Source: Phlebopus portentosus (lineage: Eukaryota; Basidiomycota; Agaricomycetes; Boletales; Boletinellaceae). From it: a stretch of DNA of 64,000 bases. The position numbers and the translations under genes are program-made. This document shows positions 1 to 64,000 of this stretch, piece by piece. The stretch is taken from the NCBI GenBank assembly GCA_037892935.1, contig JAYXKI010000011.1, positions 1,488,001 through 1,552,000 on the forward strand. The letters run 5' to 3'. The notes beneath the pieces were generated by a model that was given only the letters and a program-made list of their open reading frames with translations, made no database searches and had not been told where the DNA came from. Every line of letters begins with the position of its first letter. Position 1 is the stretch's first letter.

Positions 1-106
1 AAGTCAAGAGGAAAGGGATGATATGGTGTCCTTTCCCGACGACAATGGAGAGGGGAAGGTGTTCCGAGACCGAATGCGAGTGGCACACAGAGTAACTGGG
101 TTACGA

Positions 107-133
107 GCGAAACCGGGCGAAACGGATCGAAAC
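107..133 (-). promoter_or_regulatory. 10-bp-phased NCGNAAC array in LTR-A
   Basis: GCGAAAC begins at 107 and 117 and TCGAAAC at 127, exactly 10 bp apart. The corresponding array in the element 2 LTR is at 48988-49014. The function is not known; one-helical-turn spacing suggests side-by-side protein binding. Confidence 0.55.
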
Positions 134-646
134 ACGTGAGGGGGTCTTGTTTCGGGTGAGAGAAGATAGAGAAGCCTTTATACGATGACGGCGAACTATA
201 CGAACGTGCGAACGGCTCTACTGCGAAGAGAGATCACCGATCGACTGTACAGAACACGAAATGTCGTATATTAGACTATAGAGACGAGAGAGTCCACTAC
301 GAACAAGTAGACTAGAGGTCGAGAGGCTTTGAGACGATGTGAGAACTGCAAGCTAAGCTCCCACTCAGCTCCGACTAAGCTGTCCCTCTACTACGAGAGT
401 CGTGCTAAATTTATACTAAACGTCCAAGACTGAGCCTCCCAGCGGTCAGAGAACCTACGTCATAAGGAAAAGGGAACGCATATCACTATCTACAAAGGAG
501 AGGAGCGCATAGGAATGGTTTAAGGGACACATAGGTCAAAAGAAACAATACTAAGCATGTCTGGAACGAGAGCATAATGGATTAAAGGGGACGCATATAG
601 AAAGGTCAGAAAATGTGCGGAACCTTCGGAACCGGGTCTCTTTGAG

Positions 647-673
647 CGGAACGAAGCGGAACTCGGGGAAACG
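647..673 (-). promoter_or_regulatory. 10-bp-phased NCGNAAC array in LTR-A
   Basis: GCGGAAC begins at 647 and 657 and a degenerate GGGAAAC at 667. Two more units, GCGGAAC at 618 and TCGGAAC at 627, lie just before it. It matches the array at 48449-48475 in the other LTR-A copy. Confidence 0.5.
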
Positions 674-911
674 ACTCGGAAGGGCTCTGGCTAGCCTGAC
701 AAAGTAAGTCTGCGATGTTTAACAAAGGAGAGGGACTGAGGACGAGGTTGCAGGGTCAAATCTCTTTGTCTGGAATGCGGATCCGAGGTCCGGAGACTTG
801 TGATCGATGCGTGCAAACTCGATGCCGTGATTCTCCCGTCTTGATGGCCGATCAAAGAACGGTGCACGTGCCATCTGGACTATGGCGTTCTTGCTAAGTT
901 CACTCGTTCGA

Positions 912-968
912 GCGAAACCAGTCGAAACCGAGCGAAACTAGTTGGAACATCGTGGAACTGGTCGTAAC
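912..968 (-). promoter_or_regulatory. Six-unit 10-bp-phased NCGNAAC array in LTR-A
   Basis: Units GCGAAAC, TCGAAAC, GCGAAAC, TTGGAAC, GTGGAAC and TCGTAAC begin at 912, 922, 932, 942, 952 and 962. The period is exactly 10 bp, while the three bases between units vary. Two units here have lost the CpG. The same array is intact at 48153-48209. Confidence 0.6.
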
Positions 969-1005
969 GACTCCGTACGTTCCCAAGCTTCAGACTTACT
1001 CTTCA

Positions 1006-2539
1006 GCGTACTAACTTCGGCCCTGTGCCAATTGAGTGAGACTACCCTCCCTTTGGGGTGGACCACTTTCCTAGACACTAGCCTACCCTTGAACGGCGTC
1101 TCATGTCTAGTTACTCCTCGGTCTCTCATAGGAGGAGATCTTGCTAGGTGGCCAAACCTAGTACGCTTCGTAGCCTTAGTTCCACGGCGCTCCCGACCCG
1201 AAGTACTCCTGCTTGTACCTCTGCTTTGTGTGGTGAAGCTTACCGACTGCTTTTGCACTGCCAGGGTTGAGTCATTTTGGCCCTCGTGCACGGATGGAGG
1301 AGTCCACTCCACCCTAATACTCCTTATGACAGGGTTCGATTCTGTACCACTTCCTCCACTCTTCTGTCGACGCATCTTGAGAGGATCAGGTGCGTAGTGT
1401 CCAGGCTTTCCTCCTTTAGGTGGTACACTAGGCTTCTTCCTTCTACTCATATCAGATCCTTCTGCGTCGATCGTCATTTGTGCTTGTATTTCTTCCCGCA
1501 CTCTTGCTTGGTCTTCAGATGTTGTTGGTGAGGTCGTTGTTCCCAGGCCTCCCTGAATTGCCATCAGCTGAAGACGCGCTGTATACATGCCGCCATATTC
1601 ATCGAGGAGTTCATCATGCTTGGCGCCCTTGTCCATTTCTCTGACCATGGTGCGGTATACTGCACCATCCGCATCCTCAAGACTGTTAAAGTTGTGCCAG
1701 TTTTGCTCGTCCTTCGTTATTCGGCACTTGTCCCCGAACCGATAGAATCTCCATCTTCCTTCTTGCTTAGCAAAGGAGAGTTCTGGCGGCTTGTGCATGA
1801 CTTCCTCGAACGTGACAAGCGGTGCTGCTGATTCCTTTTCTTTTCCTTTGTCTGGTGGTACGATCGTAGGTTCTTCTTCTATGTCTTCCTTCTCGGTTTC
1901 TTGTCCTGTTTCAATGTCGCTGTGGTAATAGACCCTAGTTTCCCAAGCTTCTTCCTTTTCATCATCGGCATCCCATTCGGGTGGAATGTAGTCTGGAATT
2001 CTTCGCCATCTTCTGCATTTCCGGAGCTTCCTTGGGGCTAGGATTAGCTGTATGGAACGCAATCGTGCCATTCCATTAAATGCAATTTCCTTCCCGCCTT
2101 TGCGAAGAATCCCCTTTGTCCAGTCGATAGTTGGCTTATGCTGTTCAAGCCAATCATTTCCTATGAGAAACTTGTCTTCGTGTGTATCCACCACTGTGAT
2201 GTCCATTAAACCTCTTGTAATCCCTGTGTCCACTATTGCTCTGACGTTCCGAGTCCATCCACCATGATTAATCGATCCATCGGCATTCCGGATGGTATAA
2301 TTACCTTCTGCAGGCACTGTTCTCAGCCCTAGGCTCTGTACAACCGTGGGGCTAATAGTAGTGATCGCAGATTCGGAGTCAATCATAGCTGAGAGATTAA
2401 CCTTTTTCTGTCCCTGAATGACGTCAATGGGTATAGTAGGATGGTTGGAGTTTGGTCTAGCAATAGTCCATCGGCGCTTTATCTCTTGTGTGTCCTTCGA
2501 GCCCTCGCCAGTGTCCGATGTTGACTGGCGGCCCTTCAA
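1006..2539 (-). CDS. Retropepsin-like aspartic protease region of element D-I, C-terminus cut off
   Basis: The open frame runs from about 2539 and reads on into LTR-A, stopping at 938, so the last 20 or so residues are LTR-derived and not native. The N-terminal third is a retroviral-type protease: a hydrophobic run, then the active-site motif IDSESAITTIS, then later LIGNDWLEQHKPTIDW, which fits the flap/dimer part of fungal Gypsy proteases. The catalytic motif should be D-S/T-G. Here Gly is Glu (GAA, one G-to-A step from GGA), so this copy is probably catalytically dead. The rest is charged and low in complexity (Glu/Asp-rich, then Arg/Ser/Thr-rich). The frame is closed upstream by a stop (TAA) before the Gly/Phe-rich stretch that links it to gag. 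Homologue: 18720-19980. Confidence 0.65.
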
Positions 2540-2697
2540 AAATCCTCCTCGGAATCCTCCTCGAGGGCATACGAAGCCCGTTCCTTACACCTTGGTAACT
2601 TTGTTTTCTTGTCCAGTAGTTCTTCCATTTTAGAATCGCTGCTAATCCCAACTTCCCGGCGTTTTAGGAAGCGGCCAGTCTTGCCAGATCGTCTCTT

Positions 2698-3558
2698 CTA
2701 CACCCGTCTCTTGTAGTTGGTTCGGTGTCCATGGCTTCCCTGTGTGTCTCGCCCTACATTGTTGCAGTCCCGTGCAAAGTGACCTGTCTTGCCGCATGCC
2801 CAGCATATCCCGGTATCTCCTCGGGACCCTCTAGTAAAGCGCCTAGACATATCAATGTCCATAGGCTCACCCAGAAACTCAGCTGGACGGTGCGCTTCTG
2901 GGGGCACTGGCGCGTACGATACCGCCTGCCCATCTTTAAACATAGGGGTGTACTTCCTATTGCTGCCTATCACCTTGGCAGCCATCAGACTGGCCTCCAG
3001 ATTACTAGCGTTCTCCTTCCATTGGTTAAGGTCCCATTCAGGGTGGTCTGTATTCGTAAGCAGGGCCTTTAGGATCATTTGGTTGAGTCCTCTCTTGTAC
3101 TCGTAAATCAGTGCCTGATGGTCGTAGTGCTTCGGCAGCCTCATCCTAATGTCGTCAAAGGCCCTGTTATACTGCTTCACCCGCGCCCGTTCCTGATAAA
3201 TCGTCCTAATATTTCGCTCGGCTTCTTCTTGAAGTCCAAAAATGCCATTGTGGTTGAGCGCTAATTTGTTCCATAGATCGTCTTTGTCGTCCTATCCACC
3301 CTTCTTGTCCATAACAAGCTTGCCATCTGCATCTCGCTTGTAGGTGGAGACTAATTGATTTCTATTCACGGCCCATTTGCCATTAACCCAAGTCTGAGCT
3401 TGACCTCGCAGACATTCCAAAATAATCTTAACCCTCTTGGCTGGGTCGCTCGGATGTTTTTCATTCAATCGGCTGATCATTTGATTCTGGAAGTTCTCAA
3501 GCGACTCATAAGGGTTTCCCTTAAACAAGGGATACTTCATGATATCTTTGTTTGACAT
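2698..3558 (-). pseudogene. Gag-like protein of element D-I with CCHC zinc knuckle
   Basis: Starts at ATG 3558 (MSNKDIMKYPLFKGNP). The N-terminal part resembles the capsid-like Gag of fungal Ty3/Gypsy elements. Near the C-terminus is a zinc knuckle, CWACGKTGHFARDC (C-X2-C-X4-H-X4-C), for RNA binding, followed by a basic tail. One in-frame TAG at 3289-3291 splits it. The D-II copy has TGA at the same codon, so the ancestral codon was probably TGG, hit by different G-to-A changes in the two copies. Apart from this stop the frame is continuous across the whole length. The start is supported by the same ATG at 20991 in D-II. Confidence 0.75.
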
Positions 3559-3755
3559 AATGACCTAGACAAATTCAACCAACATTTTTATGAGTATCAC
3601 CTTCATTCAGCGCATTATAATAATACATGGTTTAGTAGCTAAGTTATCCAGCGAGTACCACCTCCGCTTTCCAACTAGCCACCTTACCCTTCCTCCCCGG
3701 TCGGTTCTTGGGTGTCTTCCTTCCTCCTGGCAAGCTCCCAGCTCTAAACCAGGGC

Positions 3756-5405
3756 CTATCTCCTTTCTTCCCGAGCTTCGTATCGTTCCTCGCCACTTTC
3801 GTGTTCCTCGCTTTCCTCTTCTGTCTCCCAGTCGTCGTTCGCATTGAAGTACTCTTGATCCTCGCTGGTTGGCTCTTCTACGTCGTTACCTCGCACCCAA
3901 ACTACCCTCGCCATGTTCGCTACCCCCTGCCTCGGTGGTCCCTCTCGTATGTCGAGAGAGTCCGATGGTATAGGGCAGCTGTTAGGACGAATGATAGGAT
4001 CATAGATATAATCAGAGTCTGGGGAGTACTCACTGACCGCCTGGAGCCTTGCTTCTCTCTCCTCAAGCTCAAGAGCACTTGGAGTAGGCGATTCTGGCGG
4101 CGAGTCCTGGTGCGGGTACTGGAGGTGGTTCCTTTCGACGTAGTGGTTGTTCCATCCCAGCCGTTGGATCGCTCCCTCGACGAGCTCTCCTTGCTCGTTC
4201 CACATGAGCTCCCGGATTCCCATGCCATAACCCATTTCCGCTGTGTTGTCCGCCTCCCATACTTCCCCAGCATCGGGAGGCGGTCCCCATCTGTCGTTGG
4301 ATGGCCAGGGCTGTGGCGACTCAGGAATCACCTCCCTCAGCAGTTCTTCTGCTTGCTGGTCCAGGCTTCCAAGTTGCGTTTCTGTGGAGACGTAGTCCGG
4401 GAGATCTTCTTCAACTTTGATGCTTCCTTCGACTTCCTGTTCCTCTTGGGTGAGCGCAGTAGGCGCTACCAGCCCTCCTTCCGCAACTACCTCAGCGACA
4501 TAGCTCCTTCCAACTTCTACTGCCTGCTGTCGCAACTGCGACGATGGTTGTCCTGTTCGAGTGTCCGTTCCTCCTGGTTCCCTGCTCTGGCAAATGATCT
4601 CGACCATCTGATCCACAAAGCGTTCTCCTGCTGGGATCAGGCCAGGCATCTGGTCGTCGTCGGAGTCCGAGCTCACGCTTTCGAAGCGGCTGGCTAGACC
4701 TAGGCCTCTACCTTGCAACGGGGAGTCAGGGCTCAACCTTGCCCCTCCTCGCCTAGCTCGCTGCGTCAGATAGGATTGACGAAGCCTAATCATTTGTTGG
4801 ATCCGACAAATGCCTTCCGTGATCGAGTACTGGGCCGCGAGTTCTTCCTCGGCATTGCTGATCCGGGCTCGAATAGCCTCGAGTTGTTCGACCAGGTAGC
4901 TAGCCTGCGTGTGTAACTGCAGGAAGTCTGTACCAGTCAGCCGAATAATCTCTTGCTGGGAGTTGACCACTTGTTGAGCAAGGGCTGATTGACTGCCCTG
5001 AATGGCCATTGTTACCGCTCCCAGAATACGAGCCTGAAGAATACCAAACGCGTAGTTGATCTGTACGTCCCACTGTTCGCCTTCTCGCCTAAGATTGGTG
5101 ATGACTGCCTCGGCGATCGCATCCCCGACGTGTCCCTGAATATGCGCCAGAAACTCCCCCAGTGTCTGTCCTTCTACGGTAAGGTTCTTGGAGTATTGAG
5201 AGCCCATGTCGTAGAGTCGAGTGACAGTAGCTGTGAGAGTTCTGAGGGACCGATCAACGCTAGTAAGTCGATTGTCGAGGTCGATGACAGCGTGTCGCAG
5301 GGCGGAGACAACTTGGTTGGGTTGCCCGTCAGCACTGACCATTCGATTCAAGCGTCCGTGTAGACTGTCGAGTCGTTCGCTGATGCGTGCCAGAGCAGAT
5401 TCCAT
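3756..5405 (-). CDS. ORF2 of element D-I: helical, acidic structural protein of unknown function
   Basis: I chose ATG 5405 (MESALARISERLDSL), giving 549 residues. The frame stays open further upstream, but there it is the wrong frame: D-II and the preceding ORF1 show that ORF1 codes in that stretch. Residues about 1-180 look strongly helical, with heptad-like Leu/Ile spacing (coiled coil likely). The rest is acidic, Pro/Glu/Asp-rich and probably disordered, ending in a Glu-rich tail. There is no enzyme motif. It overlaps ORF1 by 58 bp in another frame and is followed by gag after about 200 bp, so it may be an N-terminal structural (pre-Gag) part of the element. Relatives: 61423-62466, 52658-52866 and 21020-21561, and more distantly the coiled-coil ORF at 12772-13162. 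I do not recognise a named family. Confidence 0.6.
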   Translation of the reverse strand: MESALARISERLDSLHGRLNRMVSADGQPNQVVSALRHAVIDLDNRLTSVDRSLRTLTATVTRLYDMGSQYSKNLTVEGQTLGEFLAHIQGHVGDAIAEAVITNLRREGEQWDVQINYAFGILQARILGAVTMAIQGSQSALAQQVVNSQQEIIRLTGTDFLQLHTQASYLVEQLEAIRARISNAEEELAAQYSITEGICRIQQMIRLRQSYLTQRARRGGARLSPDSPLQGRGLGLASRFESVSSDSDDDQMPGLIPAGERFVDQMVEIICQSREPGGTDTRTGQPSSQLRQQAVEVGRSYVAEVVAEGGLVAPTALTQEEQEVEGSIKVEEDLPDYVSTETQLGSLDQQAEELLREVIPESPQPWPSNDRWGPPPDAGEVWEADNTAEMGYGMGIRELMWNEQGELVEGAIQRLGWNNHYVERNHLQYPHQDSPPESPTPSALELEEREARLQAVSEYSPDSDYIYDPIIRPNSCPIPSDSLDIREGPPRQGVANMARVVWVRGNDVEEPTSEDQEYFNANDDWETEEESEEHESGEERYEAREERR

Positions 5406-6090
5406 ATGTTCTCCAGGTCCGGGTTGAGGAACTGCCAGTCGTTGAGTTTGGAGTAGAAATCTCCGACCGGCACGACGGAATGGGGAACCTCTTTCGTTGT
5501 CTTGCCATTCCATCCACGTCCATAGCGTTCCAAAGCCTCGAAGAAGGCTGATTCGACCTCGGAGTTGTTGAGCAACGACGAATACCAGGGAAGAAAACCC
5601 GATGACGCAGAGTGTAAACCAGAGACTAAACCAACCAACTTGCCACAGTTCCATCGGTGACATAGTTGTTTCGCAGTAGTGTAGTTGCCTTGATAAACCT
5701 GTAGTAGGACTTGGTGGAGAAAATGAGAATGTTCGAGTAGGGTGTATTCGAACGCTTTATATTCCTGACACAGAGCGAGTAGTTCTTCTTCAACTGGCGT
5801 TGGACCCCTGAGTGCCTCCCAATTGAAACTGTGTCCGTTCAATAGGTTGTCCGCATGCACAAGCAAGAACTTCCTCCCAACTCTTTCGTGTCTTTCGGCG
5901 GTGATTCGAAGCTCCAGGGCAGATAGTATAACTGACCGGTAGGGTTCTAGGATAGGGGTGTTTGAGTGCTTCTTACCTCGATAGAAGTTTATCGTGCGAA
6001 ACGCCGAATTGACTTCTTCTTCGAATGTATGGAGCGCTCTAACAAAACTCCGATGGAGTGTGTAAGCCTGCTTTAGACGTCGACGATACG
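5348..6090 (-). CDS. ORF1 of element D-I, unknown function, no ATG
   Basis: The frame is open from just after a TAA near 6091 to the TGA at 5348 (about 247 codons) and contains no methionine codon at all, so the start is unresolved. It could be a spliced leader exon, a non-AUG start, or the downstream part of a longer translated region. The predicted protein is rich in Leu, Glu and aromatic residues and looks globular and helical. The homologous frame is recognisable in D-II (62412-63150), with conserved segments such as LNNSEVESAFF, which supports this frame as the coding one. Its 3' end overlaps the ATG of ORF2 in a different frame, which would suit a frameshift or re-initiation. No known domain was recognised. 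Confidence 0.5.
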
Positions 6091-6471
6091 CTTATCGGTG
6101 ATCAGCTAACTGTATTTACAGGCACAGAAGAAACCCTCCCGGGGCAGAGCAATACTTACTGATCGATAGTGGGTATTGCACTATGAAACAGCAAGATTGA
6201 TTATCCCAGGATTGGAGCAAAATTATAATGTTAGGACCAGCGTTTTCAGACGAGGTGGTCAGTCCGAGTGTACCAGAACAAGTCCCTGCTTCCTCCTTCT
6301 GACAATGTATAATTGGAGAGTAGAGTAGCAAAGGTTAGATGTACTACTAAGAAGCGAGCTATAGGCTCAAGCTTGACCCAGCAGTAGAGCAGAGGTTCAA
6401 TCAAAGGGGTACAGTTATGATTGAAAGTACAAAATAATTTTGCTGAGGGACAACACCCCGCTCAGCTGGTG

Positions 6472-6482
6472 CCTTAAATAAA
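6472..6482 (-). promoter_or_regulatory. TATA-like box in LTR-D
   Basis: TTTATTTAAGG on the minus strand, downstream of ORF X and about 245 bp before the LTR end. It is kept in the decayed copies (16305-16313 on plus, about 63540 on minus), as expected for the core promoter of the genomic RNA. Confidence 0.45.
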
Positions 6483-6826
6483 GTTTCTACTGAATACTAC
6501 CGACTACCAAATACTCCCGACCATGCTTCGCCATTGGTTAGGACAATGTGTTTCAGCTGGTGTCACTACTATTCTCTTGAGTCTGTAGTACCACTGACAG
6601 CTCTGGTGGTGCTACCAAAACTCCTAGTTGCACCACCGACTACTTCCTTCCCTATTAGGCAGGCCCTAATTTCCTTCCATTCCGAAGAAGCTTTCCCCAG
6701 GCTTCTATCGATCTCCGTTCCTATCACATGTTAATCCTTAATGCCAATCCTCCCATGAGAGACTTCTTCCATGTGCCGCAATCTCGCGTTGCCGGCGCTC
6801 TGTTACTCCGGCCGAGCTTCTGCCGT

Positions 6827-7810
6827 TTAATCTTCCATCATGGGGCTGACCGTTATCTCGGGATTTGGGATCGGCAACCCCTGCCGCTCATCGGAGATTA
6901 ACCTCGGCGGCTGTGTAAATTTGGCAGATACCCTTCTGTGCCTTGCCGCTATATCGATGTCGGAGAATTGTAGTCCGGTACCCGACGTTAACCTGTATCT
7001 TCTTCCCAGGTGATTCATCTCGCGCCATTCATCGACTGTAATAACCCCTTCTTCCGATCGTTCCCATGCTTCTAGCATTCGATCCGTTGCTTCTTCAATA
7101 AGACTTTCGACGTCCGATGGCGCACTGTAATAGATTGGCCAATCGACTTCTACTGCAGTGTTTCGACACAAGGTCTGGTGACGATGCTGATTGATCCAAG
7201 CTCTCACGCCAACCTTCAGTGCATAGATATCCCTGTCGCCGAGCCATACAGATACCTCGTGATCGTATGCGCTCATTCCGCAGTTCGGCAATGGTTGGTC
7301 AAACGTTCGTTCCGAGGGTCCGGGTTTATGCCGAATCTTGACATCGGCCCCTTCCCTAGTTACTAAGCGCTCCACGAAGTTCTTGAGGAGCCACTCCGAA
7401 AGAACCCAACTCCTTTGGTATGCCAAATAGCAGTTTGTACAAACCAGGCTTTCATGAACAAAGCATCTGGTTGCACTATGTCGATATCGTCTCTTCTGCA
7501 GGAGTTCCATGTATCTTGCGATGTTCCGTTCTTCCATCTGCACGTAGCTTCGCTCGGGTGGAGGAGTATGTCCAATGTGCATTCCAGCTAGTCCTTGCTG
7601 TAAATCGTATGGGTCCTCCCTTTCGTCGCGTTCGTCCTCGTAATATCGTCGATTGGGTTCCTCTTGAATATATTCCACAGCGACCTCCCCAGGTCCTTGC
7701 TGTACTAGTGGGCGAGAATCGCCTCCACTATTCTGTCCTTGAAGCCTTTCGAAATGCTCTTGATTAGGCTGCATAATTCGGTGTGTAAAGTGTCTGATAC
7801 CACGCCGCAT
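6827..7810 (-). CDS. ORF X: 327-residue protein encoded inside LTR-D, unknown function
   Basis: ATG 7810 (MRRGIRHFTHRIMQPNQ) to TAA 6827. The ATG lies only about 24 bp inside the LTR and the frame stays open to the LTR border, so in a complete element it could start in the internal region. It is intact in this copy. The protein has a polar N-terminal third (Arg/Glu/Gln-rich), then a compact middle with four Cys within about 20 residues (CFVHESLVCTNCYLA) and many aromatic residues, and a C-terminal part with Trp-rich helices. No family was recognised. It is upstream of the TATA-like box, so it would be translated from the 3' LTR part of the genomic RNA, or from its own promoter. Copies: 15039-16022 (broken) and 63892-64000 (edge). 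Confidence 0.7.
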   Translation of the reverse strand: MRRGIRHFTHRIMQPNQEHFERLQGQNSGGDSRPLVQQGPGEVAVEYIQEEPNRRYYEDERDEREDPYDLQQGLAGMHIGHTPPPERSYVQMEERNIARYMELLQKRRYRHSATRCFVHESLVCTNCYLAYQRSWVLSEWLLKNFVERLVTREGADVKIRHKPGPSERTFDQPLPNCGMSAYDHEVSVWLGDRDIYALKVGVRAWINQHRHQTLCRNTAVEVDWPIYYSAPSDVESLIEEATDRMLEAWERSEEGVITVDEWREMNHLGRRYRLTSGTGLQFSDIDIAARHRRVSAKFTQPPRLISDERQGLPIPNPEITVSPMMED

Positions 7811-7834
7811 TGTATATCCACAATTTTCGTAACA

Positions 7835-8035
7835 GGTAGCTGCTTATAAACGTGTTCCCAGCTCGCTTACTAGCCCTCTGGAGATCGACGATCCAAAGTC
7901 CACAAACATACACTATCTTCAGATTCAACGGCCTATACAAGCACATTATAGCGACAGTAGTGAAAGAAGGAATAACTATCCAAAGAATTAATGGAATACA
8001 CCTGCCTGCAGAGTTGCTCAACAACTGAAGCGTCA
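7835..8035. other. Short stretch between LTR-D and the palindrome
   Basis: Holds the likely last exon of the left-arm transposase on the minus strand. A possible GT...AG intron, starting GTGTATTCC and ending TTGTATAG, would join the DDE-domain C-terminus to further codons. Nothing else is seen. Confidence 0.35.
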
Positions 8036-9067
8036 TCCTGAGGACCGGGACCCTGCCGTTTTAACCTGGACTTGATTACGGAGAATGCAAGTTCAATAGG
8101 ATTGTAGTCTGGTGAGTAAGGAGGAAGAAATGCAAGCCTGACACCCCTAAGCAAAGGGGTCAGTACATGCTGTGACTTGCATTGCTAGTGAGACAGACCA
8201 AGATTCGATGAGCTCCCGAATCTCAGGAGCCTTGTGTATCGGGCAGTTGTCCATTACGATGACTGATTGATTACTGGAGAAGGGATGCATTTTGTCCAAC
8301 AGGCTGGTGATGAATTCTGTGAACAATTTGGTATTGAATGCGCCCTGTACGATAGTGCAGTTGATTGTCCCATTGAGGCTGATAGCTGGCAAGACGGAGA
8401 AGCTAATGGAGTGAATCAGAAGCTTGTGACACACCACAAGATGCAGAATCACCATTTTCCCCTATTGAAAAACTGCTTGCGACATGCACAGCGACCCTCA
8501 AGGGCCCAAGCAGTATTGCGAAGAAAAGCCCACCGATCGCAAGCACTCTCATCAACAAATACCAGCTGTTCCACTGTGTACTGAGAGGCGATACGTGTGA
8601 CATACTGCACATGCAGAGTTTCATTCTGCTTGAGAGCCCTTTTCGATAACTAGACCATGACAATTTCAGTTCGCATGGACTGCATGGGGAAGCAAAGCGA
8701 CAGAGACAGCCACCTTCTTAAGTGTGAAACCGGTGCGCAGCAAGGACCTGTGTATAGTTGCATCTGAAGCCTCCTTCTCCTATCTTTCCTGGAGCAGTAG
8801 CCTCAACTCGTTGATGTGATGGTCATTGAGATTGCTTAGTGACCCAAAAAGGAACTACATAGTGTGAACCAACAGCTACCAGGACAGGTTTCAACATGTA
8901 CATACCTCAGTGTGAATATAATCAAGCACTTGAGGCCTTTCACGAAAATCAAGTTCATGCGCAGCAACAGTCCCGTTGCACTTGAACTCTCGTATTATCT
9001 AGAAAACTGTTGTCTTGGGTATGTCGGTCAAGGCTGCGATCTGAGAGGCGCTGAGTTTCTTGTTCAT
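7883..9067 (-). pseudogene. Tc1/mariner (IS630 superfamily) transposase, left arm, frame-broken
   Basis: Pieces in several frames give the expected order. First is an N-terminal helix-turn-helix (LSASQIAALTDIPKTTV, near 9030), then the first catalytic Asp in FVDESA (about 8551), then the second Asp in VIVMDNCPIHK (about 8255), then the third acid in the [10 protein letters not shown] motif (about 8100), which is diagnostic for this superfamily. One or two introns may explain some frame changes: a GTATGT donor follows the helix-turn-helix, and a GT...AG stretch lies near 7945-8010. In-frame stops remain in any case, so it is called a pseudogene. The three catalytic acids are still present. The enzyme would cut and paste the element at TA sites. 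Confidence 0.75.
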
Positions 9068-9953
9068 AGTGATGATGCATTCCCGTAAATTATTGAACAG
9101 CTGTCTGCTGCATCACCAGGGTTGCATGAATGAATGCTCAACATAAGCTGTAGAGATGGTGACTATGAAGATGGTGATGGCTCGAGATCAAGTGGCAACT
9201 CGACACGTGAGTTAACCCTTCATTCTCACATGCATCGCTACTCCTATCTCTTTGCCGTGGTGCCTCGTCTCTCGTGATGGTCCGTCCCCAGCAACTGGGG
9301 GTTCCCTCATGCCTGTGGGTGATGAGGGATTGGTGAGGATGAGGAGGAAACTGTGGACAAGTGATGAGAGCTGCTGTGCAGGGAGATACTGCATATGAAA
9401 GACTACCATTGTGTGCATACACTCGTGTTTCTCTGAGAGATGTTTCTGCAGCCCTGGTGGGCATGCTTGGTTTGGTTGTAGCAGGAGTGCATGATGGCTG
9501 AGCTGACCTTGTTCGCCCTCACCCAGATATGATTTTGGGTGACATTTCAGCAGAGGATGGTCACCGAGGTGGTTTCAAGTCTGATTAGTAGATAGTACAT
9601 GTAGTGTAGCCACACCCAAGCCTAACTCAGCTCAGCTACTGTCTTAGCTGAAAGCGCCTATGCTGATGTCTTTTTAGCAGAAACAATCAGATTTTTTGGT
9701 GTCCAAATGCGTGAGTTATGACAGATGCAATGAAGTAGGGGAGAGTTCTGCAAGCAGGAGTGACAACAAATCACCCAGTTTCACTACCACAATCATGTCA
9801 GGGAGCCTTGAGGAGTTGTGTACAGGTGCCCGCTGGGTTGGCCTGATTTATCAAACTTGAATCAGATTTTTCCAGATGACGTTGGGCAAGCTATGATTTT
9901 TACACTGAACAGAGGGCATGACAAGGATTTAGCACTATGATGCTATCTTTTTA

Positions 9954-10163
9954 GTAGCAAAGTACATACTCAACAAAACCCAGACATTTTTATATGTACT
10001 GGAGCGCATTTTTAAGCAGGTTTATTACATAGTTATATCAGATTTTTATGTGCTGTATTGACTGAGATATTCGCTATTTTGTTTTTTTTTACTCATCCAG
10101 GATGCACTTTGCGTCAAAAATACACGGGATTTTCCAAATTGCCAACAATTTTGCAATTAGCTG
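9954..10163. other. Unique spacer at the centre of the palindrome
   Basis: About 210 bp, AT-rich, with a T-run near 10080, between the two arms. No ORF and no similarity to other parts of the window. It could be the original sequence separating two head-to-head transposon copies, or the loop left by an inverted duplication. Confidence 0.5.
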
Positions 10164-11049
10164 TAAAAAGATAGCATTATAATGCTAAATCCTTATCTTG
10201 CTCTCCATTCAGTGTAAAAATTGTAGCTTGCCCAACATCATCTGAAAAAATCTGATTCAAGTTTGATAAATCATGCTAGCCCAGTGAGCACCTGTATGCA
10301 ACTCCTTGAGGCTCCCTGACATGATTGTGATAGTGAAACTGGGTAGTTTGTTATCACTCCTGCTTACAGAACTCTCCTCTACTTTATTACATCTGTCATA
10401 ACTCACACATTTGGACACCAAAAAATCTGATTGTTTCTGCTAAAAAGACAGCAGCATAGGCACTTTCAGCTAAAATAGTAGCTGAGCTGAGTTAGACTTG
10501 GGTGTGGCTACATTATATGTACTATCTACCAATCAGACTTAAAACTACCTCAGTGACCATCCTCTGCTAAAATATCACCTAAAATTATATCTAGGTGAGG
10601 GCAAACAAGGTCAGCTCAGCTATGATGCACTCCTGCTACAACCAAACTGAGTATGCCCGCCAGGGCTGCAGAAACATCTCTCAGAGAAATATGAGTGTAC
10701 GCACATGACAGTAGTCTTTTGTATACAGCATCTCTTGCACAGCAGCTCTCGTCACTTGTCCATAGTTCCCTCCTCATTATCACCAATCTCTTATCACCTA
10801 CAGGTATGAGAGAACCCCTAGTTGTTGAGGATGGACCATCACGAGAGATGAGGCACTACAGCAAAGAGATAGGAGGCAGTGACACATGTAAGGATAAAGG
10901 GTTAACTCACATGTCAAGTTGCCACTTGATCTCGAGCTATCACTATCTTCACAGCCATCATCTCTACAGCTTATGTTGAGCATTCATTTATACAACCCTG
11001 GCAATGTGGCAGATGGCTGTTTAATGATTTACGGGAATGCATCATCACT

Positions 11050-12028
11050 ATGAACAAGAAACTCAGTACCTCTCAGATCACAGCCTTAATTGACATACTC
11101 AAGAAAATAGTTTTTTAGATAATATGAGAGTTTAAGTGCAACAGGACTGCTACTGAGCATGAATTTGATTTTCATGGAAGGCCTTGAGTGCTTGATTATA
11201 TCTACACTGAGATATGCACATATTGAAACCTGTCCTAGTAGCTGTTGGTTCACACCATGTAGTTTCTTTTTGGGTCACTAAGCAATCTCAATAACTATTA
11301 CATTGATGAGTTGAGGCTACTGCTCTAGAAAAGATGGGAGAAGGAGGTCTTGGATGTGACTATATGCAGGTTCTTGCTGCATGCTGATTTTACACTTAAG
11401 AAGGTGGCTGTCTCTGTTGCTTTGCTTTCCCATGCAGTCCACATGAACTAAAATCATTGTTATCTAGTTATCAAAAAGGGCTCTCAAGCAGAATGAGACT
11501 CTGCATGCACAGTACATCATATGTATCACTTCTCAGTACACAGCGGAATAGCTGGTGTTTGTCAATGAGAGTGCTTGCAATCAGTGGGCTTTTCTTTGTA
11601 ACACTGCTTGGGCCCTTGAGAGTTGCCATACATGTTGCAAGCTTCTGATTCACTCCATTAGCTTTTCTGTCTTGCCAGCTATCAGCCTCAATGGGACAAT
11701 CAACTGCACTATTATACAGGGTGCATTCAATATCAAATTGTTCATAAAATTCATTGCCGGCCTGTTGGACAAAATGCATCCCTTCCCTGGTATCTAATTA
11801 GTCATTGTGATGGATAACTGCCCAATACATAAGGCTCCCAAGATTAGGGAGCTTATTGAATCTCACTCTGTCTCATTAGCAATGCAAGTTGTAGCATGTA
11901 CTAATCTCTTTGCTTAAGGGTGTCAGGCTTGAATTTCTTCCTCCTTACTCACCAGACTATAATCCTATTGAACTTGCATTCTCTGTAATCAAGTCTAGGT
12001 TAAAATAGCAGGGTTCCAGTCCTCAGGA
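11050..12028 (+). pseudogene. Tc1/mariner transposase, right arm, dead copy
   Basis: Mirror copy of the left-arm gene. ATG 11050 (MNKKLS) starts the helix-turn-helix. The first catalytic Asp has become Asn (FVNESA at about 11555; GAT to AAT), the second Asp remains in VIVMDNCPIH (about 11815), and the YSPDYNPIE motif lies near 11945 with stops around it. Many more stops and lost CpGs than the left arm, so this copy has decayed further although it shares its origin. Confidence 0.72.
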
Positions 12029-12771
12029 GCTATATATTACTCTTCTTACTCTGATTCTAATATTTGAATTAAACTCCAAACCTGATACACATCTCTAGCT
12101 AATCTGATCTACTATTGGTTAGTAGCTCTGGTTCTTTAGAGGGTCAACCTAACTAACAAACTGGATTTATAAGAATGACATGAGCAGTTTAAAGAAAGTT
12201 TAAACTTTCACATCGTAGTCATTGATGAATTAACCACTTTACATATAGAACAAGAAGTATCTATCAATACTACTCGAAACAAAAGTAGTAAGATTCTTGA
12301 TATCATTATTATTAACTTAGCATTCTTTCAGTATTTTGACCAGTATATCATAGTGGCCCAAGAAGTACTCAGAGTTGTAACTGAAGTATAATAATTCCTT
12401 TTGGAAACAGGAACCTAATTCTCATGCACCCAATTTATTGTGGCACCCCAGTAACTGACGAAGAGTTTGGGAAGTATATCACCAAGTACAGATATGTAAT
12501 TTATAGGACATTCTAATATAAGAATTGTTTACATCAAGCACTCACATACTTGATCAAAGGAGACTACTGGAGACTAAAAGTAAGATACTAAATTTTATAG
12601 AACTGAAAAGAATACTAACCAGCATTTAGTGGATTATATAACAATTTGCATTTGGCTCTTTTGCATTGCCACCAGAACACTTATTGCCTTCAGATGAAGC
12701 TTGGTTCTAACAGATTCTAGCAGGGACCTTATTGGAAGACTTGCCTGGTATATATATGAGAGGATAAAATA

Positions 12772-13162
12772 GTTACAGAAGGACTTTGAGAAGGGAGTCG
12801 AGGCAATCAACCAGCTCAAGGACACAATCAAGAAATACTGGGGGAGGCAAGAACAAATCATGGCAGTCGAAGGTGCATTTTATGAACAAGTCCTGACAAA
12901 GTTACAGCACTTGGATAAGAAGATCAAAGTATACTATAATGAGGCAGAGGAATGAGACAGGGAGGCAGTGGAACAGATCATTGGTCATTTTAAATCACAA
13001 GCAGACAGATTCAACACTATCAGGACAAGACTACAATGTGCAGAAGAAGTAGACATAGAAGTCACAAGGGCAATAACACAAATTGAAAGTACCCTAGTGC
13101 AATTGTTGGAAGTTGTATTAAAAATGCTGAGGTCAAAAATTAGACAACAAAGAGAACGATGA
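12772..13162 (+). pseudogene. Coiled-coil ORF of element G
   Basis: A continuous frame with one internal TGA (near 12956) encodes a strongly helical protein with charged heptads (for example IGHFKSQADRFNTIRTRL). It occupies the same place relative to gag as ORF2 of element D and is followed by a Ser/acid-rich stretch with stops. I infer a structural pre-Gag role from position only. Confidence 0.45.
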
Positions 13163-13671
13163 ACAGGAGGAGCACCAAGCAGCTATAGTGCAGATAGATA
13201 CCCATGTCCTTCCCATTCCTCAGAATCAGAAAGTAGCTCATCAGGCTATAGATCAACCTCATCAAGCCATCTACTAATTCCAACCCTGTTTAATGATTAT
13301 TCAGGAAATCTCAGTTGACATCTGGATTCTCCACCAGGATCAGACTCAGATGAAGAAAGTATAGTAGGTAGCCCAAGATAAAATATCCTGGTCATAAACA
13401 ATTTAACACGACCACTCAGACTGACGTCCCCTTCAGAGGCTTTAGAAGAACATGGAGAACCTGATCAGGAAAATACTAACCCAGAGACAATAGAGGCAAG
13501 TATTCAACAAGTAAATACATTCAAGTTATTCTCTAACAACTCTGATAGCCTAATCTCCTCCATCTCAGAGTCAGATTAGGAACATTAAAAATAGACGAGT
13601 TTAGTAGTCAGGAACTATTAGAACAGATAGAAGACCTTTTTGAAACCTCTGTAGTAATATAAGTTGTAAAT

Positions 13672-14466
13672 ATGGTGGCAAATCTGAATCCAACAATTGA
13701 AAATATTATTAAGGTGCTAACATTCAAAGGAACAAGTAAAGAAGATGTTGAAGCATTCCTTACACAAATGGACTTGCAATTTGATGCAAATAATATTACA
13801 GGAGATACAGATAAGACAAAAATAGTGTGTCAATGCTTGAAAGGAAATACATCAGTGTAGATAGCACTACATATTCAAAGTCGTGGTATAGGAGGATTAG
13901 TAGGAATAGCAGCAGGCACCTAGACAAATTATGCAGCCTTTAAAGGGTTCCTAAGAGCTCAACATGGAAAACATTATGATGTGACAGAAGATGCGATAAA
14001 GAAAATATATAATATCTGACAAGGAAGAGCATCCATATTAGATTACAATATGGAATTTGATCAGATATCAGCATACCTCCCAACAGACTATAATGTAGTA
14101 GTACAAAAATCACTATATAAATTAGGATTATGAGGTACAATCCTGGCAAGATTAACAGCCCAACTAGAAAGCCAAGCATAGGACCTGGAGACATGGATGA
14201 GGAATGCAAAAGATAGCAAAGCAGGCTTAGCATTTTCAAGAACAATATACAGAGTACATTTGCTACAATATGGAGCAAATGCAAAACTATCATTTATACC
14301 AGACTATACACCAATGGAAGTAGATGTCAGACAAGTCAAGAAGCCACAAGGAAGTCTTAACAAAGGATCCATTAAGTGTTATAACTGTAGTACATTAGGA
14401 CATTTTACTAGAGACTGCAGAAAACAGACAAGTAGACCCTCAGGAAGGAATCAAGGAAGAAACTGA
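13672..14466 (+). pseudogene. Gag of element G with CCHC zinc knuckle
   Basis: Starts MVANLNPTIENIIKVLTFKG. A Ty3/Gypsy-type Gag/capsid region (KEDVEAFLTQMDLQF and following) continues in the same frame through several TAG/TGA stops to a C-terminal knuckle CYNCSTLGHFTRDC, then a basic Arg/Ser tail. At least five in-frame stops, most explicable as Gln, Arg or Trp codons changed by C-to-T/G-to-A. Confidence 0.7.
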
Positions 14467-14732
14467 GGAAGAGCAAAAGGGTCAAGATTTAAGCGCTGAG
14501 AATTAGACATCAATGAAGAAGAAGATATAGAAGACCTCAGTGAGTAGGGCACAGACTAAAATAAAGCTCAAAGCTAACCTGAGGATTTTTAAGAGCCACT
14601 CTCAGAATATCAGTGGATAAGAGTAGAGAAGAAGTGGATCTGGAGGAGAAGAATAGTAAAAATAATACTTCTATTAATCCACAAGTATCATGCTGATGGA
14701 CAACAGTACAACCTAGTTCCAACCAACCAAAA

Positions 14733-14907
14733 TTGAAGATCCATCTTACTCAAGGGGAAAAGAGACACACTCCAATAATTGCATTAATGGATTCAGAATC
14801 AGATATCACTATAATTAGTTTTAATACAGTCAAGCAGTTAGAACTAAAAACAGTACCCAGACAAGAGAATGCAAGCATAGTAAATGCAGATAGATCAACA
14901 ACAGCAG
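14733..14907 (+). pseudogene. Retropepsin N-terminus of element G, cut by the LTR of element III
   Basis: The frame encodes ALMDSESDITIIS, the protease active-site region with Glu in place of the expected Gly (GAA), as in element D-I. Sequence and position match the D protease. The gene ends abruptly at the TGAAACTCC start of LTR-B. Confidence 0.65.
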
Positions 14908-15014
14908 TGAAACTCCTGAGAACTGTCTGATAGCTGAGGAGTGTCACAGTTCTTGGGGGCTGTTTGGTAAGATTAAGACAAGTGGGAAAGAGGAGGGTGA
15001 CTTTGGGAGAATAC

Positions 15015-16557
15015 TGTTACAAAAATTGTAGATACCTAATGCGGTGTAGAATCAGACACTTTACACACCGAATTATGCAGCCTAATCAAGAGCATTTTAA
15101 AAGGCTCCAAAGACAGAATAGTGAAAGTGATTCTCGCCTACTAATGCAGCAAGCACCTGGGGAGGTAGCTGCTGAAGATGTTCCAGAGGAACCTGGTCGA
15201 TGATATTATAAAGACAAATGTGACAAAAAGGAGGACCTGTATGATTTGCAGGAAGAACTATCTAGAATGCACATTGGACATACTCCTCCACCAGAATGAA
15301 GCTACGCACAGATAGAAGATCAAAATATTGCAAGATATGTGGAACTCCTGCAGAAAAGATGATATCAACATAGTGCAACCAGACACTTATTTCATGAAAG
15401 CCTGGTGTGTACAAACTGCTATTTGGCATACCAAAGGAGTTGGGTTCTTTTGGAGTAGCTTCTCAAGAACTTTGTGGAGTGCTTAGTAATAAGGGAGGCA
15501 GCTAATGCCAAGATTCAACATAAGCCCAGACCCTCAGAATGAACAATAGACTAACCATTGCCAAATAGTGGAATGAGTGCATATGACTATGAGGTTTCTA
15601 TATGGCTCAGTGATAGGGATATCTATACATTGAAGGTTTGTGTGAGAGCTTAGATCAATCAGCATCATTACTAGACCTTATATCGAAATACTGCAGTGGA
15701 AGTTGATTGGCCATGATACTACAGGCTGCCATTGGATGTAGAAGATCTTACAGAAGAAGTGATAGATCGGATGCTAGAAGCATGGGAACAATTGGAAGAA
15801 GGAGTTATCACAGTAGATGAATGGCGCAGGACAAATCACCTGGGACAATGGTTCAGGTTAACGTTGGGCACCGGACTATAGTACTCCAACATTAGTATAG
15901 TGGCAAGGCATGGAAGGGTATCTGCCAAGTTTACACAGCCACCAAGATTAACCTCAGAAGATTGGCAGGGATTGCTAATTCCGAACTCTGAAATCACTGT
16001 CAGCCCCATGATGGAAGACTAATGGCAGAAGCTTGGCTGAGGAAACGGAGCACTGGAGAAGCAAGATCTTGGCACATGGAAGAAGTCTCTCATAGGAGGA
16101 TTTGCAGACAGGATTAACATGTGATAGAAATGGTGATCAGAAGAAGAGCAAAAGAAGCTTCGAAGCAATAGAGGTAAATAGAAGCCAGCCTGATATAGAA
16201 GAAAGTAACTGGTGGTACCACCAGTCTCTAGGAGCAGTGGTGACACTGGATGCTAGGACTTGGTAGCAACACAGGTGGTAGATAGTGATGGTGACACTTG
16301 CTGTTTATTTAAGACACCAGCTGAGTGGGGTGTTGTCCCTCAGCAAAATTATTTGTTACTCTTAATCATAACTATACCCCTTTGATTGAACCTCTGCTCT
16401 ACTGCTAGGTTAAGCTTGAGCCTATAGCTCACTTCTTAGTAGTACATCTAACCTTCACTACTCTACTCTCCAATTATACATTGTCAGAAGAAGGAAGTAG
16501 GGACTTGTTCCAGTATGCTTGGACTAGCCATCTTGTCTGAAAACGCTGGTCCTAACA
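15015..16557 (+). mobile_element. Solo LTR-D with 5-bp target duplication AATAC
   Basis: Starts TGTTACAAAAATTG and ends GGTCCTAACA, flanked by AATAC at 15010-15014 and 16558-16562. It sits inside LTR-B, whose sequence resumes after it. This fixes the LTR-D borders exactly and shows that ORF X belongs to the LTR and not to the internal region. Confidence 0.9.
15039..16022 (+). pseudogene. ORF X inside solo LTR-D, decayed
   Basis: Same protein as 6827-7810, from MRCRIRHFTHRIMQPNQ to the TAA at 16022, with multiple in-frame stops (TGA, TAG). Most are explained by CpG or G-to-A changes. Length and spacing are preserved with few indels, so the copy decayed by substitution after insertion. Confidence 0.75.
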
Positions 16558-17828
16558 AATACTAGAGTGGGACTGATGTGTTGATCTGGGTTCTGGAGCA
16601 GTTCCAGAAGGAATAGAGGAGAAATGGGATTGAAGGCTGCTGGATGTATGGAAGGGGGGGATTAGATCAAAGGAGACAGGCGAAGAAGCAAAGTGGGAGA
16701 AGTCGAAGCAAGGGGGATTGGCAGTGGCAGTGCAAAGGTAAACAATGTCCTTACAGATAATCCCTCAATAGATTTGAACCCTGGAGGTGGAAGATGATGA
16801 GACAAAGCTTAGAAAAGAACTTCCTCTAAGTGCTGACAATATGGAGGTGATCCTTATAAGAATCCAATATGATATAATGAGTTATGATGAGTTACAATGG
16901 GTTACAATAGGTTACAAAATGAAATAGAGCAATATGATGCAAAATGAAGCAATATGCAAAGGACTCAAGTGAGACTTTGCATAGGGGTGTAACGAAGAGT
17001 GACAAGGGTCTCGAACTTCAACATGGGTCAAACTAATCACACTGGACTCAGGTACAACTGTAGAGCAGAAGTCTCCAGATGTATAAGACAGAACTATCAT
17101 GTATTTGTAGGAGAATGTAAGTTGAAGTGAGTACAGGAAGAGTCAAAATGATCTCAACTGTAGCTAGGGTAGGATTCTGGTCTGAACTGAACTTTGAACT
17201 GAGCTGTCACAGGCTAAAACTGAGCTTCTACTATGAGTAGCACACCTATTTATAACATTTGTTCGAACCTGAGCCTTCAGAGCATCAGGGAGCATAACAA
17301 AAGGAAATCAAAAGTGATAAATATAAGAGAATATATGGGAAACAAAAGACGAGGTGAGTATATCTGGAAGGTGGCAAGTATAATGACCATAGAGCACAAT
17401 ATAAAATGTGAGCACATATGGAATGACAAGCATAAGGATCATAGGGGGACAAAACAAAATATGAATGTATATGAGACTCAAAGGGGAAAAGCCAGAGCAC
17501 ATCATGTTGGGTTGAAGCTTGGGGGTATCGAGGGCTGATTGCAGATCCTTCAATTTATCTCTCATGCCTGGGTTTTAATAAGATGAGCTAGCTAAGTTAG
17601 CTTTTGTAAGTTTCCGACTGGGTGGCTCAAACGTCCGATTGGCTGCTCTTGGTGGATTCTAAATATTATAAGTTCTCCCCATGCAGTGGTCGAATGTGAG
17701 AGGTTGTAGTAGTTTATTCCACTTTAAATTAAGTCAATCTACACTGGGTTTTGCTATTACAATATGGATTATTGTGAAATACGTGTCACGTGCGTGATCT
17801 CAGACCTAGCATGTCAATGCTTCTTACA

Positions 17829-18650
17829 TCTCCTGGGTTCTTGAAGTTGTGACTATCCACAGTCACACTCTAATCAGGTTAGGCTCAGCATCTCAAGATT
17901 TCTCGATGCATAAAATGCAGTTCACGATGCATTCTGTTTATCTATCTTCTCTTTTCTCCATCATATCCTATCAACAGCAATAACAACAGCAACAACAGCA
18001 GCAGCAGCAGCTTATCTATTGATAGGCTGATTGAACATGAAGAGGGGTGTGAGAGGTGCATGAAGATGGGCCAGGTCTGTCAGGGGTACTCTGGACAGCC
18101 TGTATCTACTGCCACATGAAGGCCAGGTAGTGATGCAAGCTAGCTATATATGGGAGGGCTGTGTGTCACCTACAGAATGAGCAGGTGGAATGTGAGATGC
18201 ACAAAGCTTGTCAGCACGCAATAGCGCAGGTGCTAAGGATGCTAGTCGCATCTGTTCTCAAGGTAAGTGACATTGAGGAGTTGGTCACCGGGATGGATGA
18301 GAGTGCTGTCCATTTCCAAATGGCAGCCTTGGAGAGGCACACGTGCATGTTGTTCTGCACTGCAGATCAACTGTGTGACCTGGCGGAGGAGATGCTGGCT
18401 GAGACCAGTGCACTAGGAAGGGTAGTAAGGGGTGAGAAGGAAGAGTAAGGAGTAAGAGGAGTGAGAAGAGGGGGTAAGGTGCATCAAAATGATGCTTTTC
18501 GTCTAGTGTCCCCTCATGGGACAAATAAAACAAAGAAAAAGAAGAAAAAGAAAAAAAATAATTTGGACTTTTGTATATATATAGTTTTTGTGTGTTTTTG
18601 AATGTTATAAATTTTTGTTTGCAGTTTTGATGTTTTGGGGCGAAGGTAAC
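17829..18650 (+). mobile_element. Internal 3' remnant of element III (antisense-gene side)
   Basis: Follows LTR-B with TCTCCTGGGTTCTTGA (the reverse of the polypurine tract plus flank) and the leader found in element 1 at 28027-28160, then the remnant antisense gene, then the A-rich convergent region (to about 18650). There it breaks off: nothing of pol is left. Compared with element 1, about 1.4 kb is missing inside the antisense gene. Confidence 0.75.
17961..18448 (+). pseudogene. Remnant of antisense zinc-cluster gene, element III
   Basis: Matches the antisense gene of element 1. The start codon has become ATA (17961), the CAG-rich Gln tract follows, and it then joins directly to the zinc-cluster region (GCERCMKMGQVCQGYSG). 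The middle exons are gone. Both break points lie in CAG/AGC repeats, so slippage or repeat-mediated deletion is likely. The fifth and sixth Cys are separated by TAG TGA, and the C-terminal helical tail (SDIEELVTGMDESAVHFQ) is still readable. Not functional. Confidence 0.72.
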
Positions 18651-18652
18651 AT

Positions 18653-18719
18653 TATTAGGTGGATGGTTCAGAGCCTGAGCCAAGGCAGGCCAATATAATA
18701 ACAAATAAGCATAAATGAG
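18653..18719 (-). repeat. 67-bp fragment of LTR-E at a rearrangement junction
   Basis: TATTAGGTGGATGG to GCATAAATGAG matches the first 67 bp (plus orientation) of LTR-E, for example at 60926. It lies exactly between the broken element III and the broken protease end of D-II, which suggests a deletion or recombination through an LTR-E insertion. Confidence 0.65.
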
Positions 18720-19980
18720 TTAGGAGTCCACTCCACTCTAATACTCCATATTACAGGGTTTGATCCTGTACCACTTCCTCTGCTCTTCTGTTGTTGCACC
18801 TGAAGCAGATCAGGAGAGTAATGTTCTGGCTTTCCTCCCTTTGGCAGCACACTAAGCTTCTTCCTTCTAGTTGTGTCTGATCCTTTAGCATCAATTGTCA
18901 TTTGTACTTGTATTTCTTCCTACACACCTGTTTGTACTTTGGTAGTCATAGGCAACATTGCTACTCCAAACTTATCTTGAATTGCTAAGAGTTGGAGTCG
19001 TATTGTATACATACTGCTATACTTATCAGAGAGTTCCTGAGGTTCGGTGCCCTTGTCCATTTCTCTAACCATAGTATGATACACTGCCCTATCTGCTTCT
19101 TTGAGAGTGACAAATTTGTGCCAGTTCTGGTCGTCCTTGGTGATTCAGCATTTTTCTCTAAACTAAAAGAACTTCCATCTTCCTTCTTGCTTAGTAAAGG
19201 AGAGTTTCAGTAGTTTGTGCATTGCTTCTTTGAATATTACAAGCAGTGCAATTGTTGCTGGTTCCCTTTCTTTTCTCTTCTCTAGTAGTACTGTTGCAGG
19301 TTCCTCTTCTTCTTCTTTCTTGGTTTCTTGTCCTGAGTCAATATTGCTATGGTAATAGACTGTAGTTTCCCATTCTTCCTCTTTTTTGTCATCCGCATCC
19401 CATTCTTGCAGAATGTAATCCAGAATTTTTTACCATCTTCTGCGCTTATGGAGTTTTCTTGGGGCTAGAATTAGCTGTATAGAATATAGTTGTACTGTTC
19501 TATTAAAAGCAATTTCCTTCCTACCTTTATGAAGGATTCCTTTGGTCTAGTCGATAGTTGGCTTATACTGTTCAAGCCAATTATTTCCTATAAGAAACTT
19601 GTCTTTGTATGTATCCACCACTGCAATGTCCATTAAACCTCTTGTAATCCCTATATCCACTATTGCTCGGATGTTCTGAGTCCATCCACTATGATTAATT
19701 GATCTATTGGCATTTCGGATAGTATAGTTACCTTCTGCAGGCACTGTTCTTAGTCCTAGGCTCTGTATAACCATGGGACTAATAGTAGTGATTGTAGATC
19801 TGGAGTTAATCATAGTCGAGAGATTAATCTTTTTCTGTCCCTGACTGACATCAATAGGTATAGTAGGATGCTTGGAATTTGGTCTAGCAATAGTCCATCA
19901 GTGCTTTATTTCTTGTGTGTCCTTCGAGCCCTCGCTAGTGTCTAATATTGACTGGTGGCCCTTCAAAAATCCTCCTCCTC
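18720..19980 (-). pseudogene. Retropepsin region of D-II
   Basis: Matches D-I 1297-2539. The active-site motif reads INSRSTITTIS: both the catalytic Asp (now Asn) and the Gly (now Arg, AGA) are changed, so it is dead. Many C-to-T-type stops. The best preserved frame is 19547-19813, through LIGNNWLEQYKPTID. Confidence 0.7.
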
Positions 19981-20129
19981 AGAATCCTCCTCGAGGGCAT
20001 GTGAAGCCTATTCTTTACATCTTGGTAACTTTATTTGTTTGTCCAGTAGATCTTCTATCTCAGAATCACTGCTAGTCCCAACTTCCCAGCATTTTAGGAA
20101 GTGACCAGTCTTGCCAGATCGTCTCTTTT

Positions 20130-20991
20130 GCACCCGTCTCTTGTAGTTAGTTCAGTGTCCACAGCTTCTCTATTGTTCTCGCCCTACATTGTTGCAGTCC
20201 TGTACAAAGTAACCTATTTTGCTGCATGCCCAGCATACCCCAGAATTTTCACCTCAGAAACCTCTAGTAAAGCACCTAGACATGTTGATGTCCATAGGCT
20301 CACTCAGAAACTCAGCTGGATGACAAGCTTCTAAGGGCACTGGTGTGTACAATACCACTTGCCCATCTTTAAACATAGGGGTGTACTTCTTGTTACTGCC
20401 TATTACCTTGGCAGCTATCAGACTGGCCTCTAGATTGCTAGTGTTCTCTTGCCATTAGGTCAGGTCCCAAGTAGGGTAGTCTGTATTCATAAGCAGGGCC
20501 TTTAAGATAGCCTGGTTAAGTCCTCTCTTGTATTCGTAAATCAGTGCTTGATGATCATAATGACTTGGTAATCTCATTCTGATATTGTTAAAGGCCCTGT
20601 TATACTGCTTCACCTGCACCCATTCTTAATAAATTGTCCTAATATTTCACCCGGCTTCTTCTTGAAGTCCAAAAATGCTATTGTGGTTGAGCGCTAATTT
20701 GTTCCATAGGTCATCCTCGTTGTCTCATCTACCTTTCTTGTCAACAACAAGCTCATTATTTACATCTTGCTTGTAGGTGGAGATTAATTGATTCCTGTTC
20801 ACAGCCCATTTGCCATTAACTCAAGTCTGAGCTTGACCTCACAGACATTTCAAAATGATCTTAACCCTCTTTTCTCAGTTGCTCAGATGTTTCTCATTCA
20901 ACTAGCTGATTATTTGGTTCTGAAAGTTTTTAAGTGACTCATAAGAGTTTCTCTTAAACAAGAGATACTTTATGATGTCTTTGTTTGACAT
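20130..20991 (-). pseudogene. Gag of D-II
   Basis: Starts at ATG 20991 (MSNKDI), aligned with D-I gag over its whole length, and contains TGA where D-I has TAG, plus further stops. The CCHC knuckle is partly recognisable near 20230. The 3' end has lost the native stop. Confidence 0.68.
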
Positions 20992-21019
20992 ATTGACCTA
21001 GATGAATTCAACCAATATT

Positions 21020-21561
21020 TTTATGAGTATCACTGAAATTCAGCACATATTAATAATACATGATTTAGTAGCTAAGTTATCCAGTGAGTACCACCTCCAC
21101 TTTTCAACTAGCCACCTTATCCTTCCTGCCTAGTCAGTTTTTAGGTATCTTCCTTCCTCTTGGCAAGCTCCCAGCTCTAAACCAAGGCCTATCTCCTTTC
21201 TTCCTGAGCTTCAAGTCACTCTTTGCTGCTTTCATATTCCTTGCTTTCCTCTTCTATTTCCCAGCCATCGTTTACATTGAAGTACTCCTAGTCCTCACTA
21301 GTTTGTGCCTCTACATTGTGGCCTCACACCCATACTACCATTATCATATTTGTCACTCCTAGCACCAGCTGTCTGACTACCATGTTGGCAGATTCTAGCT
21401 GTGCTGGGCAGCTACTAGGACACAAGATAGGACCATAAATATAGTCAGAGTTAGGTGAGTACTCACTTGCTGTCTAGAGCCTTTCTTCCCTCTCCTCCAG
21501 CTCTCAAGCACTTGGAGTAGGTGATCCTGGTGGCGAGTCGTAGTGCAGGTCTTGAATTCCA
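21020..21561 (-). pseudogene. C-terminal part of ORF2 of D-II
   Basis: Aligned with D-I 3600-4120. The acidic tail region carries stops. Interrupted at 21561 by insertion of E1 after TTCCA; the next part is at 52658-52866. Confidence 0.6.
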
Positions 21562-22020
21562 TGTTAGGCAGATGGCTCAAGGGCTGAGTCGAGGCAGGCC
21601 AATACAACAACAAACAAGCGTAGATGAGATAATCTCAAACACGTCGCTCAGGTCAAGACAGCTAAGACAAGGCTTAAGTCCAGACCGCCAAATGCTATGT
21701 CACAGTGAAGGTAAGTAGAATTCAGCAAACTAATAATACAAGAGTAGATACCTATGTTGCAGTGAAGGTAAGTAGAATAGAAAGACAAGGAACGAAAGAG
21801 TCAAACTATCTACTTATATAGACTTTGAGCATGGGAAAGGTCTACTCTAATGGGAGGTCACATGACAAGGAATGGGATGATTAGTGAGCGTGATAGAACA
21901 TTGTGGAATGTTCCAGTGAATGGATGAATAAGTGCATAAGAAAAATAAAAGAAAAGGAAAAGAATATTAAAAATGGATGATGACATAAGAAAGGAAAAGG
22001 AAAATGTTCGAGTCCTTACA
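21562..22020 (-). mobile_element. 3' LTR of E1 (LTR-E)
   Basis: In element sense it starts TGTAAGGACTCG (22020) and ends CATCTGCCTAACA (21562). The TATA-like box TCTATATAAG on minus is at about 21811-21823. Identical in length to the 5' LTR. Followed on the left by the TSD TTCCA. Confidence 0.88.
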
Positions 22021-22037
22021 TCACCCCCCTCTTCAAG
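22021..22037 (-). other. Polypurine tract of E1
   Basis: GAAGAGGGGGGTGA on the minus strand directly abuts the 3' LTR, as expected for the plus-strand primer site of an LTR retrotransposon. Confidence 0.7.
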
Positions 22038-22093
22038 GTTGGGCGTCCCAACCAACCACATAAGCCTTCTGAGGATGTGAACTTGTACAGCGC

Positions 22094-25000
22094 TCACAGG
22101 CTTTGTTGAGGTATCGTTAACTTCCTCGGAGCTCTAGGATGTTTGCAATAGAATTCTTGAATTGATTCCTGTGCATTATCCTTGATGTCAGATTCCGGCT
22201 GCCATGTCGCTTCCTCATATCCAACCCACTTGACCAGGAATTGGAGCTTGCCTTAATGCAGACGCGAGTCGAGTATTTCTTCAACCTCGTACTCTTCCTG
22301 CTCATCAATGATCACTAGCGGTGGTGGAGGTGGCTTCTTCTGAGATTTGAAGGACAGTTGGACGGCTGGTTTGAGCAAGATCTCGTTGAAGACTGGATGG
22401 ACCTTCTTCCAGGTCTTCAGTAGTTTGAGTCTGTATGCACTCGCGCCAATCTTTTTCACTACCTTGAAGGGACTGAACCATTTATCATCCATCTTCTTCA
22501 TCGGTCGGATCGTCTTGATATTTCATCCATCTAAGAAGACTTTTTGTCCTGCCTCATAGTTAACAGACTTCCCAGCATGACAGTTGTAGAAACACTTCAT
22601 GTCTTCATTCACTTGGGTTAGGTTACCTTAGGCGAGTTCATGCACCTCCTTGACATGCTTGGCAAATTCTTCTGCTGACAGGTTTGATGATGCCATTCCA
22701 ACCCCTGTGAAGTCTAAGGGGTGCATTCCTGTATTAATGAAGAAGGGAGATAGCTTTGTCGCTGAATGTTTGCAGTTGTTGTATGCAAATTCTGCGAGAG
22801 CCAGCCAGTCTGCCCAGTCCGACTGCTGATGGTTGACGTATAGCTAAAGGTATTGTTCTAGTTCCTAATTAACCTACTCTGTCTGTCCATCAGTTTGTAG
22901 GTGATATGCTGTTGACGGGTTGCCTTCAATGTGGAGGAGCTTGTACAACTCCTTCATTATCTTCACATCAAATTGCACCCCCCCGGTCGTGAATGATCTT
23001 CCATGGTAGTTCATATAATTGGAAGATGTGGTCTCTGTAGATCCTAGCCATGCCTTCAGCCGTTAACTTTGTCATCATCGGAATCGCATAGATTTGTTTG
23101 CTAAAGTGATCGACTACTATGCAAATCACATTGAACCCATTCGATTCTGGCAACTCTCCGATTAGGTCGACCGTGACAATTTGCCATGGCGCCTTCAGCA
23201 CCTCGTTAGGGTGCAAAACCTTTGCTCTCGTTATCCTTAGAGCCTTCGTCTGCTGACAATGATCACACCCCTGCACATACACCCGCACATCTGCACTCAT
23301 CCTCGGCCACCAGTACCTGCATGCTATCAGCTGGATCATCTTCATCGCTCCTGGATGTCCTGCCAGGGTCGAGTCATGGTGTTCCTTCATGACAATCTCT
23401 CTGATGCTTGCTGGTATGTATAGCCGACGGCCCTTTCTCCACATGTCCTCTCTCTTCTCAATGTTCTTTGGCCTCACTCCCTCATCCTCTTGTCTCTGTG
23501 CTTTCATGACCTTTTCAACGAGTACCTCCCTTGACGTCTGAACCGTTCCTCTAACCAGCTATTCCTTCTTGACAAAAGTCACGTTCTCGTTATCGTGCTC
23601 GCCCTTGTCATAATCAGCTCAGCGTGACAACAGATCAGCTTTTCCTAACATCTTTCCAGGCTTATGGACTAGCGTGAAATTGAACTCAGCTAAATTGAGT
23701 CGCCAATGGGCTTGTCGACAATTTAGCTTCTGTGGCGATCGGAAGTACGTTAGATTTGTGTGGTCTGTCCATACCTCAAAAGGTTGGTTAGCTCCCTGGA
23801 GATATTGTCACCATTCCTTTAGGGCTTGAACAATGGTGAGCATTTCCTTGTCGTAAATCTTATAATTTCGCTCTGCCTCTAGGAATGTTGACGACCAATA
23901 AGCAATCACCTTCCATTTGCCGTCTTGTTTCTGGAGAAGGACTCCACCAGTCGCAAAGTCCAACACATCTGCTTCCACATGGAAAGGGTCCTTGTTGTTG
24001 GGTATCACTAACATAGGAGGACTACTCAAACGACGCTTCAATTCCTCGAACACTACCTGTTCATCTTCGCCCCACTTCCATTCCACCTTACCCATCAGTG
24101 TAGTCAAGGGTTTGACGACCAAACTGTAATTCTTAACAAAATGTTGCAACCAATTTCCTAGTCCCAGGAATTGTTGCAGTTCATGAATGTTCTTTGGAAC
24201 TGGCCAGTCCTGTACTGCTGTCGTCTTCTTGGGATCCATTCGAACTTCGCCATTGCCAATGATGTGCCCGAGGTACTTGACTGTGTCAACTTCAAACTTG
24301 CACTTCTGCGGCTTTAGGAAAAGTCCATTTTGGCGAAGGATCTCAAAGACTTGTTTGGTGCACCTGCGATGTTCCTCTAGATTGTTCGAGAAGATGAGAA
24401 TGTCATCGAGGTAAATGATGACAATACCCTCATGAATTAGTTCCTGAAAGATATTGTTCATAAAGCCTTGGAACGTTGCTGGTGTATTACACAAGCCGAA
24501 GAACATGACTGTGGGTTCAAATAAGCCTAGATTCATCCGAAACGCTGCCTTCCACTCGTCTCCCTCACAAATCCGGATGTTGTAGTATCCTCAACGAATG
24601 TCAAGCTTCGTGATGTACTTCGCATCCTTGACCTTGTCGATGAGCTCATTTATCAGTGGCAACAGGTATTTGTTCTTGACCGTCCCTTCATTGAGCTTTC
24701 GATAGTCTTGGATTGCTCGTAAGTTCCCATCCTCTTTCTTGATAAAGAAGAATGGTGATGCCATTGGAGATTTTGACTGTCAGATATGTCCTGACACTAG
24801 GTTTCCCTCAATGAACTTCCTCATCGCTTCTTGTTCTTTTGGCGATAACGGGTAAACCTTGCAGTCACTGGGTTTAAAATCTGGTTTCAGATCAATAGTG
24901 TGGTCCCACGTTCGGTGGTTTGGTAAGCATTCGAACGATTACTCACTAAAGACATCAGCGTATTCCTCCAGGTAAGGCGGCCATTTTGCCACTTCCTTCA

Positions 25001-25312
25001 TCTGCATATTCCTTACAAACTCTTCATCTATCTCCTTGCTCGATAGTGACGACTCACATTCATCAGGGCAACAGGTGAACTTAACTGTTCCCAACCTCCA
25101 ATCAATCTCAGGATTGTGCTTCATCAACCAGTCATGTCTGAGGAAGATGTTGCTCGATGCTAAGGATGTCACCACCAGTCAAATCTCTTCCTCGTGTTTC
25201 CCAAAGAACATTCGTACAACTACGTATTCCTTGATCAATCCAGCCTTGTTGCTTGTTCCATCAGCATTAAAGACTGGTCTAGGCCGAATGTACCTTTGAG
25301 TGGGGAAACCGT
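22094..25312 (-). pseudogene. Pol of E1: protease C-terminus, RT, RNase H, integrase, chromodomain
   Basis: From 25312 down: end of the protease, RT with VIIYLDDILIFS (about 24410; YLDD catalytic pair), RNase H (from about 24000), the integrase zinc finger (HHDSTLAGH then CDHCQ, near 23390-23250), the catalytic core with Asp in VTVDLIGELP and Asp in IHDRGGAI, then a KMDDKW...GPF-like linker and a chromodomain (EYEVEEILDSRL, KWVGYEE) ending at TGA 22094. The chromodomain targets integration to marked chromatin in Tf1/Tf2-type elements. Stops at several places and a frameshift near 22970, so it is not functional. The gene continues upstream at 49750 beyond the nested insert. CpG content is fairly high, so decay is moderate. 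Confidence 0.85.
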
Positions 25313-26305
25313 TGAAACGTGTCTGCTGGCTCTGAAGGCCAACTGACAGTCTGAAGGTCTGAGTTCGACCTCTGGGGGTCAACCAGATGTGTACAATGTA
25401 AGAGGTAGTGTCTATAATGTGAGGAGTGTATGCTAGTGTCGAGGGGAATGGCTTAGAGAAGGGGGAAACAAAATACAAAAGGGTGCCGTGTCGGAAGTGT
25501 AAACTGAGCCACCTACTCTGAGGTCGAAAACTAGCTAGCTAAGACGATGATGTAAAATAAGAGATCAAAAGTACTCGTCGACACGATCCTAACAGATCAA
25601 GAATCACAATGAATGGATAAGAAATGAGGGAGATACAGACTGAACAAGATATCGGAAAACTATCGTAAAATCGGAACTTGGCGAAATGAAGCGGAACTCT
25701 GCGGAACTCGTGGGTGAAAATACTCGAAGATGAAGAACGATGAGACGAATCGAACGAATGCTGGACCGAGGTGATCGGTGGAGAACTGATGGAGATATAG
25801 CAAAATCGACGATCTGCTGGGCTGGAGTATATGCACAACTGGTGCAACTGTCGGAACTGGACTGGAACTCGAGGGAACGGACTAAGACGAAGCTGGGAGA
25901 CTAGGGAACTTGACTGGAGATGATATGAGTCGAAACTGGGGCGTTCTGGGGCTCCCCCTTCTCATTAGAGCGGCACAGGAGGCTTATATACAGCAGTGAG
26001 CCACCCATACAACAAAGGCTCGAAACATGATTCAGGGAGATAAATAAGGAAAGAAACCAAATAAAATGTAAATATGGACATCCAACCAAGTCATCTGCAT
26101 CACAGCCTGTCGTCTGAAAGGGGTAGACAATAGAGAGTGAGGCTGGATGGAGGGGAACAGAAGGCTGCTGAACCGTAAATGCACAACCTACTGATCCACA
26201 CTGCAGATCCTTCCACATATGGTCAAGGTCGATCGTTCTGATGATTGGCATGTCAGATCGTCCAAATAGAGTAGATCCGAGCTCAAATCCGCAGGTATCT
26301 CTACA
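25313..26305 (-). mobile_element. Solo LTR-F, 993 bp, TSD CCGT
   Basis: Starts TGAAACGTGTC and ends ATCTCTACA, flanked by CCGT (25309-25312 and 26306-26309). TG...CA ends. It begins TGAAAC like LTR-A and LTR-B and shares the 4-bp duplication size, so it probably belongs to the same lineage (sense minus). It sits exactly at the junction between E1 and element 2. No credible ORF. Confidence 0.75.
25671..25707 (-). promoter_or_regulatory. 10-bp-phased NCGNAAC array in LTR-F
   Basis: TCGGAAC, GCGAAAT, GCGGAAC and GCGGAAC begin at 25671, 25681, 25691 and 25701; TCGGAAA at 25652 may be a further unit. Same motif and same period as in LTR-A and LTR-B although the LTRs do not otherwise align. Confidence 0.55.
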
Positions 26306-26309
26306 CCGT

Positions 26310-26683
26310 TGAAGAGTAAGTCTGAAGCTTGGGAACGTACGGAGTCGTTACGACCAGTTCCGCGGTGTTCTGACTGGTTTCGCTCAGTTTCAACTGGTTT
26401 CGCTCGAACGAGTAGACTTAGCAAGAACGCCATAGTCCTGATGGCACGTGCACCGTTCTTTGATCAGCCATCAAGACGGGAGAATCATGGCATCGAGTTT
26501 GCATGCGTCGATCACAAGTCTCCGGACCTCGGATCCGCATTCTAGACAAAGAGATTTGACCCTGCAACCTCATCCTCAGTCCCTCTCCTTTGTTAAACAT
26601 TGCAGACTTACTTTGTCAGGCTATCCAGAGCCCTTCCAAGTCGTTTCCCCGAGTTCCGCTTTGTTCCGCTCAAAGAGACCCGG
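26310..26683 (+). mobile_element. 5' LTR-A of element 2, first part
   Basis: Starts TGAAGAGTAAGTCTG; matches 48116-48486. Ends at the CCGG duplication (26680-26683) made by element 1. It contains the six-unit phased array (26340-26400), partly decayed at CpGs. Confidence 0.85.
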
Positions 26684-27112
26684 TGAAACTCCTGTGCACT
26701 GTCTGATAGCTGAGGAGTGTCACAGTTCTTGGGGGCTGTTCGGTAAGATTAAAACGAGTGGAAAGAGAAGGGTGACTCTTGGGGGGGAAAACTAGAGAAG
26801 CGCTGATGCGTCGATCTGGGTTCCGGAGCGGTTCCGGAAGGGATGGAGGAGAAATGGGATTGAAGGCTGCTGGATGTATGCGAGGGGGGGGGATTGGATT
26901 AAAGGAGATAGGCGAAGAAGCAAGGCGGGAGAAGTCGAAGCAAGGGGGATTGGCGGTGGCGGTGCGAAGGTAATCGATGTCCTCACAGGTAATCCCTCGA
27001 TGGATTCGAACCCTGGAGGCAGAAGACGATGGGACGAAGCTTAGAGAAGGACTTCCCCTAAGCGCTGACGATTCGAAGGTGATCCCTTCGAGGATCCGAC
27101 ACGATATAACGG

Positions 27113-27149
27113 GTTACGATGAGTTACGACGAGTTTCGGTGGGTTACGA
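27113..27149 (+). promoter_or_regulatory. 10-bp-phased GTTNCGN array in LTR-B
   Basis: GTTACGA, GTTACGA, GTTTCGG and GTTACGA begin at 27113, 27123, 27133 and 27143. On the other strand GCGAAAC (27151) and GCGGAAC (27171) follow, spaced 20 bp apart. A related pair GTTCCGG lies at 26820 and 26831. Confidence 0.6.
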
Positions 27150-27477
27150 AGCGAAACGGAGCTATACGACGCGGAACGAAGCGATACGCAAGGGACTCAA
27201 GTGAGACCTTGCGTAGAGGCGTAGGGAGGAGAGATGAGGGTCTCTGACTTCAACACGGGTTGAACTGATCACACTGGGCTCGGGTACGACTGCAGAGCAG
27301 GAGACTCGAGGCGTATGAGACAGAACTATCATGTATTTGTGGGAGATAGAGTCGAGGAGAGTACAGGAAGAGTCGAATTGGTCTCGACTGTAGCTGAAGT
27401 GGGTTCAAGCCCGAGCTAAACTGTTTTCTGCTAAAACTCTCCGGGCTAAAACTGGGCTCCTACTACAAGTTGCTCGC

Positions 27478-27488
27478 CTATTTATAAC
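27478..27488 (-). promoter_or_regulatory. TATA-like box of LTR-B
   Basis: GTTATAAATAG on the minus (gag-pol sense) strand. Conserved at 37615-37625 and near 17250 in the decayed element III. Confidence 0.55.
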
Positions 27489-27977
27489 TTTGTCCGAACC
27501 TGAGCCATCGGAGCGTCAGGGAGCATAACGAAAGGAAATCGGAAGTGAAAATCATAAGGGAACGCACGGGAACAAGGTACGAGGTGAGCATATCTGGAAG
27601 GTGGCGAGATAATGACCATAGAGCATAATACGACATGTGAGCGCACACGGAATATTGAGCATAAGAATCATAAGGAACAAAACAAAATATGAACGCATAT
27701 GGGACTCAAAAGGGGAAAAGCCGGAGTGCGTCGCGTCGGGTCGAAACTTGGGAGGTGTCGGGGGCCGATTGCGGATCCTTCAATTTACCTCTCGTGCCTG
27801 GGTTTAGTAAGACGAGCTAGCTAAGTCAGCCTTTGTAAGTTTTCGACTGGGTGGCTCGAGCGTCTGAAGGTTCTTCCTACGCAGCGGTCGAGTGCGAGAG
27901 GCCACAGTAGTCCGTTCCACTTCAAATCGAATCGATCCGCACTGAGTTCCGCTGTTACGATGCTGATCACCGCGGAA

Positions 27978-27990
27978 CACGTGTCACGTG
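27978..27990. promoter_or_regulatory. Two adjacent CACGTG E-boxes
   Basis: CACGTGTCACGTG, two palindromic E-boxes one base apart, 36 bp before the LTR end and about 170 bp upstream of the antisense start codon. In the 5' LTR the second site is CACATG, and in element III the first is TACGTG. Possible host bHLH binding; not tested. Confidence 0.35.
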
Positions 27991-28160
27991 CGCGATCTCG
28001 GACCTAGCGTGTCGATGCTTCTTACATCTCCCGGTTTCTTGAAATCGTGACTGTCCGCAGTCACACTCCCAATAGGGTTAGACTCGGCGTCTCTAGATTC
28101 TTGACGCGTAAAACGCGGTTCGCGACGCGTTCCGTTCATCTATCCTCTCTTCTCTCCGTC

Positions 28161-29766
28161 ATGTCCCATCAACAGCAACAACAACAGCGACAACAGCAAC
28201 AACAGCAACAGCAGCAACAACAGCCGCTGTTCGACGAGATTCCTGTCTCAGCGGAGGGCTTCGTGTTCAGCGACACGTGGCTTTACGGTGTCGGAAACCA
28301 GGTCCAGGTCATCGAGCGTTTGCACGAGGACGTGGATCAGAGACGGTTCGTGAGGATGACCGTTGCGCAGTCCGTTGAGAGGGCGGAGGAAATGCGTGAG
28401 ATCCAGGTGCGCTTTCTTTTCTGTCTTCATCTATTCTCTTCGTTCCGTTCCGACTTCCTGAATTTCATAGACCGCGAGAAAGAGACTCGAGGACCTTCGG
28501 CCCGAGTGGGTGCCCATCGATTTGATGTGGCCGCCGTATGCCGCGCGTTTCTGGGCGGAAAGCGTGGTTGCGCTTGCGGATCGTTGCGCAACCCTCAACA
28601 TCAACTGCGACCAGCTCGATGCGCTCAAGGCTTCGTACCTCGAGGACGAAAAGCGTTCGAAGCCGGACACCGAAGTCTACGTTCAGCAATGGCGTGCGGG
28701 TTTGACCGGTCTAGAAGGGGCGATCGGTCGTCACCGCAATCTGCTACGGCCACTGGTTGGCCATTTCGACGAAAGGAAGGACGAGCTGGAGAATACGGTC
28801 ATGAAGATCGATCTGGACCAGGTGAGTGCTCATTCTCGCTTCTTCTTCTAATCTTGCTAACTGTTGAACTTCTAGCTATGGCGGATGTTTTGGGTCGGTC
28901 GTCGTCCTCCCGGCACGGAGATTGACGACGTCTGGACCGAATTCGGGTGGCTCGCTTGGGCGGAGATCCGGGGAATCCTCCTCTCAGCGCCGCTGAAGAG
29001 TCACGTCCATGAGGCCCTGCGGTGCTGGACTGCGTATGAGGAGAAGTGCTGCCCGTGCTCGGTCAAAGCCGCAGACGCACTCGTTGCGCTGCGTTCCGAC
29101 GCGCATCTCGGCGGATCGGGCCCCTTTTCGTCGGGTATATCCAAATTGACCGAGTCTGCCCTCAGGACGCTGCTGGGTCGTCAAGACTTGAGTCAGGTGG
29201 AGCGGGAGTCCGTCATCAGCGAGCTGGAAGATCGTGCGGACCGAGTTTTGTACTTGAGCGAGCTGGAGAAGATGGCAAGCGCGGTCAGGGTTCCGTCGCC
29301 GTCTTCGGATCGCGAGAGAGATGAGAGGCCCACGAAGCGGCCTCGGATTGTCGATTATTCGAGCAACGAGGAGTCGGTAGAGGGGAACTGCAACAACAGC
29401 AGCAGCAACATTCCTTCTGCTGCCAACGGTTTCTCTTCTGGGGGTCCGGCTGGAGATGACGACTTTGGGGCTTTTGACGAAGCGCCCCTCTTTCTTCCGG
29501 ACGGTGCTGTCAGCGAGAGCAACAGCAGCAACAGCAATCCTCCGGCTGCGAGCGAGTCTCCGAGTGCAGAACGAATGGAAGAGGATGAGGGAAGCCAAGG
29601 CGATGGCAGGGACGGTAGCAGCAGTAGCAGCAGCAGCAGCAATTCGTCTGCTGGTGGCTGGGTCGTGCATGATGAGGGGTGTGAGAGGTGCGCGAGGGCA
29701 GGCCGGGTCTGTGAGGGTTTCCCTGGGCAGGCCTGTGATTACTGCCGCACGAAGGCCAGGCGGTGA
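28161..29766 (+). CDS. Antisense zinc-cluster protein of element 1 (3 exons)
   Basis: Runs opposite to gag-pol. Exons 28161-28406, 28471-28821 and 28876-29766, with GT-AG introns of 64 and 54 bp, both phase 0; splicing gives 495 residues. The ATG follows the LTR by 135 bp and opens a Gln tract encoded by CAG/CAA. Residues about 25-330 are helical and globular with conserved Trp/Tyr (for example LWRMFWVGRRPPG), with no family recognised. Then come Ser/Asn/Glu-rich disordered stretches and a C-terminal zinc cluster, GCERCARAGRVCEGF...CDYC. Spacing of the first five Cys is C-X2-C-X6-C-X7-C-X2-C as in fungal Zn2Cys6 DNA-binding domains, but here it is C-terminal, while in host factors it is usually N-terminal. 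A TGA precedes the sixth Cys. Probably nuclear and DNA-binding (inference). Confidence 0.75.
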
Positions 29767-30069
29767 TGCGAGCTGGCTACGCACGGGAGGGCTGCGCGTC
29801 GCCTGCGGAACGAGCGGGTGGAACGCAAGACGCGCGAAGCTCGTCAGCGCGCAACGGCGCAGGTGCTGAGGATGCCGGTTGCGCCTGTCCTCGAGGTGAG
29901 TGACATCGAGGAGTTGGTCGCCGGGACGGACGAGAGCGCCGTCCATTTCCGGATGGCGGCCTTGGAGAGGCGCGCGCGCGTGTTGTTCCGCGCTGCGGAT
30001 CAACTGCGCAACCTAGCGGAGGAGATGCTGGCCGAGACCAGTGCGCTAGGAAGGGGTGGTAAGGGGTGA
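29767..30069 (+). pseudogene. In-frame continuation of the antisense gene after TGA: sixth Cys and helical tail
   Basis: Directly after the TGA at 29764-29766, in the same frame, comes Cys (the sixth zinc ligand), then CELATHGRAARR and a helical tail with SDIEELVAGTDESAVHFR, ending at TGA 30069. Element 2 has the homologous order CSLATKGRAVATKR in one frame with its zinc cluster, so this part belongs to the protein. The stop is best explained by CGA to TGA. Readthrough or a functional shorter form cannot be excluded. Confidence 0.65.
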
Positions 30070-30646
30070 GGAGGAAGAGTAAGGAGTAAGAGGCGTGAGG
30101 AGAGGGGGTAGAGTGCGTCAAAACGACGCTTTTCGTCTAGTGTCCCCTCATGGGACGAATAAAAAAAACAAAGAAAAAGAAGAAAAAGAAAAAAAATAAT
30201 TTGAACTTTTGTATATATATAGTTTTTGTGCGTTTTTGAATGTTATGAATTTTTGTTTGCGGTTTTGACGTTTGGGGTGAAGGTAAATAATAATGGAAGA
30301 ATGAGGATTGAGATATGAGAAAATGAGAGATTAGAGAAAATAAGCGGTGATTATTGAGTCGAAAGGACTGAGAGAAAAATAAGCTAGTTGCGCTGTTTTG
30401 CGCAGCGCTACGCCGGGTTGCAATTCGCAACTGAGCGCATGAAGGTGAACACGCGGTTGAACGCGTATCTCGGTTTGCGCGAACACTTTTCCGAGGGTCT
30501 AAATGCGGTTGAGCGCGAATAATTCGAAGGAAGGAAAAATCGAGAGGAAAATCGGGAGAGGAATGAAATGAAACGAATAATCGAAAGGATCTAATAGAAG
30601 AAGAATGTCAGTGGTTTGCATGGAGGGTATCAGAACTGAATGGTGT
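30070..30646. terminator. Convergent 3' region between antisense gene and pol (element 1)
   Basis: No gene. It contains A/G-rich runs with AATAAA-like and TATATATATAG segments (30160-30240), similar to 18520-18600 in element III and in mirror orientation to 45700-45770 in element 2. It probably holds the polyadenylation signals of both convergent transcripts. GTTGCGC-type motifs cluster at 30387-30431. Confidence 0.45.
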
Positions 30647-33600
30647 TTATAAGTTGAGGTTTTGAGATTCCGACTGGGCGTCGGAAACGTCGTCTTCTTC
30701 TGGTTCGATTGAGGGGTTGGCGTCGTCCTTGAGTTCGTCATCTGCTGCGTTTACGAGTTTAGTAACGGGTACAGAGAGATTCGAATGAGGAAAGTAAGGA
30801 ATCAGGCGAAACGCAGCTACTCGGATCTTCGAGACTGATCCGTCGAGTTCCGCAATGACATATGAGCCGGCCTTTGTTTTGCGTACTACCACGTAGGGTC
30901 CTAGGTATTGGGGCTTCGTCTTGCGATTAAGTTCCATTTTGATGCGCGTATTTCGCAACAATACGAGTCGTCCTGGCTGGAAATCGTAGTCTTTGATTTT
31001 GGCCTTGTTGATCTCTTCGAATTGTCGTGCGTATGCATGCCGGGCATCGGAAACTAGTCTGGCGATTCGATCCAGTTCCTCAGGGCGCTTCTGGAGCTGC
31101 TTCGCACGAGTTGCGATAAGTTCCGCAGTCGGAACAGGCGTATCGACCGGGGGGGCTAAGTACGTGGCTTCGGCGAGGTCGAAAGGTAGAATAGGCTCTA
31201 CTCCGTGTACCATGTAATACGGGGACATTCCGGTCGCCTTCTGGATGGTGATTCTTTCTGCCCAAAATACTGAGTAAGCTTGGTCGCTCCATCGTTTGTC
31301 ATTACCGTCTACAGCCTTTATCAGGGCTTCCTGCACATCGTAGTGGCGTCTTTCTACAATTCCATTGGCGCGAGAGTTGTATGCTGAGATGCGTATGTGA
31401 TTGATGTGATATCGATCCTTGAGGTAATCGAGTGCTGCGATGAACGGTTTCCCATTATCTGTTACGAGCTCGGGACAAGCGCCGTATCGGCAAAGGAGGT
31501 CTTGGAAAATGAACTGGGCTATCGCTTTGCCGGTTTCTTCGCGCAAGAGTCAAAATTCGGGGTAACCAGATAAAGCGCATCGGGCTTGTACGATGTACCG
31601 GTATCCTCCAGACTTCGGCATTACCTTGGTGTCGATGTGTATGCGCTGGAAAATCGACGGTATTGTTGGTACGACCGGAGGAATTAGAATGTTCTTCGTC
31701 TGGCGAACTTGGCACTCATGACAGGTGCGCACGTAGTATTTGACGTCTGGACCGAGGGTAGGCCACCAAAATCGTTCCAGGAGTCGAATTCGAACAGAGT
31801 ATACTCCCTTGTGGCCTAGATCGTCATGCGCTTGCTTTACGAGGTTCCATCTGCGTTCCGGTTCGATTACGACCTGGTGTCGTCCGTTCCGCACTTTCTT
31901 CCACAAACGTCCGTCTCTAGCGAAGAAATTTGCCGCGTACCTGATCAGTGCTGCATAGCCACGATTGTCTAACTGATCCGGTCGCTTCTGGCCGATCAAG
32001 AAGCTCTTGACGTCATCCAAGCGAGCGTCTTTCGGGTTAGCTTTCTCGGAGCTGGGAAACAAGGTCAAAGCGATGTCAGTCATCTTCGGGAAGTCAGAGT
32101 CGCCGTTTCTCTCCTGGCGTTTCCTATTCGATCTCTCGAGGTATCCTATTGATCCGAGAGTTGCTTGCACATTTCCAGGGCTCGATGGGAGTCGTTTCGC
32201 TTGGTTGCGCACACGTAAGTCTGTGCAATACGTCGTAACCGGGTTTTCGATGTAGAATCTATACGTGTCGTCTATCCACTCTTCGTATCCTTCGTCCGGA
32301 GGTGGATCTTTGGGTGCCGGGGGTCGTCGAGAAAGTCCGTCGGTGCATTTGAAGTCCGCCGCTGGGATGTGGCGAATCTCGAAGTCGAATAGAAGTATCC
32401 CGGCGATCCAGCGGTTGATCGTAGCATTTGGTTGTAAGTCCGGGTTGTTAATCATGCCTTTGATGTATGCTGCGTCCATTTCTACGACAAGCTTGCGCAC
32501 TCCGATGAGATATAGTCGCATGGCGTGTAACGTACGAAATAGTCCGTAAAGTTCGATTTTTGGTTGGGAGTATGTTGCTTGCGTAGCATTCCAGTTTATG
32601 GAACCGAAGCGATTAATCCTTCTTCGTCCATCTACGTGTTCTTGACCCAAATACCATCCTACTCCGATAATCGATGAATCCACCGCTAGTACGACTTCGA
32701 GTTCCGATTGATAGTCTATTGCGCATAGAGCTGGGCACCTAATGACCGCTTCCTTCAACTCGTCCATTGATTCCTGTTCTTCGTCTGTCCAATCGAAAAT
32801 GTTGTTCTTCCGAGTGAGTCGATTGAGGGGGCGTGCCATCTTGGCGAAATCCTTAATGAAAATTCGCAGGACTCCCACTGTTCCGAGGAATCCTTTGACT
32901 TCGGTTACCGATCGGCATGGCGGCCAGTCACTGACCTTCTGGACTTTCGATTCATCTGGCTCTCGTCCATAATATGTCAGTTTGTGTCCGAGAAATACGA
33001 TTGACTCAACGCCGATCTCCATTTTCTTTCCTGAGTACGTCCCTCCCACTGCCTTGACTCGCTGCAAAATTTGATTTACGTCGCATATATGCTCGTAAAT
33101 AAATCGCCTAATCCCTGGATTCTCTGGCAGGGTTTCGTAAGAGCCATCCGGGAGTTCGTAGCGCATTTTGGGACCTAATCCGGGCGAATCGTCTGCATAC
33201 GGATCGGTACAGTGCGGAATCTCGTCTTGTAGGATGAAAGCGACGTCATTGTGCATAATCTGAAGGGAATTCGTGTATCCCATCGGGAGAACCGTCATTC
33301 TGAACGTTCCCAAGGGAGTCTGAAATGTCGTGAGATCTCGAGAGCGTTCGTCTAGAACTCGCTGGTCAAAAGCCACATAGAAATCGAGGCTCGAATAACA
33401 ACTTCGTCCGCCGCAACGCTCCGCAATGGTCTCTATATTTGGCGGAACGGCTGAGTCTCGGACGGAAACGCCATTCATGTCTTGCAGGTCGAGTATAAAT
33501 TGAAGGGAGACTCCATCTTTCTTGACTAGGCAAAACCATCGTGATCGGTACGAGGAGTTAGACGGTTCAATGGCTCCATTCTTGATTTTCTCGCGAATCA

Positions 33601-34240
33601 GGTTGATGGTACGCTCGAGAATACCCGGAGGAATAGGTATGTTCTTGTGTACCCACGGTACATGCGGTACCGTCGGGATGCGAATCGGATCGAAGTATTG
33701 CGCATCGAAACTACCCCGTTCCGCTTCCGTCCACGCTAGTGCTCCTTCCTGCAGCATAAGTAGGTTAGCAACTAGCAGCCTTTCTTCGGGCCATAAGAAC
33801 TGATTCTCGTCAATCCTGAGGGCTTCAAACCGCTCCTTCGTCAGTCTGCCTATGGGCGTAAACGGTCTCGGTTTCTTTGGTATTTCGGGCAGTCCTTCGA
33901 GCGGGTTCGGATGCCTCCTTCGGACAATCCGAAATTCTTCTGGTAGTACCCCGGGGACGGGCCGTACTTTCTGAGCGACGCGTTTGTACATGAGTACCGC
34001 TGGGTCGTCGTCGTCCGGGGTCTCTAGAATACATGATCTATAAGGTCGATTTGAATAGTCAGTAGCGAAACGCATTGGGTCTTTCATCAGCTTCCGAAGC
34101 TGGTTACTAAATAGTGAGGTGAAAGTGTCGGAAACATTGATAGAATAGATAGAAAACGTATTGTTGAGGCTTGAACACGTATAATTGCCTACGTCTCGCT
34201 GACGTCTTAGTATCAGTTCCTCGACGTCTGCTGAAAACCC
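30647..34240 (-). pseudogene. Pol of element 1: RT, RNase H, integrase, with one premature TGA
   Basis: Entered by a -1 shift from gag at 34234-34240; the frame reads SADVEELI and on through MKDPMRF at 34087. Numbering from that Met: RT at about 140-350 with Asp 235 in SLDFYVAF and the catalytic YADD at 297-300; RNase H with AVDSSIIGVGWYLGQ, KIELYGLF, EMDAAYIKG and CTDGLSRR; integrase zinc finger HDDLGH then CHECQ; catalytic core with Asp in RIHIDTK, Asp in VTDNGKPF and Glu in NGIVERRHYD; then a GPY/F-type module (LGPYVVVRK). No chromodomain. One TGA at about 31550 lies between the first and second integrase Asp; element 2 has Arg there. Everything else is open, so this is one CGA-to-TGA change from complete. 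Confidence 0.88.
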
Positions 34241-36817
34241 TGTTGCGCAACATTGCGCAACACGTTCCGAATTCCAGTCGCGACCTTACTATGTCGATTC
34301 CTGTTGTTGGGGTCTGATAGCGTTATATGCTGGTCTCCCGAGGTATAATCCTTGGTTTCGCATTCGGTTACTGCGAAGAAGGGTCATCCGAGTAGCGCCT
34401 GGAACGGTGCCTGACGAACGACATGCACTTGCAGGGAAAGATCAATTCCGGCTATCGTAAACTTGGCGTTCGGGATTAATCCTACGGTGGCCGACTTCGC
34501 TGTGTCCGCCATCTCGATGGTCGTGCTCTGGTCCGGTGATAGGGGCACTTGAAGTTTTTCCCAAACGTCTTCCCTAATCAGACACACTGCTGCGCCTTGA
34601 TCGAGTACGCACTCCACTTTCATCGCGTCCTCCACTACGGCTGTAATCGTATGAAGGGGGAGAGTTGCTTCCGCGGTCACTCCCGATGTTCCGATGGACA
34701 GAATCGAGTCCTCAGGTTGTTGCGATGCGGTTCCGCACAGTTGTGTGGCGTAACTCGGCGATTCGACGAGATTCACATCGGCAGCGTTATATCTCTTTGC
34801 AGTAGTGAGTTCCTTTAGTTGCTTTCGTAGTTCGGGGGCGATCGATAACAGTTTCCTTTGGCTAAGCGTAATGCTCGTGTCGAGCATCCGAGTGAGCACG
34901 TTAGAGACAGCGTTAGAATCTTCAACGGGGACTACGTAGCGGTATTGGGGTTGGGGGTTCGAGGGTTTTCTAATATCATCCCGCTGCGGTGACGAACGTG
35001 AAACCGCCGAGGACTTAGGAATAGGGGGTGGCGACTGCTGCGCCTTCGAAGCCCCTCTTCCCGGCGGTCCCACCTTAGTCGGAATGACTACTCCGTCGAA
35101 CTTCTGCCTTTTACCAGTCGCCGCTTTCTTCTTTGCCTCGTTGAGCAAGATTTCTAAACGTTCCACTTCGTAATCGGTCTCTTCTGTCTGATCCTCGCCG
35201 ATTTCCTGGAGCATAGCTGATGCTATCGGCTCGGCCGGGGTTTCCGGGTGCTCGGCGACTTCGATGATGTTGACTGGATGTGACGGGTTCGGCTTTAGCA
35301 AGTTGTCAATTCGCTCCATCAGGTTCCGGCCCGAAACCCTACTTGATACGAAGGCTCCGTTTGGCATGACTACTCGTCCGTTCGAGTCACGTAGACACTT
35401 TCCGGCCTGGATATACTCGAGTACCATTGGGCACGACCTTATAAAGTGGCCGGGATCGCTGCAGAATGCACATCCGGGCGTGCGAGCCAATGGGGCCGGT
35501 TGCGGACCTGTTGCGATTCGAGGGCCCTGGCCTCTAGTGAGCGATTCCAGTGTTACCTGAAAACCCTTCAGCGTTTCCCAAACTTTACTCAAGTCCGTTT
35601 CTTCCTTCTTGACGGTCATTCCATGTCCTCCCGACGATGCGCTCATCGTTGCGCTCGTTCCGCCGCTCATCGGGTCGGATCCGATCTGATCGACTGCGGA
35701 TCCCGAAAGAATGTACATGGCTGCGTTTGCTACTTTCTCGGTGTCGTAGGGGTCGCCCCTCTCGTGGTCCGGGTCCTTGATTTCGAGCCTTTGCAGGATA
35801 TCCTTCCTAGTCTGGCCCGAAATGCCTCGAAGAAACGCGAATTTCGAGTCGTTCTCGGTAAGTTTGTTGCTGGCAACTAGATACCTGGCTCTGCGTAGGA
35901 ACTCGCGATGATAAGTGCCGAATTCATCTCTGATGTGAATACCTTTCTCGGCCCATTCGGCGATGAACTGCTCCAATTCGCCCCTAGAGTATCTCTTGCC
36001 GTCTGCCAAACTTGGATAAAGCTTCTTGACGGCCGTTTTGAAATTCCCGACGCTCGCAGGGGCGGCAGAAACTTCGGGTAGGGTCTCCCATACTTCTGCA
36101 ACGTCAGTCTTCGCATAGTACAGGTACCCACGTCTGATGGTAGTCGACGCATCCCAGTTGGAATCTATTGCGATCGCATCCATGTCGTCGAAGAAGCGGA
36201 ACAGTTCCTTCGGATCGGAACCGTCAAATACTGGTGCTCTCTTGTCACCTCGAAGAGGTGGTCTAACTGCAGCCATCTGGTTCGATATACGCTGCAACTG
36301 CTGATAATTGGTCTGAAGTTGGTTAAGGATCTGCAGGTTGCTTCCCAGTCCTTGGAGGTGGTGAGCGAGAGTCAATCTGCTTGGTTGCGACTGTTGCGCA
36401 AGCGGATCGACTTGGATCGCTTGATCGGAGGTTTGAGGCTGTCTGAGCCTAGCGGGGTCTGGGTAATCGAGTCGAACAGTGATATCCTCTGGCGACGAGG
36501 ATTCTTGCTCAGAGAATTCGGTAGGTAGATCGGTTTCTTGGAAACTAAAAGGAGACGATTCGGCCGACGGCTCGAACGATGGTAGGGTACTGGACTCGGT
36601 TAGAGGTGAAGGTTGAATTACTGAAGAACTTAGCGACGATGCTGTGGTGCTTCTAGCGCTTGCCCTCTGCCTAGGTGTCCGAGGTGTGACTTGGGGTAAG
36701 GCTTGGTGAACTACGGGGATACGGGCTGATTGGCTTCGGGTAGTCTGAGTACTACCTGGAGTTTGGTTACTCGTTTTGGACGAACAGTGAATTTCCCCCC
36801 TCGCCGGGGGCTCCACT
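34213..36817 (-). CDS. Gag-protease of element 1
   Basis: The frame is open from inside the LTR, through the primer site (VEPPARGEI) and to TGA 34213, with no ATG before about residue 180. A non-AUG start, or a start at the internal Met preceding AAVRPPLRG, is possible. Ser/Thr/Pro-rich N-terminus, then a capsid-like region (FDGSDPKELFRFFDD to the MYILSG area), a CCHC knuckle CAFCSDPGHFIRSC near 35460, a basic linker, and a retropepsin-like domain with VLDQGAAVCLI and the C-terminal QALLG. The active site reads D-Q-G. A TGA at 34384-34386 falls 57 codons before the natural stop; element 2 has Arg, so it is another CGA-to-TGA change. Apart from that the frame is intact. Confidence 0.83.
34234..34240 (-). 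promoter_or_regulatory. Probable -1 ribosomal frameshift site G_GGT_TTT (gag to pol)
   Basis: Heptamer GGGTTTT read in the gag frame as G GGT TTT, about 20 bp before the gag stop. A -1 slip gives SADVEELI, continuous with pol. Element 2 has the same heptamer at the same place and the same outcome (SASVEELI). Confidence 0.68.
34242..34261 (-). promoter_or_regulatory. Tandem TTGCGCAACA motif in the gag end of element 1
   Basis: GTTGCGCAACATTGCGCAAC: two palindromic TTGCGCAAC units 10 bp apart, immediately upstream of the frameshift heptamer. Related pairs of CGCAAC occur at 35496-35520, 36383-36405 and 32194-32210. They could be protein-binding sites or RNA structure near the frameshift. Confidence 0.4.
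36799..36815 (-). other. Primer binding site of element 1
   Basis: TGGAGCCCCCGGCGAGG on the minus strand, two bases after the 5' LTR end (GGAGTTTCA). It starts with TGG, as expected for pairing with the CCA end of a tRNA. I cannot name the tRNA. Element 2 has the same site with two substitutions. Confidence 0.6.
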
Positions 36818-38163
36818 TGAAACTCCTGTGCACTGTCTGATAGCTGAGGAGTGTCACAGTTCTTGGGGGCTGTTCGGTAAGATTAAAACGAGTGGAAAGA
36901 GAAGGGTGACTCTTGGGGGGGAAAACTAGAGAAGCGCTGATGTGTCGATCTGGGTTCCGGAGCGGTTCCGGAAGGGATGGAGGAGAAATGGGATTGAAGG
37001 CTGCTGGATGTATGCGAGGGGGGGGGGGGATTGGATTAAAGGAGATAGGCGAAGAAGCAAGGCGGGAGAAGTCGAAGCAAGGGGGATTGGCGGTGGCGGT
37101 GCGAAGGTAATCGATGTCCTCACAGGTAATCCCTCGATGGATTCGAACCCTGGAGGCGGAAGACGATGGGACGAAGCTTAGAGAAGGACTTCCCCTAAGC
37201 GCTGATGATTCGAAGGTGATCCCTTCGAGGATCCGACACGATATAACGGGTTACGATGAGTTACGACGAGTTTCGGTGGGTTACGAAGCGAAACGGAGCT
37301 ATACGACGCGGAACGAAGCGATACGCAAGGGACTCAAGTGAGACCTTGCGTAGAGGCGTAGGGAGGAGAGATGAGGGTCTCTGACTTCAACACAGGTTGA
37401 ACTGATCACACTGGGCTCGGGTACGACTGCAGAGCAGGAGACTCGAGGCGTATGAGACAGAACTATCGTGTATTTGTGGGAGATAGAGTCGAGGAGAGTA
37501 CAGGAAGAGTCGAATTGGTCTCGACTGTAGCTGAAGTGGGTTCAAGCCCGAGCTAAACTGTTTTCTGCTAAAACTCTCCGGGCTAAAACTGGGCTCCTAC
37601 TACAAGTTGCTCGCCTATTTATAACTTTGTCCGAACCTGAGCCATCGGAGCGTCAGGGAGCATAACGAAAGGAAATCGGAAGTGAAAATCATAAGGGAAC
37701 GCACGGGAACAAGGTACGAGGTGAGCATATCTGGAAGGTGGCGAGATAATGACCATAGAGCATAATACGACATGTGAGCGCACACGGAATATTGAGCATA
37801 AGAATCATAAGGAACAAAACAAAATATGAACGCATATGGGACTCAAAAGGGGAAAAGCCGGAGTGCGTCGCGTCGGGTCGAAACTTGGGAGGTGTCGGGG
37901 GCCGATTGCAGATCCTTCAATTTACCTCTCGTGCCTGGGTTTAGTAAGATGAGCTAGCTAAGTCAGCCTTTGTAAGTTTTCGACTGGGTGGCTCGAGCGT
38001 CCGAAGGTTCTTCCTACGCAGCGGTTGAGTGCGAGAGGCCACAGTAGTCCGTTCCACTTCAAATCGAATCGATCCGCACTGAGTTCCGCTGTTACGATGC
38101 TGATCACCGCGGAACACGTGTCACATGCGCGATCTCGGACCTAGCGTGTCGATGCTTCTTACA
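36818..38163 (-). mobile_element. 5' LTR-B of element 1
   Basis: Direct repeat of 26684-28026. TATA-like box (minus) at 37615-37625; phased array GTTACGA/GTTTCGG at 37250, 37260, 37270 and 37280. Followed by TSD CCGG (38164-38167). Confidence 0.92.
37250..37286 (+). promoter_or_regulatory. 10-bp-phased GTTNCGN array in 5' LTR-B
   Basis: Four units exactly 10 bp apart, identical to the array in the 3' LTR. It lies about 330 bp downstream, in pol sense, of the TATA-like box at 37615-37625. Confidence 0.58.
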
Positions 38164-39422
38164 CCGGTTCCAAAGGTTTCGCACATATTCTGACCTTTCT
38201 ATATGCGTCCCCTTTAATCCATTATGCTCTCGTTCCAGACATGCTTAGTATTGTTTCTTTTGACCTATGTGTCCCTTAAACCATTCATATGCACTCCTCT
38301 CCTTTGTAGATAGCAATATGCATTCCCTTTTCTTTATGACGTAGGTTCTCTGACCGCTGGGAGGCTCAGTCTTGGACATTTAGTATAAATATAGCACGAC
38401 TCTCATAGTAGAGGGGGAGCTTAGTTGGAGCTTAGTGGGAGCTTAGCTTGCAGTTCTCACATCGTCTCAAAGTCCCTCGACCTCTAGTCTACTTGTTCGT
38501 AGTGGACTCTCTCGTCTCTAAAGTCTAATATACGATATTTCGTGTTCTGTACAGTCGATTGGTGATCTCTCTTCGCAGCAGAGCCGTTTGTACGTTCGTA
38601 TAGTTTGCTGTGATTGTATAAAGGCTCCTCTTACTTCTCTCACCCGAATTGAAACCTCCTTACGTGTTCCGAACCATTTTGCCCGGTTTCGCTCGTAACC
38701 CAGTTACTCTGCGTGCCACTCGCATTCGGTCTTGCAACACCTTCTCCTCTCCAGTGTCATCGGGAAAGGACACCATATCACCCCTTTCCTCCTGACATTC
38801 CTCTCTCCGCTTTCTCAAGTCATTGCCCGGCGTTATTCCACATCGTTTCGATCGGAAACAGTCGGTTCCATCGTCCCACACATATCCTTTGATTCTCTCA
38901 GTCCCCTTCCATCATCGTTTTGCACCTCTATCCCTCGCATCACATTTCGATACACTCAGCAATTGTTCTTCGTCCATCGTATTGCGTTTCGAATTGTTAT
39001 ACCGCATTCCAACACTTTAGACTATGAGTGAGATCAGCTGCGGTCGCTTTCCAGTGGGTTAGCACAGTCGATTAGTCACGTTCGGGTTGGTGGTTCAACT
39101 AGCATAGCTTAGTTAGTTTAGTTCTTGTGCCTTGGGTTAGTTAGCTTTAGTCCAGAGCTCGCAGCTGAGCCGGAGAGTCAATTTAGCCTTTGCACCGCCA
39201 CCATCGATCTCGGGAGAAGACTACCCTTGGAATTCTTCCTCAAGTGCTTCCCTCAAATCCCCGGTTCTCACTAAGCCCTTCCATTGTATATCCCTATTTC
39301 CCTCCATTCCTTTGTGCCCTTAGCTCAGGTGTAATTCTCTGCTGACCGCTTGAAAGTATTCTAGGGCAGCCCCTCGAACTATACACTCCCTGTCCGGCAT
39401 CAGAACGTCCACAGGAGTTTCA
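38164..39422 (+). mobile_element. 5' LTR-A of element 2, second part
   Basis: Resumes after the CCGG duplication at the point where 26683 stopped and ends GGAGTTTCA at 39422, next to the primer site. TATA-like box TATAAATATAG at 38394-38404 (plus), mirrored by 48706-48716 in the 3' LTR. Confidence 0.9.
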
Positions 39423-39424
39423 AG

Positions 39425-39442
39425 TGGAGCCCCCAGCAAGGG
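39425..39442 (+). other. Primer binding site of element 2
   Basis: TGGAGCCCCCAGCAAGGG, two bases after the LTR, matching the element 1 site except for transitions. Shared primer use by two LTR families whose LTRs differ. Confidence 0.58.
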
Positions 39443-40624
39443 GGATTTTACTGTCCAACCATTATGAATACCCCGCCAAATTCGTCTAGCAGACGAGTTA
39501 CACATAGCCAATCCGCTCGAGTCCCTGTAGAACATCAGGTTTTGCCGCCGACTCAAAGGCCGAGGATTGTCAATCGCAACTTATGTTCCACTGCGGAAAA
39601 TGTGGAACACAGCAAAACACCCTTGTGACAATCTGTTAGCGCCATTCCTTCCAACATCAATTCCCTAGATCATTCCCCATCTACCATCGCCAATTCAGAA
39701 CTCCCCAACCTCTCATCCGTGCCAGCTTCCACCCCAGGATCACCGAACAGACCAGCTAGCCCGCCTACCAATTACCAACTACCTACCGGAACTCAACAGA
39801 TCTTAGCCAGCAACACAGCGATAATAGCTCGTCTGTCTGCTAATGCTAACGTATTACAACAACTTACAAATTGACAAACTGCAATGGTGTACCAACCGCC
39901 CTCGCGTGAGGACAAATGTGCCCCAACGTTTGACGGCTCAGAACCAAAGAAACTCCCTAGGTTCTTCGAAGACGTTGCAGAAATCGCAAGACAGGCCGTG
40001 TGAAATGATAGAGATCACGTCCGAAAGTTCTTGTACTATGCGAAGACCGACGTCGCAGAACTTTGGGAGACTACCGACGAGATTAACGACCCGAACCCTG
40101 ATGTGGAGACGGTGAAGAGAGAGATTATAGCTCTATACCCGAGTCTCACGGCAGGGAAACGCTACTCCAAGGGAGAACTGGAGCATTTGGTCGTAGAACG
40201 GGCAAAGAAAGGGATCAAGAACTGAGAAGACCTAGGCGAATATCATCGAGAATTCGTCAGGCGCTCTAAGTATCTTATAACAAACGGAAAGATCTTGGAG
40301 TCCCAAGCTGATGAGATGTTCCTGATGGGAATTACAGGAGACCTTAGAGAGGTGCTCATTTGTCATATCGAGATTAAGCTGCCAGACCACGATTCGTCTA
40401 CACCTTACAAGATTAAGGACGTGCTCAAACATTCAAATTTCGTGCTGGGAGGAAAGATTGTGGGCAGTTTCGGCAGTAACTTTCCACCCCCAGCTACCGG
40501 AGAAGCTTCGACAAGTATCATGAAGAAGGAAGAAGTGGATTTGGCCAAGGTATTGGATACGTTGAAGAGTTTTCAGGTTAGGCTCGACGCCCTGAGCAAG
40601 GGGAACGTTCTGCATCGACCAGGG

Positions 40625-40641
40625 GCGGAACACAGCGAAAC
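40625..40641 (+). promoter_or_regulatory. Internal NCGNAAC pair in the gag linker of element 2
   Basis: GCGGAAC (40625) and GCGAAAC (40635), 10 bp apart. In element 1 the same linker carries CGCAAC units about 11 bp apart (35496-35520), so motif type and spacing are kept while the protein sequence is not. Confidence 0.42.
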
Positions 40642-41907
40642 TCCGTGAAACCCAGTTTGCAACTTCTGTGGCAAAGCAGGACACTATATTCAATCATGTA
40701 TGAAGGTTCTTGAGTACATCCAAGCCGGAAAGTGTGTTAGGAGCCCAGATGGAAGGATTGTGTTGCCGAACAGCGGTCTCATTACAAGGTCACTACTGGG
40801 GAACAATCTCAAAGAACAAATTGATAGCTTTCATGCTAAAGCTCTGGCAACGCACACAGTAGGGATGGTCGAGTCGGTCACACCCGCATATAGCCATCAA
40901 GCTGGTCCAGCATACATATATAGTCACAACAAAGAAAATCAGGACAAGCAGGAAAATTACGACATCGAACGTTTGGAGATTTTGATTAACGAGGCGAAGA
41001 AGAAGGCAGCTGGTGGACGAAGAACGAAGCCCGATGGCGTAGAGATCCCTAGAGTTCAGCCTCATAAGAAGGTGCAGGCGAAATCACAGCCCGCGCCACC
41101 GAGTGGCGTGCGGCCCTCGACAAGGTCACTCCAGTCACCGCAGCAGGACGACATTACCAGGAAATCACAACCCCAGTATAAATATGTCATACCAATAGAA
41201 GACTCAAGCGCAGTCTCCAACGTTCTGACTCGTACCCTCGATACCCCTATCACCATCAGCCAACGTGAACTCCTCTCAATCGCCCCGGACGTTAGGAAAC
41301 AGATGAAGGAGCTGACGACAGCGAAGAGATACAACGCAGCTGAAGTCAAATATGGTGAGGTCGTGAATGATTCACTTACGTTACAAGTTGGGCGTTTCAC
41401 ATCGGAACAAGTTGAAACAGGCAAAATGCTTTTGACAGAAGAAATACTGGCGCTCAGTGGACAAGGCGTTGCCGCAGAGGCATCCATGCCCCTCAGGACC
41501 GTTAGCGCGTTGATTGAAGACACTCTGGAAGTCGAATGCATGCTTGACCAGGGAGCCGTAGTGTGTCTGCTCCGCGAAGACGTATGGGAGAAGCTTCAGA
41601 TACCCCTATCCCCTGACAAAGGAATGATCCTCGAGACAGCAGACGCAGCTAGGTCATCTACTATTGGCATGATCTCTAACGCGAAGTTCATGATAGCCGG
41701 GATTGACATTTCGCTCCAAGTCCAAGTCGTTCTGAACACTCCATTCCAGGCTTTGTTGGGGAGACCGTTTTTCACTATTATGGAGTGCGAAATGAAGGAT
41801 TACACATCAGGTGACCAACATATCACCTTAACGGACCCGAACGATTGCAGAAAGCAAAGCAAAATGGCCACCGGAATTCGAACGATCACGCAAGGACCAC
41901 TTCCAAA

Positions 41908-41914
41908 GGGTTTT
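41908..41914 (+). promoter_or_regulatory. Probable -1 ribosomal frameshift site G_GGT_TTT (element 2)
   Basis: GGGTTTT in gag frame, 18 bp before the gag stop TGA (41933-41935). The -1 frame continues SASVEELIERN into pol. Same position and heptamer as element 1 although the flanks differ. Confidence 0.68.
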
Positions 41915-44900
41915 CCGCAAGCGTCGAGGAACTGATTGAGAGAAATCGGAGAGACGAAAATAGTAGTGACCAATTGCCGGTTCAGGTATTTTCTTATGAT
42001 TTCGAATTTATTTCACACAAAATCCCATCTCTTTTCAACCAACGATTGCCCTATTTATTAAACCAAAATTGCTATACTACTGATAAAGAAGAACGGTCAT
42101 ATTGTTCATGTGTTTTAGAAACCCCAGAAGAAGAGGACGTGGCAGTAATGGCTTACAAACGAGTAGCGCAGAAAGTCAGGCCGATCCCGGGAGTCCTTCC
42201 AGAAGAATACAGGATCGTACGAAGGCAGCATCCGGATCCGTTGAGAGGGATGCCCGAGATGCCAGTTGTACCGAAGCCGTTCGAACCCATGGGTCGTGTA
42301 ACCGCCAAAAGGATGGAAGCACTGAAGATCAACGAGAATACCTTTCTGTAGCCGGCGGAGAGGTTATTAGTGAAGAATCTGATTATGTTGCAGGAAGAAG
42401 CATTAGCATGGACCGAATCCGAATGCGGAACACTCGATCTGACGTATTTCGACCCGATACGCATTTCCACGATACCGCATATACCGTGGCAGCACAAGAG
42501 CATTCCAATTCCCCCGGGAATTCATGACAAGGCCCTCGAACTTATTCGAGAGAAGATTCGCAATGGGGTTATTGAACCGTCGAATTTGTCGTATCGATCC
42601 AGATGGTTTTGCTTGGTAAAGAAAGACAAAGAAATGTTGCGATCCATCATCGACTTGCAGGATCTTAATGCGGTTACGGTTAAGGACTCGGCAGTACCAA
42701 TGAACATCGAAACGATCGCGGAGAGCAGTGGTGGACGAGCTTGTTACACAGAGTTGGATTTATTCATGGCATTTGACCAAAGAAAGCTGGACGAACAATC
42801 TCGAGATCTTACTACATTCCAGACACCCTTGGGAACATTTCAAATGACGGTTCTACCAATGGGATACACCAATTCCTTGCAGATTATGCATAACGATGTG
42901 GCCTTTATGCTTCAGGACGAGATTCTGCACGTTACGAACCCTTTCGCAGACAATGCGCCCGGTTTAGGTCCGAAATTGCGATACGAGCTACCAGACGGTT
43001 CATACAAGACAATACCAGAAAACTCCGAGATTCGTCGTTTCGTGTATGAGCATATATGCGATGTGAACAGGATTTTGCAGCGAATGAAGGCCGTAGGAGG
43101 AACGTTTTCAGGGAAGAAGTTGGTTCCATGTGTGGAGTCAGCCGTATTCGTTGGACACAAGTTGACGTACCAGAGATGCAAGCCAGACGATTCAAAAGTA
43201 CAGAAGATACGAGATTGGCCGCCATGTAGAACGCTGACAGAAGTCAGAGGATTTCTAGAAACGGTAGGAGTCCTTCGGATTTTTGTCAGAGATTATTTGA
43301 AACTCGCTCGCCCATTATACCGCATGACAAGGAAGAACCAGATTTTTGCGTGGACAGACGAAGAACAGAACGCAATGGACGAACTAAAGCAAGCCGTTAT
43401 TCTTTGCCCCGTGCTGTGTGCAATCGACTACGTGTCGGATAATGAAGTAATATTGGTGGTAGACTCATCTATTATTGGAGTTGGTTGGTATTTAGGACAA
43501 GAGCACTCGGATGGAAGGCGAAGGATCAATCGTTTCAGTTCTATTAACTGGAATCAGACCTAGGCATCGTATTCACAGCCGAAAATTGAGTTATATGGCT
43601 TATTTTAAGCATTGCACATGATGCGACTGTATCTCATCGGAGTCCGGAATCTAGTAGTCGAAATGGATGCAGCATACATCAAGGGGATGATCAACAATCC
43701 CGACCTGCAGCCCAATGCGACCATTAACAGATGGATCGCAGGTATCCTTCTCTTCAGTTTCAAGCTCAGACACATCCCAGCAGCCAATTTCCAGTGTACC
43801 GATGGATTATCCAGATGAAGAGCAGCTGAAGAAGACCCCCCTCCAGATGAAACGTACGAAGACTAGGTAGACGAAACGTACGGTTTTGCGATAGAAGAGC
43901 CGGTTTCAACATACCAAGTAGCGCAACAGAGCGGAACACCTAGCGAAACAGCGACCGAGAACCTATTTCCTTCTACGGAATCCACAAAAAGGAAGGATAG
44001 CCGCTTAGATGATGTCACGAAGCTAATCACGCATCTCACACGCCCAGACAATCTTAGCGATAGTGGCTATGCGAAGCTAATCAGGTACGCAGCTGACTTC
44101 TTCATTAAGGGAGGCCGTCTGTGGAGAAAAGCGCGGAATGGCCGGCACCAAGTCGTAATAGAAGCGAAACGCAGATGGAACCTAGTTAAGCAAGCTCACG
44201 ATGATCTAGGACACAAAGGAATTTTCTGCACTCGAATGCGACTGCTGGAGAGATTTTGGTGGCCGTCCTTAGGACAGGATGTGAAGTATTTTGTGCGCAC
44301 CTGTCATGAGTGCCAGATACACCAGACGAAGAATATTCTTATCCCACCGAACATACCAGAGGTAGCCCCTCTGTTCTAACGCATCCATATTGACTCGAAG
44401 GTCATGCTGAAATCGAGTGGATTCCGATATATCGTGCATGTGCGTTGTTCGTTAACCGCGTATCCCAAATTTAGACTTCTTCGTGAAGAAACTGGTAAGA
44501 CCGTAGGCCAGTTTATCTTCCAGAACCTTTTGTGTCAATATGGAGCATGCCCCGAACTCGTTACCGATAACGGCACACCATTCGTTGCTGCGCTAAATTA
44601 CTTGAAGACGCGGTATCACATCAACCACATTCAGATTTTGTCATACAACTCACGCGCAAATAGATTAGTCGAACACAGACATTTCGACGTACAGGAAGCC
44701 TTGATTAAAGCTGCAGATGGTAATGACAAGCGTTGGAGTGATCACGCTGACTCGGTATTTTGGGCAGAAAGAATCACGATCAACAGAGCAACAGAAATGT
44801 CCCCGTATTACATGGCCCATGGAGTCGAAGCAGTTTTGCCTTTCGACCTCGCAGAAGCAACATACCTGGCACCGCCGCTCGATTCGCCAGTTATGACGTC

Positions 44901-45357
44901 GGAACTCATCATAATACGTGCAAAACAACTCCAGAAATGTCCAGAAGAGTTGGATCGCATTGCGAAACTCGTCATGAATGCAAGGCATGCATACACGAAG
45001 CAGTTCACCGAGGTGGAGAAGCATAGAATCAAGGACTACAACTTTCAGCCAGGAAGCCTTGTACTCTTGCGAAACATGCGTATCAAGATGGAACTCAATT
45101 GTAAAATGAAACCCCACTATTTAGGCCCCTACGTGGTAGTTCGACGCACCCAAGGCGGTTCGTATATCGTCGCCGAACTCAATGGAGCGGTTTCAAAACT
45201 CCAAATAGCAGTGTTTCGCCTGGTTCTGTACTTCTCACATTCGCATTTGACTGTTCCGGTGACCAAGCTCATTGGATCAGACGAAGATGATGACATACCC
45301 AAAATAGAAGATTCGCCAGAGAAATTCCCTGACGATGAGTCCCAAAATTCTGATTAA
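41915..45357 (+). pseudogene. Pol of element 2: RT, RNase H, integrase with many stops
   Basis: Collinear with pol of element 1. The RT (42370-43180) has TELDLFMAF and, at the catalytic pair, FADN in place of YADD, so the second Asp is lost. RNase H has VVDSSIIGVGWYLGQ. Integrase has the HHCC finger (about 44200-44320), Asp in RIHIDSK, VTDNGTPF and LVEHRHFD. Stops include TAG 42349 (element 1: Trp), TAG 43561 (Gln), TAA near 43607, several TGA near 43815 and TAA near 44378. The last 317 codons (44404-45357) are open and end at TAA. Most stops are C-to-T or G-to-A. Not functional. Confidence 0.85.
43921..43949 (+). promoter_or_regulatory. Internal motif triplet in the pol linker of element 2
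   Basis: GCGCAAC (43921), GCGGAAC (43931) and GCGAAAC (43943) in the linker between RNase H and integrase. Element 1 has GCGCAAC/GCGAAAC 10 bp apart in the same linker (32194-32210, minus strand). Confidence 0.42.
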
Positions 45358-45803
45358 ATCATTCATTTCCCTTCATATATGCTCCTTACTTATTTCCGAT
45401 TCTCTCTCTCTCCTCTGATCAATTCTAATCTTCCAATTCTCCTTCTATAGTTTCGTCTCTGCTAGCATGATCCACAATAGGATCTAACACGTGTACTTTT
45501 ACTTAATACGCAGTTCCGCACGGTTTTGCTGTTCAAAACAGCGGAACGACGGCGAAACACCTCATTTCACTTCGTATCAGTTTCCTTTCATCCTATTCCT
45601 TGAATTCTTTGATCTATTCTTCTAGCCTTCACTCAGTCTCGCTCGATCGCACAAAAATTCACAAAAACCGAAACAAAATTGTATAAATTAACTATAAAAA
45701 CAACTATGTACAGTACAAGTTCTTTTTCTTTTTCTTTTGTCCTTTTCTTTTTCTATTTTACAAAAGTCCAACCAGGACATAGAGCATACGCAATAATTAT
45801 ACT
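45358..45803. terminator. Convergent 3' region of element 2
   Basis: No gene. It contains CT-rich runs at 45715-45765 (A/G-rich on the antisense-gene strand), corresponding to the A-rich region of element 1. The paired motif GCGGAAC (45541)/GCGAAAC (45552), with GTTCCGC at 45513, is also here. Confidence 0.45.
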
Positions 45804-47987
45804 CTATTCCCGAGCCCTACCTTTCCCCTTCGACTGACAAACCCTCTCCACTTCCCCTCTATCTTCCTCTTCCTCGTCTTCACCTTCCCCCATCTTCACC
45901 CCAGCTAACTCAAGCAGCAGATGACGATCCGCGTGCGCCTGCACTACGAGGACACTGAATTTGTTCAGCATCCGGGACAGGACCTTGTCCCAGTGATCCA
46001 TCCGTGCCAGCACGAACTGCAGCTCGGATTCCCCGACCTCCCGCTGCAGAGCTTCATGCTCGACGCGACCACCCACTGATCTGGCCGCCAGAGCTGTGAC
46101 TTTCCAGCGTTTTGCTTTCCGATCATGCACCTTCCGAGCTGCCTTACGCTTCGTGGCTACAGCCCTGCCCTTCGTGGCTAGACTACAGCCCTTCGCCTGC
46201 TTTAAGCACAGAGCACAGGTCCTCTGCGGAAGACCCACGCAATCACGGCCACGCTTCTGGCACTGGTCGCACGGAACCTGATGACGAACGCGCCCATCGC
46301 TCAATCATTCGTCACCATCGTCGTCGTCATTGTCGTTGTCGTCATTATTGTTGTCGTCACCACCAGAACCACCACCATTAGCCGAAATCCTAGAAGGACC
46401 AGCCTCAGGTTGAGAAGACGCTCGTCGTGCCAGAGAAACGCATCTCGCTTGCGTTTTGACAGTTTCGTGCGGAACAGCAGCAGTACCGCTATTGTTGTTG
46501 TTGTTGTTGTTGCTGTTGTTGTTGTTGCTCGCGGTATTGAGAGCCTGAATCTCTTCAAGGCTGGTGTCCATCTTAAACGGCTCATTCGCCTCCATTCCTA
46601 CATCACCGATATCCATTCTGCCGTCGCCTGGACTCATGATAACAGAGTCTTCTCCCCAATGACCAGGAGGAGGACTCTCAGGACTTTCCTGAATCGCAGG
46701 AGTCTCCTCGTCTAAGTCCACCACTTGCCGAACACCACGAATGCGGCGAGTCCCTGCATCCAGTCGTCGTCGCATGTTGGCCTCGATTTTGGCAGCCATC
46801 TGGGAGATTTTAGCGCGTTGAGCAGCGCGTTCCTCTTCTTCACGTCTTTCACTCTCGTGAAGCTCAATCTCGAGCATTGTGGGTTCGAGTGAGGTTAAGA
46901 GTGTAGAATGGCTAGCCCCTTCCAAACATTCCGCTCCGGTTTCAAGCATTTCAACTGGTTCCGCGACCTCTCCGTCCTCAATCGTTTCGCCAGTTTCAAT
47001 CTGAAGAGGAGCGGAATCAACCTCCATTGGACTATCGACGTCCTGAGGCAGCATTTGATGTTGCTGCTGTTGTTGTTGTTGTGTTTCAGATTCCTGAGCA
47101 CGAACGAGTTGATAGAGCCGATGACGAAGAATGGAATAGCTGTAGTATTCCCAGAGGAGCCGGACTGTTCTCAATTTCACCTTGTCGATGCGAAGGATGT
47201 GCCCTGCACGAAGGTGTCATTGCTCGATATCCTCCCAATATTCGAACGCTTGCTGTAGGAAGGATTAGATGGAGATGATAGACAAGAAGAAGTACCTATG
47301 TGACTCCAGACAGCTTCGTCTCGCGTGTAGTCTGTGTTGCCGATGAACCTCGCTGTTTGTTGGAACTTGGAGCTCTCCATTCTCACATTCTCGAGAGCCT
47401 TTTCGATGTCAGGGTGTGGTTTCGGGAACATTGGAGGGAACAATTTGCCCAAGAAGAACCCACGAGTCGAATCGAACGAGGCAGGATGGAATGGAACCCT
47501 GCGTCTGCGGAAGAAAGCTCATCGTTTAGTCTCCATCCTGGCATAAAATTCCCGTTGATCATAGTACAGCGTCCGTAGGAGAGCATCCGTGTCGCAGTAG
47601 TTGGAGTACGCCGTCTCCGACCAGACTTCTTTTGTTCCTTTAGAATGGACTTGCTCCAATGCTTCCTTCCGTGCCTGTCAAATTTTGTTAACAAAAATTC
47701 TTGATTAGAGTGCGCGATTTACGCACCGTGGTTGCCTTCCACCCATCCATCAAAGATTCTATCACCGGATTCGTCAACCACCGTACTGTCATCGAACCTG
47801 TAGGCGCGATCCATTCGACCGGTTTTGTCTTATCTGGCAGAATTACCGTCGTGACGCCATGGTCTAGTTCATCCATTGCTGACCTGGCCAAGGCGACGTC
47901 TGCCTTGAATTTTGCGACCGCTGCCTTCCAGTCGTCATCGGAGTTGATGGGTCCCAAGAGCGCAATGATTTCTTCAGAAGTGAACAT
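45804..47987 (-). pseudogene. Antisense zinc-cluster gene of element 2
   Basis: Start ATG 47987, 128 bp inside the 3' LTR, opposite to gag-pol. Exon 1 47987-47727, intron 47726-47675 (GTGCGT...GACAG, 52 bp), exon 2 to 47296, intron with a GTACTT donor ending near 47250, then exon 3 to 45804. Intron 1 lies before ARK in both this gene and the element 1 gene, which supports homology although the middle parts differ greatly. The protein has a Gln tract, Glu-rich helices, poly-Asn and Asp runs, then the complete zinc cluster PCDQCQKRGRDCVGL...CALCLKQAKGC (C-X2-C-X6-C-X7-C-X2-C-X6-C), a basic segment and an acidic tail. TGA stops in exon 2, at about 47216 and at 46305; the last lies just before the cluster. 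To keep the frame, intron 2 must use an AAG acceptor, so its splicing is uncertain. Confidence 0.72.
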
Positions 47988-48104
47988 GTTGGAGAATGAA
48001 GAAGAGATGACAGCGGAAGAAAATTTGGACGTGACGCGTTATGCTTCGAAACTCCCACGCGTCGGATTGAGATAGGAGTGACCGCGGACAGTCACTATTT
48101 CATG

Positions 48105-48115
48105 AACCCGGGAGA
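48105..48115 (+). other. Polypurine tract of element 2
   Basis: AACCCGGGAGA directly before the 3' LTR (TGAAGAG). Element 1 has AACCGGGAGA at the same place, so the primer site for plus-strand synthesis is conserved. Confidence 0.55.
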
Positions 48116-48152
48116 TGAAGAGTAAGTCTGAAGCTTGGGAACGTACGGAGTC

Positions 48153-48209
48153 GTTACGACCAGTTCCGCGGTGTTCCGACTGGTTTCGCTCGGTTTCGAC
48201 TGGTTTCGC
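48153..48209 (+). promoter_or_regulatory. Six-unit 10-bp-phased GTTNCGN array next to the antisense gene
   Basis: GTTACGA, GTTCCGC, GTTCCGA, GTTTCGC, GTTTCGA and GTTTCGC begin at 48153, 48163, 48173, 48183, 48193 and 48203. Perfect 10-bp period with variable bases between. It lies 37 bp inside the LTR and about 165-220 bp upstream of the antisense start codon, a good place for autoregulation. Confidence 0.68.
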
Positions 48210-48448
48210 TCGAACGAGTAGACTTAGCAAGAACGCCATAGTCCTGATGGCATGTGCACCGTTCTTTGATCGGCCATCAAGACAGGAGAATCATGGCATC
48301 GAGTTTGCACGCGTCGATCACAAGTCTCCGGACCTCAGATCCGCATTCCAGACAAAGAGATTTGACCCTGCAACCTCGTCCTCAGTCCCTCTCCTTTGTT
48401 AAACATCGCAGACTTACTTTGTCAGGCTATCCAGAGCCCTTCCGAGTC

Positions 48449-48475
48449 GTTTCCCCGAGTTCCGCTTTGTTCCGC
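48449..48475 (+). promoter_or_regulatory. Second phased array in LTR-A
   Basis: GTTTCCC (degenerate), GTTCCGC and GTTCCGC at 48449, 48459 and 48469, followed by GTTCCAA at 48489, in phase with the others. Confidence 0.5.
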
Positions 48476-48987
48476 TCAAAGAGACCCAGTTCCAAAGGTT
48501 TTGCACATATTCTGACCTTTCTATATGCGTCCCCTTTAATCCATTATGCTCTCGTTCCAGACATGCTTAGTATTGTTTCTTTTGACCTATGTGTCCCTTA
48601 AACCATTTATATGTGCTCCTCTCCTTTGTAGATAGCGATATGCATTCCCTTTTCTTTATGACATAGGTTCTCTGACCGCTGGGAGGCTCAGTCTTGGACG
48701 TTTAGTATAAATATAGCATGACTCTCGTAGTAGAGGGGGAGCTTAGTCGGAGCTTAGTGGGAGCTTAGCTTGCAGTTCTCATATTGTCTCAAAGTCCCTC
48801 GACCTCTAGTCTACTTGTTCGTAGTGGACTCTCTCATCTCTAAAGTCTAATATACGATATTTCATGTTCTGTACAGTTAATCGGTGATCTCTCTTTGCAG
48901 CAGAGCCGTTCGTATGTTCGTATAGTTTGCTGTGATCGTATAAAGGCTCCTCTTACTTCTCTCACCCGAATTGAAACCTCTATACAT

Positions 48988-49014
48988 GTTCCGAACCATT
49001 TCGCCCGGTTTCGC
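48988..49014 (+). promoter_or_regulatory. Third phased array in LTR-A
   Basis: GTTCCGA, ATTTCGC and GTTTCGC at 48988, 48998 and 49008, 10 bp apart, downstream of the TATA-like box in element sense. Confidence 0.5.
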
Positions 49015-49749
49015 TCGTAACCCAGTTACTCTGCGTGCCACTCGCATTCGGTCTTGCAACACCTTCTCCTCTCCAGTGTCATCGGAAAAGGACACCATAT
49101 CACCCCTTTCCTCCTGACATTCCTCTCTCCGCTTCCTCAAGTCATTGCCCGGTGTTATTCCGCATCATTTCGATCGGAAACAGTCAGTTCCATCGTCCCA
49201 CACATATCCTTCGATTCTCTCAGTCCCCTTCCATCATCGTTTTGCACCTCTATCCCTCGCATCACATTTCGATACACTCAGCAATTGTCCTTTGTCCATC
49301 GTATCACGTTTCGAATTGTTACGCTGCATTCTGACACTTTAGACTACGAGTGAGATCGGCTGCAGTCGCTTTCCAGTGGGTTAGCACAGTCGATTAGTCA
49401 CGTTCGGGTTGGTGGTTCAACTAGCGTAGCTTAGTTAGTTTAGTTCTTGTGCCTTGGGTTAGTTGGCTTTAGTCCAGAGCTCGCAGCTGAGCTGGAGAGT
49501 TGATTTAGCCTTTGCACCACCACCGTCGATCTTGGGAGAAGACTACCCTCGGAATTCTTCCTCGAGCACTTCCCTCAAATCCCCGGTTCTCACCAAGCCC
49601 TTCCATTGTATATCCCTATTTCCCTCCATTCCTTCGTGCCCTTAGCTCGGGTGTAATTCTCTGCTGACCGCTTGAAGGTATTCTAGGGCAGCCCCTCGAA
49701 CTATACACTCCCTGTCCAGCATCAGAACGTCCACAGGAGTTTCGCCATA

Positions 49750-51797
49750 CTGTTTGACAAAACCTTCGTCGATGCATGAGCCCGTGCATCCTGAGTCGAT
49801 CAGCACATGAGCATCAATGAAGTTTTCCTCTTTGAGTAGAGGGTTCAACAAGTCTACTTCATTATTGCCCACTACCTTTGGATGTACGATGCTAACAAAG
49901 GCATCCAACTCTTTTCCTCCCACCCTCCGGACGAATTGATCTGTGTCCACTATGCCCTTGTGCCATACCTCAGCTGCACGTCTGCCAACCACATCCCACG
50001 CTGCTTCAGTATCGTTCGCCTAAGCAACAACGTTCTCGTGGTAAGGTGCTTCTGCCTCAACCTCATTTTTTATAGCAGTTTAATTTTGCTCTTCTTCTCC
50101 CAATTTGCCTGCTTGCGCATCTGTTCTTCTGACAAATAAATCTTCATAGACTTCGAAGTCGGAGTCATCATCTTCAGATTCATCTGGCAGCACGTTGGTA
50201 AGGACCTTTCGAAGGGTGAAACCATCACTGATATTCACATCTTGATATTGTATAACAGGATGATTATATTTTAATGAGTCCAATGAAAAGAGTCCTTTAG
50301 GAGACCGACCAGTTGTTCTGACGTCTACGCCTGGTCTTCTGGAAAACCCTTGCCTTCTACTAACTCTTCCAGCTCAGCGGGCACTGCTCGGACATCGACC
50401 TCATCAGCCTCCTCAAAGGAGGATTCCTTTGCTTGGCCGAGCTCTTCAAAGAGCGCCTTTCTGTCTACTGGAACAAAGGCCGCGATGATGGCATGTATCG
50501 CTTCACGACCTTGTGGGCATTCTCTGATGTAGTGGCTCACCTGACCACACTTATAACAAGCGTGCGTACAACGTGCCTGGTTCATCATCACATCCATTGG
50601 TTGACCTAGGCCTCTGTACGTTACTCCAGTTGTGTCACGACGATCTTGGGCGGGAGGGATGAAAGGACAAGTTGTTTGTTGAGGTGGTGCAGGGCGTCGC
50701 AGTGGTGGCACTGGAGCTGGCTTCGTCATAGTCGAGCTTGCCACCTTCTGCCAATGTTCAGCCATCAGATCCCTGATTTGGCATTTGACCCTGTTGACTT
50801 TGACGGCAGCCTTCTTGAATTCTTCGTATGACGTCAGTTTATTGGGCAATCTCATGATGCCTTCGACAACCTTTGGGTTTAGTGCCCTCTTCAGATGACT
50901 CATCAACCATTTGTCATGTGCTTCCATCACTGGGCCAGCGTCCACTCGGCAGATGTCAAACTTGTTGAAGAACTCATCAGCGTTGAGGTCTCCTTGGTAC
51001 ATTGCATCAAGTCATTTGAAAGCTTTCTGAGACCTGGCGGGGTTGTCAAATGACGTGTCCAGCTTCTTCAGGAAAGCATCCCAGCTGTCCATGAATTTCA
51101 AGTTGCCATCTTCATCGACTGCTCCACTGGTGTAACTTTCCACCCAGCAAGCCGCAGCACCACTCTTTATGTATGATAGGACGAACATAATCTTACTCTT
51201 GTTCGTCCTGAACTCCGACTCAGATACGTAGATGTAGAGATGCAGCTCTTGCTTGAAGTCCACATAGTCATGTTCGCCATCAAAATCTCTCAGTTTGGTG
51301 ATGTGGACCTTCTTTGATGCTTTTGAGCCTTGATGTGCACCTTCGCCTGCGGCTTAGAGTGCTAACATGACCACTGTCACAAGGTCAGTCATTGTTTCTT
51401 TTGATAACGACATCTCATGTTCTTCCTCCTCTTCTTCTTCGTCTTCTTCACTTGGTATGAGCGGCGCTGGTTCTCGGAATTTGCTAAATGATGATAAAGG
51501 TTCGATAGGAGGGGCTGTCATCTGAGTAGTTGAAGTTGACGGCCCTGGTAAGGAGATCGTTGGTTGCATTGGGGTAAAGGGCATAGGTTCATCTACATCA
51601 TCTTCTCGCTTCGCTCTCCAACAGAGGGACTTTTCTCCCCTCTAGGAGTACCACTTCTTTGCAGTTTTGTCCCACCAAGTGCTGAAGACTTGATCTCCTG
51701 CTTTGACGATGTAGTGACCTCGCAAAGCGCTCCACCTGAAGTTTGCTAGTAGGGCCACTTGTTGGTCGTCAGTTAGCTCCACCTTGATAGGCTAGGG
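49750..51797 (-). pseudogene. Gag and protease N-terminus of E1
   Basis: From about 51797 down: a region with WSALRGHYIVKAGDQVF, an acidic Glu run, the capsid-like part (DFDGEHDYVDFKQELHLYIY, SYIKSGAAACW), then a CCHC knuckle CYKCGQVSHYIREC (about 50545), an acidic linker, and the protease with a standard active site LIDSGCTGS (about 49800). It ends at the insertion of element 2 after FVKQYG and resumes at 25312 with GFPTQRY. In-frame stops near 51640, 51352, 51014, 50325 and 50080. The TAG at about 51795 closes the frame upstream, so the true start is unclear. Confidence 0.8.
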
Positions 51798-52198
51798 GTG
51801 GAACAGGGATCAGGATGGAGTTCGCATGGGTCCTACTTTGGATGATCAGCTCGTCTTTGAAATTAATGACTAAGTAAAAGGCTCTGAGGTATACGATGAA
51901 TGAGATGCTGGTCGACGACTGGACTCTATGTGTCACTCACGAGAACGTCTGATGTTGGTTCCAAAGGAGGGTAATTCTGAGCGCCACGGTGATATGATTG
52001 ATTGATACTTTGGGTACTATCGGGTCACGTCGGAGTCAATCAGACTTCGATGGGCAAGATAGGGGTTTGTTGTCTGCACGGTAGAAACCAGGTTTCATTC
52101 GATGTTGTCCTTCGAAGATATACTTCAGGGGACACATCACAGGCGAGTGCTCGACAACAACGGAATTGGGCGTGAGCCAGAGGTAGGTCTTTCTATTA
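51798..52198 (-). other. Leader region of E1 between 5' LTR and gag
   Basis: About 400 bp without a convincing ORF. A TGG-initial segment (TGGCTCACGCCC, 52179 downward) could be a tRNA primer site but is 19 bases from the LTR, which is unusual. Tf1-type self-priming is the alternative. Confidence 0.35.
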
Positions 52199-52657
52199 TA
52201 TTAGGCGGACGACTCAAGGGCTGAGTTGAGGCAGGCTAACACAACAACAAATAAGCATAGATGAGATAATCTCAAACACATCGCTCAGGTCAAGACAGCT
52301 AAGACAAGGCTTAAGTCCAGACCGCCGAACGCTATGTCGCAGTGAAGGTAAGTAGAATTCAGCAAACTAATAATACAAGAGTAGATACCTATGTTGCAGT
52401 GAAGGTAAGTAGAATAGAAAGACAAGGAACGAAAGAGTCAAACTATCTACTTATATAGACTTTGAGTGTGGGAAAGGTCTACTCTAATGGGAAGTCACAT
52501 GACAAGGAATGAGATGATTAGTGAGTATGATAGAACATTGTGGAATGTTCTGGCGAATGGATGAATAAGCGCATAAGAAAAATAAAAGAAAAGGAAAAGA
52601 ATATTAAAAATGGATGATGACATAAGAAAGGAAAAGGAAAATGTTCGAGTCCTTACA
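52199..52657 (-). mobile_element. 5' LTR of E1 (LTR-E)
   Basis: 459 bp, matching 21562-22020. Its left end reads TATTAGG (a TG-to-TA change). Right flank is TTCCA, the duplicated target. Confidence 0.88.
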
Positions 52658-52866
52658 TTCCATTCCTCTCGATATAGTGGCCATGCCATCCCAGTAGCTG
52701 AATAGCTCCTTCAACAAGCTCTCCCTGTTTATTCTACATTATCTCGTGTATGCCTGTTCCATAGCCCATTGGCACTGTGTAGTCTGCCTCCCATGCTTGC
52801 CCAGCATTAGGAGGTGGTCTCTATCCATCGTTAGATGGCCACAGGTGCTGTAGTTCAGGTATTACC
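52658..52866 (-). pseudogene. Middle piece of ORF2 of D-II
   Basis: 209 bp aligned with D-I 4121-4335, left between the E1 and E2 insertions. It contains stops. It begins with TTCCA (E1 duplication) and ends with TTACC (E2 duplication). Confidence 0.72.
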
Positions 52867-53362
52867 TATTAGGCAGATGGCCTAGGGGCTGAGTCGAGGC
52901 AGGCTAATATAACAACAAATAAGTGTAATTGAGATAATCCCAAATACATCGCTCTAATCAAGACAGCTAAGATGAGGCTTAAGTCCAGACCGTCGAATGC
53001 TATGTCGAAGTGAAGGTAATAGAATTCAGTAGACTAATAATACAAGAGTAGATACCTATGTCGAAGTGAAGGTAAGTAGAATAGAAAGATAAGAAAATGA
53101 AAGAGTCAAACTACCTATTTATATAGACTTCGAGCATGTGAAAGGTCTACCCTAATAAGAAGTCATATGATAAAAGAGTGGAGTGATTAGTAAGTGTCAT
53201 GGTTGGAAGGAACAGGTTTAATCATAGCTGATGACTGAAGATGAATAAGCCACGACAGAGAGAATGGGGTTAGTAAAAGGAATTAGTAATGTAAAAGAAA
53301 GATGAATAAGATAAACTGAATGATGACATAAGAAAAGAAATAAAAATGTTCAAGTCCTTATA
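52867..53362 (-). mobile_element. 3' LTR of E2
   Basis: Ends are TATTAGG...CTTATA (TG and CA both mutated). TATA-like box on minus near 53118. The purine-rich tract GAAGGGGGGATGA on minus adjoins it at 53363-53375. Confidence 0.85.
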
Positions 53363-53434
53363 TCATCCCCCCTTCAAGGTTAGGCATCCCGACTAACTGC
53401 ATAGGCCTTCTGACAATGTGAACTTATACAGTGT

Positions 53435-56400
53435 TCATAGACTTTATTGAGGTATTGTTAGCTTTCTTGGAGCCCCAGGATGTTTGCAATAGAATTCCTA
53501 AATTGATTCCTGCGCATTATCCTTGACATCAGACTCCGGTTGCCATATTGCTTCTTCATATCCAACCCACTTGACTAGGAATTGAAGCTTTTCTCGATGT
53601 AGATGTGAATTGAGTATTTCTTCAACTTTGTATTCTTCCTGTTCATCAATGATCACTGGTGGGGGTGGAGGCAGTTTCTTCTGTGACTTGAAAGATGGTT
53701 GGATGGCTGGTTTGAGCAAGACCTTATTGAAGACTGGATAAACCTTTTTCTACATCTTTAGTAATTTTAGCTTGTACACACTTGCACTAACCCTTTCCAC
53801 AACCTCAAAGAGACTAAACCATTTGTCATCCATCTTCTTCATTGGTCGGATTGTCTTAATATTTCATCCATCTAAGAAGACTTTCTGTCCTGATTCATAA
53901 CTGACAGACTTTCCAGCATGATGATCGTAGAAGCACTTTATGTCCTTGTTTGCCTAGACTAGATTGGCTTGAGCAAGCTCATGTACCTCCTTGACATGTT
54001 TGGCAAACTCTTCTGCTGACAGATTAGATGACGCTGTTCCAACACTCATGAAGTCCAAGGGGTGCATTCCCATGTTAACAAAGAAAGAGGACAACTTTGT
54101 CGCTGAGTGTTCATAGTTGTTGTATGTAAATTCTGCCAGAGCTAACCAGTCCACCCAATCTGACTGCCGATGGTTGACATATAGTTAAAGGTATTGTTTA
54201 AGTTCTTGATTAACCCACTCTATCTGTCCATCTGTCTGTGGGTGATATGCTGTTGATGGATTTCCTTCAATATGAAGGAGCTTGTACAACTCCTTCATCA
54301 TCTTCACATCAAATTGCACTCCTTGGTTATGAATGATCTTTTGAGGCATTTCATGTAATCAGAAGATGTGGTCCCTGTAGATCTTTGCCATGCCTTCTGC
54401 TGTTAATTTTATTGTTGTCGGAATCACATAGATTTGTTTGCTAAAGCAATCAACTATAATGCAAATTGCATTAAACCCATTCGACTCTGGCAACTCTCTG
54501 ATCAGGTCGACTGTGACAATCTGCCATGGCACCTCTAGCACCTCGTTAGGGTGCAAAACCTTTGCTCTCATCATCCTAAGAGCCTTTGTTCGCTGACAAT
54601 AATTATACCTCTGCACATACACCTGCACATCTGCACTCATCCTTGGCCACCAGTACCTTTGTGCTATCAACTGGATTATCTTTGTTGCTCCTGAGTGTCC
54701 TGCCAGGGTTGAATCATGGTGTTCCTTCATGACAATCTCTCTAACGCCTGCTGGTATGTATAGCCATTTGCCTTTCCTCCACACTTCCTCTTTCCTTTCA
54801 ACATCCTTTGGTCTCTCTTCCTCATCCTCCTGTCTCTGTACTTCCCTGATATTGTTGACAAGTATGTCTCTCAATGTTTGAACCATTCCTCTGACCAGCC
54901 ATTCCTTCTTGACAAATGTTATATCCTTGTTGTCACGCTCACCCTTGTCATAGTCTGCTCGGCGTGATAACAGATTGGCTTTACCCAATGTTTTTTCTAG
55001 CTTGTGGACTAATGTGAAATTGAACTTGGCCAAGTCGAGTCACCAATGAGCCTGTCTACAATTCAACTTCTGTGGTGACCAGAAATATGTCAAGTTTGCA
55101 TGATCTGTCCATACCTCAAAAGGTTTGTTGGCTCCCTGGAGGTATTGTCACCATTTCTTGAGGGCCTGAATGATGATGAGCATTTTCTTGTCATAGATTT
55201 CATAGTTACGCTCCACTTTCAAGAAGGTTGACAATCGATAAGCAATTACTTTCCACTTGCCATCTTGTTTCTGGAGAAGTAACCCACTGGTTACAAAATC
55301 TGATGCATCAGCTTCCACATGGAAAGGGTCTTCATTGTTAGGTATCGCTAGTATGGGGGGACTGCTCAGACAATGTTTCAATTCTTCAAATGCTGTCTGC
55401 TCCTCTTTGCCCCACTTCTATTCCACCTTACCCATCAGCATAGTCAATGGTTTGATGACAGAACTATAGTCCTTGATGAAATATCGCAACCAATTTCCAA
55501 GTCCCAGGAATTGTTGCAGTTCATAGACATTCTTTAGGACTGGCCAGTCTTGTACCGCTACTGTCTTCTTGGGATCCATCCAAATTTCGCTATTGCTGAT
55601 GATGTGTCCAAGGTATTTAACTGTATCAACTTCAAACTCGCATTTCTGTAGCTTCAGGAAAAGTCCATTCTGACGTAGGATCTCAAAAACTTGTTTGGTC
55701 TGCCTGTGATGTTCCTCCAGGTCATTCAAGAATATGAGGATGTTATTGAGATAAATGATAACAATGCCCTCATGGATTAACTCCCGAAAGATGTTGTTTA
55801 TGAATTCTTGGAAGGTTGCCAGCGCATTACATAGCCCGAAGAACATGACTGTCAGTTCAAATAAGCCTAAGTTCATCCTAAATGCTGCCTTCCATTCATC
55901 ACCTTCACAAATCTGGATGTTGTAGTATCCCCAGCAAATGTTGAGCTTCATGATGTATTTTGCATCCTTGACCTTATTGATGAGCTCATTTATCAATGGC
56001 AATGGGTACTTATTCTTGACCGTTCCTTCGTTGAGCTTTTGGTAGTCTTAGATTGCTCATAAGCTCCTATCCTCTTTCTTAATAAAGAAGAAAGGTGATG
56101 CCATTGGAGATTTCAACTGTTGGATACGACCTGATGCTAGGTTCTCTTCAATGAACTCCCTCATCACCTCTTGTTCTTTTGGCGATAATGGGTAAACCTT
56201 GTAGTCACTGGGTTTGAAGTCCGGTTTTAAGTCAATAGCATGGTCCCATGTTCAATGATTTGATAAACATTCAAACAATTCCTCACTAAAGACGTCAGTA
56301 TATTCTTTCAGATAAGGCGACTACTTCACCACTTCCTTCATCCTCACATTCCTCACATATTCATTGTCTACCTTCTCTCTCGACAACATCGAATTGCATT

Positions 56401-56954
56401 CATCTGAACAACATGTGAATTTGACAGATCCAAGCTTTCAGTCGATCTCTGGGTTGTGTTTCTGTAACTAATTGTGACTGAGAAAAATATTGCTTGATGC
56501 CAAAGATGTAACTGCCAACCAGATCTCTTCTTCATATTCGCCAAAGAACATCCATACTATGATGTACTCCTTGATTAGTCCACCCTCGTTGCTAGTACCA
56601 TCAGCATTGAAGACTGGTCTAGGTTAGATATATCTTTGAGTTGGAAACCCATATCGCTTAATAAAACCTTCATCGATGCAAGAGCCTGTACATCCCGAGT
56701 CAATTAAAGCATGGGTGTCAATAAAGTTTTCATCCTCAAGACCAGGATTTGACAGATCAACTTCATTGTCTCCAGCTACCTTGGGAGTATGATGCTGATG
56801 AAAGCATCCAGTTCTTTTTCACCTGCCCTTCTGACAAACTGTTCTGCATTCTCTATGCCTTCACACCATACCTCACCCATGCATCTGCCAACCACATCCC
56901 ACACTACTTTGGTAATGTTCACCCAAGCAATAATGTTCTTACAGTAAGGTTCTT
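53435..56954 (-). pseudogene. Protease-pol of E2
   Basis: Same domains as E1: protease remnant (56.3-56.9 kb), RT with VIIYLNNILIFL at about 55760, where both Asp of YLDD are Asn (dead), RNase H (from about 55380), integrase finger HHDSTLAGH (about 54730) with the paired Cys partly lost (YNYCQ), the IVTVDLIRELPE core, a KMDDKW linker and a chromodomain (EYKVEEILNSHL, KWVGYEE), stop at 53435. Numerous stops. Confidence 0.82.
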
Positions 56955-56958
56955 CCGC

Positions 56959-58587
56959 TGAAACTCCTGTGGACGTTCTGATGCTGGACAGGGAGTGTAT
57001 AGTTCGAGGGGCTGCCCTAGAATACCTTCAAGCAGTCAGCAGAGAATTACACCCAAGCTAAGGGCACTAAGGAATGGAGGAAAACAGGGATATACAATGG
57101 AAGGGCTTGGTGAGAACCGGGGATTTGAGGGAAGTGCTCGAGGAAGAATTCCGAGGGTAGACTTCTCCCGAGATTGACGGTGGCGGTGCAAAGGCTAACT
57201 CGACTCTCCGGCTCAACTGTGAGCTCTGGACTAAAGCCAACTAACCCAAGGCACAAGAACTAAACTAACTAAGCTACGCTAGTCGAACCACCAACTCAAA
57301 CGTGACTAATTGACTGTGCTAACACACTGGCAAGCGACTGCAGTCAATCTCACTCGAAGTCTAAAGTGTCGGAATGCGGCATAACGATTCGAAACGTGAT
57401 ATAATGAACGAAGGACAATATCTGAGTGTATCGAAATGTGATGCGAAGGATGGAGGTGCAAAACGATGATGGAGGTGGACTGAGAGAATCAAAGGATTTG
57501 CGCGGGATGATGGAACCGACTATTTCTGATCGAAATGATGTGGAATAACGCCGGGCAATGACTTGAGGAAGCAGGGAGAGAAATGTCAGGAGGAAAAGGG
57601 TGATATGGTGTCCTTTCCCGATGACAATGGAGGAGAGAAGGTGTTGTGAGACCAAATGTGAGCGGCACGCAAAGTAACTGGGTTTCGAGCGAAACCGGGC
57701 GAAACGGTTCAAAACACATAAGGAGGTTTTGATTCGGATGAGAGAAGTAAGAGGAGCCTTTATACGATGACAGCAAACTATATGAACGCACAAATGGCTC
57801 TACTGCAAAGAGAGATCACCGATTGACTGTACAGAACACGAAATGTCATATATTAGACTATAGAGACGAGAGAGTCCACTACGAACAAGTAGACTAGAGG
57901 TCGAGGGACTTTGAGACGATGTGAGAACTGCAAGCTAAGCTCCCACTCAGCTCCGACTAAGCTCTCCCTCTACTACGAGAGTCGTGCTATATTTATACTA
58001 AACGTCCAAGACTGAGCCTCCCAGCAGTCAGAGAACCTATGTCATAAAGAAAAGGGAATGCATATCGCTATCTACAAAGGAGAGGAGCGCATATAAATGG
58101 TTTAAGGGACACATAGGTCAAAAGAAACAATACTGAGCATGTCTGAAACGAGAGCATAATGGATTAAAGGGGACGCATATAGAAAGGTCAGAATATGTGC
58201 GAAACCTTTGGAACTGGGTCTCTTTGAGCGGAACGAAGCGGAACTCGAGAAAACGACTCAGAAGGGCTCTGGCTAGCCTGACAAAGTAAGTCTATGATGT
58301 TTGACAAAGGAGAGGGACTGAGGACAAGGTTGCAGGGTCAAATCTCTTTGTCTGAAATGTGGATCCGAGATCTGGAGACTTGTGATCGATGCATGCAAAC
58401 TCGATGCTGTGATTCTCCTATCTTGATGGCCGATCAAAGAACGGTGCACGTGCCATCTGGACTATGGCGTTCTTGCTAAGTTCACTCGTTCAAGCAAAAC
58501 CAGTCGAAACTGAGCGAAACCAGTCAGAACACCGCGGAACTGGTTGTAACAACTTCATACGTTCCCAAGCTTCAGACTTACTCTTCA
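56959..58587 (-). mobile_element. Solo LTR-A in E2, TSD CCGC
   Basis: Plus orientation TGAAACTCCTG to CTTACTCTTCA, flanked by CCGC (56955-56958 and 58588-58591). Full-length, about 1629 bp. The flanks together restore the E2 linker sequence seen in E1 near 50050. Moderately decayed at CpGs, including the phased arrays at 57687 and 58490-58560. Confidence 0.9.
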
Positions 58588-58591
58588 CCGC

Positions 58592-60310
58592 CATAACCTC
58601 ATTTTTTATAGCGGTTTGAATCCGCTCCTCCACTCTTAAATCACCTTCTTGTGCATCTACTTTTCTAACAAATAAATCTTTATAGACTTCAAAGTCATTG
58701 TCATCTTCAGATTCATCTGGCAGCACATTGGTAAGGAGTTTTTGAAGGGTGAAACCGTCACTGATATTCACATCTTGATATTGTACAGCAGGACAGTTAT
58801 ATTTTAACAAGTCTAACGAAAAGAGTCCTTTAGGAAACCAACCAGTCATCCCAACATCTACACCTGGTCTTCCAGAAAACCCTCGCCTTCTACTAGTTCT
58901 TCCAGCTCAGTGGGCACTGCTTATATATCAACCTCTTCAAAGGAGGATTCCTTTGCTTGACCAAGCTCTTCGAGGAGCACTTCTCTGTCTTCTGGAATGA
59001 AGGCTGCGATGATAGCACATATCACATCACAACCTTGTAGGCATTCCCTGATGTAGTGTCCCACTTGGCTACACTTGTAGCAAGCACGTGTACATCATGC
59101 TTAGTTCATTATGACATCTATTGGCTGACCTAATCCTCCATACATTACTCCTATCATGTCATAACAATCCTGAGGGGTGGTGCATAGGGATGAGCTACTT
59201 GTTGAGGCTATATGGGATGTCTTGGCGATGGCACTGGAGTTAGCTTCAGCGCTGTCAAGCTTACTATCTTTCTTCATTGTTCAGCTATAAGATCTCTGAT
59301 TTGCTGCTCAACTCTGTCTACCTTGATAGCAGCCTTTTTGAATTCTTTGTACATTGTTGGTTCATTGGGCAATCGCATAATGCCTTCGACAACCTTTGGG
59401 TTTAGCACTCTCTTAAGATGACTCATCAACCATTCATTGTGTGCCTCCATTGCTAGTCCAGCATCTACTCGGCAGATGTCAAATTTGTTGAAAAACTTGT
59501 TGGCATTGAGGTCTCCTTGGTACATTGCATCTAGTTGTTCAAAAGCTTTCTGAGATCTGGCGGGGTCATCAAATGACATGTCAAGCTTCTTCAAGAAATC
59601 ATTCCAGTTATCCTTAAATGCCAACTGGCTGTTTTCATCGACTGCTCCGCTGGTGTAACTTTTTGCCCAGCTTGCAGCAGCACCACTCTTCATATATAAC
59701 AAGGCAAACATGATTTTGCTTTTACTCGTCCTGAACTCCAATTCAGATGCATAGATGTAGAGGTGTAGCTCTTACTTGAAGTTCACATAATTGTGTTTGC
59801 TGTTGAAGTCTCATGGTTTGGCGACGTGGATCTTCTTTGATGCCTTCGAACCTTGATCTGTGCCTTCGCCTGCAGCCTGGAGTGCCAGTGTGATGGCTGT
59901 CGCAAGATCTGTCACCACTTCCTTAGATAATAACATTTCTTGCTCTTCTTTATTTTCTTTGTCTTCTCTCAGTACAAGCAGAGCTAGCTCTCATAGTTTG
60001 TTAAACAATGATAAAGGTTCTAGCAGAGGGGGCGATGTTGGAGCTGTTGATGTTGATGCCCCTGGTAATGAAGCTATTGGTTGAGTTGAGGTAGAGGGTG
60101 TAGGTTTGTCTATATCATCTTCTTGTTTTGCTCTCCAATAGAGGGACTTTCCTCTCTTGCTGGAGTACCACTTCTTGGCAGTTTCGTCCCACCAGACAGT
60201 AAAGATTTGATCACCCGACTTGACAATGTAGTGTCCTCTCGAAGTGCTCCATCTAGTGTTTGTCAGAAGGGCTGCTCATTGGTTGTCAGTTAACTCTACC
60301 TTGATAGGCT
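58592..60310 (-). pseudogene. Gag of E2
   Basis: Aligned with E1 gag: WYSSKRGKSLYW region, capsid-like part with LLYMKSGAAASWAKSYTSG, DEFFNKF-like segment, decayed CCHC knuckle near 59070, acidic linker (LPDESEDDNDFEVYKDLF). Several in-frame stops; the best frame is 59274-59741. Confidence 0.75.
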
Positions 60311-60925
60311 AGGGGTGAAACAGGGGTTAGGATGTTGTTTGAATAGGACCAACTTCAGATAATCAGCTTATCTTTGAAATTGATGACTAAATGAAAGGCC
60401 TCAAGGTAAACAATGAACAAGATGCTGGTTGATGACTGGACTCTATGTGTCACCCATGAGAAGGTCTGGTGCTGGTTTTAAAGAAGCGTGATTTGGAGCA
60501 CCACCTTGTCAGTTAGTAGTGGGGGTAGGGACATGGGACAGGGCTGTCAATGCAAATAGGAACTAGACAGCCTTCTTTGTTTAAACCAAAGACTATGTCA
60601 TTTGGGTCGATGTTGCCTAGGTGAATTTGTTCTTGAACGTCTGCCTAGGGTACAACAAACTTCTTCGGCTTTGCGTAAGGTTAACGATGGGGTTGGTACC
60701 AGGCTTGGTAATGAGTAGGAGCCACGGTGGTATTCTTTGAGTACTATCAGAACACGTCAGAGTCAATCGGACTTCGGCGAGCAAGATAGGGGTTTGTTGT
60801 CTACACGGTAGAAACTAGGTTTTGTTTAATGTTGTCCTTTGAAGGTATACTTCAGGGGACACATCACAGGCGAGTGCTCAACAACAATGGAATCGAGTGT
60901 GAGCTAAGGGTAGGTATTTTTATTA
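60311..60925 (-). other. Leader region of E2 between 5' LTR and gag
   Basis: About 600 bp with no ORF. It aligns with the E1 leader (for example the segment ending CATCACAGGCGAGTGCTC). No other feature seen. Confidence 0.4.
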
Positions 60926-61422
60926 TGTTAGGTAGACAGCTCAGAGGCTGAGTTGAGGCAGGCCAATATAACAACAAATAAGTATAATCGAGATAATCCC
61001 AAATACGTCACTCTGATCAAGACAGCTAAGATGAGACTTAAGTCCAGACCGTTGAATGCTATGTTGAAGTGAAGGTAAGTAGAATTCAGTAGACTAATAA
61101 TACAAGAGTAGATACCTATGTCGAAGTGAAGGTAAGTAGAATAGAAAGACAAGAAAACGAAAGAGTCAAACTATCTACTTATATAGACTTTGAGTGCATG
61201 AAAGGTCTACCCTAATAAGAAGTCATATGATAAAAGAGTGGAGTGATTAGTGAGTGTCATAGTTGGAAGGAACAGGTTTAGTCATGGCTGATGACTGAAG
61301 ATGAATAAGCCACGACGGAGGGAACAGGATTAGTAAAAGGAATTAGTAATGTAAAAGAAAGATGAATAAGATAAACTGAATGATAACATAAGAAAAGAAA
61401 AGAAAATGTTCAAGTCCTTATA
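60926..61422 (-). mobile_element. 5' LTR of E2
   Basis: TGTTAGGTAGACAG to CTTATA, about 497 bp. Matches the 3' LTR with scattered substitutions. Right flank TTACC. Confidence 0.87.
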
Positions 61423-62466
61423 TTACCTCCCTCAGTAAAGCTTTCACTTGCTGGTCGAGGCTTCCAGGTTGCATATCTGTGGAGATATAGTCTGAGAGAT
61501 CTTCTTCAACTTCAATGCTACCTTCGACTTCCTGTTTCTCTTGGGCAAGTGCAGCAGATGCTACCAGCCCCTCTTGCAAAGAGAGTTGTCCATTGTGAGT
61601 TACTGCTATTTTGTCCTCTGGTTCTCTGCTCCAGCAAAATACCTTGACTACCTGATCCATGAATTGTTTCACTAGGGTGCCTTAGTAGTTTGGGAGAGGT
61701 GTCAAGCCTAGTATCTGGTCCTCGTCAGAGTCTGAGCTTACACTTGCAAAGCAATTTGCTAGATGTAGGCCTCTACCTTACAGTGGAGAGTCAGGGCTCA
61801 GTCTTGCCCCTCCTTGTCTTGCTCACTGTGTGAGGTAGGATTGATGAAGCCTGAGAGTTTGCTGAATCTGATGAATACCTTCTATAACTGAGTACTGGGT
61901 GGTGAGTTCTTCTTCTGCATTACTAACCTGAGCTCGAATGGCTTCTACCTGTTCAACCAGATAGTTAGCCTGCGTGTGCAGCTGTAGAAAGTCTACACCA
62001 CACAGTTGAATAATTTCTTGCTGAGAGTTCACCATCTGTTGACTAAGAGCTGACTGACTACTCTGGATGGCTGAAGTGACTGCTCCCAGGATTCGAGCCT
62101 ATAGTAATCCAAATGCAAAGTTGAATTGCACATCCTGTAGTTTGCCTTCCTGCTTAGTGTTTGCATTGACTGCTTTAGCAACCTGGTCTCCGACATGACT
62201 CAGAACATGTGAAAGAAAGTACTCGAGCATCTGTCCTTCTATAGTGAGGTTCTTGGAATACTGAGAGCCTATATTATAGAGTCGAGTGACAGAAGTGGTG
62301 AGAGTTTGGAGGGACTGATCAACACTTGTAAGTCTGAGATTGAGATTGATGACAGAGTGTCAGAGGACAGAGATAACTTCATTGGGTTGCCTATTAGCAC
62401 CAATCATTCTGTTTAGGCATCCGTGAAGACTGTTGAGTCGTTCTCTGATGCAAGCTAGAGCAGATT
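61423..62466 (-). pseudogene. N-terminal part of ORF2 of D-II
   Basis: Aligned with D-I 4330-5405. The start codon has become ATA. Best frames are 61823-62035 (LHTQANYLVEQVEAIRAQ) and 61418-61672. Stops and CpG loss throughout. Continues at 52866. Confidence 0.7.
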
Positions 62467-63150
62467 CTATGCATTTTCCAGGTCTGGGTTGAGAAACTAC
62501 TAGTCATTGAGTTTGAAGTAGAAATCTCTGACTGGCTTGATAAAATGGGGAACTTCTTTCATTGTCTTGCTGTTCCACCCACATTCATAGCATTCCAAAG
62601 CCTTAAAGAAGGCTGATTCAACCTCAGAGTTATTGAGCAATAAGGAATACCAGAGAAGAAAACCCAATGATGCAGAGTGTAAACTAAAGACTAGTCCAAC
62701 TAGCTTGCTACACAGTTCTATCGGTGACATAGTTATTTCGCAAGAGTGTAGTTGCCTATGTATACTTGTAAGAGGACTTGATGGAGGAAATGTGAGTATT
62801 CGAGTAGGGTGTATTCAAATGCTTTATATTCTTAACACAGAGCAAGTAGTTCTTCTTCAGTGGGCATCGGACCTCTGAGTGCTTTCCAGTTGACACTATA
62901 TCCATTCAATAGATTGTCTGCATGCACAAGTAAGAACTTCCTTCCAACTCTTTCATGTCTTTCTGCGATGATTTGAAGCTCCAGGGTGAATAGTATAACC
63001 GACTGGTAGGGTTCTAAGATAGGGGTGTTTGAGTGCTTCTTACCTTAATAGAAGTTTATTGTGCAAAATGCTGAGTTCACTTCTTCTTTGAATGTATGGA
63101 GCACTCTAACAAAACTCCAATGGAGTGTGTAAGCCTGCTTTAGCCAATAG
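62412..63150 (-). pseudogene. ORF1 of D-II
   Basis: Aligned with D-I ORF1 and stopping at the matching codon (TAA 62412). It contains stops. The conserved stretches (SLLLNNSEVESAFFKALE) show which frame was coding and support the ORF1 call in D-I. Confidence 0.65.
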
Positions 63151-63295
63151 CAATACACTTATCGATGATCAGCTAATTTGTGTAACAGGTACAGAAGAAA
63201 CCCTCCTAGGGTAGAGCAATACTTACTGATCAATACTAGGTATTGCACTATGAAACAGCAAGATTGATTATCCCAGGATTGGAGCAAAATTATAA
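63151..63295 (-). other. Leader of D-II between LTR-D and ORF1
   Basis: Aligned with 6091-6228. No ATG in the ORF1 frame. A GTAAGTATTG segment here and in D-I could be a splice donor, but I could not find an acceptor that gives an open frame. Confidence 0.35.
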
Positions 63296-64000
63296 TATTA
63301 GGACTAAAGTTTTTAGACGAGGTGATCAGTCCAAGCATACTAGAACAAGTCCCTGCTTCCTCCTTCTGACAATGTATAAATGGAGAGTAGAGTAGTGAAG
63401 GTTAGATGTACTACTAAGAAGCAAGCTATGGGCTCAAGCTTGACTCAGTAGTAGAGCAGAGTTTCAATCAAAGGGGTACAGTTATGATTGAGAGTACAAA
63501 ATAATTTTACTGAGGGACAACACTCCACTCAGCTAGCGCTTTAAATAAAGTTTCTACTGAATACTACCGACTACTAAATACTACTGACTATGCCTCACTA
63601 TTAGTCAGGACAACATGTTTTAGCTAGTTTTGCCACCACTGTCTCTAGTCGGTGGTGCTATTGACATATCTAGTGTGGCCACCTCTATAACTGATAGTAT
63701 CACCACTTCCTTCCTTCTATATTAGACTGGCTCTTATCTACCTCTATTCTGCCGAAGCTTCTCCATACTTCTTTCAATTACTGTTTCTATCACATGTTAA
63801 TCCCAACTGCAAATCCTTTCATAAGAGACTTCTTTTATATGCCAAGATCTCGCTTCTCTGGTGCTCCATTTCCTCAGCTGAGCTTCTGCTATTAATCTTC
63901 TATCATAGGGCTGACTGTGATCTTAAGATTTGAGATCAGCAATCCCTGCCAATCTTCTGAGGTTAATCTTGGCAGCTGTGTAAACTTGGCAGCTACCCTT
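63296..64000 (-). mobile_element. LTR-D of D-II, cut by the window edge
   Basis: Matches 6229-6930. The left end reads TATTAGG (mutated TGTTAGG). CpG-poor. The remaining 900 bp or so, with most of ORF X, lie beyond the window. Confidence 0.82.
63892..64000 (-). pseudogene. C-terminal fragment of ORF X in D-II LTR
   Basis: Encodes the last 36 or so residues (ending MIED, TAA at 63892) corresponding to 6827-6935. Truncated by the window edge; CpG-depleted and probably inactive. Confidence 0.6.

Follow-up and report, generated by a model that had tools for sequence, protein, structure and literature searches.

Three Ty3/Gypsy families of the genome studied here, which we call A, B and D, each carry a multi-exon gene that runs antisense to gag-pol and encodes a protein with a six-cysteine cluster. 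The finding is wider than what the sequence-only reading had described for a single element of the window (by which we mean the whole stretch of DNA analysed, 64,000 nucleotides long). By its position and strand, and by its presence in most copies, the gene is an antisense additional ORF (aORF-3R), and A, B and D probably inherited it from a common ancestor. We see about an even chance that the product would act as an element-encoded, nuclear, sequence-specific DNA-binding regulator of its own family.

Element A, whose sense strand is the minus strand, occupies positions 26684–38163. Self-BLAST of the window pairs its 3′ LTR (26684–28026, minus) with its 5′ LTR (36818–38163, minus) at 99.0% identity; the element has TG...CA ends and is flanked by a CCGG target-site duplication (26680–26683 and 38164–38167). 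ORFs and Pfam matches place gag, protease, RT, RNase H and integrase at 30647–36882 on the minus strand. In the window copy, gag-pol is split into three ORFs (36882–34384, 34285–31550 and 31549–30647), the first of which starts within the edge of the 5′ LTR. RT_RNaseH and Integrase_H2C2 scored above the Pfam cut-off, RVT_1, protease and zinc knuckle scored below it, and in the last frame a weak SH3 match was all that appeared. The LTR pair, the TG...CA ends, the duplication and the domain order protease–RT–RNase H–integrase, read from the Pfam matches along the gag and pol frames, identify A as a Ty3/Gypsy LTR retrotransposon. The insertion is nested, A sitting with its CCGG duplication in the 5′ LTR of element B. 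A search of 26000–39000 against Rfam gave 0 matches. Elsewhere in the window (16558–18649) lies a relic in which an A-like LTR is fused to the 3′ part of the antisense gene, the middle being missing between two CAG-rich tracts.

The antisense gene of A (28161–30069, plus) starts with an ATG at 28161 and lies in the interval from the end of pol (30647) to the 3′ LTR (28026). Exon 1 (28161–28406) encodes a Gln tract and the start of a helical core, exon 2 (28471–28821) encodes helical core, and exon 3 (28876–30069) encodes core, a basic patch, an acidic stretch, the cysteine cluster (29680–29769) and C-terminal helices, all on the plus strand. The spliced three-exon structure that had been proposed for this place, antisense to gag-pol, holds up: both introns (28407–28470 and 28822–28875) begin with GT and end with AG in the window copy as well as in each of the 18 other aligned copies (19 of 19 sequences), and after splicing 13 of these 18 copies are free of stops and frameshifts, the other five having one. 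The A gene is real. The Gln tract and the acidic low-complexity stretch, the latter described earlier as disordered, are both present, and the helical core is predicted again in exons 1 and 2, at low model confidence.

The window copy itself is broken, and the continuous coding frame to 30069 that the sequence-only reading had given it does not exist. A TGA at 29764 falls within the cluster, between the fifth and sixth cysteines, and close to the end one inserted base at 30053 puts the sequence out of frame; the two together rule out a single open frame in this copy. The insertion occurs in none of the 18 other copies, and a stop of the 29764 type is absent from the unshifted ones; exon-3 frames of other copies continue beyond 30053, with 400–401 residues open in most. 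The C-terminal pattern C-X2-C-X6-C-X7-C-X2-C-X7-C is accordingly found in copies that read through and is interrupted by the stop in the window copy. A mirror ORF on the minus strand (28984–30012) has no stop within it in 14 of 19 sequences. The exon opposite is GC-rich, nothing else speaks for this ORF, and we took it as a shadow.

These copies come from a search of the 38.4-Mb genome (23 contigs, the window being within contig C11), the 18 aligned ones being the 20 fetched stretches less two diverged stretches that match in pieces only. The exon-3 query gave 41 matches, and 20 rows (window included) span at least 295 of its 296 residues. When exons 1 and 2 were searched together with their two introns, there were 42 matches: 21 cover the entire query, introns included, and the remainder are shorter, with no intron-less copy of these exons appearing among the 42. 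The earlier argument that introns are tolerated in an antisense gene is borne out by their presence in every intron-spanning copy (19 of 19 sequences in A, nine of nine loci in D), as expected if only sense RNA gets copied.

Element B carries gag-pol on the plus strand (38164–49743); its 3′ LTR is at 48116–49743 and its 5′ LTR, split by element A, at 26310–26683 plus 38164–39421. Its antisense gene (45804–47987, minus) has exons at 47987–47727, 47674–47300 and 47252–45804, separated by introns of 52 and 47 bases, and a cluster C-X2-C-X6-C-X7-C-X2-C-X6-C at 46185–46271 (minus); intact copies encode about 730 residues. In the window this gene, too, is broken: it contains several stops, and intron 2 has an altered 5′ splice site. 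Five fetched B copies lent themselves to splicing in silico, and four of these are free of stops, one of the four with an altered splice site. The family is abundant: with the B query, 62 of 91 rows cover at least 162 of 166 residues.

The third lineage, family D, was found through the search with the A integrase, at 49–53% identity. Loci L039 and L040 hold a further antisense gene with the cluster CERCIGRGEVCTRRPPALLCQACRVSHHRC, and four introns of 60, 54, 63 and 52 bases are common to all nine D loci examined. The frame is open from start to stop in two of the nine and interrupted in seven, the interruptions falling mostly in G runs of exons 1 and 5. These runs vary among L039, L040 and L042–L048 and shift the frame, which could be assembly error or real slippage. 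The genome holds 33 matches to the D cluster exon and 30 to the D coiled-coil exon. L039 also has an extra sense ORF of 453 residues (1257–2615 of that locus, minus) between the antisense gene and the 3′ LTR, for which no Pfam match was obtained at E up to 1.

Linkage between gene and element was followed by joining the integrase search (131 of 423 candidates scored) by position with the searches for the A, B and D exons. A zinc exon follows at most 4.5 kb downstream, on the other strand, in 124 of these 131 integrase rows and is missing in seven; such rows are not element counts, some being two halves of one copy. By identity bin, the linked fraction is 27 of 30 for A, 65 of 69 for B (61 B-type and four A-type exons) and 32 of 32 for D, and the four A-type exons in the B bin look like decayed A. 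Another Ty3 element in the window offers a contrast: its chromodomain-like sequence, recognised by eye, ends no more than about 100 bases from the edge of an LTR-like repeat near 22031, and there is no room for such an antisense gene.

When six modules from A, B and D are aligned, all six cysteines are unchanged throughout, as are one proline and one glutamate. Fungal Zn2Cys6 clusters (PF00172) are spaced C-X2-C-X6-C-X5..12-C-X2-C-X6..8-C, and the spacings found here (2-6-7-2-7 in A, 2-6-7-2-6 in B and 2-6-8-2-6 in D) are all compatible with this pattern, as had been claimed for A. Profile searching did not bear out the cluster in the same way. Zn_clus was the sole Pfam family reported for three 64-residue cluster fragments, with 8.1, 11.7 and 13.7 bits (E 3.9, 0.3 and 0.068), all under the Pfam cut-off of 21 bits, and the full-length A and B proteins gave no Zn_clus match. 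B aligns with the profile along the whole cluster; A and D align over half a cluster only and out of register, the first cluster half of A falling on the second profile half and D showing the reverse. It is the spacing, then, that suggests the name Zn2Cys6, and we infer that a protein with such a cluster may bind DNA. The make-up of the product is otherwise like that of a transcription factor, with Gln-rich (A and B) and acidic stretches and with basic patches (KRRK behind the cluster in B, TKRPR in A and PAKRAR in D) that are candidate nuclear signals.

In protein searches with the A and B proteins, no relatives appeared outside Sanghuangporus, a genus of Hymenochaetales with medicinal use (PMC10803629); the A search scored the best 7994 candidates by common words, and given this scope distant relatives may exist. 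Of these candidates, P0001 from Sanghuangporus sanghuang is closest to the A product, at 93% identity; it is annotated as a hypothetical protein and comes from a spliced NCBI gene model that omits 23 residues of exon 1 as defined here. Gene models of the B family occur in S. sanghuang, S. baumii and S. weigelae (P0002–P0006, some of them shorter). Searching PDB sequences gave a best E of 0.019 for P0001, over its Gln tract, and of 0.63 for P0005. The Gln-rich part of P0003 matches TFIIA (E 3e-7, below cut-off), a hit that we regard as low complexity, like the NCBIfam matches to the D coiled-coil exon. Fungal_trans was absent from the Pfam families listed. Two AlphaFold models have a mean pLDDT of 40, with about 60 (A) and 70 (B) in the cluster region; at this low confidence they predict that each CxxC is followed by a helix and the cluster by long helices. 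Only the B model (mean pLDDT 40) was submitted to Foldseek and VIA-align, and neither returned anything usable.

Variation among A copies was divided by age, variants in at least two copies being taken as mostly pre-insertion and singletons as mostly post-insertion. For shared variants, whose own mutation spectrum predicts an N/S of 1.58, the observed value is 0.94 (30/32); for singletons it is 1.68 (94/56), again with 1.58 expected. The frame therefore seems constrained in active lineages and seems to drift once inserted. Other counts agree less well with this: all A variants together show a small deficit (N/S 1.41 against 1.67 expected), and the zinc and C-terminal part shows an excess (2.11 against 1.62). 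Pairwise pN/pS, uncorrected for mutation bias, is 0.37 over the A gene, 0.20 in the core and 0.87–0.89 in the cluster and C-terminus.

Between families, the contrast with pol is large. A and B are 75% identical in RT, 72% in integrase and 53% in gag, whereas their antisense proteins are 29% identical over 129 C-terminal residues when B is represented by the S. weigelae protein, or 31% over 131 residues when it is a copy from this genome, with no significant BLAST match outside the C-terminal part. For A and D, the integrases are 52% identical, and BLAST aligns 34 residues of the antisense proteins at 38% identity (E 0.005); between the antisense products of B and D it detects nothing significant. 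On these comparisons, the antisense gene is diverging much faster than pol, with its cysteines retained. Since the A–D match is weak and the B–D match absent, the case for common descent of the D gene is built mainly on its place, its strand and its cysteine pattern. At E 1e-10, the LTRs of A and B give no BLAST match except over 88 bases that take in the LTR end and primer-binding site. Fast divergence of gene and LTR alike is what would be expected if a binding protein and its sites were changing together; other causes suffice too.

The copies also bear traces that look like silencing. CpG transitions in A number 948 of 32854 site-copies (0.029), against 0.004–0.006 at CpA, CpC and CpT, and LTR, gene, pol and gag have comparable CpG rates (0.022–0.037), so that host cytosine methylation probably acts on the whole element. 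No lastingly protected zone was seen in A by CpG change among copies, a weak test that active copies could escape. Anti-silencing of the VANC kind is, by analogy, a possible logic for the gene.

The sequence-only reading had further associated the gene with phased arrays, and this stands in part. The A LTR has a ten-base phased array (27113–27192) with a periodicity of z 3.3 against other lags and 4.2 against local shuffles, and the B LTR a weaker one (z 2.5 and 2.7). The periodicity is absent from pol and from the 1128 bases of D LTR examined (z 0.4 and 0.3), although D has the gene. The array of the A LTR itself differs between copies; in the LTR part that holds it (27001–27260), non-CpG transitions (0.0167) and other changes (0.0109) among copies exceed those of neighbouring LTR parts.

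Another feature of this region is an 18-base inverted repeat, GTGACTG-TCCG-CAGTCAC, at 28047–28064 in A, upstream of the antisense ATG. The matching repeat of B is at 48078–48095; in the window copy, a single base is changed in one arm. The repeats of A, of B and of a gag-only family C adjoin the polypurine tract, at a distance of exactly 20 bases inward from the 3′ LTR. Its arms (GTGACTG/CAGTCAC in A, GTGACCG/CGGTCAC in B and ATGACTG/CAGTCAT in C) differ by paired changes, and the spacer is TCCG in all three. Genome-wide it was found in 103 places at up to 2 mismatches, not every one of them inspected, against 0 for a reversed control. RNA folding of three 74-base stretches (z −0.67, −0.82 and −2.92) gave no clear support for a hairpin. 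We considered the repeat as an operator of the antisense gene and rejected it in this role, C having the repeat without the gene and the neighbourhood of the D LTR in L039 holding no perfect repeat built of 7-base arms around a 4-base spacer. Given a family C with no antisense gene, the repeat may instead be part of the polypurine tract and serve plus-strand priming, or may let C use A or B proteins. Family C (L036, L037 and L038, on contigs C4 and C12) is at least about 3.8 kb long and has only a gag-like frame with a weak zinc-knuckle match; its LTRs, of at least 770 bases, are 99.87% identical, and there is no room for pol and no antisense zinc gene. C is probably non-autonomous and recently active.

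We hypothesize the following course of events. An antisense mRNA would start at a promoter that in A and B lies close to, or slightly inside, the 3′ LTR and in D deeper within the element; it would be spliced by the host and would be translated into a nuclear protein that dimerises via the helices adjoining the cluster. This protein would bind family-specific sites in the non-coding DNA of its own family, most likely in the LTR, and once bound would control gag-pol transcription as an activator, a copy-number brake or an anti-silencer; activation or anti-silencing in trans seems somewhat likelier than repression. Such a regulator is suggested by the linkage, the integrity of the frame, the constraint on shared variants, the invariant cysteines, the transcription-factor-like make-up and the fast A–B divergence. 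Speaking against it are the sub-cut-off Zn_clus matches, out of register in A and D, the missing B–D match, the mean pLDDT of 40, the lack of an array in the stretch of D LTR examined and of a CpG-spared zone in A, the smallness of the overall N/S deficit, the excess in the zinc and C-terminal part, and the occurrence of the repeat in the gene-less family C. A more specific version, which we find rather improbable, is that each family has a private, fast-changing, DNA-binding anti-silencer or activator whose LTR targets diverge along with it, freeing only its own copies from host methylation. If true, this would be a VANC-like system in a fungal retrotransposon, in which the antisense placement reconciles an intron-bearing gene with reverse transcription.

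Alternatively, the product could be an accessory replication factor, at work in RNA packaging or in nuclear import of the preintegration complex, whose cluster touches nucleic acid without regulating transcription. Its position and strand would suit any accessory gene, the family-wide linkage would follow too, and the inverted repeat of A, B and C, by the polypurine tract, suggests replication-linked signals. We nevertheless consider such a role unlikely: gag already has its own weak zinc-knuckle match (below cut-off), proteins of the late cycle are expected from sense RNA, and acidic and Gln-rich stretches together with Zn2Cys6-like spacing resemble a transcription factor. Similar doubt attaches to the idea that antisense transcript or protein cuts copy number, either by feeding double-stranded RNA into host RNA interference or by repressing the sense promoter. 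A spliced antisense transcript would indeed overlap the 3′ end of the sense RNA, and double-stranded RNA has been proposed as one role of such transcripts (PMC7264820), but for RNA acting alone there would be no need to conserve reading frame, cysteines and introns in three families, and B is abundant.

A captured host gene or functionless passenger, or separate captures in A/B and in D, would explain the introns and the look of a transcription factor, and it would agree with the confinement of detected relatives to Sanghuangporus in the A and B protein searches and with B and D products that BLAST does not align. This seems to us very unlikely for a gene that is nearly always linked, with frame and cysteines kept, in three families as far apart as the integrases of A and D; moreover, no host locus stood out among the exon-search matches, hits which were not all inspected individually. 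Linkage and conservation in three families led us to set a host passenger aside, with the reserve that the B and D products fail to align.

The closest systems in kind are the Retand/Tat elements of plants, which have antisense ORFs with TRP28 (PF04195) between pol and the 3′ LTR, as in Grande gene23, RIRE2 and Retand (PMC7264820); for the TRP28 ORFs of Retand, DNA binding and regulation have been proposed on the basis of prediction (PMC11963269). Here, by contrast, a six-cysteine cluster takes the place of TRP28, the gene has two or four introns and the host is a fungus. TRP28 gave no Pfam match in P0001, P0003, P0004 and P0005 at E up to 1, and the word “intron” is absent from the main text of both PMC7264820 and PMC11963269. 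Among fungal Gypsy elements, Boty/BcGypsy1 of Botrytis cinerea has an additional antisense gene, brtn (Zhao et al. 2011, as cited in PMC8365987). Botrytis is an ascomycete, and we liken the two genes by description, in which neither a zinc cluster nor introns came up, and not by sequence.

HBZ, the antisense product of HTLV-1, is a bZIP protein made from a spliced transcript. Its gene has a promoter in the 3′ LTR and encodes a nuclear protein (PMC7264820, PMC11963269), and the likeness with our gene is one of layout only. Gal4-type Zn2Cys6 factors (PF00172) have in common with the antisense products the cysteine spacing, a helical region by the cluster, and Gln-rich and acidic stretches; they differ in that the cluster is C-terminal here, its profile scores are below cut-off and no Fungal_trans match was found. 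VANDAL elements, lastly, are plant DNA transposons, and VANC is a different protein. VANC of Arabidopsis VANDAL is a sequence-specific protein, encoded by the element, with targets in rapidly diverging tandem repeats (PMC10398659), and the likeness is in logic only.

A zinc-cluster antisense gene in a fungal Ty3 element was not found among the titles and abstract beginnings listed in our literature search, and antisense ORFs between pol and the 3′ LTR were already known in plants and Botrytis (PMC7264820, PMC11963269, PMC8365987). Here, such an antisense gene combines a candidate DNA-binding module of a known type with introns made for host splicing. With three families and many copies in one genome, element-encoded regulation of transcription becomes directly testable.
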